From NCBI GenBank assembly GCA_902775485.1, contig CACYMJ010000005.1, positions 1 to 64,000 of the forward strand: a stretch of 64,000 nucleotides of DNA. The letters are read 5' to 3'. Position numbers and translations under genes: made by a program. Of this stretch, positions 1 through 64,000 are shown piece by piece. Position 1 is the first letter of the stretch. Each line of letters begins with the position of its first letter. The notes below the pieces were generated by a model, which saw only the letters and a list, made by a program, of their open reading frames with translations, was not told where the DNA came from and ran no database searches. The DNA comes from an uncultured Lachnospiraceae bacterium. Lineage in GTDB: Bacteria; Bacillota; Clostridia; Lachnospirales; Lachnospiraceae.

Positions 1-117
1 AACGCAGGCCTGCCACAGTAAAATGTTGGAGATAAATGAAATCATTGTATTCTCAGAACATCTCTTTTTATTTCCAACCAACAATAAGTTTACGCTATCG
101 GCAGATACAAATTCCCC

Positions 118-146
118 TTGCACTCCAACATCTTGTGGTTTATAAT
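118..146 (+). promoter_or_regulatory. sigma-A promoter of the 39-residue anchor gene
   Basis: TTGCAC (118-123), 17-bp spacer, perfect TATAAT (141-146). It points at the small gene at 226 with a leader of about 70 nt. Both boxes and the spacing fit a vegetative promoter, which argues that the tiny gene is really expressed. Confidence 0.6.
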
Positions 147-225
147 CATAAAAGAGCCGACATATTGCGTAATATTCGGCATTTTGTTATGAATGGGAAT
201 AACACTTATCAGGAGGGTTACCGGT

Positions 226-345
226 ATGGGCATGAGCTGGTGGTGGGTTATTGTCACAGCCCTTACGGCAGCAGGCACGGTCGGATGGTATGAATACCAA
301 TACCGCAAGAATGCCAAAAAGGACGATATGATGAACAATGACTAA
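226..345 (+). CDS. 39-residue membrane protein resembling a stand-alone surface-protein anchor
   Basis: The ORF begins at ATG 226, ten bases after a strong AGGAGG (211-216), and encodes 39 residues. It starts MGMSWWW, has one hydrophobic helix (residues about 5-20) and a charged tail ending KKDDMMNND. The MSWWW start, the helix with Ala/Gly and the Tyr/Arg/Lys tail resemble the last 40 residues of the large coiled-coil proteins downstream (for example MSWYWLLL...KMYDKYRER). It is therefore either a real single-pass mini protein or a relic of a deleted paralogue. The clear promoter and ribosome binding site favour expression. No known family or function recognised. There is room neither for a signal peptide nor for an extracellular domain. 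Confidence 0.55.
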   Translation: MGMSWWWVIVTALTAAGTVGWYEYQYRKNAKKDDMMNND

Positions 346-356
346 CGATAGGCACT

Positions 357-378
357 TATAATTGTGACAATGTCACAA
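357..378 (+). promoter_or_regulatory. -10-like box abutting a 17-bp palindrome
   Basis: TATAAT (357-362) is followed immediately by the perfect inverted repeat TTGTGACAATGTCACAA (362-378; 8-bp arms around one base). The palindrome covers the expected transcription start and the ATG at 370. That is the position of a repressor operator. No convincing -35 box was seen. Confidence 0.35.
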
Positions 379-612
379 AAATCGTTTTTCATGGTCCTTT
401 TAAGAAATGACAAGAATGCTCCTAAGCAGCTTAAAAAGGTAGATGATCCTGCAACTCCTCTTGCAGCAGTACCTCTCGAGGAAGGTATGGACCAGAACCG
501 CTTATGGCTTCTCCTTGCGGCAGCAGTTGCAGCAGGTGCAGGAGTATACGGATATGACAGGCACAGAAGGAAAGTCGCAGCAAACGAAGAAGCCAAGAAG
601 TACAAGAAATAA
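370..612 (+). CDS. truncated C-terminal copy of the large surface protein (80 residues)
   Basis: Open from ATG 370 (or GTG 364) to TAA 612. From about residue 20 the product is nearly identical to the C-terminus of the 1383-residue protein ending at 11295: both share the blocks DPATPLA, a Leu-Trp-Leu-Leu start to the helix, GAGVYGYDRHRR and a KYKK end. The first 20 residues (MSQKSFFMVLLRND) match nothing else here, and no signal peptide is evident. It looks like the 3' end of a lost tandem paralogue, left after recombination. No Shine-Dalgarno precedes it. A TATAAT seven bases upstream of the ATG would give a leaderless mRNA if used. Whether a stable protein is made is unknown. Confidence 0.5.
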   Translation: MSQKSFFMVLLRNDKNAPKQLKKVDDPATPLAAVPLEEGMDQNRLWLLLAAAVAAGAGVYGYDRHRRKVAANEEAKKYKK

Positions 613-634
613 GTAAGCGACAAAAATAAAGCGG

Positions 635-665
635 AAAAGCGGCCGGCAACGGCCGCTTTTCTGTA
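635..665 (+). terminator. intrinsic terminator
   Basis: Perfect 11-bp stem (635-645 with 650-660), GCAA tetraloop, the right arm ending in TTTT. It ends the small anchor-copy region. Confidence 0.8.
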
Positions 666-792
666 ACTATTCCACAAAAACTATCATTACGTGATATATG
701 TGATTTCTGTACATTTTCCGGTATTGTAAATTATTGCATATATGTTGTAATCTGTAACAGTAATAATCAATTCAAACGTGCGCGTTATTATC

Positions 793-821
793 TTGCACCT
801 GTTTCCAAGGAACCATATAAT
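793..821 (+). promoter_or_regulatory. sigma-A promoter close to a start codon
   Basis: TTGCAC (793-798), 17-bp spacer, TATAAT (816-821). The next ATG (825) begins only 3 nt downstream, so any transcript from here would be leaderless or start inside the ORF. Confidence 0.5.
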
Positions 822-824
822 AGA

Positions 825-1070
825 ATGAAGAATCGAGATGACTACGGACGACCATTCAGGTTTGAAGAGGCCGATTTTGATTATAGAGAGAAGGAAAAGA
901 TCAGATCGGAAATCAATACGAATTATGGTAAGTATGCCGGTAAAATGATAGCAGTTCATATATCATATGGATTTGACGGTGAGGCATATAAGTACTATTT
1001 TGAGAATCATGGATTTGATGATATAAACATTTTTATTCGCGACAGATATGGAGAATATGACTATGAGTGA
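825..1070 (+). CDS. hypothetical 81-residue protein
   Basis: Acidic, Tyr/Asp/Glu-rich small soluble protein (MKNRDDYGRPF...GEYDYE) without signal peptide, membrane segment or motif known to me. No Shine-Dalgarno precedes ATG 825; instead a TATAAT lies 3 nt upstream. There is no other Met before residue 41, so the true start is uncertain. Its 3' end overlaps the next small ORF, which suggests the two are cotranscribed and translationally coupled. Confidence 0.45.
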   Translation: MKNRDDYGRPFRFEEADFDYREKEKIRSEINTNYGKYAGKMIAVHISYGFDGEAYKYYFENHGFDDINIFIRDRYGEYDYE

Positions 1071-1293
1071 ATTGAAGAATCTGCTTATAAATGTTCCTGA
1101 CAGCTATTTTGATTTCGTTGAGAGTCTTCTTGATGAAGCCGGGAAGTCGGATAAAAGGAAACAGGGATTGATAAAGTACTTGCGGACTAATCCGGATGCA
1201 ACTACAAGTGATGTTCTGGATTTTCTGGTAAATGATTTAGGACTTTATGATGAGTATCAATTGAAACAATATTCGTCAAGCATAAGAGTTTGA
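1063..1293 (+). CDS. hypothetical small helical protein coupled to the preceding ORF
   Basis: The frame is open from ATG 1048, but ATG 1063 (MSELKNLL) is preferred. It has GGAG (1051-1054) at a workable distance and overlaps the upstream stop (1068-1070), typical of coupling. The 76-residue product is predicted helical (ELKNLLINVPDSYFDF, then VLDFLVNDLGLYDEY) and soluble. Family not recognised. The size and arrangement are compatible with a small two-gene module such as toxin-antitoxin, but no diagnostic motif supports that. Confidence 0.45.
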   Translation: MSELKNLLINVPDSYFDFVESLLDEAGKSDKRKQGLIKYLRTNPDATTSDVLDFLVNDLGLYDEYQLKQYSSSIRV

Positions 1294-1381
1294 TTTTGCG
1301 CCTCGGAAGTTTTACAATACATATATTGATACATGGTCTGTCAGACAGACTGTTTCAGATTACAGGGTAAAGGTGATTTAT

Positions 1382-1693
1382 ATGGAAGAAAGACGTAATA
1401 TATCGCGAGTTGATTATTCTGCAAAGGGCGTTGTCGTTATATGCGACACGGGCGAGAAGTACATGGTTGAGACCAAGGACGTCTCCCCGCTCGGTATGGG
1501 ACTGATCATGCCGCCGGAGACACCTGACATCGTCGGCAAGGACATAATAATCGTTGCGAGCACGCTGATAATGTACTCGGACGTTAACCGCCAGGTGAAG
1601 AACGCGGACGGAACCTACACGGTAGGTATTCACGCAAGGCAGTTCACGCCGGAGGTTTTGCAGTATCTTTTCCGGCATATTGCGGACGAATGA
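1382..1693 (+). CDS. single-domain PilZ protein (c-di-GMP receptor)
   Basis: A 103-residue protein that is almost entirely one PilZ domain. It has the arginine motif RRNISR near the N-terminus and the DVSPLGMG motif (D/NxSxxG) about 30 residues later, the two c-di-GMP contact motifs of the family, then beta-strands and a terminal helix. ATG 1382 is chosen over the in-frame GTG 1373 because AAAGGTGA (1369-1376) sits at Shine-Dalgarno distance. Such stand-alone PilZ proteins transmit c-di-GMP levels to motility or surface machinery by protein contact. It lies just upstream of the surface-protein locus; a direct link is only a guess. Confidence 0.75.
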   Translation: MEERRNISRVDYSAKGVVVICDTGEKYMVETKDVSPLGMGLIMPPETPDIVGKDIIIVASTLIMYSDVNRQVKNADGTYTVGIHARQFTPEVLQYLFRHIADE

Positions 1694-1708
1694 CCCGCTA
1701 AAGCGCGT

Positions 1709-1735
1709 AAAAAGGCTCTTTGAGCCTTTTTTTAT
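1709..1735 (+). terminator. intrinsic terminator after the PilZ gene
   Basis: 10-bp stem AAAAAGGCTC/GAGCCTTTTT (1709-1718, 1722-1731) with a TTT loop and a T-rich tail. Confidence 0.8.
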
Positions 1736-1755
1736 TTTAAAACACTCTTAATAGT

Positions 1756-1782
1756 TAAGAGGACAAAAAATAATGCCGATAT
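1756..1782 (+). promoter_or_regulatory. sigma-28-like promoter of the 821-residue surface protein
   Basis: TAAG (1756-1759), 15-bp spacer, GCCGATAT (1775-1782). The sigma-28/SigD consensus is TAAA-N15-GCCGATAA, so the match is close. Leader about 98 nt. Confidence 0.6.
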
Positions 1783-1887
1783 TATTGTTAGATATCTAAT
1801 TATAATTGATTGTTGTCAGCATGCAGCCACACCTAAGGGAAGAAAATTCGAAGGTCGTGGCTCTCTGAATCATGGAGGAACTGTTCT

Positions 1888-4353
1888 ATGATAAAAAATG
1901 TTAAAAACGACAAGGTAATACGTGCTATCACGATAGGTCTGGCGACCATGATAGCTACGTCGGGTGCGCCTGTTTCGGTTTTTGCCTCTGAAGGCGAAGG
2001 CGAAGCTGCCAATCCGCCGGAAGCAGCTCCGGAGACGGTTTCAGAGAGTACTCCCGCTGAGGAGAGCAGCGCGAGTGAAACGGTTGTTGAGGCTGATAAC
2101 AGCGCAGTTGTTGAAGAGGCTAAGAATCTTAGCGACATGGTAAGCAATGATGTGACTCCCGTAGTCGGAGCTATAGATCAGGCTGCCGTTGAGGTCGTAC
2201 CGATGACGGATCTGTTAAGCGAAGAAGGTGCGGCTGCGATCGATGCCGATCTTATGGCTGCTGCAGATCTTATAGATAAGGACGCAACCGAAGCTGATGC
2301 GCTCGGAAATCTTGCTTCCGCTCAGGATAATGTCAGCCAGGCGATCGTTATCGCAAATGCAGCGGATGATCTTGTTACTGCCGGAAATGCTGCACTTGAT
2401 ACAGCGGACGAGGATGGCAAGAACTTCGCGGACAGAATGGAAGATTTTGACACGGCGGCAGGAGATGCATCAGGTCATGCCGATGAGGCCATAAATCAGG
2501 CAGAAATTGCTAACAAAACGGCCCAGAGTCAGGGCGAAGCCGTAGAGGCGAAGGAGAAGGCCAAGGAAGAACTTGATACAGCAGAGGAAGGCCTGTTCGT
2601 TGCCGTTAACGAATACAATGCAGCCCAGGAAGCTGTTATAAATGCACAGAGTGAGCTTGAAGAGGCCATGGAGAAGCAGCGTCTCGCACAGGAGAAGCTT
2701 GATGCGGCAAGAGCTGATCTTAGCAAGGCCGGAATGGATGCAAACGCAGCAAATGAGAAGATGAAGGCTGCACAGGCCAAGCTCCAGCAGATCAAGAAGG
2801 ATGAAGAAAAGCTTGAGCAGAATGCCCAGAAGATGGAGGCTATCGAGAAGCAGACATATGCGATGATGGTCCAGTACTTCAGGGATGCCGGAGCTGCCGT
2901 ATATAATGAGGACGGATCACTTAACATCGAAGCGTCCGCGAACAAGATGTCGCAGGAACAGATCGACAGTAAGGCAAAGAGCGCCAGCAACAACGTCATG
3001 ATACTTGGCAGAGACCTTCTGCAGAAGATACTTGATTACAAGCTTTCAAACGATCCGAATGTCGACTGGAGCACGCTTGAGATCGGTAAGGAAGAAAGAG
3101 ACGCCAAGGGAAAATTGCAGACAGTCCACAAAGAGGCCCGCGAAGGCACGGTATTTGAGTCGGGAGACCTTGTAAATAAGAAAGATAAGGACAGCAAAGG
3201 TCAGGATCAGGTTGTTATAAGCACCGACCGTTCAAGCCGCGGACGAAATGATAAGGACCTGAAGGCGAAAGAGGATACGGGTGTTAACTGGTTTAACTCA
3301 AACCAGGGCGATTCCGGCAGGACCAACAGAGTCAAGGTAACATACAAGGATAAGGAAGGCAACGAGCATACCGAGTATTACAACTATGTATTTAAGCAGT
3401 CGAAGCTTGACGGCGAGACCGATATAGCAAACAGCCCCGTATTTGTTGCCCAGATAAATGAAACATCCAGCGGATGGGTAGTGAGCGAGGATCCGAACGT
3501 GGATCTGGATGATTACGGTACGGTCAAGCAGAAAGTGGCCGAGGCAAAGGCTACCATCAAAGAGTACAATGAAGCCGTCAGCGCGGTTGACGAGGCCCAG
3601 AAGAAGGTTGATGAGCTCGAGAAGAAGATCAAGGGTCTTAGCGACATAGTATCCAAGACCGGCCTTGACGGCTCAAGGATACAGGCACTTCAGGACAGGC
3701 TCGATGAAGCCAACGAAGAGCTTGATGCGGCAAAAGAGAAGAAGGAAGCACTTGAGGATAAGGTTGCAGAGGCCAAGAAAGCCTACGATAGCATTGATCT
3801 TTCAAGATTTGACGTAAAACCTTCGGAGTCGGGCGCGGCGGATGAAGCAGCCGATGAAGCCGGTGACGGTGATACAGCCGAGACTCCGGCCGAGGCTCCT
3901 GCAGCAGCACCGGTATTTACTGCTCCTTCAGCAGCCCTTCCGACAGGCGGTGCAGCTCCTGCCATCACTCCTTCGGTATCTGCAGGTATAGATGAAGCTA
4001 TCCGCGAAGCAATAGATGGCGCTTCCGGCGCTGCAGGCGGTGCAGCTGCCGTAGAGGCTGCAGGCGGTGCGGTATTTGCTGAAGCAGCAGGTCAGGCTGC
4101 AGCAGGTGAAGAGATTGTTGTTTCCCAAAATGGCGGATCGATCGAGACAGATATGATAGATGAAGGCGAAAACCTTGTAAGACTTGAAGACGGCGCAGTA
4201 CCTCTTGCCGAGATGTCCAACCTGATGGGCGAGGACAGCGTTGAGCTTAACTGGTGGTGGTCACTTATCATCACGCTCTTCGGAGCAGCCGGCAAGGCAA
4301 TGTACGACCGCAACAGGAAGAGAAAAGAAGCCAGAGTAAAGGCTGACAGATAA
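1888..4353 (+). CDS. large coiled-coil surface protein A (821 residues), PLA-type C-terminal anchor
   Basis: ATG 1888 follows GGAGGA (1875-1880). Layout: signal peptide residues 1-33 (KNDKVIRAITIG..., cut after VFA); acidic Ala-rich stretch to about 210; long heptad coiled coil about 211-320; a mixed domain about 321-545 beginning MMVQYFRD, with GRTNRVKVTYKDK and EYYNYVF, shared with the proteins at 4552 and 12208; second coiled coil about 546-650; Ala/Gly/Pro/Glu linker; then VPLAEM (771-776), a WWW-led membrane helix and a basic tail (RNRKRKE). There is no LPXTG; the tail resembles the VPLA element that precedes sortase motifs in some Clostridia, which is my comparison. Likely an extended cell-surface fibre anchored in the membrane or wall. 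Function unknown. A sigma-28-like promoter suggests co-expression with flagella. Confidence 0.75.
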   Translation: MIKNVKNDKVIRAITIGLATMIATSGAPVSVFASEGEGEAANPPEAAPETVSESTPAEESSASETVVEADNSAVVEEAKNLSDMVSNDVTPVVGAIDQAAVEVVPMTDLLSEEGAAAIDADLMAAADLIDKDATEADALGNLASAQDNVSQAIVIANAADDLVTAGNAALDTADEDGKNFADRMEDFDTAAGDASGHADEAINQAEIANKTAQSQGEAVEAKEKAKEELDTAEEGLFVAVNEYNAAQEAVINAQSELEEAMEKQRLAQEKLDAARADLSKAGMDANAANEKMKAAQAKLQQIKKDEEKLEQNAQKMEAIEKQTYAMMVQYFRDAGAAVYNEDGSLNIEASANKMSQEQIDSKAKSASNNVMILGRDLLQKILDYKLSNDPNVDWSTLEIGKEERDAKGKLQTVHKEAREGTVFESGDLVNKKDKDSKGQDQVVISTDRSSRGRNDKDLKAKEDTGVNWFNSNQGDSGRTNRVKVTYKDKEGNEHTEYYNYVFKQSKLDGETDIANSPVFVAQINETSSGWVVSEDPNVDLDDYGTVKQKVAEAKATIKEYNEAVSAVDEAQKKVDELEKKIKGLSDIVSKTGLDGSRIQALQDRLDEANEELDAAKEKKEALEDKVAEAKKAYDSIDLSRFDVKPSESGAADEAADEAGDGDTAETPAEAPAAAPVFTAPSAALPTGGAAPAITPSVSAGIDEAIREAIDGASGAAGGAAAVEAAGGAVFAEAAGQAAAGEEIVVSQNGGSIETDMIDEGENLVRLEDGAVPLAEMSNLMGEDSVELNWWWSLIITLFGAAGKAMYDRNRKRKEARVKADR

Positions 4354-4370
4354 GATTTTAAAACCTACAG

Positions 4371-4404
4371 GAACACCCGTAATTGCGCGGGTGTTCTTTT
4401 TTTT
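4371..4404 (+). terminator. intrinsic terminator
   Basis: GAACACCCG (4371-4379) pairs with CGGGTGTTC (4388-4396), 8-nt loop, followed by a run of eight T. Confidence 0.85.
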
Positions 4405-4480
4405 GCCCGCAGGGCATGAAACCTCCCGTGTCATTATGTGACATATTATGTCTACTGTGATTTTTATTTTGATTTTCCGT

Positions 4481-4507
4481 TAAGTTTTCATACATATGTG
4501 ACGATAT
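4481..4507 (+). promoter_or_regulatory. sigma-28-like promoter of the 754-residue surface protein
   Basis: TAAG (4481-4484), 15-bp spacer, GACGATAT (4500-4507). Leader about 38 nt to the ATG at 4552. Confidence 0.55.
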
Positions 4508-4551
4508 AAATAATGTGTGAAGGATAACAAGCCACTACGGAGGATTATAGA

Positions 4552-6816
4552 ATGAGAAAAAATATCAAAAACGACAAGGTTATAAAGGCGATCACGATAG
4601 GTCTTGCAACAATGATAACTGCAACATCTGCTCCGGTAAGCATTCTTGCCGACGAAGTTGATGGTCAGACAGAACCTGCTGCACAGGCCGGTGCACAAGA
4701 ATCCAATGAAAGCCAGTCTGAAAATACAAACGAGTCAACGGAAGCTGCTCAGACAGCAGGTACCTGCGCGGATATGGCAAGTACAGATGCACCTGAGGCA
4801 GCAGAAGCTGTGTCTGAAGCGGCAGAAGCAGTAGAGAACATCACGGATTTTGTTGATCCCGCTGATCAGGCAGTTGCTACACAGATACAGACAGGACTTG
4901 AGGAAGTATCCGGTGCGATCGAAGCTATCGGCGGCCAGGAAGGTGCTCTTGCAGATGCGTCAGCACTTATCGGGGAAGCACTTGTTGCAGATATAAATGC
5001 TGATCAGGCAGTTGTTACGGCAAATGATCAGCTTGCAGCAACAGAAGCCCAGCAGACAGCTTTTGCACAGGCAGATACAAAGATCGAAGACAATTCACGC
5101 TCAGCTATAGATAATGCGGATGTTGCAAACACAAGCAACGACAGAGCCGAAGCTTATCAGGCAAAGGACGATGCCGAGGCAGCTCTTGAGGCGGCAAATG
5201 ACGGACTTACTGCTGCAACGCAGGCATATGACGAGACATCCAAGGCTGTATCCGTAGCAGAAGATGCATACAACAGCGCAGTAGATGAGCAGAAGGCAGC
5301 AGCTGACAAGCTCGCCGAGGCGAAGGAAGCTCTCAAGAATGCCGATACCAACGCTACTGCAGCAAATGAGCGCATGAAGGCCCTGCAGTCACAGATGGAC
5401 AACCTCAACAGTAAGGTTGAAGATCTTGCAAACCAGAAGGAAGACCTTGAGAAGCTCAATGATCTGTACTACAAGCTGATGGTTCACTTCTACAGGGATC
5501 AGAACATCAGATGCGCAGTTTACAACGACAATGGCACACTCAATGTTGAAGCCAGCGCGCAGAAGGCGAAGAATGTCAGCACCAAGACCGCAACCGAGAA
5601 TACATTCAAGGTCGGCAGAGCACTCATGGCAGAGCTCATTGAGTTCAAGCTTAAGGCCAACGGCGTAGATCCCTCCACGATCCATATCGGTGAGGAAGTT
5701 GCCGGAGGAACGAAGAAAACGATGTCTGAAGGAGCGCTTGTCAAGGACGGAAAGAACGACAAGGTCAGCATCGTTAACGAACAGAATATATGGTTCGCTG
5801 ATTACGGCAAAGGAAACGACGGAAGAGGAAACGCGATCAAGGTTACATACAAGGATAAGGACGGCAACGACCATACCGAGTATTACAACTACGTATTAAA
5901 GTCAAAGGATTCCGAGAAGGATCTTGAGAACGGACCCATCTACCTTGCAAAGATCGATATCAATGCAACGGGCGAAGATATGGTATCCCGTGATACGGAC
6001 GAGAACAACATGGACGACCTCAGAAATCTCAACGCCAGGATCGCCAAGGCCATGAAGGCAGCTCAGATTCTTGATGAGTATGCAGCAGCAAAGGCGGAAG
6101 TTGATGAGGCAGCAGCACTCGTTGACGAACTTACGGCAGCTATAGATAAGCTCAACAAGACCGATATCAAGATCAGCGCCGAGAAGGTTGAAAATCTTGG
6201 AAAGGCTCTTGAGAAGGCACAGCAGGATCTTCAGGCTGCATCAGACAGAAAAGCCGAGCTTGAGGACAAGGTTGCCGAAGCTCAGGCAGCAGTTGATGCT
6301 ATAGATCTTTCAAGATTTAATATAAGCGATGCAGCAGCTCCCGCAGCAGAGGAAGCAGAAGATGCTCAGGCAGCTGAAGAAGCAGGAACAATAGGCGGAA
6401 CGGCTGTATTGGTAGCAACTCTTGCAACTCCCGCAGAAGCAGCTTCCGAAACAGCAGACGCGGTTTCATCTGAAGCAGAAGCAGCAGCCACAGAAGGCGG
6501 CGCGAGCGCAGCAGCAGTTCTCGGAGCAAGAGTTGATGAGTCTGCACCGGAAGCTGAGGAAGCCGGAGTAAGCGAGAGACAGATCAACATTGACATCGAT
6601 GAGAAGATCGAAGAAGATGAGAATGCAAATGATAGGATAGACGGAACAAAGAAGAACGTCAGGATAGCAGACAACATGATCCCTCTTGCACAGATGCCTT
6701 CAGAGACAGACAGCATCAGCTGGTGGTGGCTTCTTATCATCGCCCTCCTCGGAGCAACCGGAAAGGCAATGTACGAAAACTACAAGAACAGAAAAGAAGA
6801 AGCCCAGACAAAGTAA
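4552..6816 (+). CDS. large coiled-coil surface protein B (754 residues), PLA-type C-terminal anchor
   Basis: ATG 4552 with GGAGGA (4538-4543). Paralogue of the protein at 1888. Signal peptide 1-33 containing KNIKNDKVIKAITIG, cut after ILA; acidic Ala/Glu region; coiled coil about 202-303; conserved central domain about 303-490 (LMVHFYRDQ, then IKVTYKDKDGNDHTEYYNY); coiled coil about 493-587; Ala/Glu-rich linker with a VLGAR element; IPLAQMP at about 710; a WWW-led hydrophobic helix and a basic tail (NYKNRKEE). The central domain is shorter than in the paralogues. Very high Ala/Glu content, no enzyme motif. Expected outside the cell, held by the C-terminus. Function unknown; adhesion, spacing or S-layer-like roles would all fit. 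Confidence 0.75.
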   Translation: MRKNIKNDKVIKAITIGLATMITATSAPVSILADEVDGQTEPAAQAGAQESNESQSENTNESTEAAQTAGTCADMASTDAPEAAEAVSEAAEAVENITDFVDPADQAVATQIQTGLEEVSGAIEAIGGQEGALADASALIGEALVADINADQAVVTANDQLAATEAQQTAFAQADTKIEDNSRSAIDNADVANTSNDRAEAYQAKDDAEAALEAANDGLTAATQAYDETSKAVSVAEDAYNSAVDEQKAAADKLAEAKEALKNADTNATAANERMKALQSQMDNLNSKVEDLANQKEDLEKLNDLYYKLMVHFYRDQNIRCAVYNDNGTLNVEASAQKAKNVSTKTATENTFKVGRALMAELIEFKLKANGVDPSTIHIGEEVAGGTKKTMSEGALVKDGKNDKVSIVNEQNIWFADYGKGNDGRGNAIKVTYKDKDGNDHTEYYNYVLKSKDSEKDLENGPIYLAKIDINATGEDMVSRDTDENNMDDLRNLNARIAKAMKAAQILDEYAAAKAEVDEAAALVDELTAAIDKLNKTDIKISAEKVENLGKALEKAQQDLQAASDRKAELEDKVAEAQAAVDAIDLSRFNISDAAAPAAEEAEDAQAAEEAGTIGGTAVLVATLATPAEAASETADAVSSEAEAAATEGGASAAAVLGARVDESAPEAEEAGVSERQINIDIDEKIEEDENANDRIDGTKKNVRIADNMIPLAQMPSETDSISWWWLLIIALLGATGKAMYENYKNRKEEAQTK

Positions 6817-6858
6817 TTAAAACTCATTAAATATAATCCTCATCACACACACAAAAGG

Positions 6859-6882
6859 CAGTCCCGAAAGGGGCTGTTCTTT
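6859..6882 (+). terminator. intrinsic terminator
   Basis: CAGTCCC/GGGGCTG stem (6859-6865, 6870-6876) with a GAAA tetraloop and a T-rich tail. Confidence 0.75.
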
Positions 6883-6964
6883 TATTGAAATTATTTGAAC
6901 CTTTTTGCCTTTGCCGTACGTCTTTATTTACGAAGTCCAAAATCACAATGCAACATAAAATGCG

Positions 6965-6993
6965 TTGACATTCAATATGTTGTACTGTAAAAT
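6965..6993 (+). promoter_or_regulatory. sigma-A promoter of the 1383-residue surface protein
   Basis: Perfect TTGACA (6965-6970), 17-bp spacer, TAAAAT (6988-6993). This differs from its three paralogues, which carry sigma-28-like elements. Leader about 145 nt. Confidence 0.7.
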
Positions 6994-7143
6994 GGACAGG
7001 AGTAATATATTTAGATTCTGATATAAAGGAACGCCCGTAACACTGAGCCTTGACTATCACGTGCTTTTCGAAAGGAAACACAGAAGCCAAAGCTCTTTTT
7101 TTGTTCAAAAGAGGGGTTACGAAGGATCATCAGGAGGAAAGAA

Positions 7144-10100
7144 ATGAAGAAGAACACCGGAAATAAAAAGGTAATGCGTGTTATTGCTTGCGCGCTTGCT
7201 ACCGCAGTAGCTGTAACAAGTACGCCGGTTGCCACCCTTGCGGATGATAACGCGGAGGAATCGGCAAAAAGATCCGAAGGTTCTACTATTGTAGTAGAAA
7301 ACCTCACGTTGGATTTCTCATCAGGCAATCTGAACTCTGAATCAAAGAATGCAGTTACTGAGACTGTAAACGCAACCAATGCGGCTGCAGATGCCGAGAG
7401 TGCAGCTGCAGCAGCAACTGCAGCTGCAACACAAGCGAGTACAGCAAAGACCGCTGCCGAGACAGCTGCTGCAAATGCCGAGACGGTAGCAGCTGCAGCA
7501 CAGACATTGGCGAATGTTGTTTCAGGTGATAATAAGACTATAGATGTGGATACACTCACGAATCTTTCAGCGACTACATCCGGTGTAGGCACCGCAAACG
7601 GTTTGATAGATGCAGCGCAGACGGCGGAAGGATCAGCAGACAGTGCTGTATCAACTGCCAATGGAGCAATTGCCACATACAACGCTGCAGTAGAAGCAGC
7701 AAACGGAAAAATCCAGGCAGCAAATGATTCCAAGGATACAAAAGATGAATCCGGCAAAAGCGTTTCCGGAACAGATCTTCTGATCCAGGCGGCTAATACC
7801 GCACTTACCGGCAAAGACGGTGTTGAAGATAAAGTTAAGGCAGCACAGGATAATTATGTTTCATCGCAGACTATTAAAGAAGTTAAACAGGCTGTATCTG
7901 ATGCGGCTGAAGCATACACGGATGCTGATAAAGAAGCCAGAGGCAAGCTGGATACCATCAATAAAAACCTTACAACAGCACTGACGGGAACGGATATAGT
8001 TAAAGATGCAAAGGAAGCAGCAAGCGGAGCCGAAACAGCAAAAGGCGAGGCGGAGACGCATGATAAATCTGCGCAGACAGCACTTGAAAAAACCGAATCA
8101 AGCTATAACGAAATTGTAAAGCTGGTAAATGCAAACAGCCATGATGTAAGCGCTGCGAATAAGTTCGCTCAGGATGCCACTTTGGCAGCGCAGGATGCAA
8201 GACAGGCTGCAAATAATGCTGAAGCTGCTGCTAAAACAGCTGCAGCGGCTGAAGCGATAGCAAAAGGGAAAGTTGATGCTGCAAGCGGTGCAGTTAAAGA
8301 TGCTGTTGAAGCGCTTAAGGCAGCAAAGAGCATATACGGTTCCGCATATAATGAAGCCAAGGGTAAGGCTGATACTGCAGATGAACGTGTAGAGGACCTG
8401 ATCGGGACAAATACTAAAAAGGGCAAGATCGATATCGCAAATGAAAAGATTCAGGCGGCGCTTGATGCGATAGACAGCTATAACAAAAATGAAGTCAAGA
8501 ATGCTAATGACGCTATAGCACAGACGAACCGTCTTATCCAGGAAGCATTAAATGCTATAGCGGCATTGGATGACAGTGATATGAACGCTAAAAAACAGAC
8601 GGCGGATGGTTTGATCACTGCTGCAGGCACGGCCGGGGATGCTGCTGTTACAGCGATGGGAACAGCCGGTTCTGCTCTTGCAAATGCTAAGAGCGCTTTG
8701 GAGACCGCACTTACAACTCTTGGTACTGCAAAGGACAGCTATGATGCTGCTGTTAAGGATAAGAAGACAGCAGAGCAGTATGCCGCTGATGCAAAAACAG
8801 CATCGGATAAAGCTGATGAACAGGCCGGAATCGCAAATGCACAGTATCTGGCTGCTGTAGATAAAGATGGTGTCGTTAAGGATTATCTTGCTAAAGCAAC
8901 CAGTGATAACGGGGATAGTTATGAGATCCTTAAGAATAAGGCCGCTAATGCAAAAAGTGAATTCGATAAAGCATCACAAGCAAAGGACGGGGCGGATGCT
9001 GATGTCATAAAAGCACAGAACAACAAGATCAGCGTTGATACGGAACAGGATAAGAAAATCGGTGAGTACAATACGACTATCACCAATAATACTAACGCTC
9101 TCGGAACTGCAACAACCGGGGGATTATACAAGCAGCAGGCCGATCTCGAAAAACAGATAGGCACATACTCCGATACTATTAAGACTTATGAGGGTTATAT
9201 AAACAATAATCCTGACTTGATCAAACAAAAGGAAGCTGAAATTACCGAAAAGAACAGGATATATAATGAAGCTAAGCAGAATACACTAGAAAAACAGGCT
9301 AAATATGATGATCTTCCCGAATGGAGAGTGGTCTCTCGCGCGGCTGCTTGGTTGGAATTGCAGGATGCAATATACGAGGAAGGCAAGCTTGAGAATCAAT
9401 ATAATGAGTTGGTTCGTCAGAAGAAAGAACTGAATGATAACCTTGAAACTGCTAAGGCGAACATTGCTACCGTAAGGCAGAATAAAAGTAATGCGGAGAC
9501 GACAAAGCAGCAGGTTAATTCGGATATAAGTACTGCCGAAGGTAATATATCACAGGCCCGCAAAGATATAGAAACAGCGAAGTCTGAGAAGAGCAAAGCA
9601 CAGAGCAAATTAGAAGAAGCTCAAAGAATTCAGGGGTTAGCTGCTGATGATCTTGGCAAAAAGACAAAAGCATTAAACACCGCGAATGAGAACCTTAAAA
9701 GGGTGGATGATTTTGTAGCAACAGAAGACAATACACTTGTGATCAACGAAGAGAAGGCACAGATGATCCAGCGGATCATAAGCCAGTATGGTACGGACTA
9801 CACTGAGTTTGATCCGGAAGACTTCTCGTATATTGCTATGAATGCTGATACAGACGCATACGCCATAGACATGTCGGGAACGGCTATAGGTGATGGAATC
9901 GGACATGTCATTAACTTCTTTGGTAAGATCTTTACCGGTCATGATGTTGTAGACGATAAAAAGAATGCGAGAGAGCAGGCTGTTGAAGCCAAGTACGGAA
10001 ATACAGGAAACGTTCTTGTATACTGGGATGATACTTCAAGGAAGCTTGTTGACTGGACATCGGTCGATGAACAGAATCTTGAAAATATGAAAAAAGTGGT

Positions 10101-11295
10101 AAGCAAGGAGTGCGTTATAATCTGTACGGATGTTAAGAGACTCTCCGAGATCAAGGCATCACTTGCGGTTATTGATGCACTTGATGCGAAGAAAAATGCA
10201 GCAACTGCCCAGGGTCTGGCAAATGCGGCACTGACTAAAGCAAATGCCGAAAAGGAAAAAGAAAAGACAGCACTTGCCGCATATAATGGTGCAAAGACCA
10301 GATTGAGCAACGCTTTAAACAGCTTTGATACCAATAACAATCTTAAACTTAAGAGCTACGCCAAGAAGTCATATGCAAATGCATTCACGCCAGTTGAAAC
10401 TGTAAACTCAGACAGTCTTGTAGGTAAGTATACAAATACGATACCTGAAGCTGATGCAAAAGAGTTGAAAGTTCCGGAAAAGATCGCGGATGCAGATAGA
10501 CCGACAAAGACCACTCGTCTTGAAGAGATTAATTTTGATAACCTTATCAGTTTGTTAGAGTCAGGGGCTGAAGGCAAAGCGTATGATGCATTCATTTCAG
10601 ACCTGAAGGATCTGATGAAGGATGAGACTATAGCTCCAATGATCGAGAACCTCATAAGCGCTCATAAGCAGCTTGAAGAGGCAAAGAAAGAGTATGCAGA
10701 TGCTCAGGCTGACAGCAAAGCAGCAAATGATTTCTGGGAAGCTGCCAAGAAGAAAGCAGATGATGCAGAAGATTTAGCTAAAAAAGCAGTCGAGCTGGCT
10801 AAAAACGTACAACCTGCAAGGGATGATGATGACGATGATGACGGAGGTTCATCTTCAGATGGACCCGCAACAGGTGGATCAGATACATATACGCTTCCTT
10901 CGGGAATTACGGTTATACCTCTCGCAACAGCACCTTCAGGTGTTGCGGGCGTAAGAACAGGCAGAAGAGTAGCCTCAAGAGCAGTATCGGATAATTCAGG
11001 CGTTCTCGGTGTTAAGGCTGAGGAAACAGATGATACAAAGAAGAATGTGGTCGATGAGAAGAAGGACGATACCAATAAGGATGATATCAAGAAATCCGAA
11101 GATGGAAGCAACAAGCTTACGAAGGTAGCAGATCCTGCGACTCCTCTTGCAGACTCACCTTTCGAAGAAGGAGCTAACATGAACTTACTGTGGCTTCTTG
11201 CAGCAGCTGTAGCAGCAGGCGCAGGTGTATACGGATATGACAGGCACAGGAGGAGAGTTGCAGCCGACGACGAAGCCAGGAAGTACAAGAAATAA
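7144..11295 (+). CDS. giant coiled-coil surface protein C (1383 residues), PLA-type anchor
   Basis: ATG 7144 preceded by AGGAGG (7131-7136). Signal peptide about 1-31 (MKKNTGNKKVMRVIACALATA..., cut after TLA), a different version from the other paralogues. Residues about 60-850 are Ala/Asn/Lys/Glu-rich helical coiled coil. Residues about 855-1000 form a non-coiled domain with many aromatic residues (ISQYGTDYTEFDPEDFSYI, later NVLVYWDDTSRKLVDW) that I do not recognise. More coiled coil follows, then an Asp-run linker near 1226, GVRTG and VLGVK elements, DPATPLADSP, a hydrophobic Ala-rich helix and a KYKK tail. It lacks the central domain of the other three. The C-terminus is duplicated at 370-612. 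Probably a very long surface fibre; function unknown. Confidence 0.75.
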   Translation: MKKNTGNKKVMRVIACALATAVAVTSTPVATLADDNAEESAKRSEGSTIVVENLTLDFSSGNLNSESKNAVTETVNATNAAADAESAAAAATAAATQASTAKTAAETAAANAETVAAAAQTLANVVSGDNKTIDVDTLTNLSATTSGVGTANGLIDAAQTAEGSADSAVSTANGAIATYNAAVEAANGKIQAANDSKDTKDESGKSVSGTDLLIQAANTALTGKDGVEDKVKAAQDNYVSSQTIKEVKQAVSDAAEAYTDADKEARGKLDTINKNLTTALTGTDIVKDAKEAASGAETAKGEAETHDKSAQTALEKTESSYNEIVKLVNANSHDVSAANKFAQDATLAAQDARQAANNAEAAAKTAAAAEAIAKGKVDAASGAVKDAVEALKAAKSIYGSAYNEAKGKADTADERVEDLIGTNTKKGKIDIANEKIQAALDAIDSYNKNEVKNANDAIAQTNRLIQEALNAIAALDDSDMNAKKQTADGLITAAGTAGDAAVTAMGTAGSALANAKSALETALTTLGTAKDSYDAAVKDKKTAEQYAADAKTASDKADEQAGIANAQYLAAVDKDGVVKDYLAKATSDNGDSYEILKNKAANAKSEFDKASQAKDGADADVIKAQNNKISVDTEQDKKIGEYNTTITNNTNALGTATTGGLYKQQADLEKQIGTYSDTIKTYEGYINNNPDLIKQKEAEITEKNRIYNEAKQNTLEKQAKYDDLPEWRVVSRAAAWLELQDAIYEEGKLENQYNELVRQKKELNDNLETAKANIATVRQNKSNAETTKQQVNSDISTAEGNISQARKDIETAKSEKSKAQSKLEEAQRIQGLAADDLGKKTKALNTANENLKRVDDFVATEDNTLVINEEKAQMIQRIISQYGTDYTEFDPEDFSYIAMNADTDAYAIDMSGTAIGDGIGHVINFFGKIFTGHDVVDDKKNAREQAVEAKYGNTGNVLVYWDDTSRKLVDWTSVDEQNLENMKKVVSKECVIICTDVKRLSEIKASLAVIDALDAKKNAATAQGLANAALTKANAEKEKEKTALAAYNGAKTRLSNALNSFDTNNNLKLKSYAKKSYANAFTPVETVNSDSLVGKYTNTIPEADAKELKVPEKIADADRPTKTTRLEEINFDNLISLLESGAEGKAYDAFISDLKDLMKDETIAPMIENLISAHKQLEEAKKEYADAQADSKAANDFWEAAKKKADDAEDLAKKAVELAKNVQPARDDDDDDDGGSSSDGPATGGSDTYTLPSGITVIPLATAPSGVAGVRTGRRVASRAVSDNSGVLGVKAEETDDTKKNVVDEKKDDTNKDDIKKSEDGSNKLTKVADPATPLADSPFEEGANMNLLWLLAAAVAAGAGVYGYDRHRRRVAADDEARKYKK

Positions 11296-11320
11296 TTAAA
11301 CTGGTAGCATATGATTTTCA

Positions 11321-11345
11321 CAGCGGGCCATGGCCCGCTGTTTTG
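11321..11345 (+). terminator. intrinsic terminator
   Basis: 20-bp perfect palindrome (11321-11340; CAGCGGGCC/GGCCCGCTG arms) followed by TTTTGTT. Confidence 0.75.
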
Positions 11346-11347
11346 TT

Positions 11348-11376
11348 ATGACATTCGGAAGTTTATCCGATATAAT
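11348..11376 (+). promoter_or_regulatory. sigma-A promoter
   Basis: ATGACA (11348-11353), 17-bp spacer, TATAAT (11371-11376). It points at the hypothetical gene at 11499, with a leader containing a broken small reading frame. Confidence 0.5.
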
Positions 11377-11498
11377 AGAATATAGGTATTACAACTTTGG
11401 GGGTATATAATGAACAGCGAGATAAACATGACCGGATATATGCCGTGGCGAAGAAGATCAACCCGATGAAGAGCTTTCTCGGGATGAAATGAGGGATT

Positions 11499-11912
11499 AT
11501 GGACTTTAAGTACTGCAGGATCCAGGGAAAAGAGCTTGCCGCCAACACGCGTACTGGCAAGGGGATATTCAGTATGCTCAACCAGCTCGTCACGAACGGC
11601 GTGATGGAAGAAGAGGATGTAGATCTGTTCCACGAGATAGATTCGTGGTTTGCCGAAGAGCTTCCGTGGCCTCCGCAATGTAAGCGCCAGGAGAAGGTCA
11701 TCTGCTACTTCAAGGTCGAAAATTCCGAGATGATGATGAAGATGATCAGGCCGCTCCTGTGGCTTCTTGAGCGCTATGAACACCCTTACTATGTCGTATA
11801 TACGAACTTCCCGGGGGAGATCGTATATGAGGACGAATACCAGATCGTGGTTAAGGTTGATGAAAACGTTGTGATAGAGGACGTTCAGGCAAATTGGTCA
11901 CCCAAAGACTGA
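11499..11912 (+). CDS. hypothetical soluble protein (137 residues)
   Basis: ATG 11499 with a weak, close ribosome binding site (AGGG 11492-11495). The product has no signal peptide or membrane segment. It mixes helices with a C-terminal beta-rich part (HPYYVVYTNFPGEIVYEDEYQIVVKV) and carries the acidic run MEEEDVDLF. I do not recognise the family. The gene stands alone between terminators inside the surface-protein locus, so a role there is possible but unsupported. Confidence 0.5.
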   Translation: MDFKYCRIQGKELAANTRTGKGIFSMLNQLVTNGVMEEEDVDLFHEIDSWFAEELPWPPQCKRQEKVICYFKVENSEMMMKMIRPLLWLLERYEHPYYVVYTNFPGEIVYEDEYQIVVKVDENVVIEDVQANWSPKD

Positions 11913-11969
11913 ATAATATACAAAAATAATCACATTTATCGAAGAAAATCACGCAATGTGCACAAAAAG

Positions 11970-12004
11970 ACAGCTCCTGACAGGAAAATCGGGGGCTGTT
12001 TTTT
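11970..12004 (+). terminator. intrinsic terminator
   Basis: ACAGCTCC (11970-11977) pairs with GGGGCTGT (11992-11999), including one G-T pair, followed by TTTTT. Confidence 0.65.
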
Positions 12005-12133
12005 ATACTTTAGCGTAGTAGAGCGATAATACGGTACAACAAAGTAGTAAAAATATACAGTCACAAAACAAAAAAATTGTGATTTTGGACGAAATTTGTG
12101 AACCTTTTTTGATCCTTTTGGTGTCATTATAGT

Positions 12134-12159
12134 TAAGAGAAGGAAAATATTGTCGATAT
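12134..12159 (+). promoter_or_regulatory. sigma-28-like promoter of the 814-residue surface protein
   Basis: TAAG (12134-12137), 14-bp spacer, GTCGATAT (12152-12159). The stretch AGTTAAGAG is identical to that at 1753-1761 upstream of the first paralogue. A hairpin TGTGAA/TTCACA (12168-12183) would lie at the very 5' end of the mRNA. Confidence 0.5.
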
Positions 12160-12207
12160 ATTAGTTGTGTGAATGGGTTCACAGATTCAGAAACCGGAGG
12201 ATATAAA

Positions 12208-14652
12208 ATGAGAAGAAACATTAAGAACGACAAGGTTATTAAAGCGATCACGATCGGTCTTGCTGCCATGATAGCGGCAACGAGTACGCCTATCGATGCT
12301 TTGGCAGATGACCTTGGCACGGATGAGAATGTATATAATGATGATGACGCAAAGGAATCGTCCGAGCAGATCTCCGAAGCGCAGGAGAGTGCTCATGAGC
12401 TTGAAACGGTAGTTGAATCGTCGGCGCCTGTTTCTGATGGAACAACGGAGCAGGGAAATGTAGTTGTTACAGAAGGCCTGATCCCTGAAGTTAAGACTGT
12501 ACTTGATACAGCTACAACTGATACGGTTCCTATGCTTGAAGAGATAAAGCAGGATATCGCCGAGGGAGAGAAAGAAGTTCTCGAAGTCCAGAAGGATCTC
12601 GAAGAACTGTCGACCGGAGAAGATGCAGAGAAGCTTGCAGCACTTAATGAGCAGAGTGATGCCGTAGAGCAGAGCTTCAAAGAATTGGAAGATGCTCTTA
12701 ACGCTGATGCGCTCGCTTTCGAAAACAAAGGTGTTGCAAATACATGGAATGGGACAAAGGATGATGTCAAAGGCACATTCATTTCCCATCAGAAGAAAGA
12801 TGGTGTAAACATTGTTGATGCGAACGGCAAAGAGATTATTGCTACATCAAACAAAACGCAACTTACTAATGAGTATTATGATCTGTACTGGGCCGGCATA
12901 CAGGCGGTAGAGAATGGTGATAAAGCTGCGGCACTGGATAATCTTGAAAAATCAAAGGCTGCTCTTGGAACATCAAAGGCTGCTCTTGACGCTGCTAAGG
13001 ATCTTTACATTGCAGCTGATAACAAGGCTAAAGAGGCAGAGGCGGCTGCTGAGAATATTGAATCCCTTCAGAATGCAATAAAAGATTCACGTGCGGCTGA
13101 AGCAGCTCTTAAAGCAGCGCAGGATAGAGCAGCTGTGGCTGTGGCCATTAGAGATCAGTATGATGCTATGCTGGTTGAGTATTACAGAGGCATTCTTGAT
13201 GGTAATAAAGCTTTTGGTGATGATAAAGTCCTAAATCCTGATGAGTGTGCAAGTCGTATTGCCAATGATAGTAATTTGCTTGCCAAGGTGGATGCATATG
13301 CAGCTAATGGTAAGTCTCAAACATTTATGGAGCTTGGAAGATACCTCCTCGAACAGGCTGTCAAAGAAAAAATCATGAACGATGAGAATGTAGACTGGGA
13401 GAGTGCAGAATTTGCTTTCGGAGTCGAGGTTAAAGATGCAAAAGGAAACCTAATCACTACACCCAATCAGATCGGACGTCAAGGCGTTGTTTATAAGAAT
13501 AAAGCCGGATATGATCAAGTAAACGGCAAGGCAGGAGAAACAAAAAACTACAGCAGATCAAAGAACTCTGTTGTTGCGAATGATACAGGAAGAACCAACC
13601 GCTTCTTTGTCACCTATAAGGATAAGAACGGCGAGAACCATACCGAGGGATATAACTATATTATCAAATCCTCCCAGGATGGTTCCGGGGAAATTAAAGA
13701 TGAAAGCGGAGCAGTTACCGGACATACACTTACTCAGGATGATCTGAAAAACGGAATAATCTTCTTCGCTCAGATAGGAGGAGACGGAACAATCACGCCG
13801 CTTAAAGTTGACTTAAATGCCAAAGTTTCCGATGTTCAGAGACAGCTTAAGGAAAAAGCTGATGCAGCAGCTAAAGAGGCAGAGGAACTTCGTAAGCAGA
13901 TTGAGAATATTGGCAGGGTGGCAGCCGTCAGAAAGGAACTTGATGATCTTAAAAAGAGATATGATGATGCTGAGAAAGCATATATAGAGAGTGTAAATAG
14001 TAAAAACACACTTGAAAAGCTGATAGGTTACATGAAGGATCCTGTTGAAGAACCCGGCGAAGACGTAACACCCGGTGAAGACGTAACACCCGGTGAAGAC
14101 GTAACACCCGGTGAAGACGTAACACCCGGCGGAGACGTAACACCCGGCGGAGACGTAACACCCGGCGGAGACGTAACAGATGATTCCGATGACGGAGATT
14201 CTGATACATCTGATGGTACAGGTGACACAACTCCCACACCTTCAACTCCTGTATTCGATCCGGGAACAGGAGCGATTACGATCCCCGGTTATGATGCACC
14301 GATAGTGCTTCCTGATTATACTCCTTCTGGTGTTTTAGGTGTCAGAACCGGTGGCGGTAACGGCAACTTCGGCGGTGGAAACGAAGAAGGATCAGGAGCA
14401 GGTGAAGGATTCACGGTTGCAAGCACAAACAGGATCAAGCTTCCTGCTAATCCTGTGATCAAAAACAAGAATAATCTTGTAAAGATCAAAGACAGCGAAA
14501 TACCTCTTGCTGACATCCCTATGATGGATGAAGAAGGTGTAGAGATGAGCTGGTACTGGCTTCTCCTTATCTTCCTTCTCGGAGCAACAGGCAAGAAGAT
14601 GTACGATAAGTACAGAGAGAGACAGGAAGCTAAGAACAATATTCAGAAGTAA
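12208..14652 (+). CDS. large coiled-coil surface protein D (814 residues), PLA-type anchor and 6-residue repeat
   Basis: The frame opens at 12169, but ATG 12208 is chosen: GGAGGA (12196-12201) precedes it and the product then begins MRRNIKNDKVIKAITIG like its paralogues. Signal peptide 1-33; acidic region; coiled coil about 245-320; conserved central domain about 320-530 (MLVEYYRG, then FFVTYKDKNGENHTEGYNY); coiled coil about 535-605; seven copies of PG(E/G)DVT (616-657); Asp/Thr/Pro linker; GVLGVRTG; IPLADIP from 765; membrane helix starting WYWLLL; basic tail. Same architecture as the proteins at 1888 and 4552. The repeat probably acts as a length-variable stalk. Surface location inferred; function unknown. 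Confidence 0.75.
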   Translation: MRRNIKNDKVIKAITIGLAAMIAATSTPIDALADDLGTDENVYNDDDAKESSEQISEAQESAHELETVVESSAPVSDGTTEQGNVVVTEGLIPEVKTVLDTATTDTVPMLEEIKQDIAEGEKEVLEVQKDLEELSTGEDAEKLAALNEQSDAVEQSFKELEDALNADALAFENKGVANTWNGTKDDVKGTFISHQKKDGVNIVDANGKEIIATSNKTQLTNEYYDLYWAGIQAVENGDKAAALDNLEKSKAALGTSKAALDAAKDLYIAADNKAKEAEAAAENIESLQNAIKDSRAAEAALKAAQDRAAVAVAIRDQYDAMLVEYYRGILDGNKAFGDDKVLNPDECASRIANDSNLLAKVDAYAANGKSQTFMELGRYLLEQAVKEKIMNDENVDWESAEFAFGVEVKDAKGNLITTPNQIGRQGVVYKNKAGYDQVNGKAGETKNYSRSKNSVVANDTGRTNRFFVTYKDKNGENHTEGYNYIIKSSQDGSGEIKDESGAVTGHTLTQDDLKNGIIFFAQIGGDGTITPLKVDLNAKVSDVQRQLKEKADAAAKEAEELRKQIENIGRVAAVRKELDDLKKRYDDAEKAYIESVNSKNTLEKLIGYMKDPVEEPGEDVTPGEDVTPGEDVTPGEDVTPGGDVTPGGDVTPGGDVTDDSDDGDSDTSDGTGDTTPTPSTPVFDPGTGAITIPGYDAPIVLPDYTPSGVLGVRTGGGNGNFGGGNEEGSGAGEGFTVASTNRIKLPANPVIKNKNNLVKIKDSEIPLADIPMMDEEGVEMSWYWLLLIFLLGATGKKMYDKYRERQEAKNNIQK
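14053..14178 (+). repeat. seven tandem 18-bp repeats coding PG(E/G)DVT
   Basis: Seven consecutive 18-bp units; units 1-4 encode PGEDVT and units 5-7 PGGDVT, with near-identical DNA (cccggNgaagacgtaaca type). In frame within the surface protein, so gain or loss of units would change stalk length without a frameshift. Confidence 0.95.
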
Positions 14653-14683
14653 GCAGTCCGAGAGGCAGCAGAATTAGTTTTTC

Positions 14684-14709
14684 AAAGCGGATCCGAAAGG
14701 ATCCGCTTT
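14684..14709 (+). terminator. intrinsic terminator
   Basis: 11-bp stem AAAGCGGATCC/GGATCCGCTTT (14684-14694, 14699-14709), GAAA tetraloop, right arm ending TTTT. Confidence 0.85.
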
Positions 14710-14932
14710 TCCATTGATATTTACAGGCATATTTGATATATTGTTAACGAGCATATTTTCTGCTGAGGAGCGCATTTGCAGCCCTCATCGCATATCAGAA
14801 CCGGATTTTAACATTTCTGTTTAATCTTAGAGAATCTATGCTTATCCCATTTTTTATTATTTCATAAGCAGGATTCTTGAATGATTTTACATGACAGGGA
14901 TTCCTGCGTATCACATCAGAAGGAGGAATCTT

Positions 14933-15772
14933 ATGTCAGAAAACAGAGAGTACAAAAGCAGCGTGTTTTCCATGCTAATGGAAGATAAGAGAAATAATCC
15001 CAATATGCCCCTTCGGTCATTATTGTATTTTGCGCCGATAATACGCGGGATGATCAAAAACCATGACCTGTTCAGCTCACATGTGATCAGGATACCGACT
15101 CCGCATTTTGCGGTTTTTTATAACGGTACGACCGACAGGCCTGAAAGGGAGATCATCCGGCTGTCCGCATCATATGAAAAGCCTGTGGATGATCCGGAAC
15201 TGGAATTGACCTGTACGGTTTATAACATCAACCCGGACAGGGGAGAGGGGCTTCTTGGTAAATGTGCGGTGCTTCATGAGTATACACGGTTCGTTGAGAC
15301 TGTCAGGAAGAATGAAGCGGATGGCATAGAAAAGCCCATTGAGGCGGCCATTGAATATTGTATAGACCATCATGTCCTGGAGGAGTTTTTAAAAGAGCAT
15401 AGAACGGAGGTGCTAAATGCCATGACAATAGATATGACGTTTGAAAGACGCGAAGAACTCATACGTGAGGAAGAGCGGGATTATGGCCGGGCAGAAGGCA
15501 GGGAGGAAGGCCGGGCAGAAGGCAGAGCAGAAGGCCGGGCAGAAGGCAGAGAGGAAGGCCGGGCAGAAGGCAGGGAAGAGGGCCGGGCAGAAGGTTTGCA
15601 AATAGATCAGATCCGCCTGGTGCAGAAGAAGATCGCAAAGGGCAAGACAGTGGATACGATAGCCGATGAACTTGAATCTACTGTCGAGGAGATCGGGCCT
15701 GTTTACGATATCGTTGTCAAATGCCCAGCGGATATGGATCCGGCCGAGATATATAAGAAGTTTTCTAAGTAA
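14933..15772 (+). CDS. Rpn/PD-(D/E)XK nuclease-family protein with internal deletion (279 residues)
   Basis: ATG 14933 has AGGAGG (14921-14926); the longer frame from 14891 lacks one. The N-terminus (REYKSSVFSMLMEDK) and the block NPNMPLRSLLYFA followed by IPTPHFAVFYNGTT are typical of recombination-promoting nuclease (Rpn)/transposase_31-like proteins of Lachnospiraceae. In full-length members about 60 residues separate these blocks and carry the catalytic D and ExQ/K residues. Here they are directly joined, so the nuclease core appears deleted in frame. The C-terminus has nine 4-residue GR(A/E)E units. Likely catalytically dead or regulatory. No insertion-sequence ends seen. Confidence 0.6.
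   Translation: MSENREYKSSVFSMLMEDKRNNPNMPLRSLLYFAPIIRGMIKNHDLFSSHVIRIPTPHFAVFYNGTTDRPEREIIRLSASYEKPVDDPELELTCTVYNINPDRGEGLLGKCAVLHEYTRFVETVRKNEADGIEKPIEAAIEYCIDHHVLEEFLKEHRTEVLNAMTIDMTFERREELIREEERDYGRAEGREEGRAEGRAEGRAEGREEGRAEGREEGRAEGLQIDQIRLVQKKIAKGKTVDTIADELESTVEEIGPVYDIVVKCPADMDPAEIYKKFSK
15485..15592 (+). repeat. nine 12-bp repeats coding GRAE/GREE
   Basis: Nine in-frame 12-bp units inside the Rpn-family gene, giving an alternating-charge helical linker. Such linkers are common at this place in the family. Confidence 0.85.
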
Positions 15773-15810
15773 CAGGATATACGTTATAATAAGACGTAAA
15801 GGAGATGGCG

Positions 15811-16968
15811 GTGACACAGGGAATCAATCTCATGGCTGTGTATATAGCGGATTTTGTCGGAGTATTGCTGCTCGGGCTTATTCTGCTTGCACGCGGATGG
15901 GATCTGCCCGGAAGGAGGGATGAGTCGCGCATACTCCTGATACTTATAATCGCAACGATCATTGACTGTCTGATAGACCCGTTCATATTCATTATGGACG
16001 GCAGACCGGGTAAAATAAGGCACGCTGTGGCGTTTATCGGTAATTCGGCGCTGTTTTTGTATAACCTTATAGTCGGGACCGGGGTCATGGCGCTTATCGT
16101 CAAGCACATCAACAAGAAGGTCTCGCGTTTCCAGTATATAACCGTCTGGATAATGACAGTCATGGAAACCGCATTGATTGTCATCAATTTCTTCACTCCG
16201 GTTATCTTTTCAATCGATGAGAATAACGTCTACAGCAGGGGTCCGCTCTACTTTATCTATATCGCAGTTGCGGCATATCTTCTCGTATACAGCATGTATG
16301 TATATGTGACCGGACGGATAAAGGACGGGTCGCTGAGGTATTTCCCCGTATGGGAGTTTACTATCCCGATAGTATGGGGAGTGACCGTACAAACGCTGAT
16401 CTACGGGGTATCGACCCAACCGGTCAGTTTCGCGCTCGCTTTTGTCAGCATTGTTTTCTGCCTTCAGAAGGAATACCTGTATGTAGACAAATTAACGGGC
16501 GTATATAACAGATACGAGCTCGAGAAGATCATCAGATACTATATCAGAAAGAGAAAGCGCAGGTTCGCTGCGCTCATGCTCGATATGAACGGGTTTAAGG
16601 CCATAAACGACGACTATTCCCACAAGGAAGGCGATGAGGCTCTTAAGAGCATGGCTTCGATCCTGTTATCGATCGTCGGGAACAAGGGTAATGTCATCAG
16701 ATTCGCCGGTGACGAATTCGTCGTGATTATGGATTCGGTGAAGGATGATACGGTCGATCGCATGAGAGAGCTTATAGAGAATTCGCTTATAGAATATAAT
16801 GCCAGAAGCGGAAAACCGTACAAGTTGTCCGCGTCGGTAGGCGGTATGATCTTTGAAACGGAAGATGCGGATGATGTGATCAACCGGATCGACAGACTTA
16901 TGTACGATGCGAAGGTTGAATATTACAGAACCCACGATAGAAGAAGCGTAGGACAGGCTGCGCTATGA
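15811..16968 (+). CDS. membrane-bound diguanylate cyclase (GGDEF)
   Basis: Seven or so hydrophobic segments (residues about 8-225) followed by a GGDEF domain that makes c-di-GMP from two GTP. The domain opens with DKLTGVYNRYELE; the active-site loop is AGDEF (299-303), an accepted active variant, and no RxxD inhibitory site is evident just before it. ATG 15805 is directly against GGAG (15801-15804), so GTG 15811 is the better start. The membrane part has no domain known to me and presumably senses an extracellular or membrane signal. With PilZ, HD-GYP and flagellin genes in the same window it fits control of motility versus attachment. Confidence 0.75.
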   Translation: MTQGINLMAVYIADFVGVLLLGLILLARGWDLPGRRDESRILLILIIATIIDCLIDPFIFIMDGRPGKIRHAVAFIGNSALFLYNLIVGTGVMALIVKHINKKVSRFQYITVWIMTVMETALIVINFFTPVIFSIDENNVYSRGPLYFIYIAVAAYLLVYSMYVYVTGRIKDGSLRYFPVWEFTIPIVWGVTVQTLIYGVSTQPVSFALAFVSIVFCLQKEYLYVDKLTGVYNRYELEKIIRYYIRKRKRRFAALMLDMNGFKAINDDYSHKEGDEALKSMASILLSIVGNKGNVIRFAGDEFVVIMDSVKDDTVDRMRELIENSLIEYNARSGKPYKLSASVGGMIFETEDADDVINRIDRLMYDAKVEYYRTHDRRSVGQAAL

Positions 16969-16997
16969 AATGTATGGATCCTGGGAATACGGCAGGG

Positions 16998-17777
16998 TCA
17001 ATCATTAAAGCATTCGGGAATGGACGTTACCCCGCGGCTTCGGCAAAGGGCGGAAGATGCTCCTGAATATGACAACTCATCTCCGGCTGTATCGGTAACG
17101 GTGCAGCCGGCTTCTTTTGCGATAAGTGCGGCCGCGGCATAGTCCCACAGCTGGATCTTAAGTTCAAAATAAAGCCCGCATACACCCATGGCCACACAGC
17201 ACATATCCCAGGCAGCGGTGCCGGATCTTCGAAGGTCAACGCAAAGCGGCAGGAGCGATCTTGCGATCTTAAATGTGCGGTCCTGAAGCTCAGTGTAATA
17301 TGGTGCGGTCCCAAATACCGCAAGGCTGTCGGATAAGGGAGCTTCCGATGACATGATCCTCTCGCCGTTAAGGTAAGCGCCTTCCCCGGCCTGCGCGCAG
17401 AACATCATATCATCAAACGGGTTGTATACTATACCGATATATGCTCTGCCATCCTTAAGCAGTGCGATCGAAATGACGGAAGGGCGGTATCTGTAAATAT
17501 AATTGGAGGTCCCGTCGATTGGATCGAGAACGAATACATAGCCGCTTTTCATTTTCTCGGTGAACACGTCCTGACCGTCCTCTTCTCCGAGAAATTTTGC
17601 TTCGGGAACAACTCCTGCGAGCTTTTCCATAAGAAATGCCTGAATCTTCTCATCGGTCTCCGTACAGAAGTTGGCATGCCCGCTCTTTTCCATTATCTTC
17701 GGATTGGCAGCCTCGAGCATGATCTTTCCGGCTGATCTTGCGATATCTTCTATCTTATCTATGAGTTTGTCGTTCAT
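16998..17777 (-). CDS. suhB: inositol monophosphatase family protein (SuhB-like)
   Basis: Mg2+-dependent sugar-phosphate phosphatase family. Metal-site motifs are present in order: GEEDG, DPIDGTSNY (family pattern DPxDGTxNF) and WDYAAAALIAKEAGC (WDxAAG-type). Length 259 from ATG 17777, which follows GGGGAAAGG; the frame upstream to 17810 has no better site. The substrate could be inositol phosphate, a fructose bisphosphate or PAP; the sequence does not decide. Monocistronic and convergent with the diguanylate cyclase. Confidence 0.75.
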   Translation of the reverse strand: MNDKLIDKIEDIARSAGKIMLEAANPKIMEKSGHANFCTETDEKIQAFLMEKLAGVVPEAKFLGEEDGQDVFTEKMKSGYVFVLDPIDGTSNYIYRYRPSVISIALLKDGRAYIGIVYNPFDDMMFCAQAGEGAYLNGERIMSSEAPLSDSLAVFGTAPYYTELQDRTFKIARSLLPLCVDLRRSGTAAWDMCCVAMGVCGLYFELKIQLWDYAAAALIAKEAGCTVTDTAGDELSYSGASSALCRSRGVTSIPECFND

Positions 17778-17941
17778 TTCTTTACCTTTCCCCGTAATGT
17801 AAATTGTCAAGCCGCGACCGGCTCTTATGGGACATCTTCGCAGAGTATGCTAACACCTTTGGACAAATAATACAATTAGTAGTGGCAGATGAAGCGGTTT
17901 TAACTTATTATTATCATAACAGGATCTTAAGGCGGTCATGC

Positions 17942-17969
17942 TTGTACAGTGAGATTGATTGGTTAACAT
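17942..17969 (+). promoter_or_regulatory. possible sigma-A promoter
   Basis: TTGTAC (17942-17947), 16-bp spacer, TAACAT (17964-17969), upstream of the aldo/keto reductase gene. Confidence 0.35.
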
Positions 17970-17989
17970 AACATTATGGGAGGCAAATC

Positions 17990-19006
17990 ATGAGGCTTGG
18001 AAAAACCGGGATAGAAACACCGCAGAATGCTTTCGGAGTACTGCCGCTGCAAAGAGTTCCCGACGATGAGGCGGTCAGGATACTAAAAAGAGCGTACGAG
18101 GGCGGGATGACATATTTTGATACCGCCAGGAATTACAGCGACAGCGAGCACAAGGTTGGGCTGGCCTTTGGGGATATGAGGGATAAGGTTTTTATCGCTA
18201 CCAAGACGGATGCCACGAACACGGACAAGTTCTGGAAGGATCTTGAGACATCGCTTGGCGAGCTTAGGTGCGACTATATCGATGTGTATCAGTTCCACAA
18301 TCCGCCGTTTTGTCCGAGGCCGGGCGATGAGAGCGGTGTATACGATGCCGCCCTTAAGGCAAAAGAGCAGGGAAAGATACGGCATATCGGTATCACAAAC
18401 CACAGGCTTGATGTTGCCAGGGAAGCAATTGACAGCGGCCTGTATGAGACGCTGCAGTTCCCGTTTTCCTATCTTTCGAGCGATAGTGATATAGCACTTG
18501 CCGATATGTGCAAAAAGGCCGACATGGGATTTGTTGCGATGAAAGCGCTTGCAGGAGGCCTGATCACGAACTCCGAGATGGCGTTCGCGTTCATTGCGCA
18601 GTATGACAACGTGCTTCCTATCTGGGGCGTTCAGAAGATGAGCGAGCTTGAGGAATGGCTTTCGTTCATGGATGGGATGCCGCAGATGAATGATAAGATC
18701 AGGGAGGCAATTGAAGCTGATAAAAAGGAGCTTGGCGGAGAGTTCTGCAGAGGATGCGGATACTGTATGCCCTGTCCTGTCGGCATTCAGATCAACATGT
18801 GCGCCAGAATGTCGCTTTTACTGCGCCGTTCGCCGTCTGCAGGCTGGATGAACGATTTCTGGAAGGGTGAAATGGCAAAGATCGAGAACTGTCTAAACTG
18901 CGGTGCCTGCAAGGGCAAGTGCCCGTACGGCCTTGATACTCCAGCGCTTCTAAAAAGAAACCTTGACGATTACAAGGACGTTTGTGCGGGAAGGGTTAGC
19001 GTATAA
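17990..19006 (+). CDS. aldo/keto reductase with C-terminal 4Fe-4S domain
   Basis: 338 residues. ATG 17990 follows GGGAGG. N-terminal AKR barrel: LGKTGIETP start, FDTARNYSDSE with the Asp/Tyr of the AKR active site, and the Lys of FIATKTD. The C-terminus adds two ferredoxin-like cysteine clusters (CRGCGYCMPC, CLNCGACKGKC), so it belongs to the Fe-S AKR group common in anaerobic Clostridia, where electrons may pass between NAD(P)H or ferredoxin and a carbonyl substrate. Substrate unknown. Single gene with its own terminator. Confidence 0.8.
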   Translation: MRLGKTGIETPQNAFGVLPLQRVPDDEAVRILKRAYEGGMTYFDTARNYSDSEHKVGLAFGDMRDKVFIATKTDATNTDKFWKDLETSLGELRCDYIDVYQFHNPPFCPRPGDESGVYDAALKAKEQGKIRHIGITNHRLDVAREAIDSGLYETLQFPFSYLSSDSDIALADMCKKADMGFVAMKALAGGLITNSEMAFAFIAQYDNVLPIWGVQKMSELEEWLSFMDGMPQMNDKIREAIEADKKELGGEFCRGCGYCMPCPVGIQINMCARMSLLLRRSPSAGWMNDFWKGEMAKIENCLNCGACKGKCPYGLDTPALLKRNLDDYKDVCAGRVSV

Positions 19007-19030
19007 AACACACCGCCTGTACGATAAAAA

Positions 19031-19058
19031 AAGTGAGCCTCTTCCGGCTCACTTTTTT
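19031..19058. terminator. bidirectional intrinsic terminator
   Basis: 9-bp stem AAGTGAGCC/GGCTCACTT (19031-19039, 19046-19054) flanked by A-run on the left and T-run on the right. It can end both the reductase gene (+) and the L,D-transpeptidase gene (-). Confidence 0.8.
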
Positions 19059-19062
19059 GCTA

Positions 19063-19620
19063 TCAGTGTACTATGACCGTGGTACCGATACCGACCATGT
19101 TATAAAGCTGGATCGCCATATCCTTCGGAATGTTCACACATCCGTGGGATCCGTTGTGTTTGTATATATCGCCGCCAAACTGTTTGCGCCATGTCGCATC
19201 GTGTATTCCGCAGTTACCGGCAAAACGCATCCAGCGGTTGACCCATACGTGCCATGTCGGACCGGTAAGATATTTTCCGGGTATTGTGGTATTTATCTGG
19301 AAAACTCCTCTCGGAGTTCCTCTTCCGGGGCTTCCTGTTACACAGGGAGTCTGAAGTACGGGTACTCCGTTAACGAAATATGTAAGCGTCTGATCGTTGA
19401 TGGAAACATCCACGTATGTGGGTCCGACTGGTGCCGCCTCGTGCGGGACAACGGGTGTCGGCTGCGGCTCGGCAAGGAGCTGCTGCATCTGCGCTGCTTC
19501 AAGATCGGCTATCGCCTGAAGTGCATCGGCCTCATCAAAGGCATAAACAGATGATGGCATCAGGACGGTAACAGCAACAACTGTCAGGATCGCGGATAAG
19601 ATTCTGAATGATTTTGACAT
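19063..19620 (-). CDS. secreted L,D-transpeptidase (YkuD domain)
   Basis: 185 residues with a signal peptide (residues 1-27, cut after VYA), a short Ala/Glu/Pro linker and a YkuD domain from about residue 68 (VDVSINDQTLTYFVNG). The catalytic motif is SHGCVNIP with nucleophile Cys161 and His159; an upstream GIHDATW supplies the other conserved His. It would cross-link or edit peptidoglycan stem peptides (3-3 links) outside the membrane. GAGGGG precedes the start. Compact for the family: one catalytic domain, no LysM or SH3. Confidence 0.85.
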   Translation of the reverse strand: MSKSFRILSAILTVVAVTVLMPSSVYAFDEADALQAIADLEAAQMQQLLAEPQPTPVVPHEAAPVGPTYVDVSINDQTLTYFVNGVPVLQTPCVTGSPGRGTPRGVFQINTTIPGKYLTGPTWHVWVNRWMRFAGNCGIHDATWRKQFGGDIYKHNGSHGCVNIPKDMAIQLYNMVGIGTTVIVH

Positions 19621-19744
19621 TTTCTTCCCCTCATTTGGTCTGTATTGATTTTTATAATGGGATTACATAAAGTATAATATCATTGACGGGCGGCGCATTT
19701 CAACGATATTTTCGATATTTCCGGCGCTTTTTTGCCAAAATCGA

Positions 19745-19773
19745 TTGCCAAGTTAAAATTTCAGTGATATAAT
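19745..19773 (+). promoter_or_regulatory. sigma-A promoter
   Basis: TTGCCA (19745-19750), 17-bp spacer, TATAAT (19768-19773), 40 bp before the gene at 19813. Confidence 0.6.
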
Positions 19774-19812
19774 ATAGCAAACGTGATTTTTTGATGATGA
19801 AAGGGATCACAA

Positions 19813-20067
19813 ATGCGTGTTGGAGCAGTAAGTATGGCAATACCTATGCCGTACGTTTACAATACGAATAATGTCAGTCGGGCATCGCTTGATAAGATCA
19901 AGCCGATCGAAGATGATGTTCTCCAGTCGAAAACAGACTTCTCGGATCTTGCCGAGGACGAGAACGTTAATCCTCTCGGGATCGGCCAGACGAAGGATTT
20001 TGCGACGATCCTGGATCAGCAGTTACAGAGCGGTTATCAGAATGCCGCAAGACTCGGGCTGTTATAA
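19813..20067 (+). CDS. conserved small protein of unknown function (84 residues)
   Basis: Begins MRVGAVSMAIPMPYVYNTNNVSR, followed by a hydrophilic helix region with PIEDDVL and NPLGIGQTKDFATILDQQLQ. No membrane helix or catalytic motif. I recall similar short proteins (YNTNNVSRASL, then NPL...FA.(V/I)L) in other Lachnospiraceae, but their role is not known to me. The gene has its own promoter and terminator, so it is expressed as a single cistron. The ribosome binding site AAAGGGAT is moderate. Confidence 0.6.
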   Translation: MRVGAVSMAIPMPYVYNTNNVSRASLDKIKPIEDDVLQSKTDFSDLAEDENVNPLGIGQTKDFATILDQQLQSGYQNAARLGLL

Positions 20068-20078
20068 TATGGATGTAA

Positions 20079-20106
20079 AGCGGGGCTTGCCCCGCTATTT
20101 TTTTAT
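20079..20106 (+). terminator. intrinsic terminator
   Basis: AGCGGGG/CCCCGCT stem (20079-20085, 20090-20096), CTTG loop, then a T-rich tail. Confidence 0.85.
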
Positions 20107-20171
20107 GTAGTTTAATGCCGCAAGGACAGGTTCGGTCCGTGCAGCTGATCGGAAAAACATATGGAGGAACC

Positions 20172-21821
20172 ATGGTAAGCATTCTGTCTGTTGAAAATAT
20201 GAGAAGCAGTGATGCCGCAACGATCGCATCCGGAATACGCGGGTGCGAACTTATGATGCGCGCTGCACGCGGTGTTTATGACAGCGTGAAGGATGTATCC
20301 GGATGGAAGGCGCCTGTTGCGATCGTATGCGGAAGCGGGAACAATGCGGGCGACGGTTATGCGCTCGCTCTTTTGCTTGATGAGGACGGGGTGGATTGTA
20401 CGATCTTCTGTCTGTATGACAGGTTTTCCGATGACGGCAGGTATTATTATGAGAAGTGCAGGGAGCGCGACATTAAGTTAATCCATGTGTGGGATCAGAG
20501 TGATGAGCACGGCGTGAATAGTTATGTAAACTTAGAGGGATTCGGAACGGTTGCAGACTGCCTTCTCGGTACGGGCTTTAAAGGAGAGCCGAGAGAGGAG
20601 ATATCAGCTGCGATCGATGCAATAAACAACAGCGGTGCATATATCGTGAGCGTTGATATCAACAGCGGATTAAACGGCGATACGGGAATGGCAAAAACCT
20701 GTGTCCGATCCGATCTGACCGTATCTGTCGGATATTTCAAGCCCGGGCATTTCCTGAACATGGCGAAGGATGTTATGAAGGAAAAGGTCAATGTTGATAT
20801 AGGGATCGATCCGGTCAGGGAGCCATATAAGCTCATTGAGGCTGAAGATGTTGCGCTCATTCTCGGGAAACGGGACAACTATTCCAATAAGGGCACCTAT
20901 GGATATATGGCGCTTATAGGCGGGAGCACGCGCTACAGCGGTGCCATAAGGCTTGCGTATCTTGCAAATGCCGCAATGAGGAGCGGTGCGGGGGTTGTTA
21001 AGGTAGCCCTTCCGGTATCGCTCGTACATGATGTTGCACCGCATATACTTGAGAGTACGATTTTTCCGCTCGCTGAAACCGGAGTTATGTCAACCAGAAC
21101 CGAAGCCGGTAACGATGCGTGTAATAAAGCATGTAACGAAGAATGTAGCGAACCCGTTAAAACTTTGCGGGACGATCATCACATGGCAGGTGCCGAGGTT
21201 TCGTATGTAAAGGAAGAGATAGATGAACTCATTGCTAATGTTAAGACAGTTGCGTTTGGCATGGGCATAGGAACGGGCGAAGGGGCAGGCTTGATATTGC
21301 GGCACCTTCTTAGCGGTTTTAGCGGAACGCTGATAGTTGATGCTGACGGACTGACGTTGCTATCCGGGATGGATCCTGAGACAGTAAAAAACCGCAGCTG
21401 CAGCCTTGTACTGACTCCGCATATAAAAGAGTTCTCACGCCTTACCGACAAGGCGATACCGGACATATTGGAAGACCCGGTCGGATGTGCCGGGGCATAC
21501 GCGGCCAAAACGGGAGCAGTTGTTCTGTTAAAAGGCCCTGCGACCATTGTAACGGACGGGAAGAGCATTTATTTCACGGACAGAGGCTGTCCCGGCATGG
21601 CAACCGCAGGCTCGGGTGATGTTCTGTCGGGAATACTCGCAGCTGTTTGTGCCTATGCGGGCGGCACATCCGTTACACAGGATCCGTGTCCCGGTGTTGC
21701 CGCGGCTGCATATATCAACGGGGCAGCGGGCGAGCGTGCTTCCGAGCGGTTCGGCGATATCAGCATGATCGCAAGCGATACCGTCGCGGCGATACCGGAG
21801 GTCATCCGGTCACTTAAATAG
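20172..21821 (+). CDS. nnr: bifunctional NAD(P)HX epimerase/dehydratase
   Basis: About 549 residues from ATG 20172 (GGAGG at 20163-20167); the longer frame from 20115 has no site. The N-terminal YjeF-N epimerase domain has CGSGNNAGDGYALA; the C-terminal ADP-dependent dehydratase domain has DADGLTLLS, LTPHIKEFSRL and GMATAGSGDVLSG. Together they repair hydrated, inactive NADH and NADPH in the cytosol. Between them lies an insert (about residues 315-350) with Cys-, Asp- and Glu-rich sequence that is not part of the usual family core. Ends at a bulged terminator. Confidence 0.85.
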   Translation: MVSILSVENMRSSDAATIASGIRGCELMMRAARGVYDSVKDVSGWKAPVAIVCGSGNNAGDGYALALLLDEDGVDCTIFCLYDRFSDDGRYYYEKCRERDIKLIHVWDQSDEHGVNSYVNLEGFGTVADCLLGTGFKGEPREEISAAIDAINNSGAYIVSVDINSGLNGDTGMAKTCVRSDLTVSVGYFKPGHFLNMAKDVMKEKVNVDIGIDPVREPYKLIEAEDVALILGKRDNYSNKGTYGYMALIGGSTRYSGAIRLAYLANAAMRSGAGVVKVALPVSLVHDVAPHILESTIFPLAETGVMSTRTEAGNDACNKACNEECSEPVKTLRDDHHMAGAEVSYVKEEIDELIANVKTVAFGMGIGTGEGAGLILRHLLSGFSGTLIVDADGLTLLSGMDPETVKNRSCSLVLTPHIKEFSRLTDKAIPDILEDPVGCAGAYAAKTGAVVLLKGPATIVTDGKSIYFTDRGCPGMATAGSGDVLSGILAAVCAYAGGTSVTQDPCPGVAAAAYINGAAGERASERFGDISMIASDTVAAIPEVIRSLK

Positions 21822-21833
21822 ACTGATAACACA

Positions 21834-21866
21834 GAGCGCACACTGGCAGATGGTGTGCTCTTTTTT
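21834..21866 (+). terminator. intrinsic terminator with bulged stem
   Basis: GAGC-(GC)-ACAC (21834-21843) pairs with GTGTGCTC (21853-21860) around a two-base bulge; six T follow. Confidence 0.6.
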
Positions 21867-21876
21867 GATGAAAATG

Positions 21877-21908
21877 TTGAAAACCATATATGATGATGTT
21901 ATCATCAT
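21877..21908 (+). promoter_or_regulatory. sigma-A promoter overlapped by an inverted repeat
   Basis: TTGAAA (21877-21882), 17-bp spacer, TATCAT (21900-21905). The inverted repeat ATGATGAT-GTT-ATCATCAT (21890-21908) covers the -10 box and half of the spacer, as a repressor operator would. It would drive the DUF4325 gene with a leader of about 140 nt in which I see no further element. Confidence 0.4.
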
Positions 21909-22052
21909 AATCAAAGCAGATTTTTCTTTGCGGTTTGCCACGTCTGGTATGCAATTCTTGCAGTTTCAACATCAGAAATTTCCTGCTTTAAATTCCACAA
22001 TTACAATACGAAGCAGGAAGAGAGAATCACTATTATAAGAAGGAGACACCTC

Positions 22053-22472
22053 ATGCACCGTATTGACTATACGTTGAAATGTACCGGGAAAGGAACGGTT
22101 GTGGTCATGCAGATTGAGAATGAAACGAGAAAAGACATAGCGGAAATATTCGATGAATATTCGGATATTGACAGCGGTATTATCAGGACGAGAATACCGG
22201 TGTATGAGGCGTGTCTTGATCACGATCCGGTTGCGCGCTCCCAGGCACGCAGGATCTGCAGCAGACTGAGCAGTTTCGAGGAGGTGATACTCGATTTTGA
22301 CAAGGTAGATATTATGGGGCAGGGATTTGCCGATGAGATTTTCAGGGTATTTCAAAACAGCCATCCGGATGTAACGCTGACTCCGGTTGGAATGAATCCT
22401 TTTGTCCGGAAAATGTATCTCCATGCCAAAAACAATAAGGTCACTGCACCCGATTATTCCGATATGCGATGA
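22053..22472 (+). CDS. DUF4325 (STAS-like) protein
   Basis: 139 residues; AAGGAG precedes ATG 22053. The C-terminal half contains the DUF4325 signature: EEVILDFDKVDIMGQGFADE followed by a C-terminal NPFVRKMY helix. This domain is often fused to helix-turn-helix or ATPase domains; here it is alone with a 45-residue N-terminal extension (GKGTVVVMQIENETRKDIAEIF) of beta character. It has the general look of an anti-anti-sigma-type switch protein, but the conserved STAS Ser is not evident (DIMGQG). Function unknown. Confidence 0.6.
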   Translation: MHRIDYTLKCTGKGTVVVMQIENETRKDIAEIFDEYSDIDSGIIRTRIPVYEACLDHDPVARSQARRICSRLSSFEEVILDFDKVDIMGQGFADEIFRVFQNSHPDVTLTPVGMNPFVRKMYLHAKNNKVTAPDYSDMR

Positions 22473-22547
22473 TATTGCCGATGCTGGGTTTCTGTCATAT
22501 TTTTAATTCATGTGACAAATGATACCGAATGTGGTAATATATAAATT

Positions 22548-22580
22548 GGACGGCCCAAGCTAGAGTTGCCCGTCCTTTTT
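22548..22580 (+). terminator. terminator or attenuator before the MMPL gene
   Basis: GGACGG (22548-22553) pairs with CCGTCC (22570-22575) across a 16-nt loop, followed by TTTTTATTT. It lies only 30 nt before the MMPL start region and may end the DUF4325 transcript or attenuate the exporter. Confidence 0.5.
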
Positions 22581-22612
22581 ATTTGTTTTAAAGCTAGGAA
22601 GTGTTATCTGTA

Positions 22613-25213
22613 GTGCCCGAAGAGGAACAAAAAGGCCGGGGCTTCATAGCGAAGGTATGCGCATTCATCGTAGACAAGAGGAACCTGTTCTTCCTGATCT
22701 TCGCACTGCTTGCGATATTCTCCGCTTTCGCGAAGAACTGGGTGCATGTTGAAAATTCATTATCGTATTATCTGCCCGATACCACGGAGACGAAGAAGGG
22801 TATCGATCTGATGGCAGAGGAGTTCGTTACATACGGAAGCTGTACATTTATGGTCGCGAACGTATCGTACGAACAGGGAGAGAGGCTTGCCAGATCGATA
22901 GGCGAGATGGAAGGGGTCTTCTCCGTCGATTACGAAGACACCAGGGAATACTATAATAACGGATCGGCAAAGCTTGCGGTGACCTTTGATTACCCCGAGG
23001 ATGACGAGCGATGTATCGATGCCCAGGACAGGATCAAGAGCTTTCTGTCAGGCAACGATTATTATCTGGATACAAGTCTTGGCGATATTTCCGCCGAGTT
23101 GATAAACAACGAGATGAACACCATCTCGATAATCGTTGTTGTCATAGTATTGGGAGTCCTGCTCATTACGACCGAGGCATATGCCGAGATTCCGGTCCTG
23201 CTGATCACGTTCGGCGGTGCTGCCGTTTTGCAGATGGGCACGAATTTCGTGTTCGGGACGATAAGTTACGTATCGGATTCGGTCACGATCGTACTGCAGC
23301 TGGCTCTGTCGATCGATTATGCGATCATCTATCTTAACAGATATAAGGAAGAGCATCAGACGCTACCGCCAAGGGAAGCGGCAATAGAGGCTCTTACCAA
23401 GGCCATTCCCGAGATCTCGGGAAGTTCCCTGACAACCATAGGCGGTCTGATCGCCATGACCTTCATGCAGTTTAAGATGGGCCCCGATATGGGTATCGTA
23501 CTTATCAAGGCCATCATCTTAAGCCTTGTTTCCGTGTTCCTTCTTATGCCCGGCGTTGTTATGCTCTTCGCGCCGCTGATGGAAAAAACGAAGCATAAAA
23601 ACTTCATCCCGAAGATCACCGCGATCGCAAAGTTCGACTATGCCACCAGATTTTTCATCGTTCCGATATTTGTTGTTGTCATAATCATAGCGTTCTTCGT
23701 ATCGAATAAATGCCACTATGCATACGGATACAGCAGCATCACGCCGCCGATCAAGAACGAGGTACAGATAGCCAAGGACATGATCAGCGAAAATTTTGAT
23801 TCGAAAAACCTCGTTGCCGTTATAGTTCCCGCGGGAGATTATGACAAGGAGAGGGCATTGCTTGCCGATTTCGAAGCAAGGGATGAGGTTGACCATGCGA
23901 TGGGCCTGTCCAATACCGAGGCTCTTGACGGCTATACGCTTACCGACAGGCTGACTCCGAGACAGTTCTCGGAACTGATCAATCTTGATTACGAGGTCGC
24001 GGAACTGATATATACCGCATATGCGGTTGACGATAAGGACTACGGCAAGGCTGTCAACGGACTGCCCGATTACCGCGTTCCGCTCATCGACATGTTCATG
24101 TTTGTCCACAAGGAAGTCGAAGAGGGCTATGTCACGCTTGATGATGAGACGAAAAAAACGCTCGATGAAGCCTATAAGATGATGAACTTCGCCAAGACCC
24201 AGCTGCAGGGCGAGAACTATGTGCGAATGCTCGTGTATCTCGATATTCCCGAGGATCAGCAGGATAAGATCTACAGCTTTATCGATGAGATGCATACGAT
24301 GGCATACAAATACTACGACGAGTGTCTTGTGTGCGGCGAGAGTGTCAGCGAATATGATCTGAAAAAATCGTTTGACCGCGATAACCTTGTTGTTAATATC
24401 GTCTCGATACTTGCAGTCCTCGTGGTCCTTCTGTTCACGTTCAAATCCGCCGGAATGCCGGTCCTGCTGATCGCCGTCATTCAGGGAAGTATCTGGATCA
24501 ATTTCTCGGTGCCCACGATCATGCACAATGACATCTTTTTCATGAGTTATCTGATCGTATCGTCTATCCAGATGGGTGCGAACATCGACTATGCGATAGT
24601 CATCGCGAGCCGATATACGGAACTTCGCGAGACGATGGGAAGGCGGGACTCCATCATCGATACGATGAACTTATCATTCCCTACCATCGTTACATCAGGT
24701 CCCATGCTCGCGCTTGCGGGTATCACGATCGGAATGCTCACATCCGATGCCGCCATATATAACATCGGACAGTGCATAGGCCGTGGTACGATCATATCGA
24801 TATTCATCACGCTGTTTGTGCTTCCGCAGATACTGCTTGTCGGAGATACGATCATATCCAAGACCGCGTTTGTCATGAACATGCCGCTCAAGAACATGAA
24901 CGCATCCGGCCTTATCAGGGTGGACGGCGCCATAAGAGGGCGCATAAACGGAACCGTGACCGGTACGATGACAGCCATTATCCGCGGCGATGTATCCGCT
25001 TTTATCGATACGGAAAATGTTGAAGTACTCGATGATACAACGCCTCTTCTTGAAGAGACGGCTTCGGTTGTTGAAGGAGATATCATCTCCGATGAGTCCC
25101 AAAAGGACAGTGCCGGCACATCCGAAGACGTAAAAGAGGACGGACGCACTGACGGGGCGGAGAATGTATCCGCTGATAAAAAGGAGGTTGATCATGATGA
25201 AGAAATTAAGTAG
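22613..25213 (+). CDS. RND/MMPL-family exporter
   Basis: About 866 residues. GTG 22613 is preferred over GTG 22601 because AGGAA (22596-22600) abuts the latter. Two-fold MMPL architecture: one helix, a large extracellular loop (residues about 45-170), a six-helix block, a second loop (about 375-590) and a second six-helix block; both blocks have the sterol-sensing/RND pattern with SIDYAIIYLNRYKEE and ANIDYAIVIASRY, whose Asp residues are the usual proton-relay positions. The tail is long, hydrophilic and acidic. The last 20 bases overlap the GLUG protein gene, so the two are translationally coupled. Probably moves a lipid or surface polymer; substrate unknown. Confidence 0.75.
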   Translation: MPEEEQKGRGFIAKVCAFIVDKRNLFFLIFALLAIFSAFAKNWVHVENSLSYYLPDTTETKKGIDLMAEEFVTYGSCTFMVANVSYEQGERLARSIGEMEGVFSVDYEDTREYYNNGSAKLAVTFDYPEDDERCIDAQDRIKSFLSGNDYYLDTSLGDISAELINNEMNTISIIVVVIVLGVLLITTEAYAEIPVLLITFGGAAVLQMGTNFVFGTISYVSDSVTIVLQLALSIDYAIIYLNRYKEEHQTLPPREAAIEALTKAIPEISGSSLTTIGGLIAMTFMQFKMGPDMGIVLIKAIILSLVSVFLLMPGVVMLFAPLMEKTKHKNFIPKITAIAKFDYATRFFIVPIFVVVIIIAFFVSNKCHYAYGYSSITPPIKNEVQIAKDMISENFDSKNLVAVIVPAGDYDKERALLADFEARDEVDHAMGLSNTEALDGYTLTDRLTPRQFSELINLDYEVAELIYTAYAVDDKDYGKAVNGLPDYRVPLIDMFMFVHKEVEEGYVTLDDETKKTLDEAYKMMNFAKTQLQGENYVRMLVYLDIPEDQQDKIYSFIDEMHTMAYKYYDECLVCGESVSEYDLKKSFDRDNLVVNIVSILAVLVVLLFTFKSAGMPVLLIAVIQGSIWINFSVPTIMHNDIFFMSYLIVSSIQMGANIDYAIVIASRYTELRETMGRRDSIIDTMNLSFPTIVTSGPMLALAGITIGMLTSDAAIYNIGQCIGRGTIISIFITLFVLPQILLVGDTIISKTAFVMNMPLKNMNASGLIRVDGAIRGRINGTVTGTMTAIIRGDVSAFIDTENVEVLDDTTPLLEETASVVEGDIISDESQKDSAGTSEDVKEDGRTDGAENVSADKKEVDHDEEIK

Positions 25214-28200
25214 GATCATACCTTCCGTGATATGCATCATCGCCCTGATCTTATCGGACAAAACTGTCGCATATGCAGCAAACGAAGCGCAGACGGCTGC
25301 CAAGACCGTCAATATATCCCTTGAGGAAGACGATACCGATGACAAGACCGATGATACCGAATCATCCGAGGAAAAAGAGCAGGGCATAGGCCTTGAAAAT
25401 GCCGGTGATGACGGGGCCTCAGAAAAATCGGACAATTACGCGATCGAGAGGCCGGACCCGTCCGAGATGACAGAGGTCAGGATCGGCAGTTACGAGGACT
25501 GGTGTGATCTTGCGCATAACTGCACGCTCGATACATGGTCTGCCGATAAGTACGTCGTAATGACGGATAACATTGATTTTAACATGAAAGAGTTCGTGCC
25601 GATCCCGTATTTTGCCGGAATATTCGACGGCGATAACCATACGATAAACAAGGCGGCATTTACAGGCGATCAGAACTATATCGGCGTTTTTTCAAGGACG
25701 GCTCCCCAGGCGGTCATAAGGAACGTCAATGTCATCGGAGTCATGAAGCCTACCGGAAAACCGTTTGATATCGGAGGCATAGCGGGCGATAATGCCGGAA
25801 TGATCGCAAACTGCAAATATGACGGATATGTCGAAGGGTACGACTACATAGGAGGTATCGCGGGATACAATGAGGCAACGGGCATCGTCTCGGCCTGTAC
25901 GGTCACCGGAAAGATAACGGGGCTTCATTATGTCGGCGGTATATGCGGTGCCAGTGCCGGGCTTGTCACGGGATGCTCCGCAAAAGCGGATATCAACACC
26001 GTCACCAAGGAGGTTGAGACCGGGCTTGCGGACATCAAGGTTGAAGAAGTGTTCACTTCCCTGCTAAACAGGGGAAGGGAAGAGGGCAACAAAAAAATGA
26101 TCGCAAACTCCACGAATCCTGTTGATATCGGCGGGATAGCCGGACACAACACCGGGGAGATATCATCGTGCGCGAACGATTCCGCTGTCGGATACGAGCA
26201 CGTCGGTTACAACATCGGAGGCATTGCCGGCCGTTCATCAGGCTATGTTCATGACTGTATCAACAACGGAAAACTGCAAGGCAGAAAAGATGTCGGAGGC
26301 ATAGTCGGCCAGGCGGAGCCTTATATAAGGCTCGACCTTACGAAGGATATAATCTCGCAACTCAATACCGCGATCAATTCACTTCATGACAGCGTAGATA
26401 AGACGATAAGGGATACCGATTCTTCATCGGGAGTCGTCTCGGCAAGACTTAACGTTATAAAGAGCTTTGCGGACAGGGCATTGTCAGATACGGGCTATCT
26501 TGCAAATTCCACGACCGATTTTGTAAACGGTGTTACCGGAGCTACAAATGAGATCGTCGGAAGACTTGAATATGTGATCGATGAGACATCGAAAAACGAC
26601 GGCCCTATGGACAAGGTGAAGAATGCGGGAAGCGATTTTAAGGATGCCGCGGCCGATGTTGAAAAAATGGCCGAGGATATGGACATATACAGGTATATGA
26701 CACCTGCCGAGAAGGCAAGCTATGATGAGGCGAAACAGACAATAAAGGATAAGACGGCAGAGTACGACGCGAAGAGAAACTACTATGAAACGGCAGACGC
26801 GGTCGCCGCAGAGCGCGCAACAAAGAGAACCACGGCGCAAAACGAAGCGAAGGATGAAACCCTGAAGGGTTTATACGATGAGAAAAAACAGCCGGGCGAT
26901 CGTGAGTGGAACACATTGACCCCGGAAGAAAAAGATGCATTTTATAACAGCCTGACCGATGATGAAAAGGCGCGTGTCGATTCTGCGGCGGATGCGGCAG
27001 GAACTGCCGCCGTCAAGGCATGGGCCGCAGGGAGGGCGGATACCGATACAGGATATGCCGATACGATGGCCAAGAAGGCTGCGATCATAGGCGGCATCGT
27101 GCTTGAACATTCGGGAGAGATGTCAGAGGGCGCAAAAACAGACGGCAAAAACGCTGCCGCCGATCTTAAGGATATGGCCGAAAACCTTCGTGATTCCGGC
27201 TCGCAGATGAAATCGATAATCGGAAACGTGGCGGGGAGAAGTGATGTCAGATTCCCGCAGCTGTCCGAAGAATACAGGATGCATACCAACTCCCTTGTTT
27301 CAAATATCCGGGGAATGAGCGACAACCTCGGATTTTTAAATAACGAGATGAAGGGTTCGACAGATGTCGTATGCAATGATCTTGAGGATGTAAATGACGG
27401 TTTTTCCACGATAATGCTGCTGTTCACCGATGCGATGGACGGCGTTCTTGACATGGATTATTCCGAAGTATATGAGGATGAGTCCAATGATGTATGTGAA
27501 ACAAGCGTGGATGCGACCATCGCGGATTGCACAAACTTCGGGAACGTGTTCGGAGATATCGATACGGGCGGTATTGCCGGAACGATGGCAGAAGAATACG
27601 ATTTTGACCTTGAAAGTGATGTGACGGGTGTAAAAGATTCGGCTAGGAATTCCACATACAGGACAAAGTGCGTTGCAAGATCCGATATCAACCGCGGCGA
27701 GGTAAAGGGCAAAAAGAGTTACGCCGGAGGAGTGTGCGGCCTTCACGAGATAGGCACCATACTGCGCTGCTCCAATTTCGCAAAAGCATCGAGCCAGTCG
27801 GGCGATTATGTCGGCGGAGTCGCGGGCAGAAGTTATGCGACGATAAGGGATTCATATGAAAAGGGCGTCCTTGCGGGCGGCTCATATATAGGTGGTATCG
27901 CCGGAAGCGGTGCTGTGGTGACGGGCTGTATTGCGATGCCCAGCGTAACTGAGGGAACAAACTTTACGGGTGCCGTTGTCGGATCATCATCCGACGGTGA
28001 CAGGCTTAAGGGCAATCTGTTTGTAAGTGGCAGTCTTGCCGGGATCGACCGCATCAGTAAAAGCGGTATGGCAGAGCCCGTAGCTTATTCGCAGCTTCTT
28101 GCCATGGATAATGTTCCGGCCGATTTTTCCGTTCTTAAAGTGGATTTTGTGGTGGACGGTAAAAAGGTTGCAACTCTTGATAAAAGAGCCGGCGATGTCG

Positions 28201-28826
28201 TAACACTTTCGGAAGTTCCGGTCGATGAGGCAGTCTCGAAAGCGCAGAATGCTGAGAGCGAAGATGATAATACGCTAAGCCTTGAGGACGATGAGTATAT
28301 CAAGTGGGACTGTGATGATGAGATCACGGTTACCGAGGATACCGAGATAAACGGCAGCATAGTAAGATACGCATCCAGCCTTGCGAGCGAGCAGGTCAGG
28401 GCAAATAAGCAGTCGATATTCCTCGTGGACGGAAGGTTTAAAAAAGATGACGTTCTGTCTGTGACGGCTGCGTCAATGGGAGAGACAGGCTATGAGGAAT
28501 TCGTGATCGTAATACCCGAAGACGGGGAGAGCACTCACCACATAAGATATCAGGAGCCGGCTGATTCGGAAGGCGTTAAGGTCATGCTCATAAATGACTC
28601 GCAGTGGGAAGAAGTGCCGACCGAAACATATGGCAGGTACGTTACATTTACCGCGCCCGGAGACGAAGTCAGAGTCCGTATCGAGGAACGCCAAAAGCGC
28701 GACATGACGATGTGGTTTGTTATCGGCGGCTGTATTGCACTCGTTTTTGTCATTTCACTGATCCTTGTCATAAGATCAAAAAACCGCAAAAAGAAAACAG
28801 AACACAAAAAAATGATCACAAAATGA
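25194..28826 (+). CDS. large GLUG-repeat surface protein with C-terminal membrane helix (1210 residues)
   Basis: ATG 25194 with AAGGAGG (25181-25187), inside the 3' end of the MMPL gene. Signal peptide about 1-30 (cut after VAYA), an acidic spacer, then repeated GLUG-type units: GGIAGDNAG, GGIAGYNEA, GGICGASAG, GGIAGHNTG, GGIAGRSSG, GGIVGQAEP. A helical insert (about residues 390-800) with coiled-coil character breaks the array, after which further GLUG units follow (GGIAGTMAE, GGVCGLHEI, GGVAGRSYA, GGIAGSGAV). A beta domain, one C-terminal membrane helix and a very basic tail close the protein. It should sit outside, held in the membrane. Coupling to the exporter suggests they act as one machine, as the exposed partner of the MMPL pump. 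Confidence 0.75.
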   Translation: MMKKLSRIIPSVICIIALILSDKTVAYAANEAQTAAKTVNISLEEDDTDDKTDDTESSEEKEQGIGLENAGDDGASEKSDNYAIERPDPSEMTEVRIGSYEDWCDLAHNCTLDTWSADKYVVMTDNIDFNMKEFVPIPYFAGIFDGDNHTINKAAFTGDQNYIGVFSRTAPQAVIRNVNVIGVMKPTGKPFDIGGIAGDNAGMIANCKYDGYVEGYDYIGGIAGYNEATGIVSACTVTGKITGLHYVGGICGASAGLVTGCSAKADINTVTKEVETGLADIKVEEVFTSLLNRGREEGNKKMIANSTNPVDIGGIAGHNTGEISSCANDSAVGYEHVGYNIGGIAGRSSGYVHDCINNGKLQGRKDVGGIVGQAEPYIRLDLTKDIISQLNTAINSLHDSVDKTIRDTDSSSGVVSARLNVIKSFADRALSDTGYLANSTTDFVNGVTGATNEIVGRLEYVIDETSKNDGPMDKVKNAGSDFKDAAADVEKMAEDMDIYRYMTPAEKASYDEAKQTIKDKTAEYDAKRNYYETADAVAAERATKRTTAQNEAKDETLKGLYDEKKQPGDREWNTLTPEEKDAFYNSLTDDEKARVDSAADAAGTAAVKAWAAGRADTDTGYADTMAKKAAIIGGIVLEHSGEMSEGAKTDGKNAAADLKDMAENLRDSGSQMKSIIGNVAGRSDVRFPQLSEEYRMHTNSLVSNIRGMSDNLGFLNNEMKGSTDVVCNDLEDVNDGFSTIMLLFTDAMDGVLDMDYSEVYEDESNDVCETSVDATIADCTNFGNVFGDIDTGGIAGTMAEEYDFDLESDVTGVKDSARNSTYRTKCVARSDINRGEVKGKKSYAGGVCGLHEIGTILRCSNFAKASSQSGDYVGGVAGRSYATIRDSYEKGVLAGGSYIGGIAGSGAVVTGCIAMPSVTEGTNFTGAVVGSSSDGDRLKGNLFVSGSLAGIDRISKSGMAEPVAYSQLLAMDNVPADFSVLKVDFVVDGKKVATLDKRAGDVVTLSEVPVDEAVSKAQNAESEDDNTLSLEDDEYIKWDCDDEITVTEDTEINGSIVRYASSLASEQVRANKQSIFLVDGRFKKDDVLSVTAASMGETGYEEFVIVIPEDGESTHHIRYQEPADSEGVKVMLINDSQWEEVPTETYGRYVTFTAPGDEVRVRIEERQKRDMTMWFVIGGCIALVFVISLILVIRSKNRKKKTEHKKMITK

Positions 28827-28837
28827 TTTTTCGTGGT

Positions 28838-28864
28838 TAACTATTGCCCGCCATCTTCCGATAT
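28838..28864 (+). promoter_or_regulatory. sigma-28-like promoter of the zinc-ribbon/flagellinolysin operon
   Basis: TAAC (28838-28841), 15-bp spacer, TCCGATAT (28857-28864). The -10 lies in the perfect palindrome CCGATATATATATCGG (28858-28873). Leader about 70 nt. Confidence 0.6.
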
Positions 28865-28894
28865 ATATATCGGTATGCAGGGAAGCATGCATTT

Positions 28895-28910
28895 TTGGGA
28901 CGGAGCCCGA
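28895..28910 (+). promoter_or_regulatory. leader hairpin with GGA in a 6-nt loop (CsrA-type site)
   Basis: 5-bp stem (TTGGG/CCCGA) with loop ACGGAG, about 25 nt into the predicted mRNA. CsrA binds GGA in such loops. A matching hairpin stands in the other flagellin leader (31428-31441) and both are followed by the same bases CCCGACAG. Confidence 0.45.
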
Positions 28911-28942
28911 CAGTGATTAAAGCTTACTAACAGGGATGGGAA

Positions 28943-29338
28943 ATGGGCGAAACGATCCGTCTGAAATGCAATGATTGCAACAAGGCTTATGATCTTAACA
29001 TCGGACAGGGGATTAAGGATAATTCCCTTGACCGTATACTTGGGTACTTTGACGGAGTAACATCCGATATGATCAGCAGGAAGCTTTCCGTTCTCGGAAC
29101 AAAAAAAAGCTGGTCATTTCGCAGGATGATCGGATACTGCAGTTCATGCAGATCTTTTCGGGAGATCCCCACTTTTCACATTTTTGAAGACCAGAAGGAA
29201 TATGTTACGGCCACAAAGTGTCAGTGCGGCAGTACATGTGAGCTTATCGATGATAATGATACGGATGCAATGGGCAGCATCATCTGTCCCGAATGCGGCG
29301 GTAAGATCAGCTCATCGATAACGGCAATGTGGGATTAG
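28943..29338 (+). CDS. multi-cysteine zinc-ribbon-like protein preceding flagellinolysin
   Basis: 131 residues, cytosolic (no signal or membrane helix). It has Cys pairs in the pattern of zinc ribbons: CNDC (9-12), CSSC, CQC and CPEC, so two ribbons are likely. Initiation region CAGGGATGGGAA then ATG. It is the first gene after the sigma-28-like promoter and ends 11 bp before the flagellin start, so it is cotranscribed. Its function is not known to me; position suggests a helper for flagellin production, metal loading or regulation. Confidence 0.55.
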   Translation: MGETIRLKCNDCNKAYDLNIGQGIKDNSLDRILGYFDGVTSDMISRKLSVLGTKKSWSFRRMIGYCSSCRSFREIPTFHIFEDQKEYVTATKCQCGSTCELIDDNDTDAMGSIICPECGGKISSSITAMWD

Positions 29339-29349
29339 GCAGGGAGAAT

Positions 29350-31317
29350 ATGATAGTTCAGCACAATCTTGCATCGATGAATGCAGACAGAAATCTGAAA
29401 GTATCGACCGGAAGTCTCGGAAAATCGACCGAAAAACTGTCTTCGGGATTTAAGATCAACCGCGCGGCAGATGATGCGGCAGGGCTTACGATCTCCGAAA
29501 AGATGAGAAGCCAGATAAGAGGCCTGACACAGGCATCGGCAAATACACAGGACGGCGTATCCTTCTGCCAGATAGCTGACGGAGCTCTTGATGAGGTCCA
29601 GGGAATGCTCAAGCGCTGCAGCGAACTTGCGGTCAAGGCATCAAACGGTACGAACACGCAGGCTGACAGAGATGCGATGCAGAGCGAGATAGCTGAAATA
29701 TCATCAGAGATAGATAGGGTGCATGAATCCGCACTGTTTAATGAAATCCGTGTATTTCCGGATGCGGGATACAACCCGGATGAGTTTGCGGCAGCACTCA
29801 CATCGGCACCGGTTAAAACAGTTACTGCAGGAAACATCACTTTCACACTTGAGTTCATCGGAACCGACGGAAAGATCGATACAGAACCTGCGGAAAACAT
29901 CAAGGCAACAGGATCGGCCAATCCCGACTCGGTCGCAAATTCCGAAATGGCGGCATTTGTTGTTTCGGCCGCGGCTAAGGCGGTAAACAATCTGTCATCA
30001 AAATATCCTAATCTTTTTAATGAAGCATCCACACAGAATATCAATATCGGACTGGAGATGAGTCCTCAGGGAAAGGGCGGAACGCTTGCGACCGCCTATA
30101 TGTCCGTCTCATCAAATTCATCAAGCACTGTAACATCATATAAGATGTGGGTGGATACGGCAGATTACCCCGTAGAGAGTTTTCCGTCGATGAGCGATGC
30201 CCAGAAGGCAGATCTGGCGGCGACGATAGCCCATGAGATGACACATCTTGTCATGGATGATACGCTCACTTCCGGCATGATAGGATCATTTCCCAAGTGG
30301 TTCAAGGAAGGAATGGCCCAGACGAGCAGCGGTGACAACGGATGGATGGGATACGAGCTTGATGGTACATCAACCGATACAGATATAAAAAACTATAAGT
30401 CACAGCTTACGACCGACCCTTACGGTGCCGGTTATGCGGCAAGCATGTATCTCGGATGGCTTGCAAACAAACAGGCCGGCGGAAGTGATGCGGTAAACAG
30501 TACAAACATCGCAAATGGACTTGACCGTCTGCTGACTGAGGTTGCCAAAAACATAAAGGCTGACGGATCCGGAAGCAACACGATACTTGATAAAGCGATC
30601 AGTACGGTGACCGGAGGAAAATATACAAGTACCGCCGCTTTTGAGAGCGCTTTTTCATCAGCCGCGGATACCGATTCGCTTTCTTTTATGAAAAACTTCA
30701 TTACGGCAAGAGGAAACGGAGCAGGCTCAATATTTGGCGAACTGAATGCTGCGGAAGCAAATGTATTTGATCCTTCAACCATATCAGGCGTCTCCACATC
30801 AAATTATAAGGTCAACAAGGACAACCAGTGGTATTCGAATGCATTCGGCACCGGTTTTACATTCCCGGAAAAACTGCCGTCAAGAGGAAACAGCGGCGGA
30901 GTCGGAAATGACAAAAACGGATTTATCATCCAGGCCGGTGCGGCAGATAAACAGGAGCAGCAGATATTCGTCAAGCAGTACAATATCACGATGGAATCGC
31001 TCCTTGACGGCAGGGAACTGGACGTTTCCACGATGGAAGGCGCAAGGGCATCAATAGCACTCGCACAGAAGGCGGATGCGAAGATCTCGGCAGTAAGATC
31101 ATACTACGGTGCCATGCAGAACCGTTTCGAACATACGATAAGCAACCTTGATAATGTTGTTGAAAACACAACGGCAGCGGAGTCTCTGATAAGAGATACG
31201 GATATGGCGGCCGAGATGGTCAACCATACGAAACTGAATGTTCTGATTCAGGCAGGTAACGCAATGCTCTCACAGGCAATGCAGCAGCCGCAGAGCGTAT
31301 TACAGCTCCTTTCGTAA
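29350..31317 (+). CDS. flagellin with internal metallopeptidase domain (flagellinolysin type)
   Basis: ATG 29350 (GCAGGGAG upstream) gives MIVQHNLASMNADRN, the normal flagellin start; the frame from 29329 is rejected. The N-terminal D0/D1 helices (LSSGFKINRAADDAAGLTIS) and C-terminal helices (ALAQKADAKISAVR... ending QQPQSVLQLLS) are complete, so it should export and polymerise. The variable region (about residues 135-545) carries HEMTH (295-299) with Glu320 in WFKEGMAQ, a gluzincin-type zinc site. Proteolytic flagellins of this kind (flagellinolysins) are known from Clostridium and other phyla. 655 residues against about 270-500 for ordinary flagellins. The filament surface probably bears peptidase activity. 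Confidence 0.85.
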   Translation: MIVQHNLASMNADRNLKVSTGSLGKSTEKLSSGFKINRAADDAAGLTISEKMRSQIRGLTQASANTQDGVSFCQIADGALDEVQGMLKRCSELAVKASNGTNTQADRDAMQSEIAEISSEIDRVHESALFNEIRVFPDAGYNPDEFAAALTSAPVKTVTAGNITFTLEFIGTDGKIDTEPAENIKATGSANPDSVANSEMAAFVVSAAAKAVNNLSSKYPNLFNEASTQNINIGLEMSPQGKGGTLATAYMSVSSNSSSTVTSYKMWVDTADYPVESFPSMSDAQKADLAATIAHEMTHLVMDDTLTSGMIGSFPKWFKEGMAQTSSGDNGWMGYELDGTSTDTDIKNYKSQLTTDPYGAGYAASMYLGWLANKQAGGSDAVNSTNIANGLDRLLTEVAKNIKADGSGSNTILDKAISTVTGGKYTSTAAFESAFSSAADTDSLSFMKNFITARGNGAGSIFGELNAAEANVFDPSTISGVSTSNYKVNKDNQWYSNAFGTGFTFPEKLPSRGNSGGVGNDKNGFIIQAGAADKQEQQIFVKQYNITMESLLDGRELDVSTMEGARASIALAQKADAKISAVRSYYGAMQNRFEHTISNLDNVVENTTAAESLIRDTDMAAEMVNHTKLNVLIQAGNAMLSQAMQQPQSVLQLLS

Positions 31318-31368
31318 CCGCAGAGAGCGAAAAACCGCGCGATCCGGTATTTTTTCCCGATTAAAGTG

Positions 31369-31395
31369 TTATATATACGGCCATTTGTCCGATAT
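31369..31395 (+). promoter_or_regulatory. sigma-28-like promoter of the second flagellin
   Basis: TCCGATAT (31388-31395), identical to the -10 upstream of the first flagellar operon, with TTAT (31369-31372) at a 15-bp distance as a weak -35. Confidence 0.5.
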
Positions 31396-31427
31396 ATATA
31401 GTGTACGGCACGGAAGCCGGCAGTGAC

Positions 31428-31441
31428 CGGGAAGGATCCCG
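31428..31441 (+). promoter_or_regulatory. leader hairpin with GGA in the loop (CsrA-type site)
   Basis: CGGG/CCCG stem with loop AAGGAT (31432-31437); an extra A-T pair would leave AGGA as the loop. It starts about 26 nt into the predicted transcript, the same place as in the first flagellar leader. Confidence 0.45.
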
Positions 31442-31454
31442 ACAGGAAATGCAG

Positions 31455-31473
31455 ATGCATATGTGATATGCAT
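31455..31473 (+). repeat. inverted repeat in the second flagellin leader
   Basis: ATGCATAT-GTG-ATATGCAT, perfect 8-bp arms, ending 21 nt before the TTG start. It could form a hairpin just upstream of the ribosome binding site. Confidence 0.6.
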
Positions 31474-31494
31474 ATTGACCGAGAGGGACCTCAG

Positions 31495-32895
31495 TTGCTG
31501 TCAGTTGTCAACAATCTTGGCGCAATGAATGCGCAAAGACAATTCAATATAACCGGTGCTTCGATCAAAAAATCAACAGAGAAGCTGTCTTCCGGATACA
31601 GGATCAATCGTGCTGCGGATGACGCGGCAGGTCTTACTATCTCCGAAAAAATGAGATCACTTATAAGAGGCATGAACCAGGGCTCCGATAACATTCAGGA
31701 CGGGATCAGTGTCATGCAGATAGCCGACGGTGCGCTCGCGGAAGTTCACGGTATGCTCCACCGCATGACCGAACTGTCGATAAAGGCCGCAAACGGGACA
31801 AACACGGCTGCGGACAGACAGGCGATCCAGTCGGAGATAAACGAGCTTTCGGCAGAGATCACAAGGATCGGAAAATCAACGACGTTTAATACGATGCCTA
31901 TTCTTGATGATATCAGTGATGACGGAATTGAGGGTAAGATAACCAATCTTGTAAAGTGTGGTGGCGCCGAAAAAGGGTATTACGGTGATTCAACCGAGAT
32001 AGGCGGGAAGTGGTATCCGTCAGCAACAATCGATTTTAGCGCTATCAACTCAAAAAACATAAACAGGCTTAACGGCGGCGGATTTACATTTACGTGCAGT
32101 GCAAATTGCGCTGAAGCATTCGATTTTAAGCTCACAACGGATGGATCGCCGTCTACGTGCTCCAAGCTTGACGGTGCGGTTACACATTATTATTCTGTGG
32201 ATATCAGCGGATGCAAAAACGGCAAGGAAATTGTTAACAGGATCTATGATTACGTTAATAAACATCAGCCAAACGGCAAGCCTGAAACAACGGATACAGT
32301 TAATGGTCTTACAGTCAGTCATTCCAACAATATGAAAAAAAGCGATGACGGATACGGATTGATAATATATGCGAACGGGCAGGGACAGACGGGTCCAAAT
32401 GCGGAGGAGATCGCAAAGAATATTTATCCAAGGTCCATGCTTCCTAATTCCGGCAAGATAGATTGTACGTCACTTACCGGTATAACTTCCGAGGACGTGA
32501 TCAACACATTTAACATCCAGTGCAGCAATATAACCGATGACTATGAGACTATAGAAACATACCGTATGAATGCAACGGTGCTTGGTGTTGATAATGTTGA
32601 TGTAAGTACGGAGGAAACTGCGAGAAAGGCGATCAAACAGATTGATGATGCGCTTAACATCGTTAGTGAGCACCGCAGCGCCTACGGTGCGTTCCAGAAC
32701 CGTCTTGAGCATTCATACGCAAATAATAACAACAAGTCGGAAAATATAACGGCAGCCGAGTCTCGTATAAGAGATACGGATATGGCAAGGGAGATGGTAG
32801 ATCTGACCAAAAACAATATCCTTTCACAGGCCGGTTCGGCAATGCTTTCCCAGGCGATGCAGAATCCTCAGAGTATATTACAGCTTCTGTCCTGA
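31495..32895 (+). CDS. flagellin (466 residues), TTG start
   Basis: Flagellin termini are intact: NNLGAMNAQRQFN, LSSGYRINRAADDAAGLTIS at the N-terminus and MAREMVDLTKNNILSQAG ... SILQLLS at the C-terminus. No ATG lies at the proper place. TTG 31495 gives MLSVVNNLGAMNA and is preceded by GAGAGGGA (31481-31488) at good distance, so a TTG start is inferred. The variable middle (about residues 130-375) is Cys-containing (CGGAEK, CSANCAEAF, CSKLDG, ISGCKNG), unusual for a flagellin, and has no peptidase motif. It probably forms the filament together with the flagellinolysin. Confidence 0.8.
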   Translation: MLSVVNNLGAMNAQRQFNITGASIKKSTEKLSSGYRINRAADDAAGLTISEKMRSLIRGMNQGSDNIQDGISVMQIADGALAEVHGMLHRMTELSIKAANGTNTAADRQAIQSEINELSAEITRIGKSTTFNTMPILDDISDDGIEGKITNLVKCGGAEKGYYGDSTEIGGKWYPSATIDFSAINSKNINRLNGGGFTFTCSANCAEAFDFKLTTDGSPSTCSKLDGAVTHYYSVDISGCKNGKEIVNRIYDYVNKHQPNGKPETTDTVNGLTVSHSNNMKKSDDGYGLIIYANGQGQTGPNAEEIAKNIYPRSMLPNSGKIDCTSLTGITSEDVINTFNIQCSNITDDYETIETYRMNATVLGVDNVDVSTEETARKAIKQIDDALNIVSEHRSAYGAFQNRLEHSYANNNNKSENITAAESRIRDTDMAREMVDLTKNNILSQAGSAMLSQAMQNPQSILQLLS

Positions 32896-32942
32896 TAAAT
32901 GGCAGGTTGCTTCTTGACAGTTAACATAACAAATGATAAGAT

Positions 32943-32976
32943 GGGTTTGACTCTGATGGTCAAACCCTGTTTTTAT
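32943..32976 (+). terminator. intrinsic terminator after the flagellins
   Basis: GGGTTTGAC (32943-32951)/GTCAAACCC (32959-32967), 7-nt loop, then TGTTTTTATTT. Confidence 0.85.
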
Positions 32977-33041
32977 TTGTCCCGGCAGCCTTAAAACAGC
33001 GTAAAACAGGGGAAAACACGTGATGCCGGGTGGAGGATCGT

Positions 33042-33932
33042 ATGAATTCAAAATTCTTTGATGTTAAAAAAGATAAACAGGACGCCATAATAAACGCCGC
33101 ACTCAAAACATTCGCACTCAAAGGCTACAAGGATGCGAGTACCGATGTGATCGTTAAGGAAGCCGGTATCTCAAAGGGACTGCTGTTCCATTATTTCACG
33201 AGCAAGCAGGGGCTTTACGATTTTATCTGCGATTACAGTACAAAGTATATGATACTTGAGGTGACCCGTGCGGTAAAAAAGAGTGAGAAGGATCTGTTTT
33301 CGCTGATGTCCCAGATCAGTCAGGGCAGAGTCAGAGTAATGAGAAATTACCCCTTCATGAACAGGTTCCTCAGAAGCCTTAAGCTCGAAGACGATCCGGA
33401 GGCTCTTGAAGCGATCGGGTCAAGCATTACGGAGCTTGACAGGACATATGCCAATATCTATGACCAGATAGACAGCAGGACTCTAGTCCAGCCGGGGCAG
33501 CTTTCGAAGATAATCGATATCATTGACTGGGTAAGTAACGGCTTCCTGGAGCAGTATTTCAAGGTTGACGATCCTGATCCGGATGCACTGTACGAGAGCT
33601 TTTCGGACTATCTGACGTTGCTTCGTACGCATTTTTATGCGAGCGAGGTTGACGGAAAGGTATCTTTTGCCAAGGAAGAACTTATTGAGAGAAACGAGAC
33701 GGTCATGAAGGAGATGCGCCTTGACATGACATTTGAGGAGCGTCTGATCGCCGGCAGAAAACCTCTTGTCGAGACCGAGGAGAATGAAGAAGAGGAAGGA
33801 TCGGACGATACCGGGGATAAGGCCGAAGAGGCAGTAGATGCCGGAGCGGATGAAGGCGGCTCAAAGGATGGCGAGACGATCGACGATATAATAAAAGAGG
33901 CGGAGAAGAACATTTCCGCATCGGATAACTGA
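33042..33932 (+). CDS. TetR-family regulator with long acidic C-terminal tail
   Basis: ATG 33042 with GGAGG (33032-33036); GTG 33030 is rejected. The N-terminus has the TetR helix-turn-helix: IINAALKTFALKGYKDAST, IVKEAGISKGLLFHYF, SKQGLYDFI. The ligand domain is not recognisable beyond a helical fold. The last 60 residues are a Glu/Asp-rich tail (ETEENEEEEGSDD) that TetR proteins normally lack. The gene is followed after 2 nt by the DUF6062 gene and then by a hybrid histidine kinase, probably one operon, which it may autoregulate. Confidence 0.75.
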   Translation: MNSKFFDVKKDKQDAIINAALKTFALKGYKDASTDVIVKEAGISKGLLFHYFTSKQGLYDFICDYSTKYMILEVTRAVKKSEKDLFSLMSQISQGRVRVMRNYPFMNRFLRSLKLEDDPEALEAIGSSITELDRTYANIYDQIDSRTLVQPGQLSKIIDIIDWVSNGFLEQYFKVDDPDPDALYESFSDYLTLLRTHFYASEVDGKVSFAKEELIERNETVMKEMRLDMTFEERLIAGRKPLVETEENEEEEGSDDTGDKAEEAVDAGADEGGSKDGETIDDIIKEAEKNISASDN

Positions 33933-33934
33933 AC

Positions 33935-34678
33935 ATGAAAGAAAAGCTTTATACGATCCCCGTTAACGATGCCGTTTCGGCAGATGATGAATGCCCGATA
34001 TGCAATGCAAAGAGGGCGCTTGAAAGAGATGCCATAGATTATGCGATAGGTCCGGGCGCTTCATATATGGAAAGTGACATAAGGGAGCAGACCGACAGGA
34101 CCGGTTTTTGCGCGCATCATTTCCAGATGATGCATGACTACGGCAATTCCCTCGGAAATGCCCTGATACTCTCAAGCCATATCCGCAAGGCATCAGCGGG
34201 CCTGAAGAAAGAGATGTCAGGATACAGGCGCGCCTCGGGCGGCCTGTTTTCAAAGAGCGAAGCTTCAAACGTTGAAGCTTATATAAACGACCTTGAACAG
34301 AAATGCTTTGTCTGCGATTATTACCGCGAAACCTATAAGCGGTATATCGCGACTTTTTTTTATCTCTATGACAACGATGAGACTTTTCGTGATAAGATAA
34401 AAAACGGAAAAGGGTTCTGTCTGCCGCACATGGGCGAATTGCTGAAGGCGGCACCCGATCATCTGAAAAAAGACAGACTGGATGATTTTGAAAAAACGCT
34501 TTTTGAAGTTCAGTCGCGCGCTTTTGACAGGATACAGGAAGACATCGACTGGTTCGTGGAAAAGTTCAAGTACGAGAATAAAGACAAGGACTGGAAGCAG
34601 TCAAAGGACGCGATACCGCGCTCCATCCAGAAGCTCGTCGGAGGGTATCCGGCGGACGGGGTGTATAAGCGGCAGTGA
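33935..34678 (+). CDS. DUF6062-family protein with paired Cys/His motifs
   Basis: 247 residues. The start MKEKLYTIPVNDAV, CPIC, then FCAHHFQMM, later CFVCDYY and FCLPHMGELL match the DUF6062 pattern: two repeats of CxxC and Cx(2)H, possibly two metal sites. No signal peptide or membrane helix. The ATG is 2 nt after the TetR stop, so translation is probably coupled. Function of the family is unknown to me; cytoplasmic regulator or metal sensor are possibilities. Confidence 0.65.
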   Translation: MKEKLYTIPVNDAVSADDECPICNAKRALERDAIDYAIGPGASYMESDIREQTDRTGFCAHHFQMMHDYGNSLGNALILSSHIRKASAGLKKEMSGYRRASGGLFSKSEASNVEAYINDLEQKCFVCDYYRETYKRYIATFFYLYDNDETFRDKIKNGKGFCLPHMGELLKAAPDHLKKDRLDDFEKTLFEVQSRAFDRIQEDIDWFVEKFKYENKDKDWKQSKDAIPRSIQKLVGGYPADGVYKRQ

Positions 34679-34694
34679 ATCAAAGAGGAATATC

Positions 34695-37073
34695 ATGGAT
34701 AATCAGGAACTTATTAACGGAAGATTTGCGGAAGCCGCAGCGATACTGACATACAGCAAAGGTTTGGTCCGTATCAGGGATCTTAACGAGAAGTTCATAT
34801 CGGAAATGTGGATGAATGTCTCGAAAGAAGAGTTTCTTGAGGCCAACGTTCCGAGAGCATTTGATGAGGATAATCTTGCGATCTTTACAGCGGCGGTAAG
34901 AATATGCGTCGATACCGGGCAGGAGCAGAGCGTGGAGACATGGAGAACCCTGTTTTCAGACTGCTGCGGATATAACAGGGTCTGCTTAAAGAGCAGACTG
35001 GTGCTGATAGAGAAAAACGATGATGAGGCGCTTGTCTATGAGCGCGTCATAAATATCACGGATGAAAAGAAGACAAAGGATACGCTTGCGGATGTCGAGT
35101 ACAGATATAAACAGACGAGCGAACTTGTCAATATATACAACTGGGAATATGACATAGCGACCAAAGATATGCGTCCGTGTTACAGATGCATGCGAGACCT
35201 CGGCCTTCCGATGCTCGTTAAGAACTATCCCGAGCCGGCCATAGAAGCCGGGATATTCCCGCCGGATTATGCGGATATGTACCGCGATATGATGAAGAAG
35301 ATAGACGAAGGAGCAGGCGAGCTTGAAGCGGATATTCCGCTGACCGTAGGCCGTGTTCCGTTCCGTGTCAAATATACGACCGAGTTTGATGAGGACGGAA
35401 AACCGGTCAAGGCGTTCGGTTCCGCAACCCTCATATCCGAGACGGAGCTTGGCAGGATAAAGCTTGATGACCAGATAATCGGAACTCTTGCCGAGGAATA
35501 CAGCTGCATATATGTTGCCGATTTTATCGATAACAGCGTCAAGGTGCTCAAGCAGGATACGATCATGTCGGTTGACGATAATATAAAGACCGGTGATCTT
35601 ATCAGGCTTCTTGCATCCAAGTTAAGTGATACCGCAGCCGATGAGATGGCGCTTTTAACGGATGCATCGAAGCTTCGCGGCGAGGTTTTTGCGGACCGTG
35701 AGTTCAGGGAATTCGTATACAAGGATCCGGCTGACGATAAATGGATCAGAATGGAATACCATGTTCTCGAGCGTTCGGGCGATAAGGTCGACAGACTGCT
35801 CATTACGATATCGCGCGTTGATGATATCAGGGCGCAGAAGATGGATGCTGACAGACTCATAGCCCGTCAGAAGGAGGAACTCGAGAGCAAGCAGAGCATG
35901 CTGCTTGCGGCGATAGATGAGGCAAACCGGGCCAATCAGGCCAAAACCGAGTTCTTTTCCAACATGTCGCACGACATCCGTACGCCTATGAGTGCGATCA
36001 CCGGATTTTCGCGGCTTGCCGCGGAAGAGATGGATAACAGGGAACACCTGACCGAGTATCTTGATAAGATCACGTCGGCAGGCGATCACCTGATGAATCT
36101 GATCAATGACATCCTGGATATGAGCCGGATCGAGAGCGGTAAGATGGAACTGTCCCTGACAAGCGTTAAGATAAAGGATCTTTTGAATGAGTGCGCTGAC
36201 ATGATCACCGTTAAGGCGAAGGAGAAAGGGATCGATTTTACCGTTGATATCGACGGAGTCGGAGATGATACGGTTCTGTGCGATAAGCTGCGCTTTAACC
36301 AGGTCATGCTGAACCTGCTCTCAAATGCATATAAGTTCACTACTGCCGGCGGGAAGGTACTGCTTGCCGGAAAACTGAAAAAGAGCGGAGAAGAAAACGT
36401 ATATGAGATACGGGTAAAAGATACCGGTATCGGCATGTCCGCGGACTTTGCAGAGCATATATGGGACGCTTATTCGAGGGAGAATACACAGGTCGTACAT
36501 GATATTCAGGGAACAGGCCTCGGGATGGTCATCGTCCACAATATCATAAACCTTATGCAGGGAACGATAGAACTGATCACCGCGCCCGGTGAGGGAAGCG
36601 AATTCATCATAAACCTTCCGCTTGCGGCGGCCTCGGAAGAACATGCCGTAACTTCGGAGGAGAAAACAACGGAAGATGCCCTGTCAAAGCGGTACGACGG
36701 GATCACGATCCTCGTGGTCGATGATACGGCAAACAATCTGCGGCTTGCGGAGAGGATACTCGGAAAATACGGATTTAGCGTGATAACGGCAGACAGCGGT
36801 ATAAACGCGATCGAGAAGGTCAGGGGTTCAAAGCCGGGCGATATCGATATGATCCTTATGGATATCATGATGCCTGTCATGGACGGATACGAAGCTACGG
36901 CAAAGATCAGGGCACTCGACAGCCCGCTTTCCGCTATCCCGATAATCGCCATGACTGCAAATGCTTTTGAATCGGATATCCAGGCGGCACTTGATGCCGG
37001 AATGAACGATCATATCCCTAAGCCGTTCCTGCCGAAAGATCTGATAACGAAGATAAATGCTAACCTTGCCTGA
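34695..37073 (+). CDS. soluble hybrid histidine kinase (PAS-like, HisKA, HATPase, REC)
   Basis: 792 residues from ATG 34695 (GAGGAA upstream); the frame upstream to 34482 lies inside the DUF6062 gene. No membrane helix, so a cytoplasmic sensor. About 400 N-terminal residues contain two PAS-like regions; HisKA with phosphorylatable His426 (SNMSHDIRTP); ATPase domain with NLLSNAYKFT, DTGIGMS and GTGLGM; receiver with Asp723 (LMDIMMPVMDG) and Lys in PKPF. No output domain or HPt, so a separate phosphotransfer partner is expected. The 3' end overlaps the convergent methyltransferase gene by 14 bp. Confidence 0.8.
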   Translation: MDNQELINGRFAEAAAILTYSKGLVRIRDLNEKFISEMWMNVSKEEFLEANVPRAFDEDNLAIFTAAVRICVDTGQEQSVETWRTLFSDCCGYNRVCLKSRLVLIEKNDDEALVYERVINITDEKKTKDTLADVEYRYKQTSELVNIYNWEYDIATKDMRPCYRCMRDLGLPMLVKNYPEPAIEAGIFPPDYADMYRDMMKKIDEGAGELEADIPLTVGRVPFRVKYTTEFDEDGKPVKAFGSATLISETELGRIKLDDQIIGTLAEEYSCIYVADFIDNSVKVLKQDTIMSVDDNIKTGDLIRLLASKLSDTAADEMALLTDASKLRGEVFADREFREFVYKDPADDKWIRMEYHVLERSGDKVDRLLITISRVDDIRAQKMDADRLIARQKEELESKQSMLLAAIDEANRANQAKTEFFSNMSHDIRTPMSAITGFSRLAAEEMDNREHLTEYLDKITSAGDHLMNLINDILDMSRIESGKMELSLTSVKIKDLLNECADMITVKAKEKGIDFTVDIDGVGDDTVLCDKLRFNQVMLNLLSNAYKFTTAGGKVLLAGKLKKSGEENVYEIRVKDTGIGMSADFAEHIWDAYSRENTQVVHDIQGTGLGMVIVHNIINLMQGTIELITAPGEGSEFIINLPLAAASEEHAVTSEEKTTEDALSKRYDGITILVVDDTANNLRLAERILGKYGFSVITADSGINAIEKVRGSKPGDIDMILMDIMMPVMDGYEATAKIRALDSPLSAIPIIAMTANAFESDIQAALDAGMNDHIPKPFLPKDLITKINANLA

Positions 37074-38457
37074 GTCCCTTCGGGTAATGGTTTTTCAGTA
37101 TGCCGCCGACGGCTTTGGCCCATCCGAGACCGAAGCCGTCGACGCATATAAGGCACCAGCCTTTCATATCTTTATCGCAGTTTAATGTCATACCTGACAG
37201 ATACTGCTTTATCTCCCCGGAATCATTGGGAAGATCCAGATACAGATCGACATCGTCTTTTGTCAGACAGTGGGAGAGTGCATGATCGGGCTCGAAACGG
37301 TTCTTTTTGAATGTGCCGAGCTTTATTCCTGCGCGCAGGACCTTAAGGCCCGAGAGATCGCAGGTGTATTCGGGCGCAAGATATATGCTGTCGCCGAAGG
37401 TGAGGATGCGGTCGTAACAGTCTCCGGCAGCAGTTGAAAATCCTGAATTATCCAGCCATTCCCCCAAAAGGCGCTTCCGGTCATTTTCGCGCGCTGTGCT
37501 GCTAAGCTCGTCAATGAGCGCATTAAGCGGTTTTGCGGCATTCCTGCGGCCGACCGAAGAGGGCGAAAAACCGCTGACTATACCGTTACCGATTTCAGAA
37601 CGTCTCATAAAAGCGACCGCAAAATGTCCTTCGCCGCGGAATGCGTGAGGATACAGTTTTACCGGACCTTCGCAGATCTCAAAGTCCGGATGACGCTCTA
37701 AAAAGCGCTGAGCCGCTTCTTCATCCTCCAAAGGCGCGAAAGTACAGGTGCTGTAGACGATCCGGCCGTCTTCAGAAAGCATCGAGACTGCACAGTCGAG
37801 AAGCATATCCTGCCTTTCGGAACACATCTTTACGTTATCAATACTCCATTCGGATACGGCTTCGGGGTTTTTGCGGAACATTCCCTCTCCCGAGCACGGG
37901 GCATCCACGAGTATGCGGTCGAAGAATCCGCCAAACCTGCCGGTAAGCTTTTGAGGATCCGAGCTTATGACAAGTGCGTTGGCAACTCCCATACGCTCGA
38001 TATTCTCTGACAGTATCTGGGCGCGCGATGGTATTATCTCGTTTGATACGAGAAGACCGGCTCCGCGCATCAGATCGGCTATCTGGGTCGATTTTCCGCC
38101 GGGGGCGGCACACAGATCGAGTATTTTCTGCCCGCTGTCATTTACATCGAGCATGGTTACCGGAAGCATGGCGGAAGCCTCCTGTATATAGCAGGCTCCG
38201 GCCTCGTGCAGTGCCGTCTTTCCCGGAGCAGCATCATCGTAGTAATATGCGAAATTGCAGTGCGGGACCTGATCCGGCGTGTCGCTTCCTGCCATAATCC
38301 TGCTCAGGTGTGCACGATCGATACCTTCGGACCTGCATATGTTAAGACGGAAAGAGCGGACGGGAGTGTTTTCATAGCTTTCGATAAAGGAAGCGTACTG
38401 CCCGCCCAGCTGCGTCTTCATTCTGTTTTTGAAATCTTCCGGAAGTGCTGTACTCAT
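37060..38457 (-). CDS. rsmF: RsmF-type rRNA cytosine-C5 methyltransferase
   Basis: 465 residues of the NOL1/NOP2/Sun family. SAM site DLCAAPGGKSTQIADL, catalytic cysteines in DAPCSGEGMF and YSTCTF, typical of m5C RNA methyltransferases. The C-terminal part with KNRFEPDHALS and GYxKGLRQG-like end is characteristic of Gram-positive RsmF, giving the 16S rRNA assignment. No Shine-Dalgarno precedes ATG 38457; a TATAAT on the minus strand ends seven bases before it, so the mRNA may be leaderless. Confidence 0.8.
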   Translation of the reverse strand: MSTALPEDFKNRMKTQLGGQYASFIESYENTPVRSFRLNICRSEGIDRAHLSRIMAGSDTPDQVPHCNFAYYYDDAAPGKTALHEAGACYIQEASAMLPVTMLDVNDSGQKILDLCAAPGGKSTQIADLMRGAGLLVSNEIIPSRAQILSENIERMGVANALVISSDPQKLTGRFGGFFDRILVDAPCSGEGMFRKNPEAVSEWSIDNVKMCSERQDMLLDCAVSMLSEDGRIVYSTCTFAPLEDEEAAQRFLERHPDFEICEGPVKLYPHAFRGEGHFAVAFMRRSEIGNGIVSGFSPSSVGRRNAAKPLNALIDELSSTARENDRKRLLGEWLDNSGFSTAAGDCYDRILTFGDSIYLAPEYTCDLSGLKVLRAGIKLGTFKKNRFEPDHALSHCLTKDDVDLYLDLPNDSGEIKQYLSGMTLNCDKDMKGWCLICVDGFGLGWAKAVGGILKNHYPKGLRQG

Positions 38458-38464
38458 AAATCGG

Positions 38465-38470
38465 ATTATA
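38465..38470 (-). promoter_or_regulatory. -10 box close to the rsmF start (leaderless arrangement)
   Basis: TATAAT on the minus strand (38470-38465); expected start of transcription falls at the ATG (38457). The -35 region (CCCACA at 17 bp) is weak. Confidence 0.4.
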
Positions 38471-38524
38471 ACATTTGAACAAAATCATGTGGGAATTTTT
38501 TGTGCGTCCGGCACTAAAAAGGGT

Positions 38525-38553
38525 TTGCAAGGGCCGCTACTTTGTGATACTAT
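38525..38553 (+). promoter_or_regulatory. sigma-A promoter of the uracil permease
   Basis: TTGCAA (38525-38530), 17-bp spacer, TACTAT (38548-38553). Leader about 73 nt; no PyrR-type site was recognised in it. Confidence 0.5.
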
Positions 38554-38632
38554 CTATCAAGAACTTGTGGGCGCACGCACATTTTCGCACCTGCAGGCAC
38601 AATATATAGAGGTTTTATCACAGGAGGGTATT

Positions 38633-40006
38633 ATGAAACTGATCTATCAGGTGGAAGACAAGGTTAAGCCGGGCCCGCTTCTCGTATTTGCGATCCAGCA
38701 GCTGCTGGCGATCATGACGGCAACACTGGTTGTTCCCATTATCGTAGGAAACGGTATGTCTCCTGCGGCAGCGCTCTTCGGCGCAGGTTGCGGAACTCTT
38801 ATCTATGTTCTGTTCACGCAGAAGAAGAGTCCCGTGTTCCTCGGATCTTCGTTTGCATTCATCGGCAGCATGTGCGCCGCATTTGCCGGAGGTGTCTCGG
38901 TATCGCTCGGATACCTCGGCATGATAATCGGTGCGGTATTTGCTGGTCTTGTTTATGTTGTTATTGCTCTTATCGTTAACGTAGTAGGTGTTGACTGGAT
39001 CAACAAGCTCATGCCTGCTGTTGTTATCGGCCCCACGGTCGCGATCATCGGATTGTCCCTGGCAGGAAATGCGGTCGGCGACATCACTTCTGGCGGAGTA
39101 AAGGTTGACGGCGTCTCTGTTGCAAGCCCGATAGCCGCACTTCTCGGCGGACTCGTAACACTTTGCGTTACCATGCTTTGCAGTGCCTACGGAAAAAAGA
39201 GCGGAAGACTTATTCCGTTCATATACGGAATACTTGCAGGTTATGCATTCTGTCTGATAGTTACCCTTATCGGTAATGCAACGGACAATGATGCGTTCAG
39301 GCTCTTAAGCTTCGATTCGTTTACGGCTCTTACCGAAAACGGCGTCGGCCTGTCAACATTCTTCGCGGTTCCGTCATTTACGTTCCTGACTGCTTTCGGA
39401 GCTTTCGGTGAACTGAACGGAACGTACGTGGGAACGATATTTGCGGCATACGTTCCGGTCGCATTCGTTGTATTTGCCGAGCATATCGCAGATCACAAGA
39501 ACATCTCATCGATCATCGAAAGAGACCTTCTCAAGGAGCCCGGTCTTCACAGAACGCTTCTCGGAGACGGTGTCGGTTCAATGGTCGGCGCATTCTTCGG
39601 CGGATGTCCCAACACGACATACGGCGAGTCGATCGGATGTGTAGCCATTACCAAGAATGCATCGGTATACACGATCATCGCTGCAGCATGCGGTGCGATC
39701 ATAATCTCATTCATCTCGCCTTTCATCGCATTTGTTAATTCCATACCTTCATGCGTAATGGGCGGTGTATGTATGGCTCTGTACGGATTCATAGCCGTAT
39801 CCGGACTGAAGATGGTACAGAATGTTGACCTTAACAAGAACAAAAATCTCTTCGTTGTATCCGTTATACTTATCGCAGGTATCGGCGGTCTGACGATCAA
39901 TCTAGGCGCAGTTACGATCACAAGCGTTGCATGTGCCCTTATCCTTGGAATCCTTGCAAATCTTCTTCTGAAGAATGCTCCCGAAGCAGAAATAGAAGAT
40001 AAATAA
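38633..40006 (+). CDS. uraA: uracil/xanthine permease (NCS2 family)
   Basis: 457 residues; ATG 38633 after AGGAGG. About 14 membrane segments and the UraA-type signature: AEHIADHKN, then GLHRTLLGDGVGS and GGCPNTTYGES, which includes the substrate-binding Glu residues of the family. Proton-coupled uptake of uracil or a related base across the cytoplasmic membrane. The match favours uracil. Monocistronic. Confidence 0.85.
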   Translation: MKLIYQVEDKVKPGPLLVFAIQQLLAIMTATLVVPIIVGNGMSPAAALFGAGCGTLIYVLFTQKKSPVFLGSSFAFIGSMCAAFAGGVSVSLGYLGMIIGAVFAGLVYVVIALIVNVVGVDWINKLMPAVVIGPTVAIIGLSLAGNAVGDITSGGVKVDGVSVASPIAALLGGLVTLCVTMLCSAYGKKSGRLIPFIYGILAGYAFCLIVTLIGNATDNDAFRLLSFDSFTALTENGVGLSTFFAVPSFTFLTAFGAFGELNGTYVGTIFAAYVPVAFVVFAEHIADHKNISSIIERDLLKEPGLHRTLLGDGVGSMVGAFFGGCPNTTYGESIGCVAITKNASVYTIIAAACGAIIISFISPFIAFVNSIPSCVMGGVCMALYGFIAVSGLKMVQNVDLNKNKNLFVVSVILIAGIGGLTINLGAVTITSVACALILGILANLLLKNAPEAEIEDK

Positions 40007-40031
40007 AGGGATCCCGGGTTGACTTACAAAA

Positions 40032-40058
40032 GGCCTCCGCGCATCGCGGGGGTCTTTC
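40032..40058 (+). terminator. hairpin terminator
   Basis: 10-bp stem (40032-40041 with 40045-40054, one G-T and several G-C pairs), CAT loop; the T-tract is poor (TCTTTCCT). Confidence 0.5.
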
Positions 40059-40126
40059 CTGTATCTTGCATCTACCCCTTTCTCATGCTATTTATATATT
40101 AAGTAAGAACGTCAGGAGATACCTCT

Positions 40127-42499
40127 ATGTCCCTCGAAAATGTCAGATATGATGCCTTCATAAGCTACCGTCACTGCGAGCTTGATTCCTTTATTTCCGA
40201 AAACCTCCACAAAAAGCTCGAAAGCTACAGGATGCCCGCATCCGTAGCCAAAAAGCTCTCACCGTCAAAGAGAAAGATCGAGAGGGTCTTTCGCGATGAG
40301 GCAGAGCTTCCGCTGTCACAGAATCTGTCGGATCCGATAACCGTGGCACTTGATAATTCGGAGTTCCTGATAGTTATCTGTACCCCCAGACTCAGGCAGT
40401 CGCAGTGGTGTTTAAAAGAGATAGAGACATTCGTTGCAACCCATGACAGGGAGCATGTTCTTCTTGTCCTGGCCGAGGGTGAGCCGGATGAATCATTTCC
40501 GGAAATACTCCTTCATGATGAGAGGGTCGTAAAGGACGCAAACGGAAACGATGTCACGGTCGTGCTTGAGCGCGAACCGCTGGCAGCCGATTGCCGCGCC
40601 GATACCAACAGGCAGCGCCTTAAGAAGCTTGACAATGTAGTTCTGAAACTGTGTGCGGCGATGTTCGGGCTTAATTATGACGATCTTCGCCAGCGTCACC
40701 GCCAGCGTCTGCTGCAAAGAAGGATCGCACTTGCCTCGCTCGCGTTTGCGATAGTTGCGGCGTTTGCGATAACATGTCTGTTTTTCCTCGTCAGGATCAG
40801 CAGGCAGAATAAGGTCATAGCGGACAAATATGCGGGTGCCATGGCGGAAGCATCCGAGGACCTTCTGGCCGAAGGACTGTTGAAGGATTCGCTCTATTCG
40901 GTCAGATCGACTCTTCCCGATGATCCCTCATCGGATCATAACGCCGGTGCATATCACGCACTTTGTGCTGCGCTGGCACCTTATGAGATATCAAACTGTT
41001 ATTACCCTGCTTATGATATCGAGATACCCAGATCTGTAGAGACGATCGAGATGTCTGAGGATAAGCCTGTGATACTCGTAAATGCCGGAGGGTATTCCGA
41101 TGTTATGGATATCAAAACCGGTAACACGCTTATCAGCATTGAAAACGGATTTGCGTCTCTTTATGCAGACGGTCTTATGTATATCAACAATGGTGGACAG
41201 GCTGTGTATGCAACGATCCCGAACGGTGATGAGACGATCGTATGTGATGATGCAGTAGTCCTTTATGTATCAGAGACGACCGACAGTGTTGTGATATTTA
41301 CAAACGAGGGGCTTCGCATACTGCGCGGCGATAAGGTCTCCGATATTATTGAAATAGATGAGGCCTGGGCAGATGAGATGCCCGATGTCGAAGGATTCAC
41401 ATTCTCCGAAGACGGACGATATGCCGCTTTTGCGTTTACGGTAATGGACGGGATCCATGCCGGAGTGATCGATATCGACGGCGGCACCTGCCACATGCTG
41501 CCGGAGGCGGTCGATGGTGAATACCCTGCAGCAGCAACCGACGGAGAGGTTTTATACCTTTATTACGAAGAGGATTCTCACATAGCGGATGCTTCGGCTG
41601 TCATAGTCAGCCTCGATATTGATACGGGGATCGTTCTCTCTCAAAGAGATCTGTCAGGCATCGGTTTTTACAATATGACGGCAGGTAAAAACGGTCTGCT
41701 GGTCGTATCCGACAGCATCAGCTATGTTCTTGATGATGAACTTAAGGACATTTGTGTGATCACAGGATATGCGGAAAGTGTATGCGAATTTGCTTACGGA
41801 GGCGGATATGTCCTTATGGACAGGATGGGGCAGATGCATACCGCACAGGTATTCTCCACTGACGAGACGTGCTTTGAACTGTACGGGAACAACGGCACAA
41901 AGAGGATAGTCCATTGCAGTCGTGACGATAGAAATGACAGATTCCTGATATGCCGCTCCGATACAGGAAGAGCGTGCATATATGAAAGAAGAGGGATCGC
42001 CTCGCCCGAAGAGGTTCCGGCGGATGCCGAAAAGATTGAGTATCCGGAAAAAGAGCCGGATACGGACGAACTTGATATAGATTCCAAAATCGTTTTATAT
42101 TCGATGGCTTCGGATGACGGAAAATATATCGCGTCACTTACAAGCAAAGGAGAACTTCGCATTTTTGATGCGGCTTCAAAAAAAGAGGTCAAAACTGTTT
42201 ATGACAGCGATATCGTGCTGATTAATAACGGTTTTATATATCTTGAAGGGGCAGATTCATACATTATAGGAAACAGGATCTTCGACAGTGAGTTTAACAT
42301 GACGGGGGATCTGCCGGCAGGAGCGATAGCGGCTGTCGGAGCGGACAAAAAGAGTGTATATATTCTTTCACGGTTCGAGGAAGGCATCGCATACAGGATA
42401 ACACTGATACCTTACGAAGATATGATAAAGCGTGCGGACGAGCTGCTTGAAGGATACATGCCGTCCGATTACATAAAGAGCCGTTACAGTATCAACTGA
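40127..42499 (+). CDS. membrane-anchored TIR-domain protein with extracytoplasmic beta-propeller
   Basis: 790 residues; CAGGAG precedes ATG 40127. Residues 1-150 are a TIR domain: YDAFISYRH, FRDEAEL, FLIVICTP and W94-C-L-K-E98, where Glu98 sits where TIR NAD-hydrolases have their catalytic Glu. Residues about 180-200 are a very Arg-rich stretch; one membrane helix follows (200-222); the rest is repeated beta-strand sequence of propeller type (for example FTFSEDGRYAAFAF, YSMASDDGKYIASL). Helix polarity (positive side inward) puts TIR inside and the propeller outside. Architecture suggests a sensor or scaffold; an antiphage role has no local support, since no defence genes are adjacent. Confidence 0.7.
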   Translation: MSLENVRYDAFISYRHCELDSFISENLHKKLESYRMPASVAKKLSPSKRKIERVFRDEAELPLSQNLSDPITVALDNSEFLIVICTPRLRQSQWCLKEIETFVATHDREHVLLVLAEGEPDESFPEILLHDERVVKDANGNDVTVVLEREPLAADCRADTNRQRLKKLDNVVLKLCAAMFGLNYDDLRQRHRQRLLQRRIALASLAFAIVAAFAITCLFFLVRISRQNKVIADKYAGAMAEASEDLLAEGLLKDSLYSVRSTLPDDPSSDHNAGAYHALCAALAPYEISNCYYPAYDIEIPRSVETIEMSEDKPVILVNAGGYSDVMDIKTGNTLISIENGFASLYADGLMYINNGGQAVYATIPNGDETIVCDDAVVLYVSETTDSVVIFTNEGLRILRGDKVSDIIEIDEAWADEMPDVEGFTFSEDGRYAAFAFTVMDGIHAGVIDIDGGTCHMLPEAVDGEYPAAATDGEVLYLYYEEDSHIADASAVIVSLDIDTGIVLSQRDLSGIGFYNMTAGKNGLLVVSDSISYVLDDELKDICVITGYAESVCEFAYGGGYVLMDRMGQMHTAQVFSTDETCFELYGNNGTKRIVHCSRDDRNDRFLICRSDTGRACIYERRGIASPEEVPADAEKIEYPEKEPDTDELDIDSKIVLYSMASDDGKYIASLTSKGELRIFDAASKKEVKTVYDSDIVLINNGFIYLEGADSYIIGNRIFDSEFNMTGDLPAGAIAAVGADKKSVYILSRFEEGIAYRITLIPYEDMIKRADELLEGYMPSDYIKSRYSIN

Positions 42500-43988
42500 C
42501 CGGCGAGTATGTCATATCGAATATATCCGAGCGTATGATATAAAAATCATGAACATCGTCGGTCCGGCAGGCTATATAATCTCCGGCCGAGCCTCTCATA
42601 TATTTTTCCTCATACCATTTGGTAAACAGCTTGACGTTCCGGTCGAGGCGTTTTGCATAGATGTATGACGTCTGCGTGGGAACGCAGGGTCTGATATATC
42701 CGGCAAGATCATAGGCCGTTCCTTCCGGCTGTGTATATATCCGCGGAACATATTCGAGCTCGCGGTCAAATGCGGCATCCGTCTCTTCGTAACTTGCCGC
42801 GAACTTTTCCTTTGTCATCGGATAGACTTCTCCGAGGATCCCCACCATCAGAATGAATGTTCCGTCTGTTACCAGATCGGTATCTCCCTCCAGGGTACGT
42901 ACCGTGATACGCGTGTTCTTTTCGAGGAAGGTCAGGGGATCTATATAACCGGTGACCAGACGGTTTTTCATGTATTTTCCGAATTCGTTCATATCCGGTG
43001 AGTATTCGGCAGCGTTTACGATCAGGAATGACTCGAAGTAGTGTTTTACCGTCATATCCAGATATTCGTAAAAATCGATGCCGGGGTTGTTTTTGGCGAG
43101 AGAGTCCTCGCTGATGAATCCGCCTGCCTTGTAGTCGTGGCCTCCTCCGGAGCCGACACGGTCGGTCAGAAATCTTACGAACTCATCCGCCAGCACTTCC
43201 CTTGTGCAGCTTCTGACAGACAGTTTGTATCCGCCGGAGACGTGGCCGTAAGCGATGACAACATTAAACTCCGCTACCTGAAGCGCCATGTCGCTGATGA
43301 TACCGAGGATGTTCGGGTCGCATTCGTCGGCTTTTAATATTCCGCAGCTGTATGTGCTGATGCTCTCATATCCGGCAAGCGCTTCCCCGGTGATGCGCAT
43401 CTCTTCGAGCGAGATATTGCTGTTGGTGAACATTCTGATCTGTGTTTCGTTTACTATCAGGATGTCGCGCATATCACGGTCAAGCGGATGGGACAGTTCG
43501 GAAAAATTACCGGTATCGGTCATAAGTCCGTAGTACAATGCGGTGCAAAGACTCCGGTCTGCCATGACATCAAACCCTTCATCGGTGAGCATTTTCCACA
43601 CAAGCGTCGCACAGCTTCCGAGTTCGGGACGGATCTCACACAGATCGGTCTGTGCCGTTCCGTTATGATGATCGATCACGGCGACATCATCTGCCGCGGG
43701 CGAGGTAACGTTACCCTGACCGTACTGGCAGTCCACGGTAAGAAGAAGCCCGCTGATATTTCCGCTTGCTGCATCAAGATATGAAACAGGGATATCCAGT
43801 TCCTTTATCATGAGCATGAGATTTGATTTGCGGATCTTAAAGCGTCCACTGTAGATGATGCGGACTTTTATATTGCGCTGCTGATAATATCTGTACAGTC
43901 CGAAAGCCGATGCGATGGCATCGGGATCGGGGTTATCGTGGCATTGTATCGTTATTTCGGAATATTTATCAAGATCGCTCAGTCTCAT
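42492..43988 (-). CDS. DHH-family phosphoesterase with long C-terminal extension
   Basis: 498 residues from ATG 43988 (CGGAGA upstream); the frame to 44042 lacks a site. DHH motifs: HDNPDPDAIASA, VDCQYGQG, DHHNG, MTDTGNF; a DHHA1-like GSGGGHDYKAGG follows. These belong to NrnA/PDE-type enzymes acting on nanoRNA, pAp or cyclic dinucleotides. About 150 extra residues at the C-terminus (from about 345) are not part of the usual NrnA fold. Substrate not decided. Ends by an 8-bp overlap with the TIR gene. Confidence 0.7.
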   Translation of the reverse strand: MRLSDLDKYSEITIQCHDNPDPDAIASAFGLYRYYQQRNIKVRIIYSGRFKIRKSNLMLMIKELDIPVSYLDAASGNISGLLLTVDCQYGQGNVTSPAADDVAVIDHHNGTAQTDLCEIRPELGSCATLVWKMLTDEGFDVMADRSLCTALYYGLMTDTGNFSELSHPLDRDMRDILIVNETQIRMFTNSNISLEEMRITGEALAGYESISTYSCGILKADECDPNILGIISDMALQVAEFNVVIAYGHVSGGYKLSVRSCTREVLADEFVRFLTDRVGSGGGHDYKAGGFISEDSLAKNNPGIDFYEYLDMTVKHYFESFLIVNAAEYSPDMNEFGKYMKNRLVTGYIDPLTFLEKNTRITVRTLEGDTDLVTDGTFILMVGILGEVYPMTKEKFAASYEETDAAFDRELEYVPRIYTQPEGTAYDLAGYIRPCVPTQTSYIYAKRLDRNVKLFTKWYEEKYMRGSAGDYIACRTDDVHDFYIIRSDIFDMTYSPVS

Positions 43989-44056
43989 GTTTTTCTCCGT
44001 TTGCATAATTGTTTTTGTATATGGAAATGATAAGTAACGCAAATATTATAACATAC

Positions 44057-44066
44057 CGTTATAACG
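44057..44066. repeat. 10-bp palindrome in a divergent promoter region
   Basis: CGTTATAACG between the DHH gene (-) and the mannosidase gene (+), next to a minus-strand TATAAT (44049-44044). Confidence 0.4.
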
Positions 44067-44081
44067 ATTGATATTGACTCA

Positions 44082-44109
44082 TTGACAAACACATAGCATA
44101 TGTTATATA
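44082..44109 (+). promoter_or_regulatory. sigma-A promoter of the beta-mannosidase operon
   Basis: Perfect TTGACA (44082-44087), 16-bp spacer, TATATA (44104-44109). Leader about 95 nt. Confidence 0.55.
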
Positions 44110-44210
44110 TTTATCATCAAGGTATATCAAGATTGATCAGAGCAGTTTCATCACTTCGATTCTTTTATTAATCCCCAAGTTTTTACAGGACGAATTTCGA
44201 GGTAGATCGG

Positions 44211-46706
44211 ATGATTTTTCAGACATTAAACGGCAAGTGGGTCATGAACGAAAGGGGCTCGGAAGCATTTGCAGAGGCACAGGTTCCGGGGTCGGTGCTT
44301 TCGTCGCTGCTCATCAGTCACAGGATAAACGATCCGTTTTTCGGAACGAATGAGGAAGAAACGAGGCAGTTATTTGACAAGGATTATTTCTTCTCGACCG
44401 AATTCGAATTGATGCCCGAACTGTACGAACAGGAGAAGATCGTACTGTGCTGTAAGGGAATAGATACACTTTCGCGAGTATACGTTAACAATATGCTTGC
44501 GGGCACGACCGATAACATGCACAGGACATACAATTTCGATGTAAAGCAGTACCTGCGTCCGGGCATCAACATGGTCATGGTAGAGCTTCTCTCCCCGACG
44601 AATTATATCCGCAACAGACAGCCGTCCATGGGAAAACCGATAGATTACACTCCGGAAGGATGTACACCGGGCAACCAGTATCTGCGAAAGGCGCACTGCA
44701 TGTTCGGATGGGACTGGGGTGCCAATCTTCCGGATTGCGGCATATGGCGCAGCATAGACCTCATCGGATACAGCCTGGTAAGACTCGATGATGTACAGAT
44801 AATCCAGAGACATGAAAAGAAAACAGTCACGCTCGACATTCATGTCCGCGCGGAACTGATCAGAAAGGATCACTATATCATTCAGGCGGAACTGGTAACA
44901 CCTGACGGAAAGGTTTCGGCCATAACCGAGACACTTACGGGAGAGGAAGTTTCGCTTTCAATGGAGATCGACAATCCGAAGCTGTGGTGGCCCCACGGGT
45001 TCGGTGACCAGCCGCTGTACACGGTCAGCGTGTTCGCGCTTGATATGAACGGCAATCAGTGGGATTCGAAATCATACAGGATTGGGCTTCGCACCATGAC
45101 CGTATCGACCGATAAGGACGAATACGGAAAAGAGTTCTGTTTTGTGGTCAACAATGTCAGGATCTTCTCCATGGGAGCGAATTACATTCCCGAAGATACG
45201 ATATATTCCTTCATTACGAAAGAGAAGATCGAATATCTGTTAAAATCGGCCATCAAGTGCAATTTCAATACGATACGCGTATGGGGCGGCGGCTATTATC
45301 CTTCGGATACGTTTTATGAACTGTGCGATGAGTACGGACTCATAGTCTGGCAGGACATGATGTTTGCCTGCAATATATACGATCTGACCGATGAGATGGC
45401 CCGAAACATTACCGCAGAGGCGGAGGATAACATCAGAAGGATAAGGCATCACGCGTGCCTGGGACTTATATGCGGAAACAACGAGATAGAGGAAGCCTGG
45501 ACGGGCTGGCCGAAGTTTCGCGAGCACTCGGATGAGCTTCGCAAGGATTATCTTCGTATATTCGAAGATATCATCCCCTCGGTTGCCAAAAGGTGTGCTC
45601 CCCAGGTATTTTACTGGCCTTCATCGCCTTCGTCGGGAGGACGCTTTGACAGGCCGGATGATGCGACAAGGGGAGATGCCCATTTCTGGGACGTATGGCA
45701 CGGCCTGAAGGATTTCGAGGAATACGAGAACCACACGATGAGATTTATTTCGGAGTTCGGATTCCAGTCGTTCCCTTCGATCAAGACCGTCAAGACATTT
45801 ACGAATGAAAGCGACAGGAACGTATTTTCCAGGGTAATGGAATCCCACCAGAAAAACAGGGACGCAAACGGAAGACTTATATTCTATATGTCTCACAATT
45901 TTCTGTTTCCCAAGGATTTTGAAAGCCTTCTGTATCTGACGCAGATACTGCAGGCCATAGCCATAAAGAAGGCTGTGGAGCACTGGAGAAGAAATCGCGG
46001 TATCGTTATGGGAACACTGTTCTGGCAGTTTAACGACAGTTGGCCGGTGGCATCGTGGTCAAGCATAGATTACTTCGGAAGATGGAAGCCTCTGCAGTAT
46101 TTTTCAAAAGCGTTCTTTGCACAGATAGCAGGCTCCATAAAGCGTGACGGAAATATCATCAGTCCCTATGTGGTAAACGAGACAAGGGATTTTGAGACCC
46201 GGAGGGTCAAACTGTCACTTCAGACGATGGAATTCAGGCTGCTTCATGAGGAGGAACATGAGGTTGATATCGCTCCGTTCTCGGCTGTAAAGGTGTGCGA
46301 GACGGATTATACGGACCTTATCAGGGGAATAGAGGATTCGGTGTTTGTTGAAGCGGAATTCTACGATGAGGAAGGCAATATACAGTCAACGGAGATAGAG
46401 GTGTTTGTAAAATACAAATACTTAAATCTCGAAGGCTCGTCGATATCCTATTCCGTTATCGAACTTGCGGACGAGTATGTTATCAGGATGATGGCCGGAG
46501 GATTTGCGGCTTTTGTGGAACTCGATCTTCTGCAGGCTGATGCGATATTCTCGGACAACTATTTCCATTTAACCAGTAAGAGAGAAAAAACGGTCAGACT
46601 CAAAAAGAGCGATATACGTTATCTTAATCCGAATGTTTCGGAGATACAGAACAGATATGAGCTTGAACAGCAGCTCGTGATAAGGACACTTAAGGATACT
46701 TTCTGA
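44211..46706 (+). CDS. GH2 beta-mannosidase
   Basis: 831 residues, no signal peptide, so intracellular. GH2 layout: N-terminal sugar-binding sandwich, immunoglobulin-like domain, then the TIM barrel with acid/base Glu425 (CGNNEIEEAW) and nucleophile Glu515 (FISEFGFQSFP). FGWDWGANLPDCGIW in the first domain is typical of beta-mannosidases rather than galactosidases. It would release mannose from short beta-mannosides taken up from plant mannan or glycan digestion. No transporter or regulator is adjacent. Followed 2 nt later by the DUF4250 gene. Confidence 0.85.
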   Translation: MIFQTLNGKWVMNERGSEAFAEAQVPGSVLSSLLISHRINDPFFGTNEEETRQLFDKDYFFSTEFELMPELYEQEKIVLCCKGIDTLSRVYVNNMLAGTTDNMHRTYNFDVKQYLRPGINMVMVELLSPTNYIRNRQPSMGKPIDYTPEGCTPGNQYLRKAHCMFGWDWGANLPDCGIWRSIDLIGYSLVRLDDVQIIQRHEKKTVTLDIHVRAELIRKDHYIIQAELVTPDGKVSAITETLTGEEVSLSMEIDNPKLWWPHGFGDQPLYTVSVFALDMNGNQWDSKSYRIGLRTMTVSTDKDEYGKEFCFVVNNVRIFSMGANYIPEDTIYSFITKEKIEYLLKSAIKCNFNTIRVWGGGYYPSDTFYELCDEYGLIVWQDMMFACNIYDLTDEMARNITAEAEDNIRRIRHHACLGLICGNNEIEEAWTGWPKFREHSDELRKDYLRIFEDIIPSVAKRCAPQVFYWPSSPSSGGRFDRPDDATRGDAHFWDVWHGLKDFEEYENHTMRFISEFGFQSFPSIKTVKTFTNESDRNVFSRVMESHQKNRDANGRLIFYMSHNFLFPKDFESLLYLTQILQAIAIKKAVEHWRRNRGIVMGTLFWQFNDSWPVASWSSIDYFGRWKPLQYFSKAFFAQIAGSIKRDGNIISPYVVNETRDFETRRVKLSLQTMEFRLLHEEEHEVDIAPFSAVKVCETDYTDLIRGIEDSVFVEAEFYDEEGNIQSTEIEVFVKYKYLNLEGSSISYSVIELADEYVIRMMAGGFAAFVELDLLQADAIFSDNYFHLTSKREKTVRLKKSDIRYLNPNVSEIQNRYELEQQLVIRTLKDTF

Positions 46707-46708
46707 TT

Positions 46709-46885
46709 ATGGAACTGCCAAAAGATCCGGCAATGCTTTTAAGCTTTGTGAACATGAAACTTCGTGATGCCTACGATGATCTTGATTCGATGTGCGATGA
46801 TCTTCAGATCGACCGCGATGAGATCGTAAAGAAACTCGCCGGGATAGATTACGAATACGACGCCGCCTCGAACAGTTTCGTGTAA
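46709..46885 (+). CDS. DUF4250 small protein (58 residues)
   Basis: Small ORF starting MELPKDPAMLLSFVNMKLRD and ending YEYDAASNSFV, an end-to-end match to the DUF4250 pattern (LPKDP..LLS(F/V)(V/I)N.KLRD, DLDR..L...G(Y/F).Y). Acidic, helical, cytosolic. It begins 2 nt after the mannosidase stop, so it is cotranscribed and may be coupled. Family function unknown; it is widespread in Firmicutes. Confidence 0.75.
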   Translation: MELPKDPAMLLSFVNMKLRDAYDDLDSMCDDLQIDRDEIVKKLAGIDYEYDAASNSFV

Positions 46886-46888
46886 ACG

Positions 46889-47401
46889 CTACAGAAGATT
46901 TTCGAGGATGAAGGAATAGATATCGGATGAGTGCTCACGCCAGTTGTCACAGACACTGCGGGCGCTCTCCTCGGTAGGCATGTTGATCTTGATATTGATA
47001 AGATCCGCGCTCTTTTCCCTGGCGAACAGATCGGCGACGTAGTCACCGGCTGATGTCCGGTAATAGTTGGTCATGACCGACATGCGGTTGGTTATTTCCA
47101 CACGGTGCTGCTCGTAGTAGGTGTTGATGTCGTTCTTGATGCCCTCGGAAATGCGGTTCTGGAAGAACGTAAGGGTATCCCGTCCCTTGTCCGTCAGCGA
47201 CAGAAGGGTCGCACTGTGCGTGCGGCTCGACTCAACGTAACCGTCTTCGATCAGTTCGAATGTCGCCTGTGTCAGGGTGAAATAATTGGCATATTCCTTC
47301 TCAAGGATAAAATCGTACACCTGGGCCTTTGTTACCGGGAAGTCGACTCTATCCAGCATATACAGGACTATCAGTTTTGTAAGGGTATGCGGTTCGGTCA
47401 T
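46889..47401 (-). CDS. DUF4364 winged-helix type protein
   Basis: 170 residues from ATG 47401: MTEPHTLTKLIVLYMLDRVDFPVT, then the winged-helix-like ELIEDGYVESSR. Matches DUF4364, a PadR/winged-helix-like family of Clostridia, presumably DNA-binding. The frame is open to ATG 47425, but a TTGACT-N17-TATTAT promoter overlaps that part, and transcription should begin at the A of ATG 47401. No Shine-Dalgarno is present, so a leaderless mRNA is inferred. Divergent from rho. Confidence 0.7.
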   Translation of the reverse strand: MTEPHTLTKLIVLYMLDRVDFPVTKAQVYDFILEKEYANYFTLTQATFELIEDGYVESSRTHSATLLSLTDKGRDTLTFFQNRISEGIKNDINTYYEQHRVEITNRMSVMTNYYRTSAGDYVADLFAREKSADLINIKINMPTEESARSVCDNWREHSSDIYSFILENLL

Positions 47402-47407
47402 GGATAT

Positions 47408-47436
47408 ATAATAATGATTACACATAAAAAAGTCAA
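47408..47436 (-). promoter_or_regulatory. sigma-A promoter giving a leaderless DUF4364 mRNA
   Basis: On the minus strand: TTGACT (47436-47431), 17-bp spacer, TATTAT (47413-47408), then six bases and ATG at 47401. Confidence 0.6.
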
Positions 47437-47469
47437 AAATGCAAATTGTCGTTTTCCAAAGGAGGTTTT

Positions 47470-48858
47470 ATGACAAGAGAAAAATACGAATCATTATCGC
47501 TGACGGCGCTTAAGGACATCGCCAAGGCCCGCAACATCAAGGGCATCTCTCTTATGAAGAAAAGCGAGATCGTTGATGCCATGTTAGCGCTCGACAGCAA
47601 AGAGGCTGCGGCTTCGGATATCAAGCCCGAGGATATCGGGGTTGTTGAAGACAAGTCGAAGAAGAACGCATCCGAAGAGGAGCGGAGCGTTGATGCGGAT
47701 GATACCGAGATCTCCGAAGAAAAGAAGATGCTTGATTCCGGAGAGGAGGCCAGAGGTATCCTCGAGGTAATGTCTGACGGGTACGGATTCATCAGGAGCG
47801 AGAACTATCTGCCCGGAGATGACGATGTTTATGTGGCACCGAGTCAGATAAGAAGATTCGGACTTAAGACCGGAGACATCATTGCCGGTAATACGAGAGT
47901 AAAAAATCCGACGGATAAGTTCGGCGCACTTCTGTTTGTCAAGTCGATCAACGGGCTTACGCCTGCTGAAGCATGCAAGCGTAAAAACTTTGAAGATCTT
48001 ACACCAATCTTCCCGGATGAAAAGCTTAATCTTGAAACTCCCGGGGGAAGCATCGCAATGCGTATCATGGATATGATGTGCCCCGTAGGTAAGGGACAAA
48101 GAGGTATGATCGTATCGCCTCCGAAGGCAGGTAAGACAACACTGCTTAAGGACGTTGCCAAATCGATAACCAGAAACAATCCCGAGATGCATCTGCTGAT
48201 CCTGCTCATCGATGAGCGTCCCGAGGAAGTTACCGATATCAAGGAGTCGATCGAAGGAGATCAGGTAGAGGTCATCTATTCAACATTCGATGAGCTTCCC
48301 GAGCACCATAAGAGAGTTTCGGAAATGGTTATAGAGCGAGCCAAGAGACTTGTCGAGCATGGCGAGGACGTTATAATACTGCTCGATTCGATCACGAGGC
48401 TTACCCGTGCATATAACCTTACGGTACAGCCGAGCGGACGTACTCTTTCGGGCGGTCTTGATCCGGCAGCGCTTCATATGCCCAAGCGTTTCTTCGGCGC
48501 AGCCAGAAACATGCGTGAGGGCGGAAGCCTTACGATACTTGCAACAGCGCTCATAGATACCGGATCGAAGATGGACGATGTTGTATACGAGGAATTCAAG
48601 GGAACCGGTAACATGGAAATGGTTCTCGACAGGAAGCTTTCGGAAAAGAGGGTTTTCCCTGCCATAGACATTCCGAAGTCAGGTACGAGAAGAGACGATC
48701 TGCTCCTCGAGCCTTACGAGCTTGAAGCCATCAATCTTATGCGTAAGGCATTTAACGGTCTCAAGCCCGAAGAGGCAGTCGAGAAGTGTCTCGATATATT
48801 TGTTCATACGAGAAATAACGTTGAGTTTGTGGAAATGATCAAGAAGATAAGACTCTGA
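47470..48858 (+). CDS. rho: transcription termination factor Rho
   Basis: 462 residues; ATG 47470 after AAAGGAGG. The N-terminal SAP-like helical domain ([21 protein letters not shown]) is followed by a charged insert of about 40 residues, an RNA-binding cold-shock-like domain ([18 protein letters not shown]) and the hexameric ATPase with Walker [10 protein letters not shown] (Lys222) and the Q/R-loop region [14 protein letters not shown]-dependent ATPase that ends transcription. Complete and canonical. Confidence 0.95.
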
Positions 48859-48859
48859 T

Positions 48860-50710
48860 CTATTTCCTTTCCAACAGGTAACCGTATATCTCGATATATA
48901 CGGCCTCACCCTTATTGTTGCGTGCAATGTCCGCCTGCGTGATGTACAGGCGGGCATTTTCGTTAATGTCGATACTGTTCATGTCCCGGACGGAGTTTTC
49001 GAACTTGTCGAAACTGATCGCATTATCGTCCCTGTCGATCGACAGCCTGATAAAATCGCGGCAGTAACTGCTAAGATCCGCAGTCATTAAGGGTACTTCA
49101 TCGAAGCCGTCCGCAGTGTTATATACGTCAAGTGCGGACGCATCGGAAGGACTGTTTGAATTGTCAACACTGTCGTGTCCGTCGGTTATTCTGACATATT
49201 TGATCGTATCATATCCTGATATATCGATCGCACCGTTTTGGGCCATGTTCGAAAGGTCTTCGTTGTACCAGGAACTCTTCGGAACATAAAGATCGTAATC
49301 GTCCGATCCGCGCCCGGAATCCTTCCCGGCGGCCCCGAGGGCTTTTTCCTTGAGATCGTTTCGCATTTCGTCATCAAATCCCGCAAAATACTTCTCGAAC
49401 CTGTCTGCGCCGAAGTCGGAATCGCGCAGGAATCCCATGGCGGCGTTTGCATGCCGGTACTCTTTGTCGGTTATACCGGCGCCGTCCGATATCTTATCGA
49501 TGTAGGAGGCCAGCGTACGTTTTGCGATCGAAGTTGACAGTGAGCGTGCATTTATACCGGGAATGAACACCGTGATGATCAGCATCGCACAGATTATGAG
49601 CAGCACACCCCTTCCGGCGATCTCCTTTTCGCATCTTTGCATGTATGTGTAATATGCTATATAGATGATCTCGAAGCATATGAATGCGATACCGAAGTAA
49701 CGTTTCGGGGTGAGACCGTATTGACCGATACGGACAATGACCGTATAACACTGCATTATTATAAAGGGTGAGAAAATAAGCGGAGCGTTATATGCAAACT
49801 TCTGGAGAAAGCCTTTATTCTCGAATGTGGTGCTCATATATGTTATGAACATCGATATGACAAACAGTGCGGTCAATATTGCATAGACTTCATTTGAAGG
49901 AACCGACAGAGTGATCACGAGCTTTAATATGTAAATGTAGATGATGACATATGCGAGCAGTGCGATCGTAAGCATGATATAGCGGACAAGTATCTGCATG
50001 AACATGTTTGCCTTCTCGTTTTCGCCGATGAGCGCACATATTACGGCAGGAGCGAAAAACAGTCCGTTGATCAGGATGATGACCGGAGCCAGCAGATCGA
50101 AAGCATCATTGTACAGAAGCACTTCCACTATAACTATCAGAAACAGGACGCCGAGCTGTATCACTCCGTATATTATCGACGTAAAGAATATGTTTGAGCT
50201 TGCATTCATTACGTGGTCATTAAACTTCTGACGGATGTTTTTGCTGTACGAAAAGTAGATAGCCAGAAGGAGTGAAATGACCATAAGAGCGCCGATATAT
50301 AACGCAACAGTGACATATCCGAGCGAATTTCTCGCATCAAGGAAAGCACTTAAAAATCTTGACCGGGAATTCTCTATAAGATCCGATGTGATAAGGCTCA
50401 TGGCAGATGCGAGCAGGCCGAAAAACGCAAAGACAGCGATGCTGATCTTAGAACAGCGCCGTTTACCGATGCTTTCTATCGCAAGCGCAAAAACCGAAAA
50501 GAACAGGATGGCAAGAGATATAAAAAGGAACGTATCCAGTGGCGTTCTCCACGGTTTAAGGTCTGTATAGGAATATTTTACCTCTATAAAAGAGTATACC
50601 GAAAAACATACCGAGGCCGCTATTATGCTCACTGCGGTCACAGGGTGGCTGTTAAGCAGAAGGCGCGGATATGAGAATGCCGAGCGTATAAAAGATCTTA
50701 ACCTTTCCAT
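48860..50710 (-). CDS. DUF4153 polytopic membrane protein
   Basis: 616 residues. About 11-12 hydrophobic segments fill residues 20-400; the C-terminal 200 residues are hydrophilic and probably extracytoplasmic (DKEYRHANAAMGFLRDSDF...). This matches DUF4153, a family of unknown function found in many Firmicutes. GGGGA lies before ATG 50710. Its stop lies directly against rho (convergent, 1-bp gap), with no terminator hairpin between. Confidence 0.65.
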   Translation of the reverse strand: MERLRSFIRSAFSYPRLLLNSHPVTAVSIIAASVCFSVYSFIEVKYSYTDLKPWRTPLDTFLFISLAILFFSVFALAIESIGKRRCSKISIAVFAFFGLLASAMSLITSDLIENSRSRFLSAFLDARNSLGYVTVALYIGALMVISLLLAIYFSYSKNIRQKFNDHVMNASSNIFFTSIIYGVIQLGVLFLIVIVEVLLYNDAFDLLAPVIILINGLFFAPAVICALIGENEKANMFMQILVRYIMLTIALLAYVIIYIYILKLVITLSVPSNEVYAILTALFVISMFITYMSTTFENKGFLQKFAYNAPLIFSPFIIMQCYTVIVRIGQYGLTPKRYFGIAFICFEIIYIAYYTYMQRCEKEIAGRGVLLIICAMLIITVFIPGINARSLSTSIAKRTLASYIDKISDGAGITDKEYRHANAAMGFLRDSDFGADRFEKYFAGFDDEMRNDLKEKALGAAGKDSGRGSDDYDLYVPKSSWYNEDLSNMAQNGAIDISGYDTIKYVRITDGHDSVDNSNSPSDASALDVYNTADGFDEVPLMTADLSSYCRDFIRLSIDRDDNAISFDKFENSVRDMNSIDINENARLYITQADIARNNKGEAVYIEIYGYLLERK

Positions 50711-50756
50711 GATGGTCCCCTTTCATTTTTGGATTCGTCTTTATACTATATAACTA

Positions 50757-50786
50757 TTGATTTTGACGGTCAAATGCCGATATAAT
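50757..50786 (+). promoter_or_regulatory. overlapping sigma-A and possible sigma-28 promoter
   Basis: Sigma-A reading: TTGATT (50757-50762)-N18-TATAAT (50781-50786). Sigma-28 reading: TTGA (50757-50760)-N15-GCCGATAT (50776-50783), with a perfect -10 and a poor -35. Both lie just before the HD-GYP gene. Confidence 0.5.
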
Positions 50787-50823
50787 ATTTGTTGTTATTT
50801 TGTGATAGAAACGGGGGCTGTTG

Positions 50824-52053
50824 ATGATCCATTCCATTAAGAAAAATGACAGAACCATCGGTACCGTTGTACTTGCGGTGATATTTGCGCTTCTGGCTGT
50901 CGGAATGCTGGGGTTGTGGACCAAGATAGAACATGATCTGAACACTCCGATGGAATATCATTTAAAGGCTGCAGATCCGAAGGAATCGGCGGATGATTTT
51001 GTCTATTCCGTTGATATATCCAAAAACTGGAAAAATGATCCCGATACGCCGCTGCAGACATACGGTGCACAGTATGACCATGTTATCACGAACAAAACGG
51101 ATTATGACCTTGTCAACTGGAGCCTTGAGATCGAGGTCCCGGAGAGGAACATAACGATTGACAGTTCATGGAACGGGGAATGGGTATACGATAAGAAGTC
51201 CGATATCATAAGTTTCACACCGAATGACATGATAGAGGTGATCAAGCCCGGTGAATCCGGAACGTTCGGTGCGGTCCTTATATCCAAGGAACTCATGCAG
51301 TTTACCGACGTGAACTTTAAGGGCTGTATATACAAGCCGATAACCAAGTACTGGCTCTTCTGGGTCATAATGGTACTTCTCATAACCTGGATAACATCTG
51401 CGATCGCTTTTATACTATATATTAAAAGGGAAGAAAATCACAGGCGTGAGTCCGAAAGGCTGAACAGCGTCATCGATCAGACGATGAGGACATTTGCAAA
51501 CTTTATCGATGCGAAGGACAAGGATACCAAAGGACACAGTTCGAGAGTTGCGTATTATTCACAGAAGATCGCTGAAAAGCTCGGCATGAGCGAAGACCAG
51601 ATCCGTGATATAGGATATATAGGATTGCTTCATGACTGCGGAAAGCTTTCGACACCGGGAGGCATACTCAACAAGCCGGGTAAGCTTACCGAGGAAGAGT
51701 TTGACATCATGCGCCGGCATACCGAGAACGGCGGGAAGATACTGTCCGAATTTACGACCATAGAGGGAATAAAGGACGGTGCGCTCTATCATCATGAGAG
51801 ATACGACGGGACCGGATACATGGCGGGCCTTGCGGGCGAGGATATACCTCTGATAGCCCGTATCATATGCGTGGCCGATGCACTTGATGCCATGAATTCG
51901 GACCGCTGTTACAGACGCCACTTAGAGCGCGGCCAGATACTGTCGGAACTTGAAAACAACAAGGGGACACAGTTTGATCCCCATCTTGCGGACATAGTCA
52001 TAGACATGATCAACAACGGCGAGATATTTGTCGGTTCGGGTCAGCACGAATAA
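50824..52053 (+). CDS. membrane HD-GYP phosphodiesterase with extracellular CBM-like domain
   Basis: 409 residues; ATG 50824 after GGGGG. Membrane helix 1 (about 11-31), an extracellular domain (about 35-175), helix 2 (about 177-201), then an HD-GYP domain with H270-D271-x-G-K and HHERYDGTGY (323-332); the third residue of the GYP element is Met here, while the metal-binding positions are kept. It should degrade c-di-GMP. The outside domain resembles a family 2 carbohydrate-binding fold: Trp-containing NKTDYDLVNWSLEIEVP, SWNGEW, then the closing IKPGESGTFGAVLIS. Sensing of plant polysaccharide is an inference. Confidence 0.7.
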   Translation: MIHSIKKNDRTIGTVVLAVIFALLAVGMLGLWTKIEHDLNTPMEYHLKAADPKESADDFVYSVDISKNWKNDPDTPLQTYGAQYDHVITNKTDYDLVNWSLEIEVPERNITIDSSWNGEWVYDKKSDIISFTPNDMIEVIKPGESGTFGAVLISKELMQFTDVNFKGCIYKPITKYWLFWVIMVLLITWITSAIAFILYIKREENHRRESERLNSVIDQTMRTFANFIDAKDKDTKGHSSRVAYYSQKIAEKLGMSEDQIRDIGYIGLLHDCGKLSTPGGILNKPGKLTEEEFDIMRRHTENGGKILSEFTTIEGIKDGALYHHERYDGTGYMAGLAGEDIPLIARIICVADALDAMNSDRCYRRHLERGQILSELENNKGTQFDPHLADIVIDMINNGEIFVGSGQHE

Positions 52054-52067
52054 AAGTAAATTTTCTC

Positions 52068-52096
52068 TTGCGTATTATATGCCTATAGGTTATAAT
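52068..52096 (+). promoter_or_regulatory. sigma-A promoter of rpmE
   Basis: TTGCGT (52068-52073), 17-bp spacer, TATAAT (52091-52096). Leader about 60 nt. Confidence 0.6.
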
Positions 52097-52161
52097 CGCA
52101 ATGTTGCATTATCGATTAACACATTATTTATGTAATAAGTATATAGTGAGGTGAATCAGAA

Positions 52162-52362
52162 ATGAAGGAAGGAATACATCCCGCATATTATCAGGCTACA
52201 GTGACCTGCAACTGCGGAAACACATTCGTAACAGGGTCTACCAAGGAAGACATTCACGTGGAGATCTGTTCTAAGTGCCATTCGTTCTATACGGGACAGC
52301 AGAAGGGTGCCAGAACCGACGGACGTATTGATAAGTTCAATAAGAAGTACGGCGTTAAATAA
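52162..52362 (+). CDS. rpmE: 50S ribosomal protein L31 (zinc-binding form)
   Basis: 66 residues. [22 protein letters not shown] and the four zinc-binding cysteines C16, C18, C36 and C39 identify the C+ form of L31. GAGGTGA precedes the start. It is followed by its own strong terminator, after which DUF1385, prmC and prfA follow, the usual order in Clostridia. Confidence 0.95.
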
Positions 52363-52372
52363 TGATCGGATG

Positions 52373-52400
52373 ATGGGTGCTTCGCACCCATTATTTTTTT
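52373..52400 (+). terminator. intrinsic terminator after rpmE
   Basis: ATGGGTGC/GCACCCAT stem (52373-52380, 52384-52391), TTC loop, T-run to 52400. Partial read-through would feed the next three genes. Confidence 0.85.
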
Positions 52401-52412
52401 GAAAGGAGAATC

Positions 52413-53369
52413 ATGCCGGCGAAACGCAGGAAGAAAAAAGCATGTTATTCCGGGATAGGCGGTCAGGCTGTTATCGAAGGGATCATGATGAAGAACAGGG
52501 ATAAGTATTCCGTAGCGGTCCGGACTCCCGAAGGTGACATAGACGTGACTGTCGAGGAGTACGAGTCTTTTGCACCGTCAAAAGCGCTGACACGCATTCC
52601 GTTCATACGCGGAGTGTTCAATTTCATCGATTCCCTTATCCTCGGTATCAGAACACTGAACTACTCCGCTTCATTTTATGAAGAGGAACAGGATACCCAC
52701 AAGAAGGATAAGATACTTGACAGGATATTCAAGGATAATTCCGAAAAGGTGTTATCCATGGTGGCAGTGATCTTTTCGATCGCGCTTGCCGTAGGTCTTT
52801 TTGTACTGCTGCCTTATTATCTTTCAAGACTTCTTGAGAAGGTCATAGTCTCCGATACGGCTATCGCGATACTTGAGGGTGTATTGCGTGTGCTCATATT
52901 TGTCGGTTACATAGTCCTGATCTCGTGCATGAAGGATATACGCAGGGTTTTCATGTATCACGGGGCGGAGCATAAATGCATAAACTGTATCGAGACCGGA
53001 CATGAGCTGACGGTTGAGAATGTCAGGGCGGCATCCCGCCAGCATAAGCGCTGCGGTACAAGTTTTCTGTTCTTTGTCGTATTCTTAAGCGTTATACTCT
53101 TTATCTTCATAAGGGTCGAAGAGCCGGTGGCAAGGATCGCGATACGTCTGCTTCTGATACCTGTCATAGCTTCGCTCTCATATGAGATCATCCGTCTTGC
53201 GGGAAAGAGCAGCAATATTTTTGTAAGGATACTGTCGGCTCCGGGAATGTGGCTTCAGAGACTGACCACAAGAGAGCCTGATGATAAGATGATAGAAGTA
53301 GGGATCGCTGCGGTTGAAGCGGTCTTTGACTGGAAGGAGTATCTGCAGAAACAGTCCGATGAATTATAG
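52413..53369 (+). CDS. DUF1385 membrane protein
   Basis: 318 residues from ATG 52413 (AAAGGAG). Signature GIGGQAVIEGIMMK near the start and YHGAEHKCINCIETG in the middle, diagnostic of DUF1385 (YqhQ-like). Four membrane helices or so. In Firmicutes this gene usually lies between rpmE and prmC, as here. Function not established. Its last 11 bases overlap prmC. Confidence 0.85.
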   Translation: MPAKRRKKKACYSGIGGQAVIEGIMMKNRDKYSVAVRTPEGDIDVTVEEYESFAPSKALTRIPFIRGVFNFIDSLILGIRTLNYSASFYEEEQDTHKKDKILDRIFKDNSEKVLSMVAVIFSIALAVGLFVLLPYYLSRLLEKVIVSDTAIAILEGVLRVLIFVGYIVLISCMKDIRRVFMYHGAEHKCINCIETGHELTVENVRAASRQHKRCGTSFLFFVVFLSVILFIFIRVEEPVARIAIRLLLIPVIASLSYEIIRLAGKSSNIFVRILSAPGMWLQRLTTREPDDKMIEVGIAAVEAVFDWKEYLQKQSDEL

Positions 53370-54216
53370 CGAAACATATCATGCCGGTACACAGATACTC
53401 TCTGATGCCGGAATATCCGAAGCAGCCTTGGACGCAAGGCTGCTTTTGGAGTTTATAACGGGAGCTGATCTTAACACTTTGCTCGCGCATCCCCTGACAC
53501 CGGTTTCGGATGATGAGCAGGAGCGTTACCGGCTGCTTCTTCAAAAAAGAGCGCAGCATGTTCCGCTTTCATACCTTACGGGCGAGAGTGAATTCATGGG
53601 CATAACATTTCACGTTGACGCAAGCGTTCTGATACCGCGTCAGGACAGTGAATGCCTGGTGGAAGAGGCCATGAGGTATGTGGATGATTCGTCTTCGGTC
53701 CTTGATCTGTGTACGGGAAGCGGATGTTTACTGCTTGCTCTTATGCATTACAAGAACCGTCTGCGCGCTGTCGGTACGGATATATCAAGCGAAGCCGTCG
53801 AGGTAGCATCATCAAATGCCCGGCGTCTTGAGACGGAAGGTGCATTGAACAACGGAGAGGTCACATTTTACTGCGGAGATCTGTATGATGCTCTGCCGGA
53901 TGGGGAACGGTTTGAATACATCATCTCCAATCCCCCGTATATAAGAACGGACGTGATCCCGACGCTCATGAGCGAAGTTCGCGATCATGAGCCGCATATC
54001 GCGCTTGACGGAGGAGAGGACGGGCTTGATATATACCGCCGCATAGCACAGGGTGCGCATAAATACCTGCGAAAGCACGGGATGATATTTCTCGAGATCG
54101 GATACGACCAGTCGGCTGATGTATCGGCGATACTTGAAGAATACGGATTTACCGGCATAAAGACCGTTAAGGATTACTGCGATAATGACCGTGTGATCAC
54201 GGCAAAGATGATATAG
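53359..54216 (+). CDS. prmC: release factor glutamine methyltransferase
   Basis: 285 residues from ATG 53359, which overlaps the DUF1385 stop; the frame upstream to 53314 is rejected. N-terminal helical domain, then a SAM-binding fold with [14 protein letters not shown] and the glutamine-binding NPPY motif (191-194) of this family. Methylates the Gln of the GGQ motif in release factors such as the RF1 encoded next door, which raises peptide release efficiency. Confidence 0.9.
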
Positions 54217-54244
54217 GACGATTTTACCTGAAAGGTGCATAGTT

Positions 54245-55321
54245 ATGTTTGATAAACTTGAAGATCTTCTGATCAGATATGAGGAGCTTATGAGCGAGCT
54301 TGGCGAGCCCGGTGTTGCCGACGATGCGGCAAGGTTCAAAAAGCTTATGAAAGAGCAGAGCGATCTGCTGCCGATCGTTGAGGCATATAAGGAGTACAAA
54401 AAGAGCAAACAGGACATCGATGACAGTCTTGAGATGCTCGATGCAGAGTCTGACGAGGAGATGCGCCAGATGCTCAAGGAGGAACTGAATACCGCGAAGG
54501 AAAGAGCTGCCTCGCTTGAAGAGAAGCTGAAGATCCTCCTGCTTCCGAAGGATCCAAACGATGACAAGAACGTTATCGTCGAGATACGTGCGGGCGCAGG
54601 CGGAGACGAGGCGGCACTGTTTGCTGCCGAGATATACCGTATGTATGTCCACTATGCCGAGGGACGCGGCTGGAAGGTCGAAACGATGGAAACGGACGAG
54701 ATAGGCATAGGCGGTATGAAGGCTGTCACGTTCATGATAACCGGAAACGGAGCATATTCGGTAATGAAGTACGAAAGCGGAGTTCACCGTGTTCAGCGTG
54801 TTCCAGAGACGGAAAGCGGTGGCAGGATACATACATCGACCATTTCGGTCGCCGTCATGCCCGAAGCTGAGGATGTTGATGTCGTTATAGATGAAAAGGA
54901 TGTAAGGATAGATGTCATGAGGGCATCCGGTAACGGCGGTCAGTGTGTCAACACAACGGATTCGGCTGTCAGACTTACACACTATCCCACCGGGATCGTC
55001 ATATATTCCCAGACGGAAAAATCGCAGCTTCAGAACAAGAACAAGGCATTCGCCCTCCTTCGCGCGAAGCTTTACGATCTGAAACAGCAGGAAGCCCATG
55101 ATGCCGAGGCGGAACTTCGAAAGAGCCAGATAGGCACGGGCGACCGCTCCGAAAAGATCAGAACATACAATTTCCCGCAGGGAAGGGTAACGGATCACCG
55201 CATAGGCCTGACGCTTTATAAGCTCGACAAGGTCATGAACGGTGACATACAGGAGATAATAGATGCGTGTATCGCAGCCGATCAGGCCGCAAAATACGCA
55301 AAGATGTCCGCACAGCCGTAA
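54245..55321 (+). CDS. prfA: peptide chain release factor 1
   Basis: 358 residues, normal RF1 length. [13 protein letters not shown] in the middle, the GGQ motif (231-233) with [13 protein letters not shown] after it, and the C-terminal [12 protein letters not shown]. Reads UAA and UAG. One detail: the residue after GGQ is Cys where His is usual (GGQHVN). Lies 28 bp after its modifying enzyme. Confidence 0.95.
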
Positions 55322-55364
55322 GCTATAGGCGCATTGTCAGTAAAGACGCAAGAGGAAGAGATAA

Positions 55365-57119
55365 ATGGTTATCAAAAAACTGGTCGGATCGATACGACAA
55401 TTTCTCCCGAGTACGATAGCGACACCGCTTCTGGTGTCCGGAGAGGTCGTACTTGAATGTACGATACCTTTTTATATAGCCGAGCTGGTAAACCGTATAA
55501 AGGACGGAGCCGGAGTGGCCGAGATAGCAAGCTACGGCGGAGTGCTCGCACTTATGGCGGTGGGCAGTCTCGCATTCGGAATGATCGCCGGAATGACATG
55601 TGCCACGGCAAGCTGCGGCTTCGGAAAAAACCTGCGATCGGATATGTACGATCGCGTGAACGCTTTTTCATTCGATAACATCGACATGTTTTCAACGGGC
55701 TCGCTTGTTACGCGAATGACAACGGATGTAACAAATGTCCAAAATGCTTTCATGATGCTGACAAGGGTTGCGGTAAGAGCCCCGTTCATGCTCATATTCG
55801 CACTGATAATGGCATTCCGCCTGGCCGGCAGGATGGCGTGGATATTCGTTGTTGTCGTCCCGATCCTTGCGGGTACACTTATCATGGTCGCAAGCCGCGC
55901 CATGCCGCTTTTCAGACGTATATTCAAAAAATACGACCGTATGAACGAGTCGATAGAAGAGAACATAAGCGGGATAAGGGTCGTAAAATCTTTTGTCAGG
56001 GAAGACTACGAAGAGGAAAAGTTCGGTATAGCTGCGGAGGAGGTCCGCAAGGATTTTACGAAAGCCGAAAAGATACTTGCGTGGAACGCCCCGGTCATGC
56101 AGTTCTGTCTGTATGTAGTTATGGCCTTTACGCTTAGCTTCGGATCATATGTGGTCATAACCTCGATGGGATCGGAGATCGATGTCGGACAGATATCCGC
56201 GATGCTGACATACAGTTTCATGGTGCTCTCATCACTTATGATGATGTCGATGATCTTCGTTATGATCACACTCGCATCCGAAAGCGCCGCCAGGATCGCC
56301 GAGGTGCTCGAGGCAAGAAGCGATATAGTCAGTCCCGATCCTGAAAATGCCGTTGAATCCGTGGCGGACGGATCGATAGAATTTACGAATGTGAACTATG
56401 CATACAGCGGCAATCCCGATAACAATGTCCTGACCGGCATTAACTTAAAGATCGGATCGGGCGAGACCGTCGGAATCATCGGATCCACCGGAAGCGGCAA
56501 ATCATCCCTTGTCCAGCTTATACCAAGACTCTATGACGTAACGGCCGGTGAGGTTAAGGTAGGGGGAGTAAACGTTAAGGATTATGATCTTAATGTGCTG
56601 CGCTCGGCCGTTGCAATGGTGCTTCAGAAGAACGTTCTGTTTGAAGGAACGATAGCCGAAAACCTGCGCTGGGGAAATCCGGATGCGACAATGGAAGAGA
56701 TGAAGGAGGCGGCACATCTTGCATGCGCGGATGAGTTCATTGACTCCAAGGAAGGCGGATACGACTACAGGATAGATCACGGCGGTGCAAACATATCCGG
56801 CGGACAGAAGCAGAGACTTTGTATCGCAAGAGCTCTTCTTGCGAAGCCGAAGATCATCATCTTTGACGATTCCACAAGTGCTGTGGACACCAGGACCGAT
56901 GCCATGATCAGAAAGGGAATGAGACAGTACATACCCGAGACCACAAAGCTGATCATTGCGCAGAGGACCGCATCGGTAGAAGATGCAGACAAGATAATTG
57001 TTATCGATTCCGGCAGGATATCCGCTGTCGGAACACATGAAGAGCTGTTAAATAACAGTGATATTTATCGCGAGATCTACGAGTCGCAGAACAAGGGAGG
57101 TGATGACGATGGCAGGTAA
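55365..57119 (+). CDS. ABC exporter half-transporter, degenerate catalytic site subunit
   Basis: 584 residues: six membrane helices (to about 300), then the ATPase domain with Walker A GSTGSGKSS (Lys379), signature ISGGQKQRL and Walker B IIIFDDSTSAVD. The catalytic Glu position is Asp502, as in the degenerate subunit of heterodimeric exporters such as TM287/288 or BmrCD. The signature sequence is intact. The last 11 bases overlap the second subunit gene, so the two form one heterodimer. Substrate unknown; drug or lipid export is usual for the type. Confidence 0.85.
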   Translation: MVIKKLVGSIRQFLPSTIATPLLVSGEVVLECTIPFYIAELVNRIKDGAGVAEIASYGGVLALMAVGSLAFGMIAGMTCATASCGFGKNLRSDMYDRVNAFSFDNIDMFSTGSLVTRMTTDVTNVQNAFMMLTRVAVRAPFMLIFALIMAFRLAGRMAWIFVVVVPILAGTLIMVASRAMPLFRRIFKKYDRMNESIEENISGIRVVKSFVREDYEEEKFGIAAEEVRKDFTKAEKILAWNAPVMQFCLYVVMAFTLSFGSYVVITSMGSEIDVGQISAMLTYSFMVLSSLMMMSMIFVMITLASESAARIAEVLEARSDIVSPDPENAVESVADGSIEFTNVNYAYSGNPDNNVLTGINLKIGSGETVGIIGSTGSGKSSLVQLIPRLYDVTAGEVKVGGVNVKDYDLNVLRSAVAMVLQKNVLFEGTIAENLRWGNPDATMEEMKEAAHLACADEFIDSKEGGYDYRIDHGGANISGGQKQRLCIARALLAKPKIIIFDDSTSAVDTRTDAMIRKGMRQYIPETTKLIIAQRTASVEDADKIIVIDSGRISAVGTHEELLNNSDIYREIYESQNKGGDDDGR

Positions 57120-59046
57120 TCACGGTCCCGGAAGGCGCAGGGGTCCCGGTCTCGCACCGGGAGAGAGGCTTTCAAAAGGCATAGTAAAAAGAGTTGTAAA
57201 GGATATTTTTTCGTTCTACCCGGTAATGGTTCCGGCAGTTATAGCCTGTATCATGACGTCCTCGCTCATCTCATCGATGCCTTCTATATTCCAGCAGAAG
57301 ATCATCGCGGTGATCGAAAGATCATATAAAAGCGGCGACTGGGCAGGAGTCAGAGGAGAGATCTTCCGGTACATATTCATACTGGTAGTGTTATACGTGA
57401 TCTCTCTTGCATGTACATTTGCATATACCAGGATGATGGCGACGGTCACACAGGGAACGCTCAAACAGATGAGGGTGAAGCTCTTTAACACAATGGAGAA
57501 GCTTCCGATCAGATTTTTCGACCGCAGACAGGTCGGAGATACGATGAGCCTTTATACAAATGACATCGATGCACTTCGTCAGATGGTATCGCAGAGCTTT
57601 CCTCAGACATTAAATACGGCAGTCATGGTTGTGACCGTTATATGCATAATGCTCTACTACAGTCTTTATATGACGCTTGTTGTGTTTGCCGGCGTCTTTG
57701 CGATGTTCGTTATAACGAGATTCGTCGGCGGAGGCAGCGCAAAGTTTTTCTTCAAGCAGCAGCAGGCGATCGGAAAAGCCGAAGGATACATACAGGAGAC
57801 GATCAGCGGTGCAAAGGTCGTAAAGGTGTTCTGCCATGAGGACGAGTGCCGCGAGCAGTTTGAACGTCTTAACGATGAACTGTTTTCGGTATCTTCAAAA
57901 GCCAACAAGTACGCCAACATACTCGGTCCGATACTTAACAACATGGGAAACATCCTCTATGTTGTCGTGGCTATCGCGGGCGGTATATTTATAGCATCAG
58001 GCGCCCGTAACATCGGGATCTCCGGCATGGATTTTTCCATCAGTCTCGTCATACCGTTTCTGGGAATGACCAGGATGTTCTGCGGCCAGATAGGGCAGAT
58101 TTCGATGCAGATAAATGCGATCGTAGCCGGTCTTGCCGGATGCGAGAGGATATACCGCGTCATGGATGAGAACGCCGAACAGGATGAGGGATATGTACAT
58201 CTTGTCAACGTGAAGGAAGAGGACGGCGTTATAGTCGAGACCGATGAGCAGACGCGTATGTGGGCATGGAAGCATCCGCACAGGGAAGAAGGCACGATCA
58301 CATATACTCCGCTTCGCGGTGATATCGTGCTTGACGGTGTTGATTTTTCATATGATCCGGACAAACAGATCCTATACGATGTCTCGCTGTATGCCAAGCC
58401 CGGCCAGAAGATCGCGTTTGTGGGAGCGACCGGTGCGGGCAAGACAACGGTCACAAACCTTTTAAACAGGTTCTATGACATAGCCGACGGCAAGATCAGA
58501 TACGACGGCATAAACATAAACAAGATCTGCAAAACGGATCTAAGACATGCGGTCGGCATCGTTTTGCAGGATACGAACCTGTTTACCGGAACGGTAATGG
58601 AAAATATCAGATACGGAAAGCTCGATGCGTCGGATGATGAGTGTATCGCAGCCGCAAAGCTTGCGGGTGCACATGATTTCATATCGCATCTTCCCGAAGG
58701 ATATAATACGGTCATTTCCGGAAATGCAGCCAATCTCTCCCAGGGGCAGAGGCAGCTGCTGTCTATCGCAAGGGTTGCGGTAGCCGATCCGCCGGTCATG
58801 ATACTTGATGAGGCAACGTCATCGATAGATACGAGGACAGAGCAGATCGTACAGGCCGGAATGGATGCGCTGATGAAAGGAAGAACGACATTTGTCATAG
58901 CTCACAGATTGTCGACTGTAAAGAATTCTAATGTTATAATAGTACTCGATAAGGGTCATATAATCGAGCGCGGGGATCATAATGAACTCATCGCCGCAAA
59001 GGGCCAGTATTACAGACTCTATACAGGGGCTTTCGAACTTGAATAA
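57109..59046 (+). CDS. ABC exporter half-transporter, catalytic subunit
   Basis: 645 residues from ATG 57109 (GGGAGG 57095-57100; ATG 57103 is too close). An Arg/Gly/Pro-rich N-terminal extension, six membrane helices, and an ATPase domain with Walker A GATGAGKTT, signature LSQGQRQLL and Walker B MILDEATSSID with catalytic Glu568. An insert of about 50 residues before the ATPase domain (DENAEQDEGYVHL...) is longer than usual. It is the active partner of the preceding subunit. Its signature has Gln where Gly is common (LSQGQ). Confidence 0.85.
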   Translation: MAGNHGPGRRRGPGLAPGERLSKGIVKRVVKDIFSFYPVMVPAVIACIMTSSLISSMPSIFQQKIIAVIERSYKSGDWAGVRGEIFRYIFILVVLYVISLACTFAYTRMMATVTQGTLKQMRVKLFNTMEKLPIRFFDRRQVGDTMSLYTNDIDALRQMVSQSFPQTLNTAVMVVTVICIMLYYSLYMTLVVFAGVFAMFVITRFVGGGSAKFFFKQQQAIGKAEGYIQETISGAKVVKVFCHEDECREQFERLNDELFSVSSKANKYANILGPILNNMGNILYVVVAIAGGIFIASGARNIGISGMDFSISLVIPFLGMTRMFCGQIGQISMQINAIVAGLAGCERIYRVMDENAEQDEGYVHLVNVKEEDGVIVETDEQTRMWAWKHPHREEGTITYTPLRGDIVLDGVDFSYDPDKQILYDVSLYAKPGQKIAFVGATGAGKTTVTNLLNRFYDIADGKIRYDGININKICKTDLRHAVGIVLQDTNLFTGTVMENIRYGKLDASDDECIAAAKLAGAHDFISHLPEGYNTVISGNAANLSQGQRQLLSIARVAVADPPVMILDEATSSIDTRTEQIVQAGMDALMKGRTTFVIAHRLSTVKNSNVIIVLDKGHIIERGDHNELIAAKGQYYRLYTGAFELE

Positions 59047-59887
59047 GATTAAGCGTTCAATACACAGGATCATTGAGATAGGATATGTCGGGGATCTTCC
59101 GAGCCGTGCGTTTGACATGGTCATCGCAGCCGCGATCATATTAAACCTGTTCATAATATTTTTTGAGACATTTGATGAATCCGTACCCTATGCCGGGCTT
59201 CTTTCGCAGCTGGAGTTTGCCACCGTACTGATATTTACCGTTGAGTACGCTCTTCGCATATTCGTGGCGGACATATCATATCCCTCAAAAAAGACCTATA
59301 TCGGTGCGGTCGTTGCATTTGTGTTTTCGCTTTACGGGATCATAGACCTGCTCTCTTTTCTGCCGTATTGGCTGGCAGCATTTTTCCCTGCGGCCGCCAT
59401 ACCTTCCGGAGCCGTTGCTTTCAGGATGCTCAGGGTTGTCAGGATATTGCGGCTGTTTCGTATCAACCGCTACTATGATTCGTTCAATGTCATAACGGAA
59501 GTACTCAAAGAGACGAAAAATCAGATATTATCGGCTCTCTTTATAATAGTTATGCTGATGCTCGGCTCATCGGTGATCATGTATAATCTCGAGCACGACG
59601 TCCAGCCGGATGTGTTCAGGAATGCTTTTTCCGGGATATGGTGGGCAGTCTCCGCACTGCTGACCGTGGGCTACGGGGATATTTATCCCGTAACGGCGGC
59701 AGGCCGTCTTGTGGGCATAGTGATAGCTTTTCTGGGAGTCGGTACCGTTGCTATCCCTACCGGTATCATAAGCGCTGGATTTGTACAGCATTACGCCAGG
59801 CTGCAGAATCTTCCGTCAGGTACAGAAGACGGCCCGGGAGAAAAGAAGCTGACGAATGAGACGGAAAAACCGTTTAAGGAGCAGTGA
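58982..59887 (+). CDS. voltage-gated potassium channel (six-helix)
   Basis: Up to 301 residues. S1-S4 with the voltage-sensor arginines in S4 (RMLRVVRILRLFRINR), S5, pore loop with filter TVGYGD (from residue 228) and S6, then a hydrophilic tail with no ligand-binding domain. ATG 58982 overlaps the ABC gene by 65 bp and has GGGGA upstream. TTG 59039, with AGGGG before it, is an alternative that nearly removes the overlap and drops 19 non-conserved residues. Potassium flux across the cytoplasmic membrane. Confidence 0.8.
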   Translation: MNSSPQRASITDSIQGLSNLNKIKRSIHRIIEIGYVGDLPSRAFDMVIAAAIILNLFIIFFETFDESVPYAGLLSQLEFATVLIFTVEYALRIFVADISYPSKKTYIGAVVAFVFSLYGIIDLLSFLPYWLAAFFPAAAIPSGAVAFRMLRVVRILRLFRINRYYDSFNVITEVLKETKNQILSALFIIVMLMLGSSVIMYNLEHDVQPDVFRNAFSGIWWAVSALLTVGYGDIYPVTAAGRLVGIVIAFLGVGTVAIPTGIISAGFVQHYARLQNLPSGTEDGPGEKKLTNETEKPFKEQ

Positions 59888-62656
59888 ATGAACAACAGTA
59901 AGGCCAGTATTATTCAAAAAGCCATATTGATCATTGTGCCGGCTTTTTACATATCGGCAGTGATATACATGTGCGTTTTCATATCGAGCGGCAAGGCACC
60001 GCTTATCCCTTATGACAGCGTTCAGGTGATAAACGAATGGACATATACGGATCAGCTGACGGGACCGGAAGATATCAAAAGTCCCGCAAGAGTTGAGACG
60101 GATGGAAGGGATGTTTTCGTTTACGAGGCCGATCTTCCCGCAAGACTTCCCGACGGCTGTGTCGTCGCGTTCCTTAACAGAATGGATCTTAAGGTTGAGG
60201 TTGGCGACCGCGTCGTCCGCGAGTGGAAAAGGTCCGAAACGCCGGTCCTCGGTGGGGTGAGCAAGAACTCCTATTTCATAATCCCGATCAATGAAGATGA
60301 TGCCGGTGCGCGCCTTAGGATAACATATTCCGGAGATGGCTACGGCGGCAAGATGTTTAATGCCTTTGTGGGCAATAAATACGAGATCACCCGCTACCTT
60401 GAGACAAAGAGCGGGGCGGTACAGTTTGCGCTCTCATTTGCGCTGCTTGTCTGTTCGCTTGCGATAATAATAGCCGGCATCATACTCTCGCTCCTATATA
60501 AACAGAATATAAAGCTTATCCTGATATCCCTGGGGATATTTCTGGTATCCGACTGGATGGTCGTGGATTCGTTCGTATTCCAGTTTGTATTCAGGACACA
60601 GTTTATAGACGGGCTGATGTCATATATCACTACGCTTTGTATCATCTTCCCGTTCCTGGCATACCTTGATGCGATACAGGATCACAGATACAGTAAATGG
60701 TATGCGGCATTAAGTGCGACAGAGCTGGTGAATCTGCTGCTTTTTGTGGTGCTTCATATGACACATGTGATGCCGTTTTCCAGATCGCTCCCGTATCTTG
60801 ATGCGGTGATAGGTATCGGTATCATCGGAGCATTTATCATTACCATTGTTGATGTCAAAAGGGGATACTCGGGCAGTTACAGGTTTGTGGCATACGGTTT
60901 TCTCATATTCATGATCATGAGCATCGTGGAGATCATACTGATCAACACAGTCGTTGAACGCGTAGAGGGCGGTGTCATGATCGCCGGATTGTATATCCTG
61001 TTCGCGTTTGCTATCGTCCACCAGATAATGGAGATCAGGAGGATAGCCGTGGAAAGGGATACGGCAACCGAGATGGGTATTGCCAAGACAAGATTTTTAG
61101 CGAGCATGTCGCATGAGATAAGGACACCGATCAATTCCATCCTCGGCATGAACGAGATGATCCTGAAGGAGAGCAGGAATCCGGATATAATCAATTACGC
61201 GAACATCATAAATGAATCCGGAACGATGCTGCTGTCGCTGATAAACGATATACTCGATGTATCAAAGATAGAAAGCGATATGGAAGAGATCGTATGCAAT
61301 GACTACGATCCCGGAAAGATGTTTGACAATGCCGCCGAGATGCTCCACACGCAGGCAAAGAAGAAGGGTATCGCCGTTAAGATCGGCAAACCGCAAAATC
61401 TCCCGGCGATGCTAAGCGGTGATGAAAAGAGGATATCGCAGATATTGACAAATCTTCTGACAAATGCCGTAAAGTACACCGAGGAGGGTCAGATAACATT
61501 TACCGGAGAATGTTTTGCAGGTGAAAACGGATACGATCTTTCGTTTTATGTCAGCGATACCGGGATCGGTATCAAGCCTGAGGATGTAGAGAGCATATTC
61601 GATCCGTTCCACCGTCTGGACCTGAAGAAAAATCAGAGCGTCCAGGGAACCGGCCTGGGTCTTTCCATAGTAAAGTCGCTTGTGGAAAAGATGAACGGCG
61701 AGATAAAGGTTGACAGCGTATACGGTAAGGGAAGTACGTTTTCCGTCAGGATACCCCAGCATAGGTGCGCCGAAAGGGAAGTCGAGAAATACAATTCCGG
61801 TGTTCTCGGAGAAGAGGATGATCTGGCCGGAATAGACGAGAACTATATTGCGCCTGAGGCCAGGATACTTGAGGTTGATGACAACCTTTCGAACCAGATC
61901 GTTGTCAGGGAGTTTTTGAAGGGGACCGGTGCACAGATCGATATTGTGTCGGGAGGAAAGGAAGCACTCAGACTCTGCCGGATCAACAAATACGATCTGA
62001 TACTTATGGATCATATGATGCCCAGCCCCGACGGCATAGAGACCATGCATATGATCAAAAGCGAGGCAGGCAGTCTTAATGCCTCCACTCCGGAAGTAGT
62101 GCTTACCGCGAATGCCCTTGCAGGCAGCAGATCGGAATATGAGGCACAGGGATTTGATAACTATCTGAGCAAACCCGTCGAATCAAAGAAACTTTTGAGG
62201 ATGGTCAGGAAGTATCTTCCGGAAGAAAAGGTATTCTACAAACCCAAGCCCAGAAAGTCCGCATCGCAGGAGCGTGGGCATGAAATGGCGGATGGGCCTG
62301 TTGATTTCGATGCACTGCTTGCAAGATTTGACAACAAGGAGGAAACGGTCAGAATGATTCTGACCGAGGTTGTCAAGGAGGGCGAGCGTAAGATACCGCT
62401 TCTTCGTGAACTTGTCGATGGCGGCGATATAAAGAGATATGCGGTGGAAGCTCACGGAATAAAGGGTTCGATGTCCAATTCATGCATCACCGCGCTTTCC
62501 CAGACGGCCAAATCTCATGAACTTGCGGCCAAGGAAGGGAACACCGATTTTATCAACAACAATGTCGATGCGTTCCTGAAAGAGTACCGGGACGTGCTTG
62601 AGTATATAAAGGAATACCTTAAGAGGTTTGAAAATGAAGAAAATAGTCATAATTGA
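59888..62656 (+). CDS. membrane hybrid histidine kinase with HPt
   Basis: 922 residues. A signal-anchor helix (about 10-33), an extracellular beta domain (about 35-170), seven membrane helices (about 175-385), HisKA with His409 (SMSHEIRTP), ATPase with NLLTNAVKYT, DTGIGI and GTGLGLS, receiver with Asp708 (LMDHMMPSPDG) and C-terminal HPt with His856 (EAHGIKGSM). The outside-plus-7TM arrangement resembles 7TMR sensors, but the extracellular part is not one I can name. Starts 1 nt after the channel stop and overlaps the HD-GYP gene by 23 bp, so channel, kinase and HD-GYP protein form one operon. Confidence 0.8.
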   Translation: MNNSKASIIQKAILIIVPAFYISAVIYMCVFISSGKAPLIPYDSVQVINEWTYTDQLTGPEDIKSPARVETDGRDVFVYEADLPARLPDGCVVAFLNRMDLKVEVGDRVVREWKRSETPVLGGVSKNSYFIIPINEDDAGARLRITYSGDGYGGKMFNAFVGNKYEITRYLETKSGAVQFALSFALLVCSLAIIIAGIILSLLYKQNIKLILISLGIFLVSDWMVVDSFVFQFVFRTQFIDGLMSYITTLCIIFPFLAYLDAIQDHRYSKWYAALSATELVNLLLFVVLHMTHVMPFSRSLPYLDAVIGIGIIGAFIITIVDVKRGYSGSYRFVAYGFLIFMIMSIVEIILINTVVERVEGGVMIAGLYILFAFAIVHQIMEIRRIAVERDTATEMGIAKTRFLASMSHEIRTPINSILGMNEMILKESRNPDIINYANIINESGTMLLSLINDILDVSKIESDMEEIVCNDYDPGKMFDNAAEMLHTQAKKKGIAVKIGKPQNLPAMLSGDEKRISQILTNLLTNAVKYTEEGQITFTGECFAGENGYDLSFYVSDTGIGIKPEDVESIFDPFHRLDLKKNQSVQGTGLGLSIVKSLVEKMNGEIKVDSVYGKGSTFSVRIPQHRCAEREVEKYNSGVLGEEDDLAGIDENYIAPEARILEVDDNLSNQIVVREFLKGTGAQIDIVSGGKEALRLCRINKYDLILMDHMMPSPDGIETMHMIKSEAGSLNASTPEVVLTANALAGSRSEYEAQGFDNYLSKPVESKKLLRMVRKYLPEEKVFYKPKPRKSASQERGHEMADGPVDFDALLARFDNKEETVRMILTEVVKEGERKIPLLRELVDGGDIKRYAVEAHGIKGSMSNSCITALSQTAKSHELAAKEGNTDFINNNVDAFLKEYRDVLEYIKEYLKRFENEENSHN

Positions 62657-63893
62657 CGGCAATTCCGATGATGAATCCCGGGTAAAAAAAGATCTGGGCG
62701 ATAAGTATGAGGTTTCATCCCTCTCGTCTTTTGAGATCAACAATATGGCCCTGTCCACGGTCATCACGATCGCCAATACGCTTGATTCCTGCGATACATA
62801 TTCGGGGGGAAGATCTCTTCGCGTAGCCGTTATTGCGAGAAATATCGCAGAAAATCTCGGCTGGGACGAGAAGGCCTGTCAGAATGTTTATTTTGCGGCA
62901 CTGCTTCACGACATCGGTATGATAACCGTCCCGGAATCGATAGTTCATAAGCCCGGGATACTTACCGAGCTCGAATATGATGCCGTCAAGTTCCATCCCA
63001 GAAAAAGTGCGGAGATGCTCAGGAACATTACGGTGCTCGAACATCTTGATGATGTGGCACTTTATCATCATGAAAGATGGGACGGTACAGGATATCCCGA
63101 GGGGCTTTCCGGAGACGATATCCCGGAATTTGCCCGTGTCGTAGCGATAGCCGATGCGTATAACGCCATGAATTCCGACAGGATATACCGTTCGCGTCTG
63201 TCGACGGATAAGATAATATCGGAGTTTTTAAGAGGCAGGGGCACACAGTTCGATCCGGACATGACAGATGTATTTGTCTTCATGTTAAAGGACGGATACA
63301 GCATAGACGATTCGATAGAACAGAGCAGGGCTGCCAGTGAGCGTGCCGCCGAGGACGGAGGAAGAAAGACCATATTTGCCCCGGCCGGCGACAAGGATGA
63401 GAGCGAAGAGGAACTGGATGCTCTTACGGGGCTGTTTTCCAGATCGTATCTTAATACCAGGGTCGGCAAAAAGATAACCGAGGAACGGTCGGGAGCTCTG
63501 ATGCTCATTGACATAACGGGCTTTGAAGCGGTCAGGGAGAAGTTCGGCCAGGCCGGATGCGAAGACCTTGTGCAGAGATTTTCCGCAAGGTTCAGATCCT
63601 TCTTCCGTGAAGCTGATGTTGTCTGTGCTATCGGCGATGACAAGTTTGCGGTATTTGTAAGCGGAGAGTCCGGAAAGAGCGTTATAGAGAAAAAAGCCCG
63701 GCTCATCTCGAAGATGATGGAAACATATGATGATTTCGAGAAATACAGGAATACAGCGGGAATACGCATAGGAATAGCCATGTGTCAGGAGGACGGTGTC
63801 ACGTTTGAGGAACTCTACGGGGCGGCGTCTGCGGCACTTAACGAAGCAAGGCATGATGCGGAAAATACATACAGATTCAGGCAGGAGGGATAA
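62634..63893 (+). CDS. HD-GYP protein with degenerate GGDEF domain
   Basis: 419 residues; ATG 62634 after AAGAGG, inside the end of the kinase gene. Residues about 1-40 look like a remnant receiver start (KKIVIIDGNSDD). HD-GYP domain: H92-D93-I-G-M, where M replaces the usual Lys of HDxGK, and HHERWDGTGYPEG (145-157) intact. Then a GGDEF-like domain with LTGLFSRSYLNTR but the loop is GDDKF (334-338), so cyclase activity is unlikely. Probably a c-di-GMP phosphodiesterase, perhaps with a GTP-sensing domain. Stands next to a phosphorelay kinase, but has no full receiver domain. Confidence 0.75.
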   Translation: MKKIVIIDGNSDDESRVKKDLGDKYEVSSLSSFEINNMALSTVITIANTLDSCDTYSGGRSLRVAVIARNIAENLGWDEKACQNVYFAALLHDIGMITVPESIVHKPGILTELEYDAVKFHPRKSAEMLRNITVLEHLDDVALYHHERWDGTGYPEGLSGDDIPEFARVVAIADAYNAMNSDRIYRSRLSTDKIISEFLRGRGTQFDPDMTDVFVFMLKDGYSIDDSIEQSRAASERAAEDGGRKTIFAPAGDKDESEEELDALTGLFSRSYLNTRVGKKITEERSGALMLIDITGFEAVREKFGQAGCEDLVQRFSARFRSFFREADVVCAIGDDKFAVFVSGESGKSVIEKKARLISKMMETYDDFEKYRNTAGIRIGIAMCQEDGVTFEELYGAASAALNEARHDAENTYRFRQEG

Positions 63894-63894
63894 G

Positions 63895-64000
63895 ATGAAG
63901 ATTGCTGTAGCGGGTACCGGATATGTCGGAATGTCCATAGCGGTACTGTTATCGGGAAAAAATCAGGTGGTGGCGATAGACGTTGTAAGTGAAAAGGTCG
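63895..64000 (+). CDS. UDP-glucose/GDP-mannose dehydrogenase family, N-terminus (cut by window end)
   Basis: Only 35 codons are visible: MKIAVAGTGYVGMSIAVLL, the Rossmann NAD-binding start (GxGYVG) of UDP-glucose 6-dehydrogenase-type enzymes, followed by NQVVAIDVVSEKV. AGGAGG precedes ATG 63895, 1 nt after the HD-GYP stop. It would make a nucleotide-sugar acid for surface polysaccharide; exact substrate unresolved. Confidence 0.8.
   Translation, partial: MKIAVAGTGYVGMSIAVLLSGKNQVVAIDVVSEKV

Follow-up and report, generated by a model that had tools for sequence, protein, structure and literature searches.

A tandem family of secreted coiled-coil proteins with a probable membrane anchor, accompanied by a stand-alone PilZ gene, in an uncultured Lachnospiraceae bacterium

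A stretch of 64,000 nucleotides from an uncultured Lachnospiraceae bacterium (contig CACYMJ010000005.1, positions 1 to 64,000; hereafter the window) encodes four secreted coiled-coil proteins, P1 to P4, in tandem on the + strand beside a stand-alone PilZ gene. We propose, at a probability of roughly 60%, that these proteins are membrane-tethered stalks of a motile/sessile programme, tied to c-di-GMP by this dedicated PilZ protein. The pairing is not particular to the window: the same PilZ subfamily and the same C-terminal tail are found together in 15 sampled genera, i.e. 13 outside the genomes from which our profiles were built, the home genus of the window and the genus of G059.

P1 (1888..4353, 821 residues), P2 (4552..6816, 754 residues) and P3 (7144..11295, 1383 residues) are followed by P4, for which the ATG at 12208 (12208..14652, 814 residues) is a likelier start than that of the 827-residue frame from 12169. 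All four begin with a hydrophobic segment at about residues 9-34, and their heptad periodicity exceeds that of shuffled sequences (p<0.05) in 19 of 55 overlapping windows for P1, 18 of 50 for P2, 50 of 95 for P3 and 11 of 55 for P4. These reading frames and the shuffle test bear out the initial annotation, which had described four tandem proteins of 754-1383 residues with signal peptides and heptads. By BLASTP, P1 is homologous to both P2 (34% identity, E 2e-87) and P4 (28%, E 8e-38), whilst the relatedness of P3 is limited to its two ends (against P4, E 4e-8 for the C-terminus and E 5e-6 for the N-terminus). The array is nonetheless larger than the four proteins to which it had been confined, as two C-terminal remnants without a front half precede them on the + strand: one retains a WWW membrane segment and basic tail only (193..345), and the other a P3-like tail (TPLAAVPLEEG..LW.., 352..612) whose DNA is 80.6% identical to that of the P3 tail over 191 bp.

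In P1, P2 and P4, heptad windows flank on both sides a central stretch without heptads, and the three have in common a central domain (VTYKDK...EYYNY in P1, 2830..3531; 5416..6036 in P2; 13108..13851 in P4; all on the + strand, with approximate limits taken from profile envelopes), which the domain profile did not find in P3. That three of the four share this domain had been noticed from the letters alone, as had the difficulty of naming it, and searches of Pfam, NCBIfam and PDB sequences likewise returned no naming match. We took a weak local similarity to peptide deformylase (best E 0.007) as a chance match, and the sequence search otherwise returned coiled coils only; among named genomes, relatives of the domain came from one locus (L036), in a sheep-rumen Lachnospiraceae MAG.

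The four C-termini combine a VPLA-type unit, a membrane helix and a basic tail, all on the + strand: PLAEMSNL and a WWW-led segment in P1 (4201..4350), PLAQMPSE in P2 (6682..6813), PLADSPFE (PLADSPFEEG..LLW..) in P3 (11143..11292) and PLADIPMM in P4 (14503..14649), with helices led by WWW, LLW or WYW. The order of PLA, tryptophan and basic residues without TG holds in all four, as first described, but a helix start of W or WWW does not, since that of P3 begins LLW. The residue before PLA varies, giving TPLA in P3 and IPLA in P2 and P4. A signature of W-x7-GxxG-x3-Y marks the membrane segments of P1, P2 and P4 and is looser in P3, and the Kyte-Doolittle 19-residue mean of those of P1 and P4 lies below 1.4. 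PxTG is absent from the C-termini of P1-P4 and, more broadly, from 42 of the 43 coiled-coil proteins listed (44 minus one false match in L186); the exception, the PilZ-linked coiled-coil protein of G309, ends in SPKTGD, a sortase-type anchor.

Across 23 chosen tails the core aligns free of gaps, with W8, G16 and G19 invariant and L10 and Y23 conserved at 90% or more. Mean pairwise identity within the membrane segment is 53.8% (120 pairs among 16 genomes, each from a different genus), compared with 21.3% for TG-bearing sortase tails (91 pairs from 14 tails, namely 13 NF033073 ends and that of G309, leaving out ends without TG (L129, L130, L137) and second copies from one genome). Because the membrane segment is so conserved here, whereas the membrane part of a sortase tail is discarded after cleavage, its standing as the most conserved part of the tail argues for a retained transmembrane anchor over a new processing signal; judged by sequence, the tail of P1-P4 probably remains embedded in the membrane. 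Nor is the PLA motif novel as such: by eye, it is akin to the '(V)xIxDxxVPLA' unit in the NF033073 'doubled motif' anchors. Against a cut-off of 48 bits, NF033073 scores 18.3 with P4, has no match in P1-P3, scores 17-21 with three of seven further proteins (the other four have none) and 23.8 with one small protein, making weak matches in P4 and four relatives (17-24 bits) in total. The own genome holds no NF033073 match at E 1e-5 and no PLAxxPxTG[DE] pattern; the latter occurs in three of 99 genomes, where the matches are not C-terminal anchors, and we rejected PLAxxPxTG as a canonical anchor in relatives. The initial annotation had suggested a possibly undescribed surface system with a non-canonical retention signal: our literature searches indeed found no published description of this coiled-coil surface family lacking PxTG, but the signal itself looks less novel, given the likeness of PLA to the NF033073 unit and the greater conservation of the membrane segment. 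Annotators should be aware that ends of the VPLA type that lack TG could be anchors in the membrane rather than broken sortase signals.

The PilZ gene (1382..1693, + strand, 103 residues) lies just outside the stretch at 1888-14652 to which the initial annotation referred, and was not named there. Its product scores 22.0 bits against PF07238, slightly below the cut-off of 22.5 (two relatives score 20.6 and 14.2), and carries RNISR and DVSPLG, which fit RxxxR and DxSxxG; RxxxR and [DN]xSxxG, which we take to be the c-di-GMP-binding motifs of PilZ domains, are both kept at all 36 loci of the subfamily, and we predict from them that the protein is a c-di-GMP receptor. At 28 of these loci a coiled-coil gene lies next to PilZ or is separated from it by one gene, and the W-rich tail itself is in view at 22. 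At eight loci besides the window, the gap is about 40 bp or less. The eight loci without an adjacent coiled-coil gene are those of G007, G018, G115, G153, G211 (where the contig ends about 0.7 kb beyond the PilZ locus), G350 (twice) and G430.

This association extends to whole genomes. The tail profile (A8) was built from the home genus only and the PilZ profile (A5) from the home genus and G059, and both were scored on other genomes only (397 minus G000, G025 and G059). In these 394 genomes PilZ occurs in 17, the tail in 18 and both in 13, where 0.78 would be expected (Fisher p 2.7e-17); counted by genus, the figures are 16, 17 and 13 of 332 (p 1.7e-17). We counted the weak tail matches in G111, G365 and G408 as tail-positive, although we read them otherwise; together with G123 and G436, these have a tail without this PilZ. 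Within the home genus, PilZ occurs in 16, the tail in 15 and both in 13 of 37 genomes (p 1e-5), with G005, G019 and G033, which have short tail proteins only, excluded from the coiled-coil count. Part of this co-occurrence could stem from linked genes being lost together.

Upstream of the array genes, consensus matches suggest sigma-28-like promoters: before P1 (TAAG-N16-CCGATAT, 1755..1782), P2 (TAAG-N16-ACGATAT, 4480..4507) and P4 (TAAG-N15-TCGATAT, 12133..12159), and before a 137-residue ORF at 11499-11912 with no Pfam match (11346..11373), all on the + strand; no such site was found for P3. In PMC3720852, the B. fibrisolvens sigma-28 consensus is given as TAAA-N16/17-MCGATA, which the P1 and P2 sites match except for TAAG in place of TAAA, whilst the P4 site has TAAG, N15 and TCGATAT. 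The pattern TTAW-N15/16-NNCGATAT has seven matches in the window against 1.1 expected, six of them intergenic (before P1, P2, P4 and ORF 11499, and near both flagellins). It recurs at 12 of 29 congeneric coiled-coil genes (about 0.55 expected, for a pattern partly drawn from these leaders) and before one of 14 from other genera. With the textbook sigma-28 consensus, three of 15 leaders exceed shuffles at p<0.05, P2 being the only one among the coiled-coil leaders of the window. Terminator-like hairpins follow PilZ (1709..1731, a consensus match only), P1 (4369..4398), P2 (6857..6878) and P3 (11320..11341), all on the + strand, so PilZ and P1-P4 need not form one operon in the window. Further downstream, a GGDEF protein of 387 residues (15805..16968, +) has relatives of 63-66% identity near the arrays of three congeners, a linkage that hints weakly at a functional tie. 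No c-di-GMP riboswitch was matched in Rfam at gathering thresholds in the window, L036, L070, L072 or L075.

From these elements we posit that P1-P4 would be secreted single-pass membrane proteins forming long coiled-coil stalks on the cell. Once the signal peptide had been removed, the two heptad-rich arms of P1, P2 and P4 would surround a small folded domain, probably held off the cell, and would be followed by a flexible linker, a membrane helix that stays in the membrane and a short basic tail on the inside, without the protein being handed to sortase. In the home genus, several stalks would be made from flagellar sigma-28-type promoters, and the single-domain PilZ, on binding c-di-GMP, would adjust their making, assembly or activity; the stalks would likely serve in contact, for instance in adhesion or in gripping plant fibre or neighbours. 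A bolder version, which we think has a low chance of being right, is that c-di-GMP-loaded PilZ docks directly on the GxxG-x3-Y-basic signature, switching the stalk outside, or its secretion and clustering. If true, monoderm bacteria would have a c-di-GMP effector module of a new type, with inside-out signalling to an adhesin that needs no protease, riboswitch or sortase. We rank such contact below our main reading because the tail of G309 is of the sortase type, making an action of PilZ on the tail less likely in that genome.

Could the PLA...W tail instead be a true sorting signal, cut by another enzyme or at a TG-less sortase site, and lead to wall attachment? In a 24-row tail alignment no columns are better conserved than the A and P of PLA (23 and 22 rows, respectively), the motif resembles NF033073 anchors, which often carry it more than once ahead of TG, similar tails occur also on short proteins, and the own genome has three sortases, read by us as class B from their TLSTC site, one of which adjoins a VPKTGES protein. 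We nevertheless consider this unlikely. Over the wider set PL[AS] is less well kept (21 of 29 home-genus tails, 7 of 14 from other genera) than the W-x10-G-x3-Y core (22 of 29 and 12 of 14), the spacing between PLA and the helix is not constant, and such conservation would not be expected of a discarded membrane segment. Moreover, the co-occurring sortase that the initial annotation had proposed to look for did not emerge as a partner: all 37 congeneric genomes have sortases, whether they carry the tail (18) or lack it (19), and sortase counts fail to separate the two groups.

It also seems improbable that PilZ and the coiled-coil genes are mere neighbours in an old, often lost stretch, with PilZ working for the flagellum or for a machine resembling a type IV pilus, and the coiled coils serving a separate end. 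In G009, G105, G279 and G363 the pair sits by rpoBC or rpsL-fusA (read from sequence), next to a pilus-like operon; PilZ proteins elsewhere in bacteria act on flagella (PMC6366702), and in Roseburia and Eubacterium the flagellar locus includes a pilZ gene (PMC3720852). Yet the pair is kept at other sites, the window shows neither neighbour set, the two are co-present even where they lie about 2.9 kb apart (G153) or on different contigs (G350), and the tail is found in 13 of the 17 PilZ genomes outside the profile genomes. That the stalks work not in adhesion but on the envelope of their own cell, for instance by guiding wall hydrolases or the separation of cells, strikes us as very doubtful: a Hydrolase_2/CC_PcsB wall hydrolase lies directly upstream of PilZ in G025, similar genes were judged by eye in G003 and G031, and a lipoprotein adjoins a coiled-coil gene at 10 loci, but we noticed the hydrolase beside PilZ at three of 36 loci, the window not among them, and coiled-coil gene copy number and length vary too greatly between loci for a core division protein.

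The reading of membrane-tethered stalks tied to c-di-GMP has partial likenesses in several known systems. The NF033073 (LPXTG_double) anchors share with P1-P4 a C-terminus in which a '(V)xIxDxxVPLA' unit precedes a membrane helix and a basic tail, but P1-P4 lack PxTG and score weakly or not at all, and their membrane segment is strongly conserved where that of NF033073 is variable. Long helical stalks are familiar from Gram-positive coiled-coil surface proteins such as SEC10/PgrA (NCBIfam TIGR04320) and Antigen I/II; P1 and P3 match TIGR04320 weakly (20-25 bits against a cut-off of 70) and within heptad regions, whereas LPXTG is missing here and the central domain has no named relative. In Gram-negative bacteria, LapD, LapG and LapA provide inside-out c-di-GMP control of adhesins, and there too a cytoplasmic c-di-GMP receptor, here a candidate, is linked to a giant surface protein; the candidate receptor here is a PilZ protein, however, and the anchor a single membrane helix. 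To our knowledge, few cases are known in which c-di-GMP governs surface behaviour in Gram-positive gut or rumen bacteria, and the PilZ protein with its membrane-tethered coiled-coil family offers a directly testable candidate pathway. A clostridial parallel in being tied to c-di-GMP is that of C. difficile, where, according to PMC6366702, riboswitches and the protease ZmpI/PPEP-1 act on the c-di-GMP-controlled, sortase-anchored adhesins CD2831 and CD3246, whereas here a PilZ protein accompanies surface proteins that are probably tethered in the membrane.

The reading best supported by our analysis is one in which P1-P4, the four tandem coiled-coil proteins of the window (bases 1 to 64,000 of contig C5, from a draft genome of 2.33 Mb that is 84% complete), would be secreted stalks tethered through one conserved helix, expressed together with the flagellar programme in the home genus (that of the window's genome), and coupled to c-di-GMP via the neighbouring PilZ protein, at whichever step PilZ controls. 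All four genes lie on the forward strand (P1, 821 aa; P2, 754 aa; P3, 1383 aa; P4, 814 aa counted from the ATG at 12208), and each product begins with a basic start followed by a hydrophobic segment, as in P2 (MRKNIKNDKVIKAITIGLA). P1, P2 and P4 can be aligned over most of their length, and P3 has only both ends in common with them. Heptad-rich arms surround a heptad-free central stretch in P1 (residues ~127-350 and 519-660), P2 (~197-336 and 491-602) and P4 (~239-336 and 519-630). The central domain of these three proteins found no naming match in Pfam, NCBIfam or PDB sequences; among 99 relatives searched, it occurs in 13 genomes including our own, all of the home genus (with a short and weak match in G001), and, among loci longer than 3.5 kb, in 44 ORFs, many of them overlapping copies of one gene and every one from the home genus bar one in G350. 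Three tandem P homologues stand behind the same PilZ gene in a sheep-rumen Lachnospiraceae MAG (RGIG6664, locus L036). Between P3 and P4 lies an ORF of 137 aa (11499-11912) with its own sigma-28-like site upstream and no match in Pfam; two C-terminal remnants of the coiled-coil family at the contig start (193-345 and 352-612) suggest gene turnover in the array.

The home-genus tail approximates to (V)xIxDNEVPLAxMPxxxxxxMSWWWLLIIxLLGATGKxMYDxxxKKxEA, with PLA replaced by PGA, PAA, AGA or PGS in variants, and PxTG is found in none of 24 aligned tails. Our genome holds seven tail-profile matches (E up to 10): six lie on the window's contig, the two remnants among them, and the seventh is in a protein of 103 aa encoded on contig C14 (L011 1483-1794). 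The PLA unit resembles that of NF033073, the NCBIfam doubled-motif LPXTG anchor model, which at E 1e-5 or better matches 17 of the 200 Lachnospiraceae genomes searched, our own not among them. Of 30 NF033073 ends, 27 are readable, with TG in 24 and absent in 3 (L129, L130, L137), and most readable ends carry at least one '(V)xIxDxxVPLA' or PLS unit (for example NLVLIDDGNVPLAGLPKTGD). PLA is thus, judged by sequence, a family module able to occur without TG, and the distinctive part of the tail is its membrane segment, rather than PLA. The core of this segment, W-x7-GxxG-x3-Y, aligns gap-free across 23 chosen tails, with P3 retaining only W-x10-G-x3-Y; mean identity is 53.8% between 16 genomes (one per genus) versus 21.3% for 14 TG-bearing tails, a comparison that is only indicative, since both sets were profile-gathered and then hand-picked. 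We read this as a helix that would stay in place, with specific contacts. In G309, the W-rich tail of a PilZ-linked coiled-coil protein (L185 3574-6213) is replaced by an SPKTGD sortase-type anchor, which suggests that the protein ends up at the surface and that the tail is an exchangeable anchor; the case also makes direct PilZ-tail contact less likely. Small single-pass proteins with PLA or PAA before a membrane helix, several with a long predicted cytoplasmic part, occur near PilZ/coiled-coil loci (L070 8627-9079, L072 6600-7103, L179 4833-5111, L183 8836-9168), and that of L011 on C14 stands alone. A sortase-like protein of G001 (L039) has an LPLAETPETGE stretch within its own N-terminal linker.

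The PilZ gene (1382-1693, 103 aa), one of three PilZ matches in our genome at E 0.01, lies upstream of P1 across a 194-bp gap containing a terminator-like hairpin. Its subfamily was found at 18 loci in 17 of 99 relatives (16 home-genus genomes and G059, which has two of the loci) and at 22 loci in 20 of 397 family genomes, or 18 of 334 genera. Across the 36 neighbourhoods read (18 from the 99-relative set and 18 further ones from the 397-genome set), a coiled-coil gene of this type on the same strand adjoins PilZ or stands one gene off at 28 (16/18 and 12/18, respectively), with a gap of at most ~40 bp at eight loci (G034, G009, one of two in G059, G028, G314, G286, G337, G185). The W-rich tail can be read at 22 of these 28 loci; the contig ends before the tail in G004, G006, G028 and G033, the gene is split by a run of N in G314, and in G337 the adjoining frame stops after 273 codons, close to the contig end, with a tail on another contig. 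Eight loci have no adjacent coiled-coil gene (G007, G018, G115, G153, G211, two in G350, G430): it lies ~2.9 kb away in G153 and on a different contig in G350, and the contig ends ~0.7 kb beyond PilZ in G211.

The association can also be assessed by presence alone. As the tail profile (A8) holds home-genus rows only and the PilZ profile (A5) home-genus rows plus G059, the removal of G000, G025 and G059 from the 397-genome sample leaves a test that is free of circularity, with shared ancestry still within its p values: among 394 genomes, PilZ occurs in 17, the tail in 18 and both in 13 (expected 0.78; Fisher p 2.7e-17), and among 332 genera the counts are 16, 17 and 13 (p 1.7e-17). Part of this co-occurrence may reflect the joint loss of a single locus, since the pair or its neighbour operon sits beside rpoBC or rpsL-fusA (gene names by reading) in G009, G105, G279 and G363.

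Further neighbours could be seen only as far as the examined stretches extend. In six genomes (G314, G286, G105, G363, G279, G009; by Pfam or BLAST), the pair lies next to a pilus-like gene set that has T2SSF and a transglutaminase-like lipoprotein, with T2SSE confirmed in G009, and in some of these an ECF sigma factor and a GGDEF-like membrane protein are also adjacent. The latter (L072 1527-2288, L228 14971-15684, L183 4228-4944, L230 4651-5433, L120 2617-3342) reads RNGGNEF in all five aligned copies (G009, G105, G279, G363, G019; with Pfam applied to those of G009) and is probably inactive as a cyclase; in G019, the profile search of the 99 relatives found no PilZ of this subfamily. At 10 loci in ten genomes, including L171 9335-9868, the coiled-coil gene has as its neighbour a member of an unnamed lipoprotein family (motif ..WAlYNxxGeLxxExxtDIs..). 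Behind the window's array lies a GGDEF protein (15805-16968), and G025, G003 and G031 have relatives of it close to their arrays, a linkage that is weak because the window alone has a second GGDEF gene elsewhere.

The leaders of P1, P4 and several relatives' genes have in common a stretch of ~40 bp, TTATAGTTAAGAG(A)...[GT][CT]CGATAT, of which P2 carries a related version; the Butyrivibrio fibrisolvens sigma-28 consensus is given as TAAA-N16/17-MCGATAa (PMC3720852). The pattern TTAW-N15/16-NNCGATAT has seven matches in the window versus 1.1 expected, before P1, P2, P4, ORF 11499 and flagellin 2 (31369), near flagellin 1 (28837) and within a gene (23062), counts that are descriptive because the pattern was fixed after viewing the coiled-coil and flagellin leaders. 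It precedes 12 of 29 home-genus coiled-coil genes (some of these 12 helped shape it) and 1 of 14 elsewhere, against a background of ~0.02 per gene. Taken leader by leader, the textbook form beats shuffles in 3 of 15 (p<0.05; P2, L036b and L085), and the best site in L085 differs from the shared stretch. The flagellin at 29329-31317 (662 aa), with intact flagellin N and C regions and a large insert containing HEMTH, looks like a flagellinolysin; the second (31423-32895, 490 aa), downstream of the site at 31369, has an insert. Elsewhere in the window, a 790-aa protein (40127-42499) combines a TIR domain at its N terminus (TIR_2 in Pfam) with an extended C-terminal portion, and a 1220-aa protein (25164-28826) has a Glug motif; visual inspection of the latter also points to a signal peptide and a membrane segment at the C terminus.

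Searches of the open-licence literature on PilZ, sortase signals, c-di-GMP adhesins and Lachnospiraceae or rumen bacteria turned up no account of the PilZ/coiled-coil pair. In Roseburia and Eubacterium, the flagellar locus is reported to include a pilZ gene (PMC3720852). A point of comparison is C. difficile, in which c-di-GMP riboswitches control sortase-anchored adhesins together with their release protease (PMC6366702).
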